Assembly: GCA_039802205.1 (NCBI GenBank)
Contig: JBDRWD010000016.1
Coordinates: 1-44,958, forward strand
DNA: 44,958 bases
Direction of reading: 5' to 3'
Source of the DNA: a candidate division WOR-3 bacterium
Lineage (GTDB): Bacteria > Hydrothermota > Tepidihabitantia > SM23-42 > JAOAFX01
The notes beneath the pieces were generated by a model. That model was not told the DNA's origin and did not search any database. It saw only the letters and a list, made by a program, of their open reading frames with translations. How positions within the stretch are numbered: position 1 is the stretch's first letter; each line of letters opens with the position of its first letter. This document shows positions 1 to 44,958 of the stretch, one piece after another. A program made the translations under genes and the position numbers.

Positions 1-5
1 TTTTC

Positions 6-28
6 ATCATGGCCTCCGCCATGATTTT
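6..28 (+). terminator. Possible terminator hairpin at the left edge
   Basis: An 8-bp perfect inverted repeat (ATCATGGC at 6-13, GCCATGAT at 18-25) with a 4-base loop is followed by a short T run to 28. It could end a gene lying to the left of the window. The T run is short and no upstream gene is visible, so this is tentative. Confidence 0.35.
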
Positions 29-61
29 AAAACAAATTGAAAAAGAATCAAGAGACAAATC

Positions 62-150
62 CATTTTTATCACCCCCACCTTAATCCTCCCCCATCAAAG
101 GGGGAGGAAAAAGTGAGGAGTACTCAGCTTGACAACCTGAATCCTCTCCA
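62..150. repeat. Direct repeat copy A1
   Basis: This stretch is repeated at 339-428. Both contain a CACCCCACCTT-like start, a GC-rich hairpin around ATCAAA (here CCTCCCCC 86-93 pairing with GGGGGAGG 100-107), GGAGTACTCA, CTTGACAACC and CCTCTCCA. The two copies flank repeat B1, so the whole 5' region is a mosaic of non-coding repeats. Short open frames across it are not convincing genes. Confidence 0.7.
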
Positions 151-328
151 TATTTTTTTAAATCTTGTGAGGGAATGATGAAACTCCTGGGCAAGATTTG
201 TAAGGGTAATTAACGATTTAGCGTTGGATATTTTTGTAGGGCAAGCTTTAGCGATTTTCTCTCGGCTGGTAACCGGTAAAATGGTAGGCGCAGGCTTTAG
301 CCTGTGGATAAATGTTTTTAAATCACAT
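134..328. repeat. Dispersed repeat copy B1 (inverted partner at 11584-11789)
   Basis: Read forward, it shares many blocks with the reverse complement of 11584-11789: CCTCTCCAT, GGGCAAGATTTGTAAGGGTA, GATTTAGCGTTGGA, TTTTTGTA, then GGTAACCG, TAAAATGGTAGGCGCAGGCT and TTTAGCCTG. It carries a palindromic core (GTAGGCGCAGGCTTTAGCCTG, 284-304) and a degenerate one near 235-254. The copies differ by substitutions and indels, so they are old. The rest of 1-577 shows no credible gene. Confidence 0.75.
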
Positions 329-338
329 GTTATTTCGC

Positions 339-428
339 ACTTTATCACCCCACCTTTTTCTTCCCACATCAAAGGGGAGGAGAAAAACTTAGGAGTACTC
401 AACTTGACAACCCGATTCCTCTCCAGCT
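339..428. repeat. Direct repeat copy A2
   Basis: Second copy of the element at 62-150, in the same orientation and about 275 bases downstream. The blocks ATCAAAGGGGAGGA, TAGGAGTACTCAACTTGACA and CCTCTCCA are conserved, while its hairpin is degenerate. It lies between repeat B1 and the lpxD promoter. Confidence 0.7.
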
Positions 429-577
429 TTTCAACATTTTAAAAGGTCACCCCTGAATGAAAAGAAACAAAATAACGGGTGAATTCCACCCCTTTCTTTG
501 TTACATTGTAGTAATCGGCTGCTTTTTGCAAAAAGTGTGCATATTGTGAAAGTTTTATTCCATCTTAACTTAAAACC

Positions 578-606
578 TTGACATCGCCATACTGAATGGA
601 TAGCAT
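578..606 (+). promoter_or_regulatory. Promoter of lpxD-lpxC (leaderless geometry)
   Basis: A perfect TTGACA (578-583), a 17-base spacer and TAGCAT (601-606) lie directly before the lpxD ATG at 612. The expected start of transcription falls on the start codon, and there is no Shine-Dalgarno sequence. The -10 is only 4 of 6 to consensus. Confidence 0.6.
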
Positions 607-611
607 AAAAT

Positions 612-1541
612 ATGCGACTAAGAGAAATTGCTCGGATTGTTCACGGTAGATTGTATGGCGATGACATTGAAATCAAAAATATTCTACCTCCGGAAGAGGC
701 TGACAGCAAAGCACTGACTTTTCTATTTAATGAAAAATTAAAAACCAAAGCCGGAGCGGTGATTGCCGAAGTGAGTATTCCAGGAAAGAATTGCGTGGTC
801 GTAAAGGATTGCCGGAAGGCAATGTATCATCTTTTAAAAAAGATTACCAACACCCGTAAAAAACCTGGCCTTTCTCCGACTGCCTGCATTGAAGCCGGTG
901 TTAAAATTGCTAAATCCAGCACCGTGGGCGAGCATGCTGTGATTAAAAAAGGGGCAAAGATTGGCCAGGGCAGCTATATTGGAAGCAATGTCTGGATCGA
1001 TGAAAATGTAGTAATTGGTGATTTTTGCACCATCGAGCCCAATGTGGTTATCTACCGTAACACCCAGATTGGCGATTATGTCACCATCGGTGCCAATTCC
1101 GTGATCGGAAAAGAGGGTTTTGGCTATGTCCGATTCAAAAGATACCGACGCATACCCCATATTGGAAATGTCGTGATTGAAGATTATGTTGAGATCGGCA
1201 GCAATGTTTGTGTTGATCGAGGGACGCTTGGTAAAACCATAATTGGGTCAGGAACAAAGATTGACAATCTGGTTCATATCGCACACAATGTGCGTATCGG
1301 GAAAAATTGCCTCATCATGGGTCAGAGCGGCATTGCAGGGTCAACGCAGATCGGCGACAATGTGATAATCTGCGGCCAAAGTGGGATAAGTGACCACTTG
1401 GTAGTGGGCGATAATGTTGTAATCTATGCCAAAAGTGGAGTATTTTCCAATTTGGCAGCGCATAAGAAGTATTCAGGTATACCTGCCCGGGAACATTATG
1501 CAGTTCTGAAAGCCTTGGCCCGGCTGTATAAAGATATCTGA
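612..1541 (+). CDS. lpxD: UDP-3-O-acylglucosamine N-acyltransferase LpxD
   Basis: Transfers a hydroxyacyl chain from acyl carrier protein to the 2-amino group of UDP-3-O-acylglucosamine, the third step of lipid A synthesis in the cytoplasm. The protein has 309 residues. A short N-terminal uridine-binding domain (about 1-95) is followed by a long left-handed beta-helix of hexapeptide repeats (about 100-290), many of the form I-G-x-x-x-x. The motif [10 protein letters not shown] carries the likely catalytic histidine. The C-terminal helix is shorter than in the roughly 340-residue E. coli enzyme. The ATG at 612 has no ribosome binding site but lies 5 bases after the -10, so a leaderless message is likely. 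lpxC follows after 2 bases. Confidence 0.95.
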
Positions 1542-1543
1542 TT

Positions 1544-2311
1544 ATGAGAAAGAACTCCATAGAAGGCATGGGCCTTTTCGGCGGTAGGAGCCGATTGGAG
1601 TTCAGCTCTGGGAGGCGGTTAAAGATAAATATGTGGAATGATAACAGTTATGTTTCAATACCACTCAGTTTAGAAAACATCCAGGTGGAAAATCATACCC
1701 TTGTCATGGGCAAAAATTTGATGGTGGTGGAACATCTATTATCAGCCCTTAACGGCTTAGGTATTTTCAATATCCAAATCGATGTTTTTGGCAAGGAAGT
1801 TCCATTCTTTGATGGCTCAAGTCAGGAGTTTGTGAAGATATTAGCCCACTATCCTGAAAGTCCACCTCCACGGTTAAAAGTGAATACAAAGATTTTGGTA
1901 AAAGGAGAAAATTCATATATCCTATATGAGCCGATGGATGGGGATGTTTTGTTTGTGGAGATGGAACTGGAACATCCATATATCGGCACCCAAAAACTTG
2001 CCCTTACTATCAACCGGGAAAATTACATAAAAGAAATCGCACCAGCCCGGACATTCGTCTTTACCACTGAATCGGATCCGCGCTTAAAAAAACTACCGCC
2101 CTACGGTATTGGAATAACTGCCCAGGGCATTTATGCGCACGAACCCCTCCGCTTTGATGATGAACCGGTGCGGCATAAGATTCTCGATTTCTTAGGCGAC
2201 CTTTATGTTTTGAAAAGAAAACTTACCGGACGTATAAAGGCAAAAAACACCTCCCATGCCCTCAACCTTCAATTCGTCAAGATGCTTGATCATAAATCGA
2301 CCGAGTGCTGA
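1544..2311 (+). CDS. lpxC: UDP-3-O-acyl-N-acetylglucosamine deacetylase LpxC
   Basis: Zinc-dependent deacetylase that commits UDP-3-O-acyl-GlcNAc to lipid A synthesis. It makes the free-amine substrate that LpxD then acylates, so the neighbouring genes encode consecutive steps. Visible residues fit the family: E63-H64 in VEHLLSA, H211 and D215 in RHKILDFLGD (zinc ligands), and H238 in SHALNLQ. At 255 residues it is shorter than the usual ~300, mostly through a trimmed N-terminus and smaller inserts. The usual GLHSG segment reads GLFGG here. It starts 2 bases after lpxD and ends 5 bases before a convergent gene; no terminator hairpin is visible there. Confidence 0.92.
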   Translation: MRKNSIEGMGLFGGRSRLEFSSGRRLKINMWNDNSYVSIPLSLENIQVENHTLVMGKNLMVVEHLLSALNGLGIFNIQIDVFGKEVPFFDGSSQEFVKILAHYPESPPPRLKVNTKILVKGENSYILYEPMDGDVLFVEMELEHPYIGTQKLALTINRENYIKEIAPARTFVFTTESDPRLKKLPPYGIGITAQGIYAHEPLRFDDEPVRHKILDFLGDLYVLKRKLTGRIKAKNTSHALNLQFVKMLDHKSTEC

Positions 2312-2316
2312 AACCT

Positions 2317-2637
2317 CTACGAACGAGTCTTGTGGACCTTCCGCAACACAGAATAAAGGGTATAAACGATGATCACCCCGGCGAATAACCAGAACCAGTA
2401 CGGAACATCATGTCCAAAGAGTGCCACATAGCAAAAGGGCGCGATTGTTGTACACCCCAGGACTATCCCGAATACCCGCACCTGATTAAAATTTTTATTC
2501 TTCAATCCTTTAATGATTTTGTAGATCGCCCACCAGAAAAAAGGTGCGCCACCGAAATAAATCACAGCGAATACCACAGGATTGACTCCGTAGTCCGTCT
2601 CGATTTTTATCAACCAGTTTTTTAGATATTCAAACAA
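2317..2637 (-). CDS. Small three-helix inner membrane protein, unknown function
   Basis: A 106-residue protein with three hydrophobic segments (about 20-42, 54-74 and 79-98) separated by short basic loops. I do not recognise the family. The start is TTG at 2637, two bases after the aldehyde dehydrogenase stop codon, with only a weak purine-rich stretch as ribosome site; no ATG is available near the N-terminus. It is probably co-transcribed with and translationally coupled to the dehydrogenase. It converges on lpxC. No function can be assigned. Confidence 0.7.
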   Translation of the reverse strand: MFEYLKNWLIKIETDYGVNPVVFAVIYFGGAPFFWWAIYKIIKGLKNKNFNQVRVFGIVLGCTTIAPFCYVALFGHDVPYWFWLFAGVIIVYTLYSVLRKVHKTRS

Positions 2638-2639
2638 TT

Positions 2640-4055
2640 CTACTTTTCTTCGAGTTCATCAAAGATAATCAACTTTTCTTCAGTCATTTCTTTTATCGCA
2701 AATTCCGGACCCTCTCTTCCTAAACCGCTTCCTTTCATCCCACCATAAGGCATATTATCCACCCGGAAGGTTGGTATCTCATTGATCAGAACCCCTCCGG
2801 ATTCAATCTCCTGAGCACATTGCAAAGCACGCGTTATGTCCCGGGTGAATATCCCGGTTTGTAATCCATATTTAGTATTATTCACCTTGGCGATAACTTC
2901 CTCCAAGGTTTTAAACTTGTTCACCGCGACCATCGGTGCGAAAGCCTCTTCTTGAATGATCTTTGCTTCTTCTGCCACATCAAAGATGATCGTGGGCAAG
3001 AAAATCGTCCCCTTCCTTGAACCCCCCAAAATCAAAATTCCTCTGTGTTTCTTGGCATCCTCAACAAACTCTTCAGCCTTTTTCAGTGCGGCTTCATCAA
3101 TCATCGGACCCATTTCCGTATCTTCAAGGAGCGGATCGCCATATTTTATCTGTCCGACTTCCATGGATAATTCCCTCAAAAATTCATCCGCAATTTCTTC
3201 CTCCACATAGACCCGTTGGACTGAGATGCAGACCTGTCCGGCAAGGGTATAACCACCTTTACGAATCTTCTTTGCGACCAATTTCAATGGGGCATCTTTG
3301 AATACAACGACCGCGGAATTGGAACCCAATTCCATTGTGACTTTTTTCATCCCACAATTTGCCATGATCATTTCACCTACTTCCAGCGAACCAGTGAAAC
3401 TTACTTTTCTTATCTGGGGTGCCCGGACCAATGCCATCCCCACCGTAGAACCCGGACCGACAAGCACTGAAATTCCCTTGTCGGGTAGCCCTGCGGTTAC
3501 AAGGGCTTCAGCAAGCATCAATCCCGAAAGGGGAGTCTTGGTTGCTGGTTTGTGAATCACTGCATTTCCAGCCGCAATTGCTGGGCCAATCTTATGGCAG
3601 CTCAAATTTAAAGGAAAGTTAAATGGTGAAATAGCAAGGACGATACCTAAGGGTACCCGAAGGTAAAAACCCATTTTCTTTGTAGCACCGGTGAGGTCCA
3701 TACGCACGGTTTCACCTTTTAAACTCAGGGCTGCAATACTGGAGAGACGAAGAGTATTTATCGCCCGATCTACCTCTATCCTTGCCTCATTTATTGTTTT
3801 TCCCACTTCCTGACATATGGTCCGCGCAAAATCTTCTCTTTTTTCCGCAATGATTTGAGCTGCCTTCTCCAAAATCCTTGCTCTCTCTCCTGCTGGCATA
3901 TTTTTTAATATCCGGTATCCTTCCTGTGCAATCTCGATTGCCTCAGCAACATCCTTCTCGGTACTCAAACCTACTTCCTCAATCACCTGATTATTATAAG
4001 GATTGAGCACCGCTATCTTTTTTTCTTTGATGACTCTTTTTCCCTTTATAAACAT
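2640..4055 (-). CDS. NAD(P)-dependent aldehyde dehydrogenase
   Basis: Soluble ALDH-superfamily enzyme of 471 residues, oxidising an aldehyde to its acid. The N-terminal part shows SPFNFPLNL and the cofactor-binding FTGS motif. The general-base glutamate is in TMELGSNS and the nucleophilic cysteine in GQVCISVQRVYV. Length and these motifs resemble the lactaldehyde, succinate-semialdehyde and non-phosphorylating glyceraldehyde-3-phosphate dehydrogenase group. The substrate cannot be read from sequence. The ATG at 4055 has no Shine-Dalgarno sequence but sits 6 bases after a TATAAT. A small membrane protein follows immediately downstream. Confidence 0.92.
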   Translation of the reverse strand: MFIKGKRVIKEKKIAVLNPYNNQVIEEVGLSTEKDVAEAIEIAQEGYRILKNMPAGERARILEKAAQIIAEKREDFARTICQEVGKTINEARIEVDRAINTLRLSSIAALSLKGETVRMDLTGATKKMGFYLRVPLGIVLAISPFNFPLNLSCHKIGPAIAAGNAVIHKPATKTPLSGLMLAEALVTAGLPDKGISVLVGPGSTVGMALVRAPQIRKVSFTGSLEVGEMIMANCGMKKVTMELGSNSAVVVFKDAPLKLVAKKIRKGGYTLAGQVCISVQRVYVEEEIADEFLRELSMEVGQIKYGDPLLEDTEMGPMIDEAALKKAEEFVEDAKKHRGILILGGSRKGTIFLPTIIFDVAEEAKIIQEEAFAPMVAVNKFKTLEEVIAKVNNTKYGLQTGIFTRDITRALQCAQEIESGGVLINEIPTFRVDNMPYGGMKGSGLGREGPEFAIKEMTEEKLIIFDELEEK

Positions 4056-4061
4056 AAGTCA

Positions 4062-4089
4062 ATTATACCAACATTTCGGGTCTTGTAAA
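4062..4089 (-). promoter_or_regulatory. Promoter of the aldehyde dehydrogenase gene (leaderless geometry)
   Basis: On the minus strand, TTTACA (4089-4084), a 16-base spacer and TATAAT (4067-4062) are followed by 6 bases and then ATG at 4055. Eleven of 12 bases match consensus. The predicted transcript begins at or next to the ATG. Confidence 0.65.
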
Positions 4090-4094
4090 GTGTT

Positions 4095-5345
4095 CTATAA
4101 CTTTTTCCGTGCCTCAGCCGGAATGGTGTTAATAATCAATAGTGCCAGGATTGTCAAGCAGATAATGATGACACCGGTGAGACGTAGAATAGCGAATGGT
4201 GCTAAGATTTTAGAAAGCAAACCAATCCCCAAGGCACAGAGCAGAAAGGTCAAATTGATGATAAATTCTTTTGTGGCAAAGATCCTACCGCGCACCGATT
4301 TCAGCACATCCTCCTGGAGGATCGTATCCTGAGCAATACCAACAAAGGAAAAAACCATACCCGAGATTAACGCAATCACATACATGGAAAGAGGATTTAT
4401 AAAAAAAGGACCGAAGAGGAAAAATAATGAGAGCAATCCCATACTCCCAATTATGATCAATGGACGATTAAAACGCCGCCCCAGAAATCCCATCAGAATG
4501 CCTCCTAGCAGCATCCCGATACCGATTATCCCGCCTAGCCAGCCCACACCTGGTGTCCCCATATTGAATGTCTGCTGGATCAAATAGATTAGGACTGTAT
4601 AGGCTATAGCCGCGGCAAAGGGTAACACGAATACCGAAATCATCACAAAAAGAACCACTCGGTCGCTAAGGAGAAGTTTGAAGAGTTCTTTCATATCTTG
4701 GAGAAAATACCTATAAGCCTCATTTAATTTCTTTTTCCAGTTGTGCTCTATGCGCACTGCCGGTTCAAATAATGCCCGGGCGCCCATGCCCAGAACCAAC
4801 AATCCTGCGATAAGATGGGTGCTTGCATCTAAATAAAACCCCAGACGCCAGCCTACCCATTTAATCAAGTAACCACCCCCTACCATCCCCAGGAAGGTAG
4901 CAATTCGGGCGATGGTGATAATAAGAGAGTTTGCAGAAACGAGTTCATCATAATTCACCAAATCAGGAACTACCGCATTTTTTGCTGTATTATTAAATAC
5001 ATCCAGGGCAAAAAATGTAAAAACGAGGACCCATATCGGAATCAAGCTATGAAATAAAACAACAAAACTGGGTGTTAACATTATCAATATTGTCTGCATC
5101 AGATGACAACGAAACATTATCGTTTGCTTGTTCCAATGGTCCACAATCACTCCCACAAATGGTGCAAGAATTAATACAGGAAGAGAGAAAGTGACAGCAA
5201 ATTCGCTGAAAGCGGAAATCTTTCCCGGATATTGGGTGCCGATTAAGGTGATGATGACCATATGGGTCAAGCGGTCGCCTAACTGAGATGTGCCGTTGGA
5301 TAAAGCCAAAAAAAGGAGGCCCCTTTTTTTCAGGAGATTGATCAT
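4095..5345 (-). CDS. MFS transporter, probable multidrug or metabolite exporter
   Basis: A 416-residue major facilitator superfamily protein with about 12 hydrophobic segments, of the EntS/macrolide-efflux-like type. The N-terminus (SNGTSQLGDRLTHM) resembles the TM1 region of such exporters. A loop near residue 60 (VGVIVDHWNKQTIM) fits the MFS loop 2-3 signature, and a central charged loop links the two six-helix halves. The substrate is unknown. It has its own possible promoter at 5378-5351, so it need not depend on the comEC operon upstream. It ends 39 bases before the ALDH start, on the same strand. Confidence 0.85.
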   Translation of the reverse strand: MINLLKKRGLLFLALSNGTSQLGDRLTHMVIITLIGTQYPGKISAFSEFAVTFSLPVLILAPFVGVIVDHWNKQTIMFRCHLMQTILIMLTPSFVVLFHSLIPIWVLVFTFFALDVFNNTAKNAVVPDLVNYDELVSANSLIITIARIATFLGMVGGGYLIKWVGWRLGFYLDASTHLIAGLLVLGMGARALFEPAVRIEHNWKKKLNEAYRYFLQDMKELFKLLLSDRVVLFVMISVFVLPFAAAIAYTVLIYLIQQTFNMGTPGVGWLGGIIGIGMLLGGILMGFLGRRFNRPLIIIGSMGLLSLFFLFGPFFINPLSMYVIALISGMVFSFVGIAQDTILQEDVLKSVRGRIFATKEFIINLTFLLCALGIGLLSKILAPFAILRLTGVIIICLTILALLIINTIPAEARKKL

Positions 5346-5350
5346 GGTGA

Positions 5351-5378
5351 AGTTTATTTAATATAGATAAAAAGTCAA
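5351..5378 (-). promoter_or_regulatory. Possible leaderless promoter of the MFS gene
   Basis: On the minus strand, TTGACT (5378-5373), 16 bases and TAAACT (5356-5351) precede the ATG at 5345 by 5 bases. This is 9 of 12 to consensus. No Shine-Dalgarno sequence precedes the ATG. Weaker than the other promoters in the window, but with the same geometry. Confidence 0.4.
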
Positions 5379-5421
5379 CGAAAAGCTTATTTATCCTTTC
5401 CGGAAGGCAATAATGCACTCG

Positions 5422-7254
5422 CTATATATTGACCTGGATCTGACCCCAGAGGGTTTTCAGGGTTATGAGAAATTCATCAAATATTGAGTCAAAAGATGAT
5501 ACAAAACTGTAAATACCCTTTTTCCCCAAAGTTACAATGACCATGCTATCTCCCAAAATTTCATCCGGAAGCTTAAATTCTCTATCATGCCAGAAGATAG
5601 AAATTCCGCCATCAATTTTTATCCGGTGCTCTGCGATTTGTATCTCCTTGATATGATAAGCCGGGGGTAGGGGAATGAATTCTTTGCGGCAATTCATCGT
5701 CCGCTGATCTGCGATCAAGTAGTCCACCTCAGTAATTTTTAAATTTGCCGCCCAATCCTTTTTGCTCTTACAGATCAATATCGTCTCGCCACCGGGCAGG
5801 GTAATCAGGGCATTATTAGCGGTCATCTTTATGGAATGGTCCGGAAAGATGGAAAATATTATCGCAACTATCCCCAGCCCGAATAGTGCCCATTTTCGTG
5901 TCTTTCGTACAAAAATAAAAAAGAAAAGAAGGAGGAAAAGGGGTGGGATGCTCAAACCTATCGAGGAAAAAGGGACTTGGGCAAAAAATCTCGCCAATTC
6001 TTTAAGCAGGAATATTGCCTGATTTGCAAAAAATGCAAAAATTGATATTGCAGATTTTGATATCAAAGAAGCGATAATCATCATGAATAATAGGTATACA
6101 ACCACTGAAGCCAAAGGTACAATCAATACATTGGAAAGTATTGCCAAAGTGGGCAATCTTTGAAAATAATGTATCAAAAAGGGCGCAACAAAGAGCTGGG
6201 CAGAGAAGGAAGTAGCCATTGCTCCAAGAACTAATTTGAGCATTGAGGATTTGATCCCCTTCAGCAGATGCTCATTAAAATAGGGTAGTAGATATACGAT
6301 ACCATAAACGGCTGCAAATGAAAGTTGGGCACTGGGGTCAAAAAGGATGAGGGGATTTAATAATAAAAGAATTAAGGCACTCATATTAACCACATGCATA
6401 GTATCCACCTGGCGTTGCAAAAGTAAGCTGATACCAAGAAGAAATGCCATGAGCGAAGCCCTCAAAACATTGGGCCGAAAACCGGTGATACCCGCGTAAA
6501 TCAATAAGCACGCCATTATTACCACAAATTTTATTCTTGGTGTTATCGGAAATGGCAAAAGCAACATCCCAAGAAAGGCAATGACAAATCCGATATGCAA
6601 TCCGGATACGGCAAGAATGTGTAGCACCCCAGCCCGCACAAAGATATCTTTCTCTTTGGGACTCAGGCGGTGGCTCCCGCCCAGAATCAAACCCTGCGCC
6701 ACCGGAATATTTTCTTGATCCAGGCCCCTGTGAATGGTCCTGATGATATGAGCATACACTTCATTAAATAACCGGCCCACGAAACTCAAAGAATAATCTT
6801 GGTTGATAATACTGCCCTTCAAAATAATCCTTTTGTGGGGTTTCTCTTTTAGTGAAATTCTCCCCTTGATTGTCACAGTCTTGCCTAAAAAATAATCCTG
6901 CTGATAGGTATAGTGCTCAGCGTCTAGGAAATAAGGAATAGTATCTTCGTCGACGATCACCCTTTTTATCTGCAATCTTAATTTTGTCACCTCACCGATT
7001 TGATCTTCTTCCAATACCACGCCCTGATAAATACCTTCTCGGTTCAAATTGCCATCCATCCCTGTTTTTTTATAGTGGGTGTTTACGCCTGCAAGAAGAA
7101 AAATAAAAAGGAAAAGGGCTTTTGGGGATAAAAACAACAAAATTGCGGCACTTAACAGCCCGATTATATAGCCAATTATCCCGGGATTGAATAGTGCTTC
7201 AAAGATTATACCAGCAACAACCGCCAGCAGGATTTTTATACCCAGCGCTTTAAT
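5422..7254 (-). CDS. comEC: ComEC/Rec2-type DNA uptake channel, apparently starting at ATT
   Basis: Inner-membrane channel of the competence family, which carries single-stranded DNA into the cytoplasm. Domains: N-terminal membrane segment, DUF4131/OB-like domain (about 65-145), then the competence domain with HILAVSGLHIGFV and about eight membrane helices. The C-terminal ~110 residues are soluble and show no HxHxDH metallo-beta-lactamase motif. The frame is open to 7254 and encodes a hydrophobic N-terminus (LLAVVAGIIFEALF) lost if translation began at the TTG at 7140. An AGGAGGG at 7268-7262 lies 8 bases before ATT at 7254, so AUU initiation is likely, giving 610 residues. The gene follows the roadblock gene by 12 bases. 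Confidence 0.85.
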   Translation of the reverse strand: MKALGIKILLAVVAGIIFEALFNPGIIGYIIGLLSAAILLFLSPKALFLFIFLLAGVNTHYKKTGMDGNLNREGIYQGVVLEEDQIGEVTKLRLQIKRVIVDEDTIPYFLDAEHYTYQQDYFLGKTVTIKGRISLKEKPHKRIILKGSIINQDYSLSFVGRLFNEVYAHIIRTIHRGLDQENIPVAQGLILGGSHRLSPKEKDIFVRAGVLHILAVSGLHIGFVIAFLGMLLLPFPITPRIKFVVIMACLLIYAGITGFRPNVLRASLMAFLLGISLLLQRQVDTMHVVNMSALILLLLNPLILFDPSAQLSFAAVYGIVYLLPYFNEHLLKGIKSSMLKLVLGAMATSFSAQLFVAPFLIHYFQRLPTLAILSNVLIVPLASVVVYLLFMMIIASLISKSAISIFAFFANQAIFLLKELARFFAQVPFSSIGLSIPPLFLLLFFFIFVRKTRKWALFGLGIVAIIFSIFPDHSIKMTANNALITLPGGETILICKSKKDWAANLKITEVDYLIADQRTMNCRKEFIPLPPAYHIKEIQIAEHRIKIDGGISIFWHDREFKLPDEILGDSMVIVTLGKKGIYSFVSSFDSIFDEFLITLKTLWGQIQVNI

Positions 7255-7266
7255 TTATAATCCCTC

Positions 7267-7650
7267 CTAAGGATTTGGCTTCGGATATATGATCTCCAGC
7301 AGCCTGGGCTTGGCTTTGTTTATTTCAATACGTGCCACCCCTGGGTTGGAACCAGTGGGTTTTAAGCAGGCATAGATAAAATAATCCTCACCCACTGGTT
7401 GGATAATAAAGAATGCCCTCTGGGTCAACCAGATCAACTCAGTCTCCGCCCCGAGTTGGAGATTATTTTTTATCTCTTTTGATGTCAAGAGCAATGAGGA
7501 TATCTCGGCATCATAAAGACTGACATCAAAGTTGGCTTCAATGATGTGCTGGGCTACGGAAATACCATCATATCCGACCAGACTGGTATAAAGACACCCC
7601 GGAATTTTTTCGGCAATTTTTCTTACCTCTTCACTTAACTCATCAGCCAT
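7267..7650 (-). CDS. Roadblock/LC7-domain protein
   Basis: A 127-residue protein with the roadblock/LC7 fold pattern: IPGCLYTSLVGYDGISVAQ, then a helix (SLLLTSKEIKNNLQLG), then beta strands (TELIWLTQRAFFIIQPVGEDYFIYACLK). Bacterial members often act as small regulators or partners of Ras-like GTPases such as MglA; no such GTPase is in the window. It has a strong ribosome site (AGGAGGT, 6 bases before ATG at 7650). It lies between efp and comEC in one minus-strand operon with short gaps, and its stop codon overlaps the comEC ribosome site. Its role is unknown. Confidence 0.75.
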   Translation of the reverse strand: MADELSEEVRKIAEKIPGCLYTSLVGYDGISVAQHIIEANFDVSLYDAEISSLLLTSKEIKNNLQLGAETELIWLTQRAFFIIQPVGEDYFIYACLKPTGSNPGVARIEINKAKPRLLEIIYPKPNP

Positions 7651-7658
7651 AAGACCTC

Positions 7659-8216
7659 CTACACCCTCTCCAGGTACTCTCCGGTCTCGGTATCAATCTT
7701 TATCAGGTCACCTACTTCAATAAATGGTGGAACCTGACATTTGAAACCGCCTTCAAGAACTGCCGGTTTTGATTGTGCCTGGGCTGTGGCATCCTTAATA
7801 TATGCCTGGGTTTCAATCACTTTTAAAACGACCGTCTTGGGAAGAATGACACCGAATGGCTTGCCTTCAAAAAATTGAACTTTTACCCTGGTATTGGGGG
7901 TTAATAATTTTGCGCTTTCACCAAGGAGTTCCTGGTCCAGCGGTATCTGTTCATAAGTCTCCAGGTCCATAAAATAATACTTCCCGTCATCGTAGTAGAT
8001 ATACTCCATCTCCTGTTCCTCAACATCCGCCTCTTCAACCCGGTCCGTTGAACGGAATCTTATCTCTTTTGATAAACCGGAGGTCAAACTCCGAATCTTA
8101 CATACTACCATGCCCCGCCAGTTCCCAGGTGTGATATGGGTTACAGACAAAACCACAAATGGTTCATTTTCAAGTTTTATGAGCATACCTCTTCTCAATT
8201 GCGTTACCTGTATCAT
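7659..8216 (-). CDS. efp: Translation elongation factor P
   Basis: Binds between the ribosomal P and E sites and relieves stalling at polyproline stretches. The protein has 185 residues with the usual three beta-barrel domains (KOW-like N-domain, EF-P central domain, OB C-domain ending DLIKIDTETGEYLERV). I chose ATG 8216 because GGAGGTGA precedes it directly; the in-frame ATG at 8228 has no ribosome site. ATG 8216 overlaps the cysS stop as ATGA. The domain I loop reads TPGNWRG: asparagine N32 stands where E. coli carries the beta-lysylated K34, and an arginine (R34) follows two positions later. Known Lys or Arg tip modifications would not fit this position. Confidence 0.95.
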   Translation of the reverse strand: MIQVTQLRRGMLIKLENEPFVVLSVTHITPGNWRGMVVCKIRSLTSGLSKEIRFRSTDRVEEADVEEQEMEYIYYDDGKYYFMDLETYEQIPLDQELLGESAKLLTPNTRVKVQFFEGKPFGVILPKTVVLKVIETQAYIKDATAQAQSKPAVLEGGFKCQVPPFIEVGDLIKIDTETGEYLERV

Positions 8217-9559
8217 TTCACCTCCCATCTATAGATACTCTGGTCTTTCTGGTCGTCTATTATTATTCCCAATTCTTTCATCTTATTCCTTATTTCATCA
8301 GCTAGACTATAATGCTTATTCTGGCGTAATTGACTTCTCACATCCAATACCAGTTCAATAAGCTTGGGTATCAATGCATCTTCACTCCGATTTTTTTCTT
8401 CCCGGAACCCCAAAATCTTAAGATAATGGCGGACACTTTCGGCGATGTCCGGTTCATTGGTTTCGTAGCCCTTGCGGACTAAATCGAATATTATCCCCAG
8501 TGCCTTTGGGGTATTCAGATCGTCATTAAGTGCCTCCACGAATTCCTCAAGGGCTTGATATTTTACTCCGTTGCGTCGCTTGGGGAAGCGGATGAGAAAA
8601 TTCTCTATCCGCGCATAGGCGGATTTTGCTTCGTCTAATCTTTCTTTAGCAAACTCTATCGGGCTCCGGTAATGGGTTTTTAATAAAAATAGCCGGATCA
8701 CATTTGCGGAATAATCTTTGATAATATCTTCCATCAGAAAATATCTTCCTGTTGACTTTGACATCTTCTCCCCGGTGATGTTCACCATCCCGTTGTGTAG
8801 CCAGTAATGGACGAATTCTTTGCCGGTGGCACCTTCAGACTGTGCAATTTCATTCTCATGGTGTGGAAATATTAAATCCGCACCTCCGGTATGGATATCA
8901 AATGTCTCGCCCAGATAATGCATGGACATTGCTGAACATTCGATATGCCAGCCGGGCCGGCCTTTACCCCAAGGACTCACCCAGTAGGGCTCTTGAGGTT
9001 TTGCAGATTTCCATAAGGCAAAGTCTAATGGATCTTCTTTTAATTCGGTAGGTTCAATCCGTGCTCCCACCTCGAGTTCATCAATACTCTTTTTAGAAAG
9101 TTTCCCATAGCCTGGGAAATTGCGGACCCGGTAATAGACATCGCCTCCCTTCTCATAGGCCAATCCTTTATCGAAAAGACGCTGGATCAATTCAATGATC
9201 TCCTCAATATGCTGGGAAGCCCGCGGGTAGTGATGGGGTTTTAGAATATTCAAATAGTCGCAAATCTGGAGATATTTTTGGATATTCTCTTCGGCAATTA
9301 TGCGCCAGTCCGAGTTCAATTCATACTGCCGGGCAATGATTTTATCATCCACATCCGTGAAGTTCTCAATTGATTTTACCTTATAGCCGAGGAATTCCAG
9401 CCAGCGGCGCAGAATATCACGGGTGATTGCGGCCCGAATATGGCCCACATGGGGTGGCCCCTGGACCGTCAAACCGCAGGAATAGATCCGCACCTGATCA
9501 TCGATTGGTCTAAATTCCTCAAGTCGCTGGGAGAGGGTATTGTATAACTTTAAACCCAT
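8213..9559 (-). CDS. cysS: Cysteinyl-tRNA synthetase
   Basis: Class I synthetase charging tRNA-Cys. The protein has 448 residues when started at ATG 9559, which has AGGAG 8 bases upstream; a longer reading from 9595 lacks such a site. Visible motifs: a zinc-binding cysteine in YSCGLTVQG, the HIGH-type [20 protein letters not shown] with further zinc ligands, [12 protein letters not shown], and the KMSKS loop in [10 protein letters not shown]. The C-terminal DALR-like helical domain follows. It starts 1 base after the HEAT-protein stop and overlaps efp by 4 bases (ATGA), so the genes are translationally coupled. Confidence 0.97.
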
Positions 9560-9560
9560 T

Positions 9561-10559
9561 TTACAAACTCCTGAGATAGGCACTTGCTGCAGCAATCCTC
9601 ACTAAGGGATTTGAGGCGGAAAGCAATTCCGCAAAGAGTTTTAAATTCTCTTTTTTTTGATACTTCACTAAGGCATTTATTGCGCTGATCGAGACATTTA
9701 TATATTCATCCCGGCATGCCTCCTTCAAGGGTTCGTAGAAATCAGGAAGTGGAAATTTTTCGATCGTTTCCACAGCCCGTGTCCGGACAAAAGGGTCTGG
9801 AGACTGAAGGGCGGAAATCAAAACTTCAACACCTGTTTTATCGTTCAACAAAAGCAAGGCCTCGGCTGCGGCGATGCGTAATTCATAAGGGGTATCAGTG
9901 AATAATTCTTTGATATATGGAATTGCCGATGTATCTTTCAATTCTCCGAGGGCAAGGAGTGCCTGGGACCAGATCTCAATGTTTGGATTTTTGTAATCCA
10001 TTTCATTTTTTATAAAATTCTTCGCCTCCTTATTTCCCAACAATCCTAAGGTTTTTGCTGCGATGATCCGGACCAGGGGATCTGGATCCCTGAGTCCACC
10101 CACAATATTTTTAATATCTCTGAAATTACCCAATCCCTGGTAGGAGTATCTCCGAATCCTGGCAATCCGATCGTTAATACCCTGAAGGAGAACTTGATAA
10201 TAGGCAGTATCATTACTCAATGTGATAAGATGGTAGGCCTCAGCTTTCACCAGTGGATCAGAATCACCGGTCAATTTAAGTATCAAAGGAGAAAATTGGT
10301 TTTCTTTTAAAGAATAAAGGGCAACCAGCGCCGCCACCCGGGCGTCTTTACTTTCACTCTTTAAAATTTTATAGATAACTTCGTATCCCTCTTTATCACC
10401 AACCTCAATCAGGGCTTTTGCCGCATTCACCTGGACTATTTCCGATTTATCTTTTATCCCTTCTCTCAAGATGGTTAGAGCCCGCTCCTTAGGCGGCACA
10501 CCACAGCTGATAATCATTAGGAAAAGGACCGGCATCTTAGATAAAGTTTCACAGCGCAT
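9561..10559 (-). CDS. HEAT-repeat lipoprotein
   Basis: A 332-residue protein made almost wholly of HEAT-like repeats of ~30-35 residues. Each has an A/V-A-A-x-A-L helix and a D-P-L/F-V-R-x-x-A turn, for example SDPLVKAEA, PDPLVRIIAAKTLG and PDPFVRTRAVE. The N-terminus (basic KM, hydrophobic PVLFLMIIS, then C19) looks like a lipoprotein signal with lipobox IISC. I start it at ATG 10559, 7 bases after a consensus TATAAT; the upstream open frame lies within the promoter. It is the first gene of the cysS-efp-roadblock-comEC operon. HEAT repeats are protein-binding scaffolds; the partner is unknown. Confidence 0.85.
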   Translation of the reverse strand: MRCETLSKMPVLFLMIISCGVPPKERALTILREGIKDKSEIVQVNAAKALIEVGDKEGYEVIYKILKSESKDARVAALVALYSLKENQFSPLILKLTGDSDPLVKAEAYHLITLSNDTAYYQVLLQGINDRIARIRRYSYQGLGNFRDIKNIVGGLRDPDPLVRIIAAKTLGLLGNKEAKNFIKNEMDYKNPNIEIWSQALLALGELKDTSAIPYIKELFTDTPYELRIAAAEALLLLNDKTGVEVLISALQSPDPFVRTRAVETIEKFPLPDFYEPLKEACRDEYINVSISAINALVKYQKKENLKLFAELLSASNPLVRIAAASAYLRSL

Positions 10560-10566
10560 ACAATTT

Positions 10567-10594
10567 ATTATATTTAATTTGTAATCTATGTCAA
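10567..10594 (-). promoter_or_regulatory. Consensus promoter of the HEAT-cysS-efp-comEC operon
   Basis: On the minus strand, TTGACA (10594-10589), 16 bases and TATAAT (10572-10567) match consensus at all 12 positions. They are followed by 7 bases and ATG 10559, so the message is predicted to be leaderless. It lies back to back with the SDR promoter (10628-10655). Confidence 0.8.
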
Positions 10595-10627
10595 CCATTG
10601 AGCCTTTTTGTGAATATTCTTGCAAAC

Positions 10628-10655
10628 TTGATTACAAAAAAAATCTGATTATAAT
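10628..10655 (+). promoter_or_regulatory. Promoter of the SDR gene (leaderless geometry)
   Basis: TTGATT (10628-10633), 16 bases and TATAAT (10650-10655) are followed by 6 bases and then ATG at 10662, so transcription should start at the A of the ATG. No Shine-Dalgarno sequence is present. Confidence 0.75.
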
Positions 10656-10661
10656 CATCCC

Positions 10662-11420
10662 ATGCGGTTAGACTTGAGCAAGAATGTCATTCTTGTCACC
10701 GGTGCCACCGGGGGGATTGGTTCAACGATCGTCAAATTTCTCGGCGCCGCCGGCGCTACGATTGCAATCCATTATCACAAAAATAGGAAAAAGGCACTCG
10801 CCCTTGCCCGTGAAGTCGGAAACAATTCAAAGATATTTTATGCCGACCTTTCGCAACCCGAAGAGTGCAGGAATTTGATTAAAGAAGTTTTGCAAGAATA
10901 CGAACGGCTGGATACTTTGGTGAATAATGCCGGAATATATAAATCTTCACCACTCGACCGGAATATCAAAAGATGGTTACGGGACTGGGAAGAGACCATC
11001 GCCATTAATCTCACCTCTGTGGCTGTTTTATGCCGGGAAGCTGTGAAATACTTCCAAAAATCTGGTGGGGGTAGAATAATAAATATCGCTTCACGTGCGG
11101 CATTTCGTGGTGAGGATAAAGACCACTGGGCTTATGGTGCAGCAAAGGGCGGAGTCGTTACTTTAAGCCGAACGATCGCAAAAGAATACGGCAAAGATAA
11201 TATCAAGTGTTTTGTCATCGCCCCAGGGTTTGTAAAAACTCGGATGATCAATGGGTATATAAAGAAATTTGGTTGCAAAAGGATAATTGAAAGCCTTGCT
11301 TTGAATCAACTAACCCGACCTGAGGATGTAGCACCTGCAGTGCTCTTCCTCGCCAGTGGCTTTATGGATCACGCCACTGGCTGCACTATTGATATCAATG
11401 CCGGGAGTTATCTGAGGTAA
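10662..11420 (+). CDS. Short-chain dehydrogenase/reductase, FabG-like
   Basis: A 252-residue classical SDR oxidoreductase. It shows the NAD(P)-binding TGATGGIG near the N-terminus, LVNNAG, the catalytic serine in IASRAAF, and the YxxxK pair in AYGAAKGG. The C-terminus (TGCTIDINAGSYLR) matches the FabG-like pattern. It may be a 3-oxoacyl-ACP reductase or another keto-reductase; substrate residues do not decide this. It is transcribed alone from a leaderless promoter, and the his leader begins about 400 bases downstream. No terminator hairpin lies immediately after the stop. Confidence 0.9.
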   Translation: MRLDLSKNVILVTGATGGIGSTIVKFLGAAGATIAIHYHKNRKKALALAREVGNNSKIFYADLSQPEECRNLIKEVLQEYERLDTLVNNAGIYKSSPLDRNIKRWLRDWEETIAINLTSVAVLCREAVKYFQKSGGGRIINIASRAAFRGEDKDHWAYGAAKGGVVTLSRTIAKEYGKDNIKCFVIAPGFVKTRMINGYIKKFGCKRIIESLALNQLTRPEDVAPAVLFLASGFMDHATGCTIDINAGSYLR

Positions 11421-11555
11421 GGAATCAAAGGCCTGCATCGGGCGGATCGATCTAACAAATATCGAAAATCTGATTTCGCTATCACCACATTCTATTTGAG
11501 TTCTCTCCATTTTTTGTCAAATTATTTTTTATGTGCACTGGATTATTAGAGTAGC

Positions 11556-11573
11556 CGCACCCTTCAGGGTGCG
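11556..11573. repeat. REP-like palindrome
   Basis: CGCACCCT and AGGGTGCG form a perfect 8-bp inverted repeat with a 2-base centre. It lies 136 bases after the SDR stop, so it may also serve as a transcription stop, although no T tract follows. It resembles the other palindromic cores of this window in size and flanking GTAG. Confidence 0.6.
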
Positions 11574-11583
11574 AAGTACTTTG

Positions 11584-11789
11584 GGATTTAAAAAAATTTA
11601 TCCGCAGGCTAAAGCCTGCGCCTACCATTTTATCGGTTACCACCCAAGAATTTCAGGTTGGCATTTTTTATTTATGCAAGGCTAGAGTCTTGCCTTACAA
11701 AAATTCCAACGCTAAATCATTGATTACCCTTACAAATCTTGCCCATGAGTTTATTGTTCTTTCACAAGATAATGGAGAGGACTCAGACA
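11584..11789. repeat. Dispersed repeat copy B2, inverted relative to B1
   Basis: The reverse complement matches 134-328 over most of its length. It carries two palindromic cores: CGCAGGCTAAAGCCTGCG (11603-11620) and GCAAGGCTAGAGTCTTGC (11676-11693, one mismatch). A frame without ATG stays open across it from 11555 to 11863 and also overlaps the his promoter. Part of that frame (SNAKSLITLTNLA) is conserved in B1, but I regard this as repeat conservation and not as a gene. Confidence 0.75.
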
Positions 11790-11798
11790 TTTTACCTC

Positions 11799-11826
11799 TT
11801 GACGAAAAAGAATTTTTAGATATAAT
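11799..11826 (+). promoter_or_regulatory. Promoter of the his-trp-aro operon
   Basis: TTGACG (11799-11804), a 16-base spacer and TATAAT (11821-11826) match consensus at 11 of 12 positions. The -10 is followed by 6 bases and then the GTG start of the leader ORF at 11833. This is the same spacing as at other leaderless starts in the window. No other equally good promoter lies between here and hisG. Confidence 0.75.
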
Positions 11827-11832
11827 TCTTCC

Positions 11833-11913
11833 GTGGTTAAGATTTTGCAGCACATCGGAATAGATAACGATTGCCCAACTCGGGCAAAGGTCACTTCTTT
11901 AAATCTTAACCAC
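11833..11913 (+). promoter_or_regulatory. Long-range 13-bp helix in the operon leader RNA
   Basis: The first 13 bases of the predicted transcript, GTGGTTAAGATTT (11833-11845), are perfectly complementary to AAATCTTAACCAC (11901-11913). The start codon GTG pairs with the first control His codon (CAC, 11911-11913). A shorter alternative partner TTAACCAC occurs at 11933-11940 and ends with another control His codon. Inside the loop, TTGCCC and GGGCAA (11871-11886) form a 6-bp hairpin. A ribosome on the control codons would disrupt this helix. The pairing could also limit initiation to the first ribosome. Confidence 0.55.
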
Positions 11914-11970
11914 AACCACCCCACATTCTCCTTTAACCACTACTGGTATTGGCACTTCCGGGCCCAATAA
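11833..11970 (+). CDS. Leader peptide rich in His, Phe, Tyr and Trp (attenuator)
   Basis: A 45-codon ORF beginning with GTG at 11833 and ending with TAA at 11968-11970. Its GTG lies 6 bases after the operon's -10, so it is the first codon of a leaderless transcript. Residues 27-42 read HNHPTFSFNHYWYWHF: four His, three Phe, two Tyr and two Trp in 16 residues. The first 26 residues contain only one His and no aromatics. Downstream lie his, trp, tyr and common aromatic genes, so the codons match the pathway products. By analogy with E. coli his, trp and pheA leaders, ribosome stalling here should report shortage of the charged tRNAs. The ORF's last codons form the 5' arm of the terminator hairpin. 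This is sequence inference; no close homologue is known to me. Confidence 0.8.
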   Translation: MVKILQHIGIDNDCPTRAKVTSLNLNHNHPTFSFNHYWYWHFRAQ

Positions 11971-12012
11971 GGGTCATAATCCTTTTTGGTCCCGGAAGTG
12001 CCACATCTTTTT
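11951..12012 (+). terminator. Attenuator terminator hairpin before hisG
   Basis: GGCACTTCCGGGCCCAA (11951-11967) pairs with TTGGTCCCGGAAGTGCC (11986-12002) at 16 of 17 positions. The loop is 18 bases, and five T residues follow at 12008-12012. The 5' arm is the coding sequence for the last leader residues, including a His and a Phe codon, and the leader stop codon is the first triplet of the loop. A ribosome stalled on the nearby Tyr, Trp, His and Phe codons would physically cover the 5' arm and favour read-through. The alternative pairing of 11889-11897 with the 3' arm (8 bp, one bulge) could act as an antiterminator. The T tract starts 5 bases after the stem, so efficiency is uncertain. hisG follows 77 bases later. 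Confidence 0.7.
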
Positions 12013-12089
12013 CCCTCATAGACAACCCTAAATTCTAAAAAAGCAAAAAAAATAGAATTTAAGCTTTATGACAGAAAAAGGAGGTACGA

Positions 12090-12944
12090 TTGAAAAGATT
12101 GAAATTGGTCATCCCTAAGGGCAGCATCTTTGAGAATGTGGTGAGGCTCTTCTCTGATGCCGGCATTCAGATAAAAACCGATGAACGGATATATCGACCA
12201 TTTGTGAATGACCCGGAAATCCAGATAAAAATATTAAGACCCCAAAATATTCCGGACCTGATTGAAATCGGAGCCCACGATGCTGGCTTCACCGGCAAAG
12301 ATTGGGTGGTAGAATCGGCAGCAGAGGTTATTGAGGTGCTTGACTTAAAATTAGACCCGGTCCGGATTGTTGCAGCAATCCCCGAGGAAATGGATGTGAA
12401 GGTGTTACGCCGAAGAAAAATTATCGTCGCCTCCGAGTATGAAAGATTGACAAAAGAATTCCTGAGAAAAGAGGGATTTGAATATAAATTCCTCCGCACC
12501 TATGGGGCAACTGAAGTCTTCCCGCCCGAAGATGCTGATATGATCATTGATAATACCGCCACCGGCACGACGTTAAAGGAGCATAATTTAAAGATCTATA
12601 AAATACTCATGGATTCCACCACCCGGTTTATTGCATCCCGAAATGCCCTTAATGATCCCTGGAAGAAAAATAAAATTGAAGAATTGAAGATGCTCTTTCA
12701 GGCTGTCCTTGATGCGCGGGAACGGGTGATGTTGGAGATGAATGTGCCCAAGGAGAAGTTTGACCGGATTGTAAAAATTCTGCCTTGTATGCGCGCTCCC
12801 ACTGTGGCGCCGTTATATGGTGAAAAAGGATTCGCAGTGAAAGTGGCAGTGCGGAAGAATGAGGTAATAAAACTCATTCCCCAATTAAAGAGACTCGGGG
12901 CAACTGACATATTGGAATACGAATTCCGAAAGGTGGTAGTATGA
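12090..12944 (+). CDS. hisG: ATP phosphoribosyltransferase, long form
   Basis: First step of histidine synthesis: joins ATP and PRPP to phosphoribosyl-ATP, usually feedback-inhibited by histidine. At 284 residues this is the long HisG form. The two-lobe catalytic domain includes DMIIDNTATGTTLKEH, the PRPP-binding segment near residues 150-165. The C-terminal ~75 residues form an ACT-like regulatory domain (MRAPTVAPLYGEKGFAVKVAV), so HisZ is not needed. The start is TTG at 12090 with AAAGGAGGT just upstream; the nearby ATG at 12068 is out of frame. It overlaps hisC by 4 bases (ATGA). It is the first structural gene after the leader attenuator. Confidence 0.97.
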   Translation: MKRLKLVIPKGSIFENVVRLFSDAGIQIKTDERIYRPFVNDPEIQIKILRPQNIPDLIEIGAHDAGFTGKDWVVESAAEVIEVLDLKLDPVRIVAAIPEEMDVKVLRRRKIIVASEYERLTKEFLRKEGFEYKFLRTYGATEVFPPEDADMIIDNTATGTTLKEHNLKIYKILMDSTTRFIASRNALNDPWKKNKIEELKMLFQAVLDARERVMLEMNVPKEKFDRIVKILPCMRAPTVAPLYGEKGFAVKVAVRKNEVIKLIPQLKRLGATDILEYEFRKVVV

Positions 12945-13999
12945 TCAATCTCAAAAAAGTTATAATTAAGCTCCCCCCTTACGAAGTTCCGCAGGAGGCG
13001 TTGATAAAACTAAATCAGAACGAATCGCCTTATGATATACCCGAGGAATGCAAAAAAGAAATACTCGAGCAAATGGAAAGAGTCTCATGGAACCGTTATC
13101 CGCCTGAAGATCCCACGGATTTAATAAAGGCACTGGCTGATTATACACAGCATCCTCCAGAAGGGATTGTCATTGGTAACGGGTCTAATGAATTGATCCT
13201 TGCCAGTATGCTGGCAACCTGCAATAAGGGTGACAGTGTCACTGTGGTGCGACCAGGTTTTGCCCTCTATCCGTATCTTGCAAAAATTTTGCAGTTGAAA
13301 TTGCGTGAAGTGCGACTAAGAAAGGATTTTTCATTCAATATTGGTCGGCTGTTGCGAAATGCACACCAGTCCAAGGTCTTATATCTTGCAACTCCCAACA
13401 ATCCTACAGGAACGACGCTTGAGCTTGAACAAATAGCAAACCTTGCCAGTGTTAGACAGTGTATGATTGTAGTAGATGAAGCCTATTATGAATTCCATGG
13501 ACAAACCGCTCAGCGTTTAACTCTTAAATACCCTAATCTTTTGATTCTACGAACTTTTTCCAAAGCCTTTGGCCTCGCTGGCATTCGGCTGGGCTATCTC
13601 CTTGCCCACCCAGATGTGGCAAAACAGATCGTTAAGGCAAAACTACCTTTTTCGGTTGGCACATTTCCGATTCTGGTCGCGAGTTGCTTATTACACCGGA
13701 AAAATTTGATTGATGAAACGGTAAGAATGATAATATCAGAACGTACATTCCTCTTTGAAGGGTTAAAAAATATCCCGGGGATCAAACCGATTCCCTCTCG
13801 TGCCAATTTTATCTTGTTCGTACTCCAGGGACTTTCTGCAGATATGGTCTTCCGAAGATTGTATGAAAAAGGAATATTGGTCCGCAAATTCAGTCATCCT
13901 GAGTTAAAAAATATGCTCCGGGTTACCGTGGGCAGGCATGATGAAAATAGCACTTTTTTAGCCGAATTAGGCAAAATCATTGGAGGGTTGAATGCGTAA
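12941..13999 (+). CDS. hisC: Histidinol-phosphate aminotransferase
   Basis: PLP-dependent fold-type I aminotransferase making histidinol phosphate from imidazole acetol phosphate and glutamate. The protein has 352 residues. Visible are NQNESPY near the N-terminus, GNGSNELI, TPNNPTG, VVDEAYYEF, and the PLP lysine K208 in TFSKAFGLAGIRLGY. HisC family members can also transaminate aromatic keto acids. No separate aromatic aminotransferase lies in this operon, so a dual role for Tyr and Phe is possible but not shown. It overlaps hisG by 4 bases and hisB by 8. Confidence 0.95.
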   Translation: MINLKKVIIKLPPYEVPQEALIKLNQNESPYDIPEECKKEILEQMERVSWNRYPPEDPTDLIKALADYTQHPPEGIVIGNGSNELILASMLATCNKGDSVTVVRPGFALYPYLAKILQLKLREVRLRKDFSFNIGRLLRNAHQSKVLYLATPNNPTGTTLELEQIANLASVRQCMIVVDEAYYEFHGQTAQRLTLKYPNLLILRTFSKAFGLAGIRLGYLLAHPDVAKQIVKAKLPFSVGTFPILVASCLLHRKNLIDETVRMIISERTFLFEGLKNIPGIKPIPSRANFILFVLQGLSADMVFRRLYEKGILVRKFSHPELKNMLRVTVGRHDENSTFLAELGKIIGGLNA

Positions 14000-14573
14000 A
14001 TCCCAAATAAAAAGAAAGACTCGCGAAACCCAAATCGTTCTGAAGTTAACGATCGAGGGCAAAGGTCGGTATGATATCACTTCTCCGATTGGCTTTTTGA
14101 CGCACATGCTGGAAACGATAAGTCAGCACAGTGGATTTGACATCATAGCCCAGATAAATGGTAATTCACATGTGGACCAACACCATATTGTAGAAGATAC
14201 CGGCTTGTGTCTGGGGCTTGCCTTGAGCGAAGCACTGGGGAATAAAAAGGGGATCAGGCGTGCAGGCTTCTTTATCCATCCGATGGATGAAGCCTTGGCA
14301 TTAGTGGCATTGGATCTTTCGGGCAGGAGTTTTTTAAGGTTTGCGGCAAATTTCCGTAATAAAAAGCTTGGCGATTTTGAAGTGGATACCACCGAAGACT
14401 TCTTTGCAGGCTTTGTAACCGGTTGTCCCTGTTCTCTCCATATTGAATTGCTCTCGGGAAGGTCTGACCACCATAAGATTGAAGCCATCTTTAAGGCATT
14501 CGCCCGGGCACTAAAGGGTGCATGTACAAAAGGAAACATCCGGGCAGTGCCCAGCACAAAGGGGATTTTATGA
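13992..14573 (+). CDS. hisB: Imidazoleglycerol-phosphate dehydratase
   Basis: Monofunctional HisB dehydratase of 193 residues, converting imidazole glycerol phosphate to imidazole acetol phosphate. Duplicated metal-binding histidine motifs are visible: HHIVEDTG in the first half and SDHHKIEAIFKA in the second, with FLTHMLETISQHSGFD near the N-terminus. It has no histidinol-phosphatase domain, unlike E. coli HisB, so that step must be encoded elsewhere. It overlaps hisC by 8 bases, with GGAGGG just upstream, and overlaps hisH by 4 bases (ATGA). Confidence 0.97.
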   Translation: MRKSQIKRKTRETQIVLKLTIEGKGRYDITSPIGFLTHMLETISQHSGFDIIAQINGNSHVDQHHIVEDTGLCLGLALSEALGNKKGIRRAGFFIHPMDEALALVALDLSGRSFLRFAANFRNKKLGDFEVDTTEDFFAGFVTGCPCSLHIELLSGRSDHHKIEAIFKAFARALKGACTKGNIRAVPSTKGIL

Positions 14574-15169
14574 TCGGAATCATTGATTATGGTGCGGGAA
14601 ATCTGCACTCGGTTAAAAATGCCCTTGAGTATCTCGGATTCCCAACTCGTTTTATCAAAAAGCCTGGTGCTATCAAATCCGCTGATAGAATCATCCTCCC
14701 AGGGGTGGGTGCTTTCGGCTTCGCGGTTGAACGATTAAAAACTTCAGGACTCTTTGATGCCCTCAATGATTATCTCCTTGCCAACCGACCATTTCTGGGG
14801 ATCTGTCTGGGAATGCAATTGTTGTTTGAGTCGAGCGAAGAGTCGCCGGGAGTAAAAGGCTTTGGTATCCTGCCGGGTCGCATCAAAAGATTTCAAAACT
14901 ATAAAATCCCCCAGATCGGTTGGAACCGGGTTAAAGTGATAAGAAAATCAAATATCATCGATGCTGCCAGAGAAGAGCCTTTCTTCTACTTTCTCCATAG
15001 CTATTATGTTACAACTCACCGAAATGAATCGATTGTGGGCATTACTGAATACGGAATAGCGTATCCTTCAATCATCGCCAGCGGGAATATTTATGGAGTC
15101 CAGTTTCATCCCGAAAAGAGCGGTGAAGAAGGTTTAAGGCTATTAAAAAACTGGGTGATAAGATGCTGA
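14570..15169 (+). CDS. hisH: Imidazole glycerol phosphate synthase, glutaminase subunit
   Basis: Class I glutamine amidotransferase of 199 residues that feeds ammonia to HisF. The N-terminus [16 protein letters not shown] is typical. The nucleophile cysteine is in [11 protein letters not shown] and the catalytic His-Glu in [10 protein letters not shown] start at ATG 14570, which overlaps the hisB stop as ATGA and follows AAAGGGGA; an upstream in-frame start at 14522 would lie deep inside hisB. It overlaps hisF by 7 bases, keeping the two subunits of one enzyme coupled. Confidence 0.97.
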
Positions 15170-15918
15170 CCATAAGAATCATTCCCTGTCTCGATGTGGA
15201 TAAAGGAAAAGTTGTGAAAGGAAGACAATTTATGGATTTAAAATACGCCGGAGATCCTGTAGACCTTGCTAAGTATTACAATGATCTTGGTGCCGATGAG
15301 TTAATCTTTCTTGATGTGACCGCCTCGGTTGAAAAGAGAAAAACGATGCTCAGGGTTGTAGAAAAGGTGGCAAAGAATGTATTCATACCATTCTGCGTCG
15401 GTGGTGGGATAAGAACTGTGGAGGATATGCGAAATCTACTCCATGCCGGAGCAGATAAGATTGCGATATGCACCGCCGCACTAAGAAACCCTGATTTGAT
15501 AAAAATGGGCGCAGAATTATTCGGTTCCCAGTGTATCGTCGTTTCCATCGATGCCAAGAGGGCCAAAAAAACCTGGCATTGCTTTACCCATGGCGGCCGG
15601 ATCGATTCCGGTTGGGACGCCATAAAATGGGCAAGGTTATGCGCACATCTTGGTGCCGGTGAAATTCTATTAAACTCTATAGATCGGGATGGTACCCAAT
15701 TGGGCTATGATATTGAATTAACAAGGTCGATAAGTTCTCAGATAAAAATCCCGGTGATCGCCTCCGGAGGTGCGGGTAATTTGACCCAGATCTATCAGGT
15801 TATAAAATATGGCAAGGCTGATGCCGTGCTTCTCGCCTCGGCACTCCATTACAAAAAACTCACTATCCAGAGGATAAAAAGTTATTTAAAAAGAAAGGGG
15901 GTAAGTGTAAGATGGTGA
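15163..15918 (+). CDS. hisF: Imidazole glycerol phosphate synthase, cyclase subunit
   Basis: A (beta/alpha)8 barrel of 251 residues that uses HisH-derived ammonia to close the imidazole ring and release AICAR. The catalytic aspartates are in [14 protein letters not shown] at the N-terminus and VVSIDAKR mid-protein. [13 protein letters not shown] and VIASGGAG are the phosphate-binding segments. It overlaps hisH by 7 bases and the hisAI fusion by 7. Confidence 0.98.
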
Positions 15919-16910
15919 TTCCTTCGATTGATCTGATGGGTAAAAGAGTAGTTCAGTTAAGACAGGGGAAGAAAAAGATCCTTGAGTATGATGACCCTTT
16001 CTCCCTTGCGCGTAATTTCCACCGCTATAATGAGATTGCAATTATTGATCTGGATGCTGCCCTGGGAAGGGGAGAGAACATGGAACTCATTGAAGATTTG
16101 CTTAAGATTGCGGATTGCCGCGTGGGCGGTGGTATCCGGACGATAATGAAAGCAAAAAAACTTATTGCGCAGGGTGCCCACAAAATCATCATCGGGTCTC
16201 AGGTATTCAAAAATAGAGAAATAAATCATGAATTTCTTAATGAACTGAAAAAAGAAATTGGACCGGAACGAATAGTCATTGCCCTTGATACCTTTAAAAA
16301 TGAAATTGTGATCAATGGGTGGCAAAAGAAAACAGGTATTCAGCTGTTTGATGTCTTAAAAGAATTGGAGGCATACACAAACGAATTCCTCTGTACTTTT
16401 GTAGAACGGGAAGGAACAATGGAAGGTATTGACCTGAACTCGATAAAAGAGCTGCGAAAAAGAACGGATAAAAAGATTGTGGTCGCGGGTGGTGTGGCGA
16501 CGCTTGAGGAGATAAAGATCCTTGCCCGCCTGGAGATTGATGTGCAATTGGGCATGGCACTCTATACCGGTAAAATCTCCCTGACCGATGCCTTTATTGA
16601 ATCATTGAATTGGAAAGAAGAACTCATACCCACCATTACTCAGGATACATCAGGGGCTGTTCTGATGCTCGCTTATTCCAATCGGGATTCCTTAAAAAAG
16701 ACATTGGAGACGAATCGAATGTGGTATTTTTCAAGAAGCCGGCAGAAATTGTGGTTTAAGGGCGAAACCTCAGGGAATATCCAAGAATTGATTAAACTGA
16801 GGATGGACTGCGACCGGGATGCGCTGCTTGCTGTGGTCCGGCAACGAGGTTCTGCCTGTCATAACGGTGATTTTTCTTGTTTTAAAACCTGGAGGTATCA
16901 TGAACAATAA
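15912..16910 (+). CDS. hisAI: HisA-HisI fusion: ProFAR isomerase plus phosphoribosyl-AMP cyclohydrolase
   Basis: One 332-residue frame joins two enzymes. Residues 1-~230 are a HisA (beta/alpha)8 barrel with catalytic D7 (PSIDLMG) and D126 (VIALDTF), plus VGGGIRT and VAGGVAT phosphate sites. Residues ~234-332 are a HisI cyclohydrolase: GETSGNIQ (284-291), DCDRDA (299-304) and ACHNGDFSCF (315-324). Cysteines 300, 316 and 323 keep the 16- and 7-residue spacing of the HisI zinc site. HisI opens the adenine ring of PR-AMP and HisA isomerises its product, so the fusion links consecutive steps. HisI is more often fused to HisE; no HisE domain is present here. It overlaps trpD by 11 bases. Confidence 0.95.
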   Translation: MVIPSIDLMGKRVVQLRQGKKKILEYDDPFSLARNFHRYNEIAIIDLDAALGRGENMELIEDLLKIADCRVGGGIRTIMKAKKLIAQGAHKIIIGSQVFKNREINHEFLNELKKEIGPERIVIALDTFKNEIVINGWQKKTGIQLFDVLKELEAYTNEFLCTFVEREGTMEGIDLNSIKELRKRTDKKIVVAGGVATLEEIKILARLEIDVQLGMALYTGKISLTDAFIESLNWKEELIPTITQDTSGAVLMLAYSNRDSLKKTLETNRMWYFSRSRQKLWFKGETSGNIQELIKLRMDCDRDALLAVVRQRGSACHNGDFSCFKTWRYHEQ

Positions 16911-17949
16911 AGGAGACACAAAAATATCTGAGGCGCTGAAAAAGGTGGTTGAGAATGTATCACTAAGCAGTGATGAGGCTTATGCGGTCGCTCTTGAAAT
17001 CATGGATGGAGATGCTACACCGGCTCAACTTGGCGCCCTCATCACTGCCTTGAGGATGAAAGGCGAAACCGTAGAAGAAATCACGGGTTTCTGCCAGGCA
17101 CTTCGCGCCAGGATGGTGGTATTAGAATGTCCAATTGAAAGACTGATTGATACCTGTGGAACGGGTGGCGACGCCACCCGGACATTCAACATCTCCACGA
17201 CTGCAGCATTTATCGCGGCTGGTGCAGGCTGTTTTGTGGCAAAACATGGTAACCGTTCGGTCTCCAGCCTTTGTGGGAGTGCGGATTTGTTTACATCTTT
17301 AGCATTGGACCCAGAGATGGAATACCATCTTATCAAGAGATGCATTGAAAAAATTGGGATTGGTTTTCTTTACGCCCCGAAATTCCATCCGGCGATGAAG
17401 AATGTCGCTCAAACGAGACGCGAAATCGGTATCCGAACGATATTCAACATTCTCGGTCCACTCTGCAATCCCGCCCAAGTCAAATACCAGGTGATCGGCG
17501 TTTGTAAAAAAGAATTGCTTGATAAGATTGCCAAGGTCCTGGTAAATCTCGGGACCAAACATGCCCTTGTGGTTCATGGACAAGACGGAATGGATGAATT
17601 AACACTCACCACCGGCAGTTATGTATGGGAAGTAGTGGACCAGCAGATTGTGACCTATGAAGTCAACCCTGAAGACTTTGGCCTCAAAAAATGCTCGCTG
17701 GATGAGCTGCAGGTAAAAAATCTTCAGGATAATCGGGATGCCTTCTTAGAAGTTTTAAATGGTGCCTCTGGACCCAAGACCGATATTGCAATACTGAATG
17801 CCGCTGCTGCAATCTATGTTGCTGGAAAGTCAAAAACATTAAAAGAAGGTGTGGCCATAGCCCGGGAAGTTGTATATTCCGGGGCTGCATGGGATAAATT
17901 CAATGAATTAAGGACGTTTATCGATGGATATGTTAAGAAAGATAGTTGA
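16900..17949 (+). CDS. trpD: Anthranilate phosphoribosyltransferase
   Basis: Second step of the tryptophan branch: PRPP plus anthranilate to phosphoribosyl anthranilate. The protein has 349 residues. The helical N-terminal domain leads into the PRPP-binding GTGGDATRTFNIST, KHGNRSVSS, and the metal-binding DGMDELTLT. I start at ATG 16900, preceded by GGAGGT; an upstream in-frame start at 16819 would lie deep in hisAI. There is no fused TrpG glutaminase, and trpE and trpG are absent from the operon. This gene marks the switch from his to trp genes without a break. Confidence 0.97.
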   Translation: MNNKGDTKISEALKKVVENVSLSSDEAYAVALEIMDGDATPAQLGALITALRMKGETVEEITGFCQALRARMVVLECPIERLIDTCGTGGDATRTFNISTTAAFIAAGAGCFVAKHGNRSVSSLCGSADLFTSLALDPEMEYHLIKRCIEKIGIGFLYAPKFHPAMKNVAQTRREIGIRTIFNILGPLCNPAQVKYQVIGVCKKELLDKIAKVLVNLGTKHALVVHGQDGMDELTLTTGSYVWEVVDQQIVTYEVNPEDFGLKKCSLDELQVKNLQDNRDAFLEVLNGASGPKTDIAILNAAAAIYVAGKSKTLKEGVAIAREVVYSGAAWDKFNELRTFIDGYVKKDS

Positions 17950-18697
17950 TCATACTAAAGAGACAATAGCCCTGCGGAAGCGGGTTAAACCCATAACAGA
18001 ATTGACGATCACCAATTCTGAACATCCGCAGGACTTCAAAATTATCTTTAAAGAAGATACCATTGCCCTGATTGCCGAGATTAAAAAGGCATCGCCTTCA
18101 CACGGAATCATCAAAAGAGATTTAGACCCGGTGCAACTCGGATTGATATACGAAACGTCAGGAGCCGAGGCGATATCAGTGGTAACCAATGAAGCATTCT
18201 TTGGGGGAAAGTGTGAATACATCACCGAATTGAAAAAGGTGTCAAAACTACCCTTGCTGCGCAAGGACTTTATTCTGGATGAGTATCAAATTTATGAAAG
18301 CCGTGCTGCAGGTGCGGATGGAGTGCTACTTATCGCCCGCATCCTCGATGAGCAAGAACTAAAAAGAATGGTAAAACTTGTCAAAAAATTGGGCATGACC
18401 CCCATTGTAGAAGTCCATAGTCGGGAAGACATTCATAAGGCATTAGCCACCGAGACGGAGATAATCGGCATCAATAATCGGAATCTGGATAATTTTCAAG
18501 TCGATATTGCTATATCGCTCTTCTTGAAACCCTACATCCCATCTGGATATTACATTTTAAGTGAGAGCGGGATAAAAAATAAAGAAGAGGTAAAGAAATT
18601 ACAGGAGGCAGGTTTTGATGGTATCCTTGTGGGCACAGCAATTTTGATGGCTAACGATATCAAGAAAAAAATTGCGGAGTTAAAATGGAGAGATTGA
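17924..18697 (+). CDS. trpC: Indole-3-glycerol phosphate synthase
   Basis: A (beta/alpha)8 barrel of 257 residues that decarboxylates and closes carboxyphenylamino-deoxyribulose phosphate to indole-3-glycerol phosphate. Key stretches are IAEIKKASPSHGIIK (catalytic lysine and substrate phosphate region), LLRKDFILDEYQIYE with a catalytic lysine, GINNRNLDNFQVD, and SESGIKNKEEV. It is monofunctional; trpF is separate, two genes on. ATG 17924 has AAGGA 9 bases upstream; a second ATG two codons later is less well placed. It overlaps trpD by 26 bases and tyrA by 13. Confidence 0.97.
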   Translation: MDMLRKIVDHTKETIALRKRVKPITELTITNSEHPQDFKIIFKEDTIALIAEIKKASPSHGIIKRDLDPVQLGLIYETSGAEAISVVTNEAFFGGKCEYITELKKVSKLPLLRKDFILDEYQIYESRAAGADGVLLIARILDEQELKRMVKLVKKLGMTPIVEVHSREDIHKALATETEIIGINNRNLDNFQVDIAISLFLKPYIPSGYYILSESGIKNKEEVKKLQEAGFDGILVGTAILMANDIKKKIAELKWRD

Positions 18698-19773
18698 AAA
18701 AACTGCGCAGAAGCATCAAAAATATTGATTGCCAATTACTGGATTTAATCAAAAAAAGGATGGAAATCAGTAAGGAAGTGGGTCGTTTGAAAAAACAGGC
18801 TGGCATTCCTTTGCGTGATTGGAGTGTGGAGAAAGATGTGATTGCGCATGCAATAAACTACGCCCAAAAGCAGAGATTGGATACCTCTTTCATCAAAAGT
18901 CTCATCACCAAGATAATTGAACATTCCAGATTCCAGCAGGAATGTCTCCATTATTCTGGCTACCGTGGAAAGAAAGAAAACATTCTGATCATCGGCGGCC
19001 TCGGTGCTATGGGCCGTTGGTTTGCCTATTTCTTTCAGAATCAAGGACATCATGTTGAAATCCAGGATATAAAACCATCCGGGCTAAAGGATTTTAAATA
19101 TCACCAGGATATAAAGTCTGCCCTGAATAAAAAATCAATCGCCCTCATCGCCACACCCCTAAGTATCATCCCCACCATCATCCGGGAACTCATGGATTTG
19201 AACTACACGGGGATCATCGTGGATATTGCGAGTGTGAAAAGTCATATCCTTCCGGTAGTAAAAGAGGCAAAAGAAAATGGGTTGAAAATCACCAGTATCC
19301 ACCCGATGTTTGGTCCTTCCTGTCATACCCTTAACGATAAAGTGATCTGTCTCTGTGATTGTGGCTGCCCTGAGGCGAACAAAAAGATTGTGGAATTCTT
19401 CCGTGACACCGCGGTCCAGCTTATCAGTCTTTCCTTTGAAGACCACGACCGCTTGATCGCTTATGTCTTGGGACTCTCCCATTTTGTGAACATCTTTTTC
19501 GTCAAAAATCTCCTGGATAGTGGTTACAGTTTTAAAGAATTGATGCGGGTCGCAAGCACCACTTTTAATGCCCAGATGACAACGAGCAAAAGTGTCATCA
19601 ATGAAAATCCCGAACTCTATTTCGAAATCCAATTTCTCAATCCTTACCGTGAGGAATTATACAACCTTTTACAGAGAAGTCTCCAATTTTTGATCACACT
19701 CATCGAACAGAACAAAAAAGACGATTTTATCAAACTCTTTGTCCAAGGGAGAGGCTATCTTGATGAATACTAA
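18685..19773 (+). CDS. tyrA: Chorismate mutase-prephenate dehydrogenase (bifunctional TyrA)
   Basis: A 362-residue fusion. Residues 1-~90 are an AroQ-type helical chorismate mutase (LRRSIKNIDCQLLDLIKKRMEI, then K-R-rich helices). From ~98 comes a prephenate dehydrogenase with Rossmann motif IIGGLGAMGRWFA and the active-site stretch SIHPMFGPS. It turns chorismate through prephenate to 4-hydroxyphenylpyruvate, the tyrosine precursor. The architecture matches E. coli TyrA. No prephenate dehydratase (PheA) is in the operon, so phenylalanine must be finished elsewhere. It overlaps trpC by 13 bases and trpF by 11. Confidence 0.93.
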   Translation: MERLKKLRRSIKNIDCQLLDLIKKRMEISKEVGRLKKQAGIPLRDWSVEKDVIAHAINYAQKQRLDTSFIKSLITKIIEHSRFQQECLHYSGYRGKKENILIIGGLGAMGRWFAYFFQNQGHHVEIQDIKPSGLKDFKYHQDIKSALNKKSIALIATPLSIIPTIIRELMDLNYTGIIVDIASVKSHILPVVKEAKENGLKITSIHPMFGPSCHTLNDKVICLCDCGCPEANKKIVEFFRDTAVQLISLSFEDHDRLIAYVLGLSHFVNIFFVKNLLDSGYSFKELMRVASTTFNAQMTTSKSVINENPELYFEIQFLNPYREELYNLLQRSLQFLITLIEQNKKDDFIKLFVQGRGYLDEY

Positions 19774-20371
19774 GGTCAAAATCTGTGGCATTACTAATCT
19801 CAAAGATGCACTCCTTGCGGTAGAATCTGGAGCTGATGCACTTGGTTTCATCTTCGCTCCCTCGCCGCGCAGAATTACACCGAGACAGGCACGCCACATT
19901 ATTAAACACTTGCCCCCCTTCATCAGTGCGGTAGGAGTTTTTATGGATACCCCTCTTCCGGTCCTCCGTCAGATCATTGAGATCAGCGGCATCGATACCA
20001 TTCAACTCCACGGTCATGAACCACCAGAATATTGTTCCCAGATTAAAAAACTAAGGATAATCAAGCGCATAATGATCAATCCGGATTCCCAGATAAAAGA
20101 GTTAATCAAAGAAATGGCAAGGTACCGGGTATCTGCTTACCTCTTTGATCCCGGCGCCGGGAGCGGCAAAATTTTTGATTGGCAAATGATCAAAGGCTTA
20201 CCAGGAAGGATAATCATCGCCGGAGGTTTAACCCCTGATAATGTCTGTGAGGCGATAGCATTGCTCAAACCTTACGGTGTGGATGTCTGTTCCGGGGTTG
20301 AGAATTCCATCGGTAAAAAGGATCCAGAAAAATTAAAGGCATTCATAAGGGAGGTGCGGAGATGTATTTAA
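19763..20371 (+). CDS. trpF: Phosphoribosylanthranilate isomerase
   Basis: A (beta/alpha)8 barrel of 202 residues performing the Amadori rearrangement of phosphoribosyl anthranilate. The N-terminal KICGITNLKDAL carries the catalytic cysteine, and DPGAGSGKIFDW and GGLTPDNV carry the catalytic aspartate and phosphate site. ATG 19763 follows a GGGAGAGG stretch; the upstream in-frame start at 19739 lies inside tyrA without a better site. It overlaps tyrA by 11 bases and aroE by 10. Its place between tyrA and aroE shows the trp genes are scattered among aro genes here. Confidence 0.96.
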   Translation: MNTKVKICGITNLKDALLAVESGADALGFIFAPSPRRITPRQARHIIKHLPPFISAVGVFMDTPLPVLRQIIEISGIDTIQLHGHEPPEYCSQIKKLRIIKRIMINPDSQIKELIKEMARYRVSAYLFDPGAGSGKIFDWQMIKGLPGRIIIAGGLTPDNVCEAIALLKPYGVDVCSGVENSIGKKDPEKLKAFIREVRRCI

Positions 20372-21141
20372 CAGGTGTGATCGGCTATCCCCTCAAAAAT
20401 ACGCTCTCGCCCCTTATCCATAATCAGGCATTTAAGGCCCTGGGCTTAGAAGGTAGTTATTACCCATTGGTTGTTCCCGAGGATGACTTCGGGCTGATTA
20501 TCCACATACTGAAAAAACTACGCTTTTGCGGATTTAATCTTACCAATCCCTATAAAATTGAAATTCTTAAATATCTTGAAGGGATCAGCCCCCTCGCACA
20601 GGATATCGGCGCAGTAAATGTGGTTAAGATCAGGAATCATCAGATGTATGGATTTAATACGGATGTTTTGGGTTTTATCCAATCCATCAAAGCACATAGA
20701 CTCAACCTCACCAGAAAAAAAATTCTCATCATCGGTGCCGGGGGTGTTGCTCGGGCTGTCGGGTATGCTGTAGCCCATGCAAGACCCGCGGCTTTATTTA
20801 TCGCAAACCGGACAGAAGAAAAGGCATACGCCCTTGCCCAGCGTTATGGTGGGAAAACGATACCATTTGAAGCGGTTTCAGAGATAATAAAGGAGATAGA
20901 TTTGGTGATAAATGCTACATCCGTGGATATCCAATCTTGGCTCATCTCTCATTTGAAAAAAGGAAGCATATTTTATGATACAAATTACTGCTTTCCAAGT
21001 ATCCCAACAAAGCAGGTCAAAACCATTAATGGGTTGGAGATGCTGATCTATCAAGCTGCACACTCCTTCAGCATTTGGACGGGAAAAAGGCCTCCTTTAA
21101 AGGTGATGAAAGAGGCAATAAAGGGAGGACTAAATGATTAG
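20362..21141 (+). CDS. aroE: Shikimate dehydrogenase
   Basis: NADP-dependent reduction of 3-dehydroshikimate to shikimate. The protein has 259 residues. Substrate-binding residues lie in GYPLKNTLSPLIHN, NLTNPYK (catalytic lysine) and FNTDVLGF (catalytic aspartate). The nucleotide site is IIGAGGVARAV, followed by IANRTEEKA. It overlaps trpF by 10 bases and aroC by 8. Confidence 0.96.
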   Translation: MYLTGVIGYPLKNTLSPLIHNQAFKALGLEGSYYPLVVPEDDFGLIIHILKKLRFCGFNLTNPYKIEILKYLEGISPLAQDIGAVNVVKIRNHQMYGFNTDVLGFIQSIKAHRLNLTRKKILIIGAGGVARAVGYAVAHARPAALFIANRTEEKAYALAQRYGGKTIPFEAVSEIIKEIDLVINATSVDIQSWLISHLKKGSIFYDTNYCFPSIPTKQVKTINGLEMLIYQAAHSFSIWTGKRPPLKVMKEAIKGGLND

Positions 21142-22198
21142 AATTCTCACCGCGGGTGAATCCCATGGCCCAGGGATCTTGGTAATAATCGATGGGTTAC
21201 CCGCTGGAATAAAAATGGATCTCAATTTTATAAATCATGAACTGAAGCGGCGCCGATCTGGCACGGGTCGGAGCAAACGGATGAAACAGGAAAAGGACAA
21301 GGTAGTGCTCCTGGCAGGAGTCCGTAGAGGCAGGACGATCGGGGCACCGATTGCGTTTTTTATAAAGAATGTGGACTATCGAAAGGAGGAATTTTCTGGG
21401 GGTTCCAGAATAACAAAGACGCTCATACCCCGACCCGGTCATGCTGACCTCCCGGGTCTTTTAAAGTTTGGTTTTGAAGATATCCAAGATGTTAGCGAAC
21501 GGGCTTCAGCCCGGGAGACTGTAGCAAGGGTCGCGGCGGGCGCGGCATGCAAATTGTTCCTGAAGGAATTCAGGATTAAAATCGGTTCCCATGTCTTATC
21601 CATAGGTCCAGCAAAAGATAAAAGAGAAATAACAGGATTGATAAAGTATGCCCGGGAATTAGGTGATACGCTCGGCGGGGTAATTGAAATTTATGCGGAT
21701 AATGTATGTCCAGGATTGGGAAGTTATACCCATTTTGATAAAAGACTTGATGGCCTCATTGGGATGGCAATGCTCTCCATCCCTTCGGTAAAAGGGATAG
21801 AGATCGGCGAAGCGATAAAAAGCACTCAATCCTTTGGTTCCGCGATCCATGATACCATCTTCTACAGCCGCCAAAAAGGATTTTACCGGAAAACAAATCA
21901 CGCCGGTGGGATTGAAGGAGGAATGAGTAATGGTGAACGAATCGTGGTTAGGCTCTATGCAAAACCGATACCAACTCTCCAAAAACCACTAAATTCGGTT
22001 CATCTCCAGACCAAATATCCAACTCCTGCCCCTACCCCGCGGGCTGATGTCTGTGTGGTAGAGGCTATCGGTGTCATCGGCGAGGCAATGCTCGCTTATG
22101 TTCTCACCACTGTTCTGCTAGAGAAATTCGGAAGCGATGCACTTGCGGATATAAAAAGAGGTTATCAGGAATATCTGAAGCGGGTAAAAAATGGTTGA
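21134..22198 (+). CDS. aroC: Chorismate synthase
   Basis: FMN-dependent enzyme making chorismate from EPSP, the branch point for Trp, Tyr and Phe. The protein has 354 residues. Family signatures are GESHGPGI at the N-terminus, RPGHADLPGLLKF, the central DVSERASARETVARVAAGA, and GGIEGGMSNGERI. It overlaps aroE and the aroKB fusion by 8 bases each. The EPSP synthase gene aroA, which makes its substrate, is not in this window. Confidence 0.98.
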   Translation: MIRILTAGESHGPGILVIIDGLPAGIKMDLNFINHELKRRRSGTGRSKRMKQEKDKVVLLAGVRRGRTIGAPIAFFIKNVDYRKEEFSGGSRITKTLIPRPGHADLPGLLKFGFEDIQDVSERASARETVARVAAGAACKLFLKEFRIKIGSHVLSIGPAKDKREITGLIKYARELGDTLGGVIEIYADNVCPGLGSYTHFDKRLDGLIGMAMLSIPSVKGIEIGEAIKSTQSFGSAIHDTIFYSRQKGFYRKTNHAGGIEGGMSNGERIVVRLYAKPIPTLQKPLNSVHLQTKYPTPAPTPRADVCVVEAIGVIGEAMLAYVLTTVLLEKFGSDALADIKRGYQEYLKRVKNG

Positions 22199-23741
22199 AA
22201 ATATCGTCCTCATTGGATTCATGGGCACCGGTAAGGATACAATCGGACGGGTCCTTGCCGAGAAGTTGAATATGGGATTTCTCTCAACCGACCAGATGAT
22301 TGAATTCTCCGAACAGCGCTCCATAAAAGAAATCTTTGCGCATAAGGGGGAAACCCATTTTCGAAAAATTGAGAAAAGAGTTATCAACCAGATTGCCGCG
22401 CTGAAAAATTGTATCATTGCAACCGGCGGCGGCGTAGTGCTCGATCCTGAAAATCGGCGGCGCTTAAAAAAGATGGGGATTGTAGTCCACCTCAGCACGA
22501 ATCTCGATGTCTTAAAAAAAAGAATTGCTTCAAGTGGCAACCGCCCATTGATCAAAAAAGTCTCCGATATAAAAAAATTATACCAGGAGCGTCAGGGGAT
22601 GTATGATTTTGCGGACATCAGAATTGAAACTACTGATAAAGAACCCGAAGTGGTGGTTCAAGAAATCATTGATAAGTTAAACCTGAAGAAATTGTTGCTC
22701 CCTTTCAAGGCAAAAAGAATATATGTGGAGGCCCGGAGCAGAAATTATCCGGTTTTGATCGGCTTTGATCTTCTAAATCATGTAGCTCTCTCCGGACGTC
22801 GAGCCTTAATAATCACCAATCCGCTCGTAGGTACCCTTTATCTGAATGAATTGCTCTCGCACCTGATCGCAAAAGGAAATCAGGTTGAGTATCTCATCAT
22901 TCCGGATGGAGAAAGATATAAAAATCTCCAAACTGTCCGATTTATTTACAATCGTCTTTTCGCCCTGAATTTCACCCGTCAGGACTTTATAATCAGTCTT
23001 GGTGGGGGAGTGATCAATGATCTCGCTGGTTTTGTCGCCTCCACCTTCAAGCGGGGATGCCATCTCATCCACATCCCTACCACCCTTCTCGCCCAAATTG
23101 ATGCAGCAATCGGTGGGAAGACCGGAATTAATTCCAGCTACGGTAAGAATATGTTGGGTACATTCTACCAGCCTGATCTCGTGCTATGCGACATCAAGAA
23201 ACTATTGACCCTGCCCCAGCAGGAATTTCTCAATGGCATTGCCGAGGCGATCAAATACGGAGTAGTGTGTTCATTTGACCTTTTTCAGATACTACAAAAT
23301 GAAATAGCATCAATCAAAAAACGTGATCCCCAAGTACTTTTTGAGATTGTTAAAAGATGTGTGGAGATTAAAGCCGCAATCGTCAAAAAAGACGAGACTG
23401 AGGAGAAAGACCTGAGGTTGATTTTAAACTTTGGTCATACGATCGGGCATATAGTCGAAGTGTTAACCAATTATAAAAGATATTCACACGGTGCAGCGGT
23501 GGCGATGGGAATGGTGGAGGAGATGCGAATGCTGAGTAGAAATAGAAAAGACCAGGCACGGGTCGTAAATCTCTTAAAAGCTTATAATCTGCCCAGCAGT
23601 CTTCCTGAGGGGCTGAAAAATAATATAAAAGATTTTATCCTTCAAGATAAAAAGGTTATCGGAGGATGTATAAAAATACCCGTGCTGATACGGATTGGGC
23701 AGGTAATGGTGAAGGAGGTATCATGCAAAAGATTTTGTTGA
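22191..23741 (+). CDS. aroKB: Shikimate kinase-3-dehydroquinate synthase fusion (AroK-AroB)
   Basis: A 516-residue fusion. Residues 1-~165 are shikimate kinase: P-loop FMGTGKDTIGR, shikimate-binding TDQMIE, HFRKIEKRV and ATGGGVV, and lid NRPLIK. The residue after the P-loop lysine is D16, not the usual Ser/Thr that binds magnesium. Residues ~175-516 are 3-dehydroquinate synthase: IPDGERYKN, SLGGGVINDLAGFVAS, PTTLLAQIDAAIGGKTGIN, and zinc ligands in EAIKYG, LNFGHTIGHIVE and YSHGAAVAMG. AroB acts at step 2 and AroK at step 5, so they are not consecutive; Thermotoga has a similar fusion. It overlaps aroQ by 19 bases. Confidence 0.95.
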   Translation: MVENIVLIGFMGTGKDTIGRVLAEKLNMGFLSTDQMIEFSEQRSIKEIFAHKGETHFRKIEKRVINQIAALKNCIIATGGGVVLDPENRRRLKKMGIVVHLSTNLDVLKKRIASSGNRPLIKKVSDIKKLYQERQGMYDFADIRIETTDKEPEVVVQEIIDKLNLKKLLLPFKAKRIYVEARSRNYPVLIGFDLLNHVALSGRRALIITNPLVGTLYLNELLSHLIAKGNQVEYLIIPDGERYKNLQTVRFIYNRLFALNFTRQDFIISLGGGVINDLAGFVASTFKRGCHLIHIPTTLLAQIDAAIGGKTGINSSYGKNMLGTFYQPDLVLCDIKKLLTLPQQEFLNGIAEAIKYGVVCSFDLFQILQNEIASIKKRDPQVLFEIVKRCVEIKAAIVKKDETEEKDLRLILNFGHTIGHIVEVLTNYKRYSHGAAVAMGMVEEMRMLSRNRKDQARVVNLLKAYNLPSSLPEGLKNNIKDFILQDKKVIGGCIKIPVLIRIGQVMVKEVSCKRFC

Positions 23742-24172
23742 TCCATGGTCCAAATTTAAATCTTTTGGGGAGGAGGGAACAAAAAATATATGGCAATCTT
23801 ACTCTTGAGGCTATCAATCAGCGCATTATTGAATATGCCAAGAAAAGAAATGTGCAGGTTGATATCTACCAATCCAATTGTGAAGGAGAAATAGTAGAGT
23901 TGATTCATCGGGCAAAAGATTACGCGGGGTTGGTGATAAATCCTGGTGCTTATACCCATACCTCAGTGGCAATAAGGGACGCGATTGAGGCAATAAACAT
24001 TCCGACTGTGGAAGTTCATATCAGCAATATCTATGCGCGGGAACCTTTCCGGCATAAAAGTCTGGTGGCACCGGTTTGTTCCGGTCAGATTACCGGACTC
24101 TCCTGGTATGGATATATCCTGGCATTGGAATATTTTATACAATCTGGGGGTGAATATGTATCGTCTACCTGA
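23723..24172 (+). CDS. aroQ: 3-Dehydroquinate dehydratase, type II
   Basis: Dodecameric type II dehydroquinase dehydrating 3-dehydroquinate to 3-dehydroshikimate. The protein has 149 residues, the normal size. It shows [15 protein letters not shown] with the catalytic tyrosine Y23 in [29 protein letters not shown], and the catalytic histidine in EVHISN. I start at ATG 23723 with GGAGGT 4 bases upstream; the in-frame start at 23666 lies well inside aroKB. It overlaps trpB by 17 bases. Confidence 0.97.
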
Positions 24173-25334
24173 TAAAAATGGTTATTTTGGAAAATTTGGA
24201 GGGCGCTTCATCCCTGAAACATTGATGCCCGCATTATTGGAAATCGAAGATGCCTATCGGCAGTTAAAAGAAGAAAAAAAATTTCAAGATGAACTTAATT
24301 CTTATCTACGCAATTATGCAGGCAGACCCACGCCGCTATACTTTGCGCACAATCTTTCCGAACGCCTAAACGGAGCAAAGATTTTCCTTAAGCGTGAGGA
24401 TTTGCTCCATACCGGTGCCCATAAGATTAACAATACTCTGGCACAGGTGCTCCTCGCCAAAAAGATAGGCAAAAAGAGAATCATTGCCGAGACTGGTGCC
24501 GGGCAACATGGCGTGGCTACCGCCACCGCATGCGCGGCCTTGGGGCTTGAATGTGTCATTTATATGGGCAAAAAGGACATGAATAGACAGCAGACCAATG
24601 TGAAAAAGATGAAACTGCTCGGTGCTGAGGTGCGGATGGTTGATTCGGGAACCCAGACCCTAAAAGATGCGATTAATGAGGCATTGAGGGATTGGGTCAC
24701 GAATGTGAACACGACATATTATTGTCTCGGCTCTGTCGTAGGTCCCCATCCCTATCCGATGATGATCCGAGATTTTCAATCGGTAATCGGCAGGGAAACA
24801 AAAAAACAAATCCTGGAAATAACCGGAAGATTGCCTCAATTGCTCGTGGCATGTGTGGGTGGGGGGAGCAATGCCATTGGTTTTTTTTATCCTTTTCTCG
24901 ATACCAAGGTAAAAATGCTCGGAGTAGAAGCAGGCGGTTTAGGACTTCATACCCAAAAACATTCCTCCACGCTCTCCCGGGGACGCATTGGAGTTCTTCA
25001 CGGTGCGATGAGTCTCGTCCTTCAAACCAATGATGGACAGATAATGCCTACCCATTCAATCGCTCCGGGTCTTGACTACCCCGGTGTTGGACCAGAGCAT
25101 GCTTATCTTAAGACATGCGGTCGGGTGCAGTATACATATTGTAAAGATCAGGACGCTGTCCGGGCATTCAAAATACTTGCTGAAAGCGAAGGCATCATTC
25201 CCGCCCTCGAAAGTGCCCATGCATTAGCCATCGGTATGAAGGAGGCAAAAAAGATGGGGAAAGACAAAATTGTTATCATCAATCTCTCCGGACGGGGTGA
25301 TAAAGACTTAGAATTGGTGGAGACAAGATTATGA
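24156..25334 (+). CDS. trpB: Tryptophan synthase beta chain
   Basis: PLP enzyme that condenses indole with serine to tryptophan, working with TrpA. The protein has 392 residues when started at ATG 24156 (GGGGGTGA upstream); a longer reading from 24033 overlaps most of aroQ. Visible are [14 protein letters not shown], the PLP lysine K90 in [37 protein letters not shown], and the C-terminal [10 protein letters not shown]. It is of the TrpB1 type that pairs with TrpA. It overlaps trpA by 4 bases (ATGA). Confidence 0.98.
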
Positions 25335-26101
25335 GTAAAATTTCCGAAGTTTTTGAAAGTCTTTCAAAAAAGAATGAAGCAGCACTGATCACCTACCTCA
25401 CCGCTGGTTATCCAACACTCGATGCTTCACTCAACTATATCAAAACCCTTGCCCAATACTCTGATATGATAGAAATCGGCGTTCCCTTCTCGGATCCGAT
25501 CGCCGATGGTAAAACCATCCAATTCTCCTCGCAGATTGCCCTCAAAAGTGGTGTCAACCTTGTTGAAATACTCAAACGGGTTGCAGGACTTGATATCAAA
25601 AAACCCATCATCCTTTTATCTTATCTCAATCCCTTAATCGCCCTGGGGATTGAAGAATCTTTTCGTAAGATGCAAAAGGCAAGAATTGCAGGGTTGATCG
25701 TTCCTGACCTGGTCATTGAAGAGTCAGAATTGCTGAAGGAGTTGGCTTTAAAATATTCAATCGATCTAATCCACTTGGTCGCCCCTACCTCGGATAAAAA
25801 AAGGATAAAATTGATCGGCGAGGCCACGAAGGGGTTTATCTATTGCGTTTCGGTTACAGGCACAACTGGGGTAAGAAAAAAGCTACCCTATAAATTACTT
25901 TCATTTATAAGTTTGGTAAAATCAATTGTTCAAAAACCTGTGGCAGTTGGTTTTGGCATCTCGCATCCTGGTCAGATAAAAAAATTGAGTAAAGTCGCCG
26001 ATGGGATAATAATCGGCAGCCGGATTATTGAAATCATAAGAAATCGCGAAGATTTAAATTTTCATCTTAAAAGATTTAAGCAGGCAACCATGCGTGGATG
26101 A
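25331..26101 (+). CDS. trpA: Tryptophan synthase alpha chain
   Basis: A (beta/alpha)8 barrel of 256 residues that cleaves indole-3-glycerol phosphate to indole and passes it to TrpB. The catalytic glutamate and aspartate are in [15 protein letters not shown]. Further family stretches are [26 protein letters not shown] and [12 protein letters not shown]. It overlaps trpB by 4 bases. A gap of 34 bases, the largest inside the operon, separates it from aroF. Confidence 0.97.
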
Positions 26102-26135
26102 GCAAAGATTGTTTTTATCAACAAAAGGAGGTTTT

Positions 26136-27146
26136 ATGCTGGTCGTGATGCATAAAGATGCTACTGAAGAGCAAATAAAAAAAGTTTGCGCAATAGTAAG
26201 AGAGATGGGGCTAACCCCTCATCCGATAAAAGGTGCCCAGCGGGTGGCGATTGGTATTACCGGGAATAAGGAGATGGTCGACACCCGCAGGATTGAAAAT
26301 CTTGAGGGAGTTATAAATATCATCCATGTCACCCAACCCTATAAATTGACAAGCCGGGAGATGAAACCCGACGATACAAAGATAAAAATTAACGATGTTT
26401 TAATCGGGGACAAGAAGCCGGTGATAATCGCCGGACCTTGTGCAGTAGAATCAGAAGAACAGATGTTTGAAATCGCCCGGACAGTAAAGAAACTTGGTGC
26501 AGATATGTTACGCGGTGGTGCCTTCAAACCGCGAACCTCTCCTTATTCCTTCCAGGGGCTGGGTGAAGCAGGTTTGAAAATCTTACGCCAGGTAGCAAAT
26601 AAGGTCAACCTGCCGGTGGTATCGGAGGCGATTGATACCGAAGTATTCTCCCTTCTGGAAGAATATGTTGATGTCATCCAGATTGGCGCCCGCAACATGC
26701 AGAACTATGCATTATTAAAACGAGCAGGCAAGAGCAAAAAGCCGATACTCTTAAAGCGCGGCATGGCTTCCACAATTCAGGAGTTTCTCTTAGCGGCTGA
26801 ATATATCATGGCAGAAGGAAATTATCAAGTCATCCTCTGCGAACGGGGTATAAGGACCTTCAGCGATTTTACAAGGTTCACCCTTGATATAAGCAGCATT
26901 CCTGAACTAAAAAGGATATCCCACCTTCCGGTCATTGCCGACCCGAGTCATGCCTCGGGAAAAAGGGATATGGTATTGCCGCTGGCGCGGGCAGCAGTCG
27001 CAGCCGGTGCGGACGGGATAATGGTTGAAGTGCATAACAATCCGGAAAAGGCGCTTTCCGATGGACCGCAATCTCTCACCCTTGAAGATTTTGCTACATT
27101 CATGAGTGAACTACAAGCAATGGCAAAAATTCTTAAGAGATTGTAA
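26136..27146 (+). CDS. aroF: DAHP synthase, type I-beta with ferredoxin-like regulatory domain
   Basis: First step of aromatic synthesis: phosphoenolpyruvate plus erythrose-4-phosphate to DAHP. The protein has 336 residues. The N-terminal ~70 residues (VVMHKDATEEQIKKV, AIGITGN) form the ferredoxin-like domain that mediates Phe/Tyr feedback in the Thermotoga enzyme. The barrel follows with AGPCAVESEEQM, LRGGAFKPRTSPYSFQG, ILLKRGM, CERGIRTF and DPSHASGKR. I start at ATG 26136 with AAAGGAGGT; the reading from 26094 has no such site. It is the last gene of the operon, so pathway entry and end lie in one message. No clear terminator follows; a new promoter begins at 27157. Confidence 0.97.
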   Translation: MLVVMHKDATEEQIKKVCAIVREMGLTPHPIKGAQRVAIGITGNKEMVDTRRIENLEGVINIIHVTQPYKLTSREMKPDDTKIKINDVLIGDKKPVIIAGPCAVESEEQMFEIARTVKKLGADMLRGGAFKPRTSPYSFQGLGEAGLKILRQVANKVNLPVVSEAIDTEVFSLLEEYVDVIQIGARNMQNYALLKRAGKSKKPILLKRGMASTIQEFLLAAEYIMAEGNYQVILCERGIRTFSDFTRFTLDISSIPELKRISHLPVIADPSHASGKRDMVLPLARAAVAAGADGIMVEVHNNPEKALSDGPQSLTLEDFATFMSELQAMAKILKRL

Positions 27147-27156
27147 AATCTGAGTC

Positions 27157-27184
27157 TTGACATTAATAACCTTTTCCGTATAAT
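27157..27184 (+). promoter_or_regulatory. Consensus promoter of the phasin-like-ubiB pair
   Basis: TTGACA (27157-27162), 16 bases and TATAAT (27179-27184) match consensus at all 12 positions. Transcription should start near 27191, leaving a very short leader that is mostly the ribosome site AAAGGAG before ATG 27203. Confidence 0.8.
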
Positions 27185-27202
27185 TTTAGCAAAGGAGCAA
27201 CC

Positions 27203-27490
27203 ATGCGCGAAATTTTTAAGAATTCACTCTTAGTGGGTTTGGGGGTCGTAGGATTGGGTCGGAAGCGTCTGCTGAGGTTCTATAATACCTTAAAGAGTGA
27301 AGGTGAAACACTCAAAGAGGAGATCCCTTACCTTAAACGGCGCTGGTCAAAGATAGAATCACTTTCCCAAAAAATTGACGAAATGGGAACCAATCTCCGG
27401 GAAAGATTAAATCTCGCCACCCGGCGGGAGCTCGCTGAATTGAATAAAAAGATTGAAAAATTCCTCAAGCAGAAGTCGGTTGCCGAATAA
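27203..27490 (+). CDS. Small phasin-like coiled-coil protein
   Basis: A 95-residue protein with a short hydrophobic, glycine-rich N-terminus (LLVGLGVVGLGRKRL) and then a long charged amphipathic helix that should form a coiled coil (about 30-90). The pattern resembles phasin-family or PhaF-like proteins, but the match is by character and not by motif. It has its own consensus promoter and an AAAGGAG ribosome site, and lies 9 bases before ubiB. The pairing suggests it works with the kinase at the membrane, which is inference only. Confidence 0.7.
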   Translation: MREIFKNSLLVGLGVVGLGRKRLLRFYNTLKSEGETLKEEIPYLKRRWSKIESLSQKIDEMGTNLRERLNLATRRELAELNKKIEKFLKQKSVAE

Positions 27491-27499
27491 TATTTTCAC

Positions 27500-29101
27500 A
27501 TGTATCTCAACCCTTTCCAGCGGTTCAACCGCTACTTTCAAATCACCCGGACCCTTTTAAAATATGGTTTTGGAGAATATGTAAAGACTCTTCATCCCGC
27601 TTATCTCCTCGCCCATCTGGGGATTAGAAAAAGCCCACTTGCCATCCGGCCGATTCCCGAGCGGATAAGATTGCTGTGTGAAGAACTCGGACCCACCTTC
27701 ATCAAATTAGGACAGATCGCCTCCACACGCACAGATATCTTCCCCGAAGAATTTACTGAAGCATTGAGTCTGCTCCAGGACCAGGTAAAGCCTATCTCTT
27801 TTTCGGTGATGAAAGAAGTGATAGAAAGTGAACTTGGACCGATCAAGAAGATTTTCACCGAATTTAACGACAATCCCATTGGTTCCGCATCAATCGCACA
27901 GGTATATCTTGCCCGTTATCAGGATACCCCGGTGATCGTCAAGGTGCGCCGACCGAATATTGAGAAGGTGATAGAACTCGATATTGGGATGCTGCGACGG
28001 ATAGCGGCACTTGCGGAAATAAATATTCCGGGCATAAAAGAAAGAAAACCCCAGGAGCTGATTGATAGCTTCGCCCGGATGATTTACAAAGAATTGGATT
28101 TCTACAATGAAATCACCAACGCTGAGCGTTTTCGGGAGAACTTTGCCAGGGACCCAAGGATAAAAATTCCCCGGATATTTAAAGAAATCTCTACTTCCCG
28201 GGTCCTGGTTCAAGAATACATCGATGGAATAAAGATCAGCGACCTCAACCGAATCAAGGAAAATGGAATAAATCCTAAAATCATCGCCCGAAACGGTGCA
28301 GATATTTTTTTAAAACAAATTCTCATCGATGGTTTCTTCCACGCCGATCCCCATCCCGGTAATATCTTTGTGTTAAAGGACAACACCATTGTGCCCATTG
28401 ACTTCGGGATGGTGGGAAGAATATCCCCTCAGATGAAAGAGGAATTGGTAAATTTTGTATTGGGCGTCATCAATCGCGATGCCCGGAAGATTGCCCGGGT
28501 GATATTAAGATTGGGCGTGATCACGCGGCCTGTGGATCAGAACATGCTCCAGGAAGATATTCTTTATATTTTGGATAAATTCGAAGGTCGTTCCCTGAAA
28601 CAAGTTTCCGTAAAGGAGTTTGTCAAAGATTTGAACCGGGTGATAAGACACTACCAGATCACAATTCCGCAAGATTTGTTATACTTAGGCAAGACATTGT
28701 CCCAACTGGAATCCATCGGCCGGGAGCTGGATGCGGATTTTGATATAATAAAATTTGCCCGAAATTTTGCCTTTCAGCACAATCTGGGAGTTATTTCCGC
28801 GGAATTGCTCCTCAAGAAGGGGCGCCGGTGGTTTGAAGATATGATCACCACCATTCTTGATTTACCCGAAAATATAAACACCCTTTTTGATACAGTAAAA
28901 CGCATTGATAAAAAAGAAGAGATCCAAAAATCAGAAAAATATCTATACTGGTATCTCAGTGGGTTTGGTATATTGTTTACCTCCGCCTTGCTTATCCTTC
29001 TCATCGACCACCCACTGATAAAAGTGCTGAGCATCGCCGGAATTATATTCTCTTTTCTGGTGTTTGTGATCCAACTTTTACGTTCCTTCTTCTCTTATTG
29101 A
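27500..29101 (+). CDS. ubiB: ABC1/UbiB-family atypical protein kinase
   Basis: A 533-residue member of the ABC1/ADCK/UbiB family, ATPases/kinases linked to ubiquinone synthesis or lipid handling. It shows the KxGQ region (GPTFIKLGQIASTR), the alanine-rich loop GSASIAQVYLA, the ATP lysine in VIVKVRRP, the hinge EYIDGI, HADPHPGNIFV (catalytic loop) and IDFGMVGR (metal binding). Two C-terminal membrane helices (about 482-502 and 507-530) anchor it. No quinone genes lie nearby, so its pathway is open. The ATG at 27500 lacks a strong ribosome site and probably depends on coupling to the gene before it. Its stop codon lies within the promoter of the cobalamin operon. Confidence 0.92.
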   Translation: MYLNPFQRFNRYFQITRTLLKYGFGEYVKTLHPAYLLAHLGIRKSPLAIRPIPERIRLLCEELGPTFIKLGQIASTRTDIFPEEFTEALSLLQDQVKPISFSVMKEVIESELGPIKKIFTEFNDNPIGSASIAQVYLARYQDTPVIVKVRRPNIEKVIELDIGMLRRIAALAEINIPGIKERKPQELIDSFARMIYKELDFYNEITNAERFRENFARDPRIKIPRIFKEISTSRVLVQEYIDGIKISDLNRIKENGINPKIIARNGADIFLKQILIDGFFHADPHPGNIFVLKDNTIVPIDFGMVGRISPQMKEELVNFVLGVINRDARKIARVILRLGVITRPVDQNMLQEDILYILDKFEGRSLKQVSVKEFVKDLNRVIRHYQITIPQDLLYLGKTLSQLESIGRELDADFDIIKFARNFAFQHNLGVISAELLLKKGRRWFEDMITTILDLPENINTLFDTVKRIDKKEEIQKSEKYLYWYLSGFGILFTSALLILLIDHPLIKVLSIAGIIFSFLVFVIQLLRSFFSY

Positions 29102-29126
29102 CATAAGTTTTATTTTTGGATATAAT
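29098..29126 (+). promoter_or_regulatory. Consensus promoter of the cobalamin uptake operon
   Basis: TTGACA (29098-29103), 17 bases and TATAAT (29121-29126): all 12 positions match. The -35 overlaps the ubiB stop codon. Transcription should begin near 29133, just at the 5' side of the riboswitch. Confidence 0.85.
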
Positions 29127-29130
29127 CTCC

Positions 29131-29320
29131 AGCTGCGGGATGCAAGGGAAGTGCCGTGCGAATCGGCCGCAGTCGCCGCTACTGTGATGCCGGTGGATGA
29201 AAATCTGCCATGATTATGGCTAAAGTGTCATAATCATAGTCTGACCACAAAGCCACTGTGCTTTAGCACGGGAAGGCGGTCAGGCTGGACAAGCCAGGAG
29301 ACCTATCCCCAGCATCCTAA
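29131..29320 (+). ncRNA. Cobalamin (B12) riboswitch
   Basis: The B12 box AAGCCAGGAGACC lies at about 29291-29303. It is preceded by GGGAAGGCGGTCAGGCTGG, and the 5' part contains CGAATCGG and GCCGCTACTGTGATGCCGG, matching the conserved aptamer core. A P1 helix forms from GGATGC (29138-29143) and GCATCC (29312-29317). The gene that follows has a strong ribosome site, AAAGGAGGTG, after a small AAGGGAAATCCTT hairpin. Control of ribosome access when cobalamin is bound is therefore likely. It would turn down the BtuB- and BtuG-like genes when B12 is plentiful. Confidence 0.92.
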
Positions 29321-29351
29321 GGGAAATCCTTCGGACGAAAGGAGGTGCCCT

Positions 29352-31055
29352 ATGGCTTTCCCGATATTTTTTATCTTACTCATCTTTACCAACCCTGAAC
29401 CAATTTATGAATTAGATACAATATATATCACCGCCGCACGTTATAAAGTAGATCTTCTCCATGTGCCCTTCAGTATTACAATCTTACCTAAGGGAGAAAT
29501 TTCACTTGCCGAGCGCCTCTTAAAAAATTCAGGCATCAATCTGCTTGATTATGGGAATCTCACAACCATTTCGTTAAAAGGGCCGAGCAGCCGTTCGACT
29601 GCCATCGCCCTCAATGGAATTCCTCTGAACTCACCCCAGTCTGGTGACTTTGACATTTCTCTCCTTCCTTCTTACTTCATCGATGATGGATACATCGCTA
29701 GTTCCAATCTCGCAGGCATTCATACTTTTGGTAATCTCGGCAATACGGTAGCATTTTATACGAAGGAAAAAGAACGAAGTATAATTCTAAAAAGGGGTAG
29801 TTTTGGCAAGATCGCAGCTGGAGGAATCTGGACCCTATTTTCAAATACCGCAGGATTCTATATTGAGGACAATAAAAATAGATTTCCGTACAAGGATGAA
29901 TTTAATAACATCTCCTACCGGGAAAATGCTCATTATCAGCATGGGGCTGGATACTGGACATCAACCTTACCGTTCGCCATTAACCTATTTGCTACTTTCC
30001 GTGATGCTGATGTCCCTGAAAAGTTGGGTAGTATCGCCGGGCAACCCCATAAAAATGAAAAAGCTGTTATCGGTTCGCTCTCTTATGATACACAATCCAT
30101 CCGCTTTGGCGGTTCCGGGAATTTCTATCGCTTAGATTATTCAGACACAATCTTTGGTCAGGACCGGCATCAAGCCCTAAGCACCGCATTGGACTTATCC
30201 TTTAAATCTCAAAATAGGAATATAGCATTTTATTTAGAAAAAGAGGCGGTTTCCTCAACCAAGATTGGAAGTCATTCAAGAGATATCATTGGTATAGATT
30301 TTTTCCAGCAACATAAAATCAAATTGCTCACCGCGACTCCTTCGGCGAAGATGACCCTTACCAGTGATCGTCTTTTTGGTTTAAGCATTCTTTTGCCCGG
30401 TCTCTATTTCATTAAAGAAAACCTCGGGATTTATCACAATCTATCTTTCGGTTATCGCTACCCCACAATGAATGAACTCTACTGGCCGGAAGATAACTTT
30501 TCGGTGGGCAATCCAAATTTAAAAAGCGAAAAGGAAATCACCGTTGAATCCGGCTTCCGCTATATTGCGGCATACTTTCTGAAAGGAGAACTTTTCTTTA
30601 AATTTGGTCGAGATATAATAACCTGGATGCCGGGCGGAGATGGAAAATGGCGCCCGGTCAATTCTGCTCATTTCCGTGCCTGGGGCACGGACCTCTGTGG
30701 ATTTTTTGAAAAGCCATTAAAGTCATCTTTTGGTTTTAGCTTTTTCTGGGCTCGTAATGATGGGTCAGTATTGCCCTACCGGCCGTGTATTAATATCGTT
30801 TTAAATATTGAAAAGTCAAATTTCTTTGGCGAGACAATCATCATGTTAAGGCGACCCGCAAATCCATCGGGTGTATCATTCTTAGAAGATATTTACTTGT
30901 TAAACTTGGGTTATCATTGGAACCAAAGAATTATAAATCGCTCTTGTTTTATTGACCTGCGCCTTAAAAATATCCTTGATAAAAATTACCAATTTGTTGA
31001 AGGATATCCCCTGCCAGGAAGGCAATACGAAATCACCTTTAAAATAAATCTGTGA
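29352..31055 (+). CDS. btuB: TonB-dependent outer membrane receptor, BtuB-like
   Basis: A 567-residue outer membrane receptor, probably for cobalamin. A short signal peptide (about 1-15) is followed by a plug domain starting near ITAARYKVDLLHVPFSITIL, with LKGPSSRSTAIALNGIPLNSP. A relatively small beta-barrel follows, ending with LDKNYQFVEGYPLPGRQYEITFKINL, a typical TonB-receptor C-terminus. The B12 riboswitch directly upstream is the main evidence for substrate. The start ATG 29352 has AAAGGAGGTG. A BtuG-like lipoprotein follows 11 bases downstream. No BtuFCD inner-membrane transporter or TonB genes are in the window. Confidence 0.9.
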   Translation: MAFPIFFILLIFTNPEPIYELDTIYITAARYKVDLLHVPFSITILPKGEISLAERLLKNSGINLLDYGNLTTISLKGPSSRSTAIALNGIPLNSPQSGDFDISLLPSYFIDDGYIASSNLAGIHTFGNLGNTVAFYTKEKERSIILKRGSFGKIAAGGIWTLFSNTAGFYIEDNKNRFPYKDEFNNISYRENAHYQHGAGYWTSTLPFAINLFATFRDADVPEKLGSIAGQPHKNEKAVIGSLSYDTQSIRFGGSGNFYRLDYSDTIFGQDRHQALSTALDLSFKSQNRNIAFYLEKEAVSSTKIGSHSRDIIGIDFFQQHKIKLLTATPSAKMTLTSDRLFGLSILLPGLYFIKENLGIYHNLSFGYRYPTMNELYWPEDNFSVGNPNLKSEKEITVESGFRYIAAYFLKGELFFKFGRDIITWMPGGDGKWRPVNSAHFRAWGTDLCGFFEKPLKSSFGFSFFWARNDGSVLPYRPCINIVLNIEKSNFFGETIIMLRRPANPSGVSFLEDIYLLNLGYHWNQRIINRSCFIDLRLKNILDKNYQFVEGYPLPGRQYEITFKINL

Positions 31056-31066
31056 AAGGAGGTAAC

Positions 31067-32053
31067 ATGAAAAGATACTGGGTCCTTGGGCTTGTTGTTT
31101 TTTTCTTTCTCACCTGTGCCCGTAAGGTACCAGGGAAGGGCAATGTCTATATCCTTCTCCAGAATGTAAAAGGGGTCGATCTGTATGACCCCAGCAAAGA
31201 CAGCCTTTATACTGGGATTCTCTCCACTGGCGTTACTCCTAACTATCTGCTTTTTGGCGAAGATAAAGGATATATCGTCAATTCTGGATTTGGCGGGACA
31301 CCAAGCCTTCAAATCTTTAATGTTGAGAATAATGAATTAGTTGCCATCTATCCCCTCCCTCAAGGATCAAATCCCTATGCAGCGGCACTCGTGGGCAAGG
31401 AGATTTATGTCACCTCTTATACCTTCAACAAGTTATATATCCTTAACGAAGAAGGAACGATCGCTGATTCTTTACCTGTGGGGCGGTCTCCTGAAGGAAT
31501 AATCGCGGACAACAATAAAATCTATGTCGCCTGTGCCAATGTTACCTATGATACTGCAGGTTATCCGGTTTATAACGACGCCTATCTCTATATAATTGAA
31601 GGGAAGAATGTAAAAGATAGTATTAAGGTCGGTAAAAATTGCCAGTGGGTGGAAAAAGACGAAGATAATATCGTGGTCCTTTCTACCGGTGATTATGGAA
31701 TGACTCAGGCCGGACGGTTATATATCGTGCAGAATGAACAATTGAAGGATTCAATTGAAGTGGGCGGTGCACCAGGTTATTTTGTTGTCAAGGATAAAAA
31801 AGCCTATATCGTGGGCTGGGCTGATTCTTTAAAGATTGTGGATTTGACAAGCAAGAACATAAGGAAGATTGGACTGGACACCCTGGGTGGCTATATGGGT
31901 TGCGATATTGATGATGAGGGAAAAATTTTTGTTGTCCAGGGTGACTGGATTGGACAGAACAATACGCTGATCGTGATTGAAAACGAAACCATAACAAAGA
32001 GAATTCCTTTAGGGAATGCTACGGGTGCGAGTTTTGTGCGGGTAAAAGAATGA
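31067..32053 (+). CDS. BtuG-like beta-propeller lipoprotein, probable surface cobalamin binder
   Basis: A 328-residue protein with a signal peptide ending at a likely lipidated C17 (FFLTCARK; the lipobox is off consensus). It is otherwise built of YVTN/YncE-like beta-propeller blades, e.g. PNYLLFGEDKGYIVNSG, PYAAALVGKEIYVTSYTFNKLYILN and PEGIIADNNKIYVAC. In Bacteroides, the surface lipoprotein BtuG is such a propeller, binds B12 very tightly and sits on BtuB. Here the gene follows a riboswitch-controlled BtuB-like receptor in the same operon, which supports the same role. I start at ATG 31067 with AAAGGAGGT; the GTG at 31052 lacks a site. Confidence 0.8.
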   Translation: MKRYWVLGLVVFFFLTCARKVPGKGNVYILLQNVKGVDLYDPSKDSLYTGILSTGVTPNYLLFGEDKGYIVNSGFGGTPSLQIFNVENNELVAIYPLPQGSNPYAAALVGKEIYVTSYTFNKLYILNEEGTIADSLPVGRSPEGIIADNNKIYVACANVTYDTAGYPVYNDAYLYIIEGKNVKDSIKVGKNCQWVEKDEDNIVVLSTGDYGMTQAGRLYIVQNEQLKDSIEVGGAPGYFVVKDKKAYIVGWADSLKIVDLTSKNIRKIGLDTLGGYMGCDIDDEGKIFVVQGDWIGQNNTLIVIENETITKRIPLGNATGASFVRVKE

Positions 32054-32125
32054 TTTGCATCCTGGCAGGGGAAATTTAGCAACAAAGAGGATTCTCCATA
32101 AATTAAAGGAAACAAATTTTGGTTA

Positions 32126-32153
32126 TTGACAAAAGGGTTTTATGCTGTATAAT
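32126..32153 (+). promoter_or_regulatory. Consensus promoter of the GGDEF gene (leaderless geometry)
   Basis: TTGACA (32126-32131), 16 bases and TATAAT (32148-32153) match at all 12 positions, followed by 7 bases and ATG 32161. This places the promoter inside the longer open frame from TTG 32119, and so sets the true start at 32161. Confidence 0.8.
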
Positions 32154-32160
32154 CATTTTA

Positions 32161-34158
32161 ATGGAATTGCTATCCTTGCCCGAACGGCTCGCCGAAATTG
32201 CCCAATCCCTGTTGGAGCATTCATCGCTTGAAAAGACTTTTGATACCATCACTCGAACCGCCTGTTCCTTTTTTAATGCCTCGGCATCCGCAATTATGCT
32301 TTTTGATAGAGAAAAAGAGTATCTCACCATTGCCCATTCTACCAATCTCTCCAGCGAATATCTTAAGGTTGTAAAGGTGCGCAAAGGCGAAGAGATCTCG
32401 GGGAAGGTCTGTGTGGAGAAAAAACCGCGTTTTGTCCCTGATATTATTAAAGTTTTTCAGGAAAAAGGAGACTTATTCTCTATTGAATGGATTAAAAAAG
32501 AAGGGCTGGAATCTCTTGTAACCGCTCCGCTTTTATTAAAAGATGAATCCATCGGCTGTTTAAATCTCTATTATCGGGAGAAAATAGCTAATTTTGAGGA
32601 CTATCCTGCCCTGGATTTCTTCTGTAAACTCGCCGCCTTGGCAATTGAACACACCAAATTGATCAGTGAAATAGAAGAGAAATCAAAGATTGTAACGGAA
32701 TTGGAACATATAGGAATAACTCTAACCTCAACCTTTGATATCGCAAATATCCTTAAAGTCTTGCTTGCCTCAGCGATCAAAATTACCAATACAGATGCCG
32801 CGAGTCTTTTGGTGGTTGATGAACCCAAGAACATGGTGCTTGAAGCATATGAATTTTATAAAGAAAGCGGTCAGATAAATAAGTATAAAACTACTGCCCG
32901 CCTCACCAACGGTATTTCGGGAGAAGTAGTAAAAAAAAGAAAACCAGTGATAATCCCGGATTTAACAAAATATGAGAATGCCAATCCCGTAGCGTTACAA
33001 AAAGGAAGGAGGGCGGTCGTGGCGATGCCCCTGATTGCCCGGGAGAACCTCATTGGTATCCTTTATGTTGATTCATATACCCCCAGAGATTTTTCTTCCT
33101 CAGAAATTGAATATCTCCAGCTGTTATGTAGCCAGGCTGCGGTTGCCCTCGATAATACCCGATTATATACCCGAATTGCCCGGGAGGCTCAAGAGACAGC
33201 AATTCTTTATGAAGTGAGCAGAACATTTATTTCCACCCTTGATTTTGATGCCTTGTTGAAAAATATCCTCCGGCGCTTAACAGAGACTTTTGGTTATTTA
33301 AATCTTGCTATCTTCCTCGTCGATGAGGAAACCCAGACCTTGAAACTTTGTTCCTACATCAACTATCCTGAATCGGTAAAGGATATCGTAATAAAGATTG
33401 GTGCCACCGGTATCACCGGGCATGTTGCCGCAACCCGGGAGATGTATTACTCACCGGATGTATCAAAAGACCCATATTACATACCAGGTGTGAAAGAAGC
33501 CAAGAGCGAAGTTTGCTTCCCACTAATGATAGGTGATAAATTGATCGGTGTCCTGGATGTGGAAAGCCCAAAGATTGATGGTTTTACGCCCGACGATATA
33601 AAAATTCTCTCCACGCTCAGTGCCCAGATTGCCATTGCATTGGATAATGCCCGACTTTATGAAGAAGCAAAGCGGCTCTCCCTGACCGACCCCCTCACCA
33701 ATCTTCCCAACCGTCGGAGTTTTGAGATAATGATTGAAAATGAAATCAAAAGGGCTGAGCGTTATCGCCGACCATTTGCCCTCTTGATGATGGATTTTGA
33801 TAATTTCAAAAGTTATAATGATAAATTTGGGCATTCAGCAGGAGATGAGATATTGAAAAGATTTAGCAACCTTATGAAAGAAGCAATCCGGGATGTTGAT
33901 TTCTTGGGCCGCTACGGTGGCGATGAGTTCATTGCGGTATTACCGGAGACCGATGCCAATTTTGCCCTTGTTGTTGCTGAAAGAATTCGAAAAAAGATCG
34001 AAGCCGAAAAGCTTGATCCGCCGGTCACACTCAGCATTGGTATTGCCGTTTTTCCCAAGGACAGCCGGGAAAAACAAAAACTCATTGATCTTGCCGACCA
34101 CGCCTGTTATGAAGCGAAGGAGATGGGCGGCAATCGGGTCAATTTTGCCGGAGCTTAA
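32161..34158 (+). CDS. Triple-GAF diguanylate cyclase
   Basis: A 665-residue cytoplasmic signalling enzyme without membrane segments. Three GAF sensor domains (about 10-165, 185-345 and 350-500) precede a GGDEF domain (about 505-665) that makes cyclic di-GMP from two GTP. The active motif RYGGDEF is intact. RDVD lies at the position of the RxxD inhibitory site, so product feedback is likely. DPLTNLPNRR and MDFDNFKSYND are the metal- and substrate-binding stretches. The GAF ligands are unknown. The start is ATG 32161 by promoter placement. The protease gene follows 2 bases after the stop, so the two may be co-transcribed. Confidence 0.93.
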   Translation: MELLSLPERLAEIAQSLLEHSSLEKTFDTITRTACSFFNASASAIMLFDREKEYLTIAHSTNLSSEYLKVVKVRKGEEISGKVCVEKKPRFVPDIIKVFQEKGDLFSIEWIKKEGLESLVTAPLLLKDESIGCLNLYYREKIANFEDYPALDFFCKLAALAIEHTKLISEIEEKSKIVTELEHIGITLTSTFDIANILKVLLASAIKITNTDAASLLVVDEPKNMVLEAYEFYKESGQINKYKTTARLTNGISGEVVKKRKPVIIPDLTKYENANPVALQKGRRAVVAMPLIARENLIGILYVDSYTPRDFSSSEIEYLQLLCSQAAVALDNTRLYTRIAREAQETAILYEVSRTFISTLDFDALLKNILRRLTETFGYLNLAIFLVDEETQTLKLCSYINYPESVKDIVIKIGATGITGHVAATREMYYSPDVSKDPYYIPGVKEAKSEVCFPLMIGDKLIGVLDVESPKIDGFTPDDIKILSTLSAQIAIALDNARLYEEAKRLSLTDPLTNLPNRRSFEIMIENEIKRAERYRRPFALLMMDFDNFKSYNDKFGHSAGDEILKRFSNLMKEAIRDVDFLGRYGGDEFIAVLPETDANFALVVAERIRKKIEAEKLDPPVTLSIGIAVFPKDSREKQKLIDLADHACYEAKEMGGNRVNFAGA

Positions 34159-34160
34159 AT

Positions 34161-37100
34161 TTGTTAATCTTTTTTTTCTTAATCACGGAAACATACTTGG
34201 GTCAATTCGTTCTGGATCCGAACCAATTGCAATTTATTCCGAATGGGAATTTCTTAAAATTGCGAATTCCGGGTTGGGAAATCACCGATGAAGTTGGTGC
34301 CCCTGAATTACCTACCACAACCATTAAGATTGCGCTCCCCTTAGGTGCTCAAATAAAAAGTGTAGAAGTAATCGCCACAGAGAAAAAGGAGCTGAAATTA
34401 ACCTCGGACATTTCATTCACTGCTCCTCCAACAATCCTTTGCATGGAGGTAAAAAAAATCTCTGCCCCCAACAAAAATATTTATCAATCTCCAAAACCAT
34501 ATCCTGAAAAAATTATTTTTTTAAAAGGCAGTGGAGTTTTTAATAATCATCAAATCTGTGAACTCGTCGTAGTTCCGTTTCAATACCTGCCTTTGGCAAG
34601 GAAAATCATCATTCATACTTCAATAAAGTTTGCTATCCATTATGAAGGAGGTAATCCAGCTATAGCCCGAGATGATTTGCTCCAGCAACTCGTCGTTAAT
34701 CCGGTAACGGTGAAGGAAAAAAAGGTGCTTGAAGACCTTCATGAATTTCAGTATCTGATAATTACTGAATCACCCATGGATACGGTCTTCCAGCGTCTCG
34801 CTGCCTGGAAAAGAAAAAAGGGAGTTCCAGCTCAGGTAAGGAATGTAAGCTGGATAATCAATCATTATCCAGGGGAAGATAGCGCGGCAAAGCTCCGAAA
34901 CTATTTAAAAACCCTCGTTGACTCGGGTACCATATATGTGCTATTAGGTGGTGATGTAGATTATATCCCCTGCCGATTCGCCTATGCAATGACCTGTAGT
35001 GCCAATATCTATCCCGGAAGGGAAGATACAATGCCCTGTGATTTGTATTATGCGGATTTGCAGGGAAACTGGGATAGAGATAATGACCGAAGTTATGGAG
35101 AGATTGAGGATAGTATAGATTTATATCCAGATCTAATTGTGGGAAGGGCACCAGTAAATACAATTCCTGAGGCACAAAGATTTGTCGAAAAAGTCTTAAC
35201 CTATGAAAAAAATCCACCCTTTGAATATCTTGATAACGCACTCTTTACTGCCGAAGTATTATGGCACGATCCATATACCGATCAGGGGGTTCATAAAAAT
35301 AAGATCGGTAATGAGTCATTCCCCAATTACTTTGAGATAACAAAATTATACCAGAGTCTGGGCAACGAAACGAAAGAGGCGGTGATGCAGGCGATAAGGA
35401 ATGGGCAGAATCTGATAAATCATGATGGTCATGGCTGGATAAATCTGATCTCGGTGGGTGGCTGGCCCCACCGGATTTATAATGTGGATTTTGATACGAT
35501 CACAAATGGACCGAGATATGGAATTTTATACTCAATCGGCTGCTGGACAAATGCCTTTGACTCGGCATCAGTTTCTGAAGCGTTCGTCAACAGTCCAAAT
35601 GGTGGTGGTGTCGCATTTATTGGTAATTCCAGTTATGGCTGGGGTTCACCAGGAAATCCCGGATTTGGTTATTCTGATAGATTTGATTCAAGATTTTTCT
35701 ATTCACTCCTTAAAGAAGATAATTATCACCTCGGTGAGGCATTAGCAATGGCAAAGGCGCACTTCATACCTTATTCAAGAGAAGAGAATGTCTATAGATG
35801 GCACCAGTATCAATTAAATCTTCTTGGTGATCCGGAATTGCCAGTCTGGACCAAAATTCCTGATACAATGCTCGTCTTTGCCCCTTCTTATCTACCGCTG
35901 GGCAATGCACGAATAATGATTACCGTAAAAGATAAGAAAACAAATACTCCTCTGCGCAATGCCCTTGTATGTTTGATGAAAGGCAATGAATCATATGCTT
36001 CAGGATATACCGATGCGAGTGGTTCAATATTTTTAAAAACCAATGCCTTGATTCCAGGAAATTTTGACCTAACCATAACATGCCATAATTATCTGCCAGT
36101 TGAATCAACAATCCCGGTAATGAATGGCGCATATATTAATTTTGGAGGATGGAACATAAACGATATTTTTGGCAATAATGACCATATCGCAAACCCGGGT
36201 GAAAATATTCTACTTCCAACAAAAATAATTAACTGCAGTAGTATTATAGCAAGAAATATTCAATTAACAATTTCAGCGAATGATACATTAGTCCTGGTTT
36301 TTGATAGTACTGCATTTATTGATTCATTACTACCAAATGACTCAACAACCATAGACAATGCATTTGCAATAAGAATAAGAGATTTTGCTCAAAATGGCAA
36401 TTGTGCTACATTCAATCTAAGAATAGTTTTCAACAATGATACCCTGATTTTTAGACCTAACATCCTTATTGGAATGCCGCAATTGAAGATTGAGCAAACC
36501 GATATTAGAACTTTACCTGCCATACCCGGACAGATAGAATCATTGTATATAAATTTAAAAAATTCAGGCTATGGTGCTGGGCATTCGGTCCGGTCAGGAT
36601 TATCATCCCTTGACCCCTATGGATTTGTGCTAATTGATACCGTGCGCTATGGTGAAATTCCGCCTGAGTCAATAAAAAGTGCCCCAGAACCATTTGTGAT
36701 ATATATAAGTCCATTCTGCCCACTGCCTCATATTTCTAAGTTTTTATTGAATATCCACTCGGAAAATTTATGTTTTACCGACACAGTCTCAATATTGATT
36801 GGCGAAACTGGATTTTTTGATGATATGGAATCCGGGGCCAATCTCTGGACAACCGATGGAATAAACAACTTATGGCATATTTCACAGAGAAGATATTTTT
36901 CACAATCACATTCCTGGTATTGTGGCAATGAAAACACTGGTCAATATGTCAATAATATGAACTGTTACATCCAGACCATACCGTTTATGATCCATAAAAA
37001 TTCTCTACTAAAATTCTATCGCTGGTTCAATGTGCCCATCTATGGGAGTGATGGAATCTATGTGATTGTTCTCCATAATAATAATGCGGATACCCTTGAT

Positions 37101-37625
37101 TTCATCGGCACCGGCGGTGCCCTCCAAAACCGGCCGATCAATAGTGATTGGTTCTGTGAGAAATATTTACTTGATGATTACTCTTCCGGTGACTCCATTC
37201 AGATTCGCATTGCCTTTGTCAGCGATAATGATGGGCATACGGGAGAAGGTTTTTATATAGATGATTTCAGTGTTGAATACCAAACCGCTGTTGAAGAAAG
37301 TATAATTGAAGCGTCCGGGCAAAAATTAAAACTCGAAGTCTTACCAAATCCATTCCAGAATCAATGTGTGATTAAATTTCACATTTCCGATTTCAAATTT
37401 CCCCAAATTGATGATGTAGGGCAAGGCTTCAGCCTTGCGGTTTATGATGTTGTAGGCAGACTTGTTAAATCATTTAACCTGTCCTTTTACATCTCAAACC
37501 ATGCATCCAATATTGTATGGGATGGTAAAGATGATGCAGGTCGTAAACTTCCTGCCGGAATCTACTTTATTCAACTGGAAGCAGGAAATAAGAAAGAAAT
37601 ACAAAAAGTTATATTACTTCGCTAA
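34161..37625 (+). CDS. Secreted gingipain-family (C25) cysteine protease with sorting domain
   Basis: An 1154-residue secreted protein. A short signal peptide precedes a propeptide-like region (about 20-185), then a caspase-fold peptidase C25 domain (about 190-560). The likely dyad is H424 in NHDGHGW and C461 in SIGCWTNAF, 37 residues apart. Ig-like and CARDB-like modules follow, then a lectin/MAM-like segment (about 900-1040). The FlgD-like C-terminal sorting domain is at about 1070-1154 (LPNPFQNQ, VYDVVGRLV, WDGKDDAGRKLPAGIYF). In Bacteroidetes this domain directs type IX secretion and surface anchoring. The start is TTG 34161 with GGAG 7 bases upstream. A palindromic repeat is inserted in frame at 37416-37440. 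Confidence 0.88.
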   Translation: MLIFFFLITETYLGQFVLDPNQLQFIPNGNFLKLRIPGWEITDEVGAPELPTTTIKIALPLGAQIKSVEVIATEKKELKLTSDISFTAPPTILCMEVKKISAPNKNIYQSPKPYPEKIIFLKGSGVFNNHQICELVVVPFQYLPLARKIIIHTSIKFAIHYEGGNPAIARDDLLQQLVVNPVTVKEKKVLEDLHEFQYLIITESPMDTVFQRLAAWKRKKGVPAQVRNVSWIINHYPGEDSAAKLRNYLKTLVDSGTIYVLLGGDVDYIPCRFAYAMTCSANIYPGREDTMPCDLYYADLQGNWDRDNDRSYGEIEDSIDLYPDLIVGRAPVNTIPEAQRFVEKVLTYEKNPPFEYLDNALFTAEVLWHDPYTDQGVHKNKIGNESFPNYFEITKLYQSLGNETKEAVMQAIRNGQNLINHDGHGWINLISVGGWPHRIYNVDFDTITNGPRYGILYSIGCWTNAFDSASVSEAFVNSPNGGGVAFIGNSSYGWGSPGNPGFGYSDRFDSRFFYSLLKEDNYHLGEALAMAKAHFIPYSREENVYRWHQYQLNLLGDPELPVWTKIPDTMLVFAPSYLPLGNARIMITVKDKKTNTPLRNALVCLMKGNESYASGYTDASGSIFLKTNALIPGNFDLTITCHNYLPVESTIPVMNGAYINFGGWNINDIFGNNDHIANPGENILLPTKIINCSSIIARNIQLTISANDTLVLVFDSTAFIDSLLPNDSTTIDNAFAIRIRDFAQNGNCATFNLRIVFNNDTLIFRPNILIGMPQLKIEQTDIRTLPAIPGQIESLYINLKNSGYGAGHSVRSGLSSLDPYGFVLIDTVRYGEIPPESIKSAPEPFVIYISPFCPLPHISKFLLNIHSENLCFTDTVSILIGETGFFDDMESGANLWTTDGINNLWHISQRRYFSQSHSWYCGNENTGQYVNNMNCYIQTIPFMIHKNSLLKFYRWFNVPIYGSDGIYVIVLHNNNADTLDFIGTGGALQNRPINSDWFCEKYLLDDYSSGDSIQIRIAFVSDNDGHTGEGFYIDDFSVEYQTAVEESIIEASGQKLKLEVLPNPFQNQCVIKFHISDFKFPQIDDVGQGFSLAVYDVVGRLVKSFNLSFYISNHASNIVWDGKDDAGRKLPAGIYFIQLEAGNKKEIQKVILLR
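37416..37440. repeat. REP-like palindrome inside a coding region
   Basis: GTAGGGCAAGGCTTCAGCCTTGCGG has a perfect 8-bp inverted repeat (GCAAGGCT, TC, AGCCTTGC; 37421-37438). It shares the GTAGG-plus-palindrome layout of the intergenic cores at 284-304, 11603-11620 and 11676-11693. It lies within the sorting domain of the C25 protease and is translated in frame as roughly VGQGFSLA. Confidence 0.7.
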
Positions 37626-37648
37626 ATATCAACTTTTTTCTGCTTTTT

Positions 37649-39184
37649 TCACTTTATCACGATCAGTCTTCTGCTTGTAATTTCCGTTTCTGACTTTAAT
37701 ACAAGAAAATAAGTTCCCGATGGCAATTCACGGACATCAATTCTTATATTATATTCTCCTGTTGGTTTAACACCATTCCAGGCATTCAGTACTAATTGTC
37801 CCAATGAATTGTAGAGATTTAAAGTAACATAGGAAGGTTCTTTTAAAATAAAATGTACCATTGCCTCGTCTTTAACCGGATTCGGTTTTATACAAAGGTT
37901 ATTAACCTTTGAGCTGAATAAAGAACCTTCGTGAATACCCAACCTCCAGTTCAAATTCCAATAAGTCTGCATTCGGTGGTCAAGCAGGACGATTTCGGTA
38001 TCGGGCATTGAATGGTTATATCTATCCCAGTATGTTAACATAACTCCCAATATAATGGTGGCGCTGGAATCAGGCATCAGCTGGAACGGTCCACTTGCCA
38101 TCAAAAACCGCTGGTCATCGGGTTGGGGGACTACTGTATCATAAGGAACATATTGCCCATTGTTATAATCATATCCGGCAAGGGCTAAATATCGTTGATT
38201 ATCATAATACGGATCGCTTACCAGGGTAAATCTCTTGTATGCTGTCAATCCCATCTGGGGATTCTCCGATGGATCACGCCAGTCCGGAACACCATCGTTG
38301 TCAATATCCCATTGACTTGGCGGCACATTATTCCAATAATAAATACTATCCCGCTCATACTGGTCTACAATACCATCGTTATCTTTATCCTGCCCCCATT
38401 GTAAATCAAATGGTGTCTGCAATAAATCAAAGCCGATTGTGCCAACATCACTCCAGCCTGGTTCATCTGCAAGTTGATACTGAAATGCAAGATTATCAAC
38501 CCAGATTGATTCGCCATTTACTACATACCATTTTCCAACGATTGCATAGCAAATGTCATTAGCATTAGTCCCTGCCTCATTTCCAATGTCACAATCAGCA
38601 CAATATCCGAAATATAGATTCTTAATCGGTTTGTGCAGCACATTCTTTATTTCAAATTTCAAAAACACCATATCCGCAAGCAAAGGATCACTCCAGACAT
38701 AGACGGTTTGATAGACTCCAATGCCGATTGGTTTTGTATCATTTGGCATATGATATGTTGAATCACAATCATTATAACAACACCAGGAATCCTGGTCTGA
38801 TAATGGTTCCTGTGGAGCCATGGGAAAACTATCGAAAGGTGCGGGCCAGGGGTCTGGATACATATAGATTATTACACAAGGTGCACCCGGGTCCTGTCCG
38901 TATAAACCCGGAACAAATTCAGATTCTCCGCCATGGGTTCCATAACCAATTGTCACCATTGTATCGCAGGTTATAGAGTCAATGGCACCAACCCATATCC
39001 CTGAGCCAAAAATATAACCCTGACCACTTCCTTTAGGCCAGTAACAGGGCATTCCCAAATGTCCATAATTTGTTATTCCGAATTCAATATTATTTATGTT
39101 ATGGATCTTATGGTCCCATTGCCGACTCCCAATAAGAGAAGGTCCATTATAAATGGTTAACATAAAGAAGACAATTATACCCAT
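37649..39184 (-). CDS. Secreted protein of unknown function with C-terminal sorting domain
   Basis: A 511-residue protein with a short N-terminal hydrophobic signal (GIIVFFMLTIY) and a long extracellular region rich in Trp, Tyr, Cys and Asp. It has two calcium-type DxDxDG loops, KDNDGIVDQYE and DIDNDGVPDW, near residue 270-310. The last ~85 residues (IKPNPVKDEAMVHF, LYNSLGQLV, LPSGTYFLVLKSE, RRLIVIK) are a FlgD-like sorting domain. I do not recognise the main domain. ATG 39184 has AAAGGAGG upstream. It converges on the C25 gene with 23 bases between stops and no visible hairpin. Confidence 0.82.
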   Translation of the reverse strand: MGIIVFFMLTIYNGPSLIGSRQWDHKIHNINNIEFGITNYGHLGMPCYWPKGSGQGYIFGSGIWVGAIDSITCDTMVTIGYGTHGGESEFVPGLYGQDPGAPCVIIYMYPDPWPAPFDSFPMAPQEPLSDQDSWCCYNDCDSTYHMPNDTKPIGIGVYQTVYVWSDPLLADMVFLKFEIKNVLHKPIKNLYFGYCADCDIGNEAGTNANDICYAIVGKWYVVNGESIWVDNLAFQYQLADEPGWSDVGTIGFDLLQTPFDLQWGQDKDNDGIVDQYERDSIYYWNNVPPSQWDIDNDGVPDWRDPSENPQMGLTAYKRFTLVSDPYYDNQRYLALAGYDYNNGQYVPYDTVVPQPDDQRFLMASGPFQLMPDSSATIILGVMLTYWDRYNHSMPDTEIVLLDHRMQTYWNLNWRLGIHEGSLFSSKVNNLCIKPNPVKDEAMVHFILKEPSYVTLNLYNSLGQLVLNAWNGVKPTGEYNIRIDVRELPSGTYFLVLKSETEITSRRLIVIK

Positions 39185-39201
39185 AAAACCTCCTTTGTAT
39201 T

Positions 39202-39207
39202 ATTATA
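39202..39207 (-). promoter_or_regulatory. Possible -10 element of the 39184 gene
   Basis: TATAAT on the minus strand (39207-39202) lies just before the ribosome site AAAGGAGG (39196-39189). No good -35 is seen. Upstream, AAATTTCAC occurs twice in tandem, which may be a binding site. Confidence 0.4.
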
Positions 39208-39246
39208 CCCTTGTTTTGTGAAATTTTTGTGAAATTTTAGAATCTT

Positions 39247-40986
39247 TCATTCTTCTTCAATTATTCTAAACTCAGTCCGCCGATTCTTTGCCATTCCTTC
39301 TTCGGTGTTATTCGGCGCAATCGGTTGGGTATCGGCATAACCCCGGGCAATCAACCGCTCGGGTGCGATATTAAATTTCTCAATAAGATATTTTCTTACC
39401 GCCTCAGCCCGTGCCAGGGATAATTCCCAATTGGAAGGAAATTCCGCGGTGTTTATCTCTCTTGGGTCAGTATGGCCACTTAATTCCACTTTTATATCAG
39501 GATTATCCAGTAAAATTTTGCCTGCTTCATCAAGGAATGGTAAAAATTCTGGTTTCAAATCCGCTTTGCCCGTATCAAAATTTACTCCCCTTAATACTAT
39601 CTTCTCCCGTTTTTTAATGAGATAAATTTCTTTTTCCGTTAGTCTGTTTGGTTCCACAACGACCGAACAGGTCTGGGCAATATATCTTGGGTCTTTTCCT
39701 GAAACCGTTAAAACATAAACACCTGCAGGGAGGTTGCGTAAGACGAATGAACCGGAGAGAGAATCATTATCAATTGTGCCATAGGCATTTCCTTTATATG
39801 AAATAGTGGCACCGATTGGCTTTTTTGTCACCGCATCAAAGACAATTCCTCGCAGAATTCCGAATTTTGTTTTATAGAGAGTGATTATCTTCTCTGTCTT
39901 ACCTTCAGGCTCAACAAAGATTGAATCCACATTCTGGGGATAACCAGGGACAAATGTAGTGATGATCAATCCACCAGAACCAATATTTTTAAATTCAATC
40001 TTCCCTGATTTATCGGTCTGAAAACTACCCTGTTTTATGCCAGTGAGGCTTATATTGGCAGTGAGCGGCTCTTTTGTGTCGCCATCAATAACCAAAATTT
40101 TCAAAAGATTTGTTGGTTTAACTATCCCTAAACTACCGCTCAAACCAATTCTATGTGTAATGCCCAATTTGCCATAAGGGACAAATGCATAATCAAACTG
40201 TAAATCTGCATATCTTATGCCAAAACCCGTGGTAAAACCCGAGCCGATACCGAGTTCTGAAATACTATAAGGACCGCTCCTCCATCCGGCGCGCAGAGAG
40301 AATATAGGATTAAAATTATACTCAATCCCAAGGTTTACGCGAATGATATTATCTAATGGTAGATTCAAATCAAGCAATATATTTAAGTTTTTTAAGCCCT
40401 GATATACACCACCAATCTTCATTTCCGAAGGTAAGTTAGTCTTGTAACTAAGATTTTTTATTGAACCTCCGATCTGGATGTCTTTATTTACAATGAGCTT
40501 TCCACCAACATCAAATGCAAGGTCATATAGTCTTTGTTCATACAAATCTTCAATCATCGTCTTCAATGCGAATCCATAATCTGCTTTTTCTTTTAAATTC
40601 CGTCCATAACCAATAGTGAATATCCCACTCCAGAGATTACCGGTGCCCAGTGGATTATTATTCTCATCCCATATCTCCACATCCTTATTTGAAGAATATA
40701 TACCACTAATTGCCAAATAGCCATCAAAACCGGGCATCCCAAATATCAGAAATTCATCTCTAATATTCTGAAACCATTCATGATGGGAGGCAAAGAATTT
40801 TAAGTCTTTTAATACAGAGATTCCGGCAGGATTCCAATAAAGGGCGGTGATGTCATCAGCAAGACCGACGAATGCCTCACCCATTGCCACTGGCCTTGGC
40901 CCCACTCCAATCTTCAATAGTGGATACATCGTAGTGCCGATATCATTTTGGGAAAACACTGTAAAGAAATAGAAAAAGATTATCAT
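39247..40986 (-). CDS. PorV-like barrel fused to regulatory-like and OmpA domains
   Basis: A 579-residue outer membrane protein. After a signal peptide (MIIFFYFFTVFS), residues ~20-290 match the PorV/UPF0164 barrel pattern: KIGVGPRPVAMGEAFVGLAD, then ALYWNPAGIS, then alternating strands. Two carboxypeptidase-regulatory-like beta domains follow (about 290-380 and 380-455). The C-terminus (about 460-579) is an OmpA peptidoglycan-binding domain: VNFDTGKADLKPEF, LSGHTDPRE, LSLARAEAVRKYL, KNRRTEFRI. PorV shuttles type IX cargo and PorE combines regulatory-like and OmpA domains, so this may be a merged secretion component. It lies 28 bases after the FG-GAP gene, on the same strand. Confidence 0.85.
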   Translation of the reverse strand: MIIFFYFFTVFSQNDIGTTMYPLLKIGVGPRPVAMGEAFVGLADDITALYWNPAGISVLKDLKFFASHHEWFQNIRDEFLIFGMPGFDGYLAISGIYSSNKDVEIWDENNNPLGTGNLWSGIFTIGYGRNLKEKADYGFALKTMIEDLYEQRLYDLAFDVGGKLIVNKDIQIGGSIKNLSYKTNLPSEMKIGGVYQGLKNLNILLDLNLPLDNIIRVNLGIEYNFNPIFSLRAGWRSGPYSISELGIGSGFTTGFGIRYADLQFDYAFVPYGKLGITHRIGLSGSLGIVKPTNLLKILVIDGDTKEPLTANISLTGIKQGSFQTDKSGKIEFKNIGSGGLIITTFVPGYPQNVDSIFVEPEGKTEKIITLYKTKFGILRGIVFDAVTKKPIGATISYKGNAYGTIDNDSLSGSFVLRNLPAGVYVLTVSGKDPRYIAQTCSVVVEPNRLTEKEIYLIKKREKIVLRGVNFDTGKADLKPEFLPFLDEAGKILLDNPDIKVELSGHTDPREINTAEFPSNWELSLARAEAVRKYLIEKFNIAPERLIARGYADTQPIAPNNTEEGMAKNRRTEFRIIEEE

Positions 40987-41014
40987 AGTTTTTCAATTTT
41001 AGTCATTTAGGCAT

Positions 41015-44000
41015 TTATTTTATTATCACTGCCTTTTTCTTCACAGTTTTATGTTCTCCATCATCCGCATAAAAGTCAAAGACATAGATATAGACACCAG
41101 GTGCAAGCCTCTGACCACTATCATTCTTACCATCCCAGGGATAATAGTGAATTCCAAAATCATAATGTCTATTGGTAATCAACCTCCGCACCAACTCACC
41201 CGCACGCGTATAGACCTCTAAATTCACCCGACCCGATTTAGGCAGACTAAACATAAACTGCGTCCGCTCACGAAACGGATTCCGAAAATTATGCACTTCA
41301 AACGGCGGCACAAGAATCGTTCTAATCAGTGCACTATCCCTTATCCCCTCATTCCTACTACATACTCCATAAACAACTAAATCAAAATAAATCAAAGTAT
41401 CTAATACACCTGAAAAATCAAACCTATCTGGTGCACTAACCCGCACCGCAAAATCACGCGGAATACCAGGACTAACCAAATTTAAATCAATAATACCGTC
41501 CTGATTGTTATCAGCCAATGCTGAACCATCCTTATCCAATATCTCTACCTGCCAACCACTCATCACCCCACCACCAATGATATTCACATAATCCGATAAA
41601 CTCGCCTGCAAAATCGCACGCAATGGATAAGTTACACTCTTTCCAACCTCAACCTGATTTGTATGATCAGGCTCTATAACCAACCCCCACACCCCACCTA
41701 AACTCTTAGTCACTATTACCACATCATCATAGACCGAAATATTATTACTACTACATGCACGCACAATCACCGTATCAACAACATCAGGATTTGTCTGCGG
41801 TATTCTCACCCGAACCAACAAACTCTCACACCCACCAAAACCACTCATTGAACCCAAATCAACCACCCCATCACCATCAGTATCTGTAAGCAGATTACCA
41901 CTCAAATCTCGCAAGATATAACTAAAATCTGCACCAATAACCCTCAAATCAATCACATCAACTGCATTACCAAAATTACTCACCCACAATAGATAATCCA
42001 CCGAATCACCTGAATACGCTGAATCACTACGGCTCGGCTCAATATCCACCTGGGCTATCGTACCCGCAATCAATACACAAATAGATGAATCGCGGATTAA
42101 AGTATCCCGACCCGAATAGCCATAAACAATTATCGTATCACGCACACCAGATGGAGTATTTGCAGGAATCAAAACCCGCAGGCTGAAACCAACCTGAGCA
42201 CCCGAACCACCAATCCCAGGCAAATCCACCAGACCATTATTATTGTGGTCAACTAGTTGATTATTTAATGAATCCAATAATTGATAACTATAACCCAGCC
42301 GATCAACATACCTCAAATCAATCGTATCTATGAAGGTCTGATTGTTCCTGCAGAAAAGCGGAAAGTCTACCCAATTCCCGGGCAATCCCGTCAATTGTTG
42401 GTCCGGAAAGATGATGATCGCACCCATACCTTCAATAATCGTGATAATCCTTGCATTATCAGTAATTGCCGGATTCAAACTGGAACGACCGGTCAGAATC
42501 AAAGTATCAGCAACACCTGCAGAGGCAGTATCGGGTGAATAGATAAACAATCGGAATCTAACCGAATCCGAATTATTAACCCAAAGATCAACCAGACCAT
42601 TATTATTATGGTCAGCAAGCGGCATACCCAGAGAATCCAATAATACAACACCCCAGGGTCGGTTATGATTATAATACAAATCAACCGTATCACGATTCGT
42701 CCCCTGATTATAAACCCACAAATCATAACTTTTTGGTACACCCGCCACCGTATACCCAACCTGGTCAGGCTCAACCAGTATCGCCACAACTCTGCGAATC
42801 TTCGTAGTAATAAAGACCGTATCCATTAATGCAGGATTGATATTAGAATTGCCAATCAACCTCAATGAATCAACCTCCCCACCCTGGGCATTTGATGGTG
42901 GTGTAACACCTAAAACAATCGGCACTGTATCATTGATGTTTATTATCACATCCGGAATTGAATTGTTATTGTGGTCAACCAGGGGATTATTGCCCGTAGA
43001 ATCAAATAAGTCTATTTGCCAGTTGGTAGTATGCTGATAAACTAAATCAACCGTATCAAGACCAATTCCTATATTTATCACCCGGATAGGATAATCTATC
43101 CTTACACTGGGCAATGTAGAATCCGCCTGATTAGGCTCAAGAATTAATCTCACCGCTGGACCATAACCAATTCTGACCTCATACAAGTATGGCAAATATG
43201 CTGGATTTGTATACTTTAGCCTTGCCCGATACTGGAGATACCTTGAATTCAAACTATCAGGAATATCTTCACCTTTACCTAAAGAATCCCATCCTGACCA
43301 GGAATTATTCGGATTTGGTGTATTGCCACTGCGCACAAAGAATGAAATACTTGAGCCCGGGGGCAGACTATCATCCCAGTCAACAATCCCCCAGGCAACC
43401 TCTTCACCCGCATCAAAGACCGAAGAAATATAATCCTCGTAGTATTTACGATTATACACATTCCCGATCTCCCGAAACATCCCATGATGATCATAATCAG
43501 CAGCGAGTGATTGACTGGTCGTAAAATTCGGACCCCAAACAATATGCGTGATGCCATCCCAACCCCAATTACCCAATAAAATATCCAAATACCCATCACC
43601 ATTTAAATCACAAACAAAACCCGCAGAAGTCCAAACCTGAATCGGAATCATAAAACGATTGGAATCTGAATATCCACTTCCACTACCCCAGTAAATCACA
43701 GGATTACCAACCGCAAAAAAGACTATATCCAAATACCCATCACCATTTAAATCCGCAACCGAACTACCACCATACCCACTACCATTACCCTGCCCAGGAT
43801 TCACCACCACATAATTTGAATATCCCGATGGGCTACCATAATAAATACAAGCCGCATTCGTATTGCGAGTAGTAAATACCAGATCCAGATACCCGTCACT
43901 ATTTAAGTCCGCAACCGAAGAACCATGTCCAATACCAACATTATTCAAGGTTTGATAATTACTCGGAGAATATCCCGAAACACTACCCCAGTAAATGAAA

Positions 44001-44653
44001 TTATATGTGGCATTATCATTGACAAAGAGAATATCAAGCCAATTGTCTTTGTTAAAATCAGCTACCTCAACATTATGCTGACCACTTTGAGTAGGTAACT
44101 CGGTAGAATTAGAATTTGAATAACCCGAAGCGCTTCCCCAGAAGATACTTGCTTGGTTGGTATAACGATTTCCAATAACGATATCAATATAACCATCCTT
44201 ATTAAAATCCGCAAACATACCTGACTCATTCCATGCACTGGGGACAGAAAGAGTTATAGGACCTGATGGATTTGGTCCGCTTGGCGTACCGTGGAACACA
44301 AAAATACATTCATTCTGTAATGGAACAACTAGAAAATCGGGGTAGCCGTCAAAATCTACATCTGCTGCATCACAATTACCAGCAGTGCCGCTGGTAGGAT
44401 ATATTGTATAATTGCCAGTATTATAACCAGTGGACTCACCCCAATAAATATAATGGCATTCATTCAAACGTGCTGCGATGAACAAATCAACATATCCATT
44501 GTTATCCAAATCAAATCGCGGCAAATATTCCACACAGCCATTATTGCGCCGTGAGGCAAAAAGATTTTTCTCATAGATCCCATCCTTAAAATCATTCTGG
44601 GTAGTCTCAATCCATTGATATTGGGCTAAAAGCAAAATTATCAGCATATTCAT
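41015..44653 (-). CDS. Giant secreted FG-GAP/VCBS repeat protein with sorting domain
   Basis: A 1212-residue secreted protein. A signal peptide (about 1-14) leads into at least seven FG-GAP/VCBS repeats (about 40-390). Each has an aspartate-rich loop such as DLNGDGYLDI or DFNKDNWLDI that should bind calcium in a beta-propeller. A discoidin-like segment follows (about 395-490). Then come about six ~115-residue modules, each starting near (I/V)EPD and ending in a DxNxDGxxD-type loop (DHNNNGLVDL, DTDGDGVVDL). A FlgD-like sorting domain ends the protein (about 1125-1212; FRNPFRERTQF, WDGKNDSGQRLAPGVYIY). Adhesion or carbohydrate binding is plausible but not shown. ATG 44653 has GGAG upstream. Confidence 0.88.
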   Translation of the reverse strand: MNMLIILLLAQYQWIETTQNDFKDGIYEKNLFASRRNNGCVEYLPRFDLDNNGYVDLFIAARLNECHYIYWGESTGYNTGNYTIYPTSGTAGNCDAADVDFDGYPDFLVVPLQNECIFVFHGTPSGPNPSGPITLSVPSAWNESGMFADFNKDGYIDIVIGNRYTNQASIFWGSASGYSNSNSTELPTQSGQHNVEVADFNKDNWLDILFVNDNATYNFIYWGSVSGYSPSNYQTLNNVGIGHGSSVADLNSDGYLDLVFTTRNTNAACIYYGSPSGYSNYVVVNPGQGNGSGYGGSSVADLNGDGYLDIVFFAVGNPVIYWGSGSGYSDSNRFMIPIQVWTSAGFVCDLNGDGYLDILLGNWGWDGITHIVWGPNFTTSQSLAADYDHHGMFREIGNVYNRKYYEDYISSVFDAGEEVAWGIVDWDDSLPPGSSISFFVRSGNTPNPNNSWSGWDSLGKGEDIPDSLNSRYLQYRARLKYTNPAYLPYLYEVRIGYGPAVRLILEPNQADSTLPSVRIDYPIRVINIGIGLDTVDLVYQHTTNWQIDLFDSTGNNPLVDHNNNSIPDVIININDTVPIVLGVTPPSNAQGGEVDSLRLIGNSNINPALMDTVFITTKIRRVVAILVEPDQVGYTVAGVPKSYDLWVYNQGTNRDTVDLYYNHNRPWGVVLLDSLGMPLADHNNNGLVDLWVNNSDSVRFRLFIYSPDTASAGVADTLILTGRSSLNPAITDNARIITIIEGMGAIIIFPDQQLTGLPGNWVDFPLFCRNNQTFIDTIDLRYVDRLGYSYQLLDSLNNQLVDHNNNGLVDLPGIGGSGAQVGFSLRVLIPANTPSGVRDTIIVYGYSGRDTLIRDSSICVLIAGTIAQVDIEPSRSDSAYSGDSVDYLLWVSNFGNAVDVIDLRVIGADFSYILRDLSGNLLTDTDGDGVVDLGSMSGFGGCESLLVRVRIPQTNPDVVDTVIVRACSSNNISVYDDVVIVTKSLGGVWGLVIEPDHTNQVEVGKSVTYPLRAILQASLSDYVNIIGGGVMSGWQVEILDKDGSALADNNQDGIIDLNLVSPGIPRDFAVRVSAPDRFDFSGVLDTLIYFDLVVYGVCSRNEGIRDSALIRTILVPPFEVHNFRNPFRERTQFMFSLPKSGRVNLEVYTRAGELVRRLITNRHYDFGIHYYPWDGKNDSGQRLAPGVYIYVFDFYADDGEHKTVKKKAVIIK

Positions 44654-44691
44654 ATTTTCTGCTCCATTTCAAACAACTTAACGCCTTCTTC

Positions 44692-44760
44692 TCATACTGG
44701 ATAGTGTTTATTTAATAGTATATTGTCAACAAAAGTTGTCTTAAATATAAACTTAGTCAT
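44692..44760 (-). CDS. Possible 22-codon upstream ORF in the FG-GAP gene leader
   Basis: ATG 44760 with AAGGA upstream opens a 22-codon frame ending in TGA at 44694-44692, 38 bases before the FG-GAP start. It begins about 18 bases into the transcript predicted from the promoter at 44812-44785. The peptide (MTKFIFKTTFVDNILLNKHY..) has no clear amino acid bias. It could affect translation or be chance. Confidence 0.3.
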   Translation of the reverse strand: MTKFIFKTTFVDNILLNKHYPV

Positions 44761-44784
44761 AATTCTTCCTTTATTTTCTACTAA

Positions 44785-44812
44785 ATTATAAAAATTTATT
44801 GACAAAAGTCAA
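44785..44812 (-). promoter_or_regulatory. Probable promoter of the FG-GAP/PorV-OmpA pair
   Basis: On the minus strand, TTGACT (44812-44807), 16 bases and TATAAT (44790-44785) match consensus at 11 of 12 positions. The leader to ATG 44653 would be about 125 bases, long for this window. A second TTGACA at 44729-44724 has only a poor -10. Confidence 0.6.
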
Positions 44813-44923
44813 GTAAAACATACTAGTAGCATTTTGCCGTCTTTCATCAAAATAAAATCTTACCCAAATTAAATTTAGATTCTCAGGCGAATAAGAGTAT
44901 AGTTTTAGAATTGAATTAATCAT
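44786..44923 (-). CDS. Possible small ORF, 45 residues, unknown
   Basis: ATG 44923 with GGAG 8 bases upstream opens a 45-codon frame to TAA at 44788-44786. A TATAAT lies at 44945-44940, but its expected transcript start would fall in the ribosome site. The peptide has no recognisable motif, and the downstream promoter overlaps its end. The stretch 44654-44958 otherwise holds only promoter elements. Confidence 0.3.
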   Translation of the reverse strand: MINSILKLYSYSPENLNLIWVRFYFDERRQNATSMFYLTFVNKFL

Positions 44924-44958
44924 GCTCTTTACTCCTGTGATTATATCTCTTTCTATGA

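Follow-up and report, generated by a model that had tools for sequence, protein, structure and literature searches.

The window, by which we mean the whole stretch of 44,958 nucleotides analysed here, comes from a bacterium of candidate phylum WOR-3 and carries an operon for histidine and aromatic amino acids in which hisG is followed by 16 more his, trp, tyr and aro genes; NCBIfam matches confirmed this gene content, which the sequence-only reading had proposed. Two pairs of its genes are fused, namely hisA with hisI (window 15912-16910) and aroK with aroB (window 22191-23741). Between the promoter and hisG lie a short leader ORF and two RNA hairpins, which we refer to as P1 and P2. The features are as follows:

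11799..11826, + strand: promoter, with a -35 box TTGACG (11799-11804), a 16-nt spacer and a -10 box TATAAT (11821-11826); 11/12 match, with an identical 28-nt layout in 6/6 genus copies
11833, + strand: predicted transcription start, the first base of GTG, from the spacing of GTG after the -10 box
11833..11970, + strand: leader ORF, from translation; frame and length (45/46 codons) kept in six copies, with one 3-nt indel in aro2
11833..11845, + strand: 5' arm of P1, GUGGUUAAGAUUU, start codon included, from folding
11901..11913, + strand: 3' arm of P1, AAAUCUUAACCAC, ending in the His27 codon, from folding
11911..11958, + strand: control codons within residues 27-42 (H27 H29 F32 F34 H36 Y37 W38 Y39 W40 H41 F42)
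11914..11950, + strand: linker between P1 and P2, 37 nt, G-poor and mostly unpaired
11941..11958, + strand: codons Y37 W38 Y39 W40 H41 F42, where a stalled ribosome would cover the base of P2, from constrained folding
11950..12003, + strand: P2 hairpin (nt 118-171), 23 pairs in blocks of 13, 4 and 6, with the leader stop codon inside, from folding
12008..12012, + strand: T-run, 5 nt past the P2 stem, a candidate 3' end or pause region
12080..12084, + strand: Shine-Dalgarno sequence of hisG, GGAGG, from the sequence
12090..27146, + strand: operon of 17 genes, hisG-hisC-hisB-hisH-hisF-hisA/I-trpD-trpC-tyrA(CM)-trpF-aroE-aroC-aroK/B-aroQ-trpB-trpA-aroF1, from NCBIfam

Further downstream, a cobalamin riboswitch (window 29108-29319, 61.6 bits) precedes an ORF of 567 aa (29352-31055) with no NCBIfam match.

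The leader ORF translates to VVKILQHIGIDNDCPTRAKVTSLNLNHNHPTFSFNHYWYWHFRAQ, 45 codons followed by a TAA stop (11968-11970). Its residues 27-42 contain four His, three Phe, two Tyr and two Trp, so the translation bears out both the ORF and the amino acid content first read from it, and the 11/12 promoter placed upstream of it is likewise present as TTGACG-16-TATAAT. We searched 1.25 Mb of the window's genome (G000) in six frames for windows of 16 codons in which H, F, Y and W each occur at least twice, and found eight such places, two of which are this leader and a paralogue. The composition alone is rare, yet not unique. Among the leaderless-type short ORFs listed for the same 1.25 Mb, the only his/aromatic leaders were again these two, and no further leaderless leader there was convincing, one candidate (L160:3377) being located before a trkA-like gene. 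Rfam covariance models, including those of T-boxes and amino acid leaders, gave no match to the leader at the gathering score, and the hits that appeared up to E = 10 were irrelevant. A dispersed repeat of about 87 bp, present in about 40 copies in the genome, is represented in part at window 11700-11787 (and at 162-234) and ends just upstream of the leader promoter; as it is separate from the leader, we rejected the idea that the leader is itself a dispersed repeat.

The paralogous leader (G000:C24) shares 81% identity with the one in the window and heads aroF2-pheA-aroA-trpE-trpG-hisD, which supply most of the steps absent from the window's operon. Two relatives in the genus (G001 and G002) each have both leader copies, with a second operon identical in gene content, and our comparison within the genus was based on six copies in three genomes, one his and one aro copy each. 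Exact matches to the conserved leader core in GTDB records came only from candidate division WOR-3 bacterium SKW300. Similarly arranged leaders, rich in H, F, Y and W, are also located before hisG in G025 and G024, which belong to another family with the same gene order, and in G126, from a further family of the phylum. These leaders end in FVYFFNYFWHPGHCLGCH (G025), NHFEHHYWYWRFRT (G024) and YYVYPYIFYYSWWHKNKNTSEFTA (G126), and the motif HYWYWxFR is common to the genus leaders and G024.

In all six genus copies, the GTG is found exactly 7 nt past the -10 box and coincides with the predicted transcription start, a feature missed in the earlier reading. This spacing suggests that the leader mRNA is probably leaderless, with a transcript that starts at the GTG itself. 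The leaders of G024, G025, G004 and G126 have ATG at the same distance, and a GTG or ATG at +7 was found in all ten related leaders. We also scanned 1.25 Mb of G000 for the distance between the start codons of ORFs of at least 120 codons and a strong -10 box. ATG was found 6, 7 and 8 nt past the box in 32, 32 and 19 ORFs, compared with about 3 at most other distances, and GTG in 12, 6 and 2 ORFs, compared with about 1.5 elsewhere. Leaderless gene starts at ATG or GTG are very common and a general trait of this genome, and GUG-initiated leaderless translation has been reported to be efficient in some bacteria (PMC9031893). A transcription start downstream of 12002 is unlikely, given the conservation of the promoter box and of its precise spacing.

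The leader RNA folds with -68.9 kcal/mol, compared with -39.4 kcal/mol for shuffled sequences (z = -7.65). At its 5' end is P1, a perfect 13-bp hairpin that had been overlooked, in which nt 1-13 pair with nt 69-81 and bury the GTG. As GUGGUU pairs with AACCAC in this stem, the structure itself fixes His27, at least in part, and two of the four His codons are located within (H27) or beside (H29) the 3' arm. The stem also forms in other copies, where in aro1 a U-A pair is replaced by A-U and by G-C, and aro2 pairs GUGAU with AUCAC in another register. In nine leaders, the linker between P1 and P2 measures 30-38 nt, contains 3-17% G and is mostly unpaired. P2 had been described as a hairpin of 16/17 pairs followed by a T tract; the hairpin is real and its 5' arm does lie within the ORF, but it is longer than described, and the T-run at 12008-12012 is not adjacent to its stem. 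The T-run is 5-7 nt past the P2 stem in the his copies and is absent in aro1 and his24, while the GC hairpins at convergent gene ends of G000 have a T-run at the stem end in 9 of 11 cases. Because the T-run is displaced or missing, unlike in the genome's own terminators, P2 in this locus does not resemble a standard terminator. Termination of transcription at P2, which the sequence-only reading had assumed, could not be established: P2 lacks the adjacent U-tract of an intrinsic terminator, and no canonical terminator was seen between the promoter and hisG.

In the six genus copies, the stem of P2 and the greater part of its loop do not vary, and covariation within the genus is not significant because there is almost no variation to evaluate. 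Compensatory changes appear only on comparison with the other family. In G024, the outer stem starts as in the genus while the inner stem has changed and is still paired (AACC with GGGUU), and in G025 an unrelated stem occupies the place equivalent to P2. As to the proposed check for conservation in relatives, the start, the H/F/Y/W segment and the frame pass it in six copies from three genomes and in diverged leaders of other families; the few compensatory changes within the genus do not reach significance. A weak helix between the 3' arm of P2 and the T-run that follows it (GGAAG with CUUCC or UUUCC) was rejected, as it reaches about -4 kcal/mol at best and is not conserved.

To relate the position of a ribosome to these structures, we used constrained folding with a ribosome footprint imposed codon by codon. 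The formation of P2 fell from about 1 to 0 as the ribosome moved from codon 36 to codons 37-38 (A site), at equivalent codons in all six genus copies, and stayed near 1 wherever the ribosome left the base of P2 free. It is at this switch point that the cluster Y37 W38 Y39 W40 H41 F42 begins, in which each of the four amino acids is represented at least once. With the footprint at each codon, no helix that competes with P2 was found, and thus no antiterminator. The switch point is Y31 in G024 and N33 in G025, both beside the aromatic cluster, and just after the cluster in G126. This adjacency supports direct blocking of the hairpin by a stalled ribosome. In the folds, blocking of P2 is confined to codons 37-46, which leaves the His and Phe codons in 27-36 unexplained; this region is too far upstream for P2 blocking, yet it is rich in control amino acids in every leader. 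The earlier proposal of a stalled ribosome that blocks the hairpin without a 2:3 antiterminator thus holds in fold calculations for codons 37-46 and not for codons 27-36. A precedent for such blocking is the pyrBI attenuator of E. coli, in which no antiterminator is involved and the hairpin is blocked directly by a ribosome that closely follows the polymerase. The blocking would be alike in the two systems, but pyrBI senses UTP via polymerase pausing rather than amino acids.

Taken together, we consider it likely that the locus works by ribosome-mediated attenuation, with a leaderless leader peptide that senses His, Phe, Tyr and Trp, and one stalled ribosome probably reports a shortage of any of the four. 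The view that, in front of a combined his-aromatic operon, the leader codons report histidine and the three aromatic amino acids gains support from the six copies in three genomes and from the leaders in other families. In the proposed mechanism, a 70S ribosome would start at the GUG at the extreme 5' end of the transcript and read the 45-codon ORF, the last third of which consists of His, Phe, Tyr and Trp codons. When the four charged tRNAs are plentiful, the ribosome would run through and leave. Behind it, P1 would re-form and hide the start codon, so that each leader may be read only once, and P2 would then form as the presumed OFF state and curtail transcription into the operon. If any of the four were short, the ribosome would be expected to stall on the control codons, and with a stall on Y37-F42 its leading edge would rest on the base of P2, so that P2 would not form and the RNA polymerase would read into the operon. 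We are least sure of how a stall at codons 27-36 would act and of how P2 stops transcription, which could be by weak intrinsic termination or by pausing with Rho.

The second of these possibilities can be developed into a Rho-dependent mechanism, which we regard as somewhat unlikely. Here P2 would act as a pause hairpin and the bare linker would load Rho, and a ribosome stalled anywhere on codons 27-42 would keep Rho off. Once a normal reading is over, P1 would hide the start codon and leave the linker bare, and Rho would stop the paused polymerase. Such a mechanism accounts for the poor T-runs, the missing antiterminator, the placement of P1 over the start codon and the spread of the control codons over their full range, and the broad codon span and P1 are better explained by it than by direct blocking. 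Rho is encoded, and the length, low G content and unpaired state of the linker in the nine leaders would suit its loading. With the observed spacing from P2 to the T-run, the RNA 3' end would be some 10-12 nt away from the hairpin, as in hairpin-type pauses, and tnaC provides a case in which a stalled ribosome blocks Rho. Against it, Rho sites are usually longer than this linker, the linkers of G024, G025 and G004 are not rich in C, and codons for His, Phe and Tyr are G-poor anyway. A mode resembling Rho blocking has also been raised for cys leaders (PMC1262725).

Another alternative, which we regard as improbable, is control after transcription, with P2 marking the mRNA for cleavage or decay or gating the first gene, and the position of the ribosome deciding whether P2 exists. 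The invariance of P2 in the six copies, which goes beyond the needs of pairing, and the stretch from promoter to hisG without a canonical terminator would both fit this view. However, the Shine-Dalgarno sequence of hisG is located 77 nt past P2, we found no conserved helix that involves it, and transcription is the usual level of control for amino acid operons of this type. Blocking of the Shine-Dalgarno sequence was likewise rejected, having been seen in the MFE structure of the G025 leader only.

The link between the codons and the products of the operon is clearest in G004, a genome that is 99% complete and has neither hisG nor TrpD above the cut-off. Its operon, tyrA-aroE-aroC-aroKB-aroQ-aroF-pheA-aroA, retains an orthologous leader that reads FVYFFNFIGHPGH where that of G025 reads FVYFFNYFWHPGH; the Trp codon is gone, Phe and Tyr are kept, and His codons are still present only inside the P2 hairpin. 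The loss of the Trp codon in a genome without hisG and trpD is strong evidence for codon-based sensing, although this is one clear case of control codons that track the biosynthetic content of an operon. A weak trpF-like stretch (L071:13561-13803, minus strand, 34% identity) is located between tyrA and aroE in G004 and is possibly a remnant of lost trp genes.

Within the genus, the ORF stays in frame in all six copies and has 45 codons, except in aro2, where a 3-nt indel accounts for a length of 46. In their N-terminal halves most copies show no relation to one another, but all retain FxFNHYWYW(H/R)FRAQ followed by the stop. The last 22 codons of the three his copies show 7 synonymous and 7 nonsynonymous differing codon pairs, and the control codons before P2 in the aro copies show 23 nonsynonymous and 3 synonymous differences, most of them nonsynonymous because HNH has been lost in aro1 and aro2; the first count speaks for the proposed attenuator and the second against it. 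The strictly conserved C-terminus FNHYWYW(H/R)FRAQ, part of which (HYWYWxFR) recurs in G024, could point to a sequence-specific arrest peptide of the TnaC type that senses free amino acids, but we consider this very improbable, as other leaders keep composition and not sequence or spacing (FVYFFNYFWHPGHCLGCH, YYVYPYIFYYSWWH and RFYFTRFYYYP), residues fixed at a fixed spacing are confined to the genus and, in part, G024, and codon content follows gene content in G004. That the ORF is a chance by-product of constraint on a structured RNA, as the strong P1 and P2 overlapping both of its ends and the fixing of H27 by pairing with GUG might suggest, is hardly credible given that frame and length are kept in 6/6 copies despite the unrelated middle and the in-frame 3-nt indel, and that the ORFs of other families encode the same amino acids at an equal distance from the promoter on different RNA sequences.

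Returning to the ribosome-mediated attenuator, we can tentatively offer a fuller picture, which we hold with less than even confidence. This would be a multi-input and probably single-reading device without a classical terminator and antiterminator, in which P1 hides the start again after the first ribosome. That ribosome would sample four charged tRNAs in the 37-nt window between the two hairpins, and its presence would decide whether the polymerase continues. The device would govern a regulon of 23 genes and would have been copied when an ancestral single operon was split. The stretch from hisG to at least trpA is a single run of genes in G025 and G126, and in G126 this run goes on to aroF, pheA and aroA; G024 has the gene order of G025, split over two contigs, and in G022 aroF1, aroF2 and pheA are adjacent. 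The simplest history that we infer is that one long operon was split between aroF1 and aroF2 in this genus, with the leader copied onto the second half. The two leaders of G000 (window 11833-11913 and L002:200-280) share an inner hairpin (TGCCCAACTCGGGCA / TGCCCGACCCAGGCA) and HNH, which the aro copies of the relatives lack or have in another form, and may have been homogenised by gene conversion.

The classical attenuators of enterobacteria (trp, his, pheA, thr and ilv; PMC1183508) likewise consist of a short leader ORF with codons for the product, hairpins downstream and then the biosynthetic operon. The leader described here differs in that it combines four amino acids from two pathways, has a leaderless start and exists in two copies for two operons, and also in that it has no 2:3 antiterminator, a stop codon inside the hairpin and a weak or displaced T-run. 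Leaderless short ORFs at the 5' end of operon mRNAs have been described in mycobacteria, where poly-cysteine codons slow the ribosome (Canestrari et al. 2020, as cited in PMC9031893; loci in PMC4633059); these ORFs involve Cys only, compared with four amino acids here. Aligned cys leaders show no conserved hairpins (PMC1262725), unlike the leaders of this study. In actinobacterial ilvB leaders, the Ile, Val and Leu codons overlap a candidate terminator hairpin, much as the control codons do here, and the authors leave the mode open (PMC1262725), but those leaders have a poly-U after the hairpin, concern branched-chain amino acids and belong to another phylum. In the literature that we searched, the coverage of which is incomplete, no leader combining His with Phe, Tyr and Trp is described. 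What would be new here is a form of ribosome-mediated attenuation that reads four amino acids, starts leaderless and employs its leader twice. If correct, it would be a single leader for His and all three aromatic amino acids that joins leaderless translation to attenuation, would place attenuation in a candidate phylum outside the papers found, and would be a tangible example of attenuation in which no antiterminator is evident. The duplication of the leader after an operon split, together with the loss of a Trp codon alongside trp genes, makes the link between codon and product testable from genomes alone.

Related leaders may be present elsewhere in our set of genomes. The DAHP-synthase operons of family f19 have a short leader with Phe and Tyr only, RFYFTRFYYYP. 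Upstream of DAHP synthase in G083 (L087) and G084 (L091), a short Phe/Tyr-rich leader (MGSVRFYFTRFYYYPLIERG) and a hairpin are followed by a stronger hairpin with a U-rich tail, and the 3' side of the first hairpin can pair with the second; these f19 leaders may represent a classical three-hairpin attenuator. No acetolactate synthase (ilv) leaders of the same leaderless type were found, as G000 has no real large subunit and G126 and G127 have only short leadered ORFs. These ORFs, MGVELGILN in G127 (L117) and MLGVESGIIS in G126 (L118), are rich in Val, Leu and Ile, are located upstream of acetolactate synthase and are possible ilv leader peptides.
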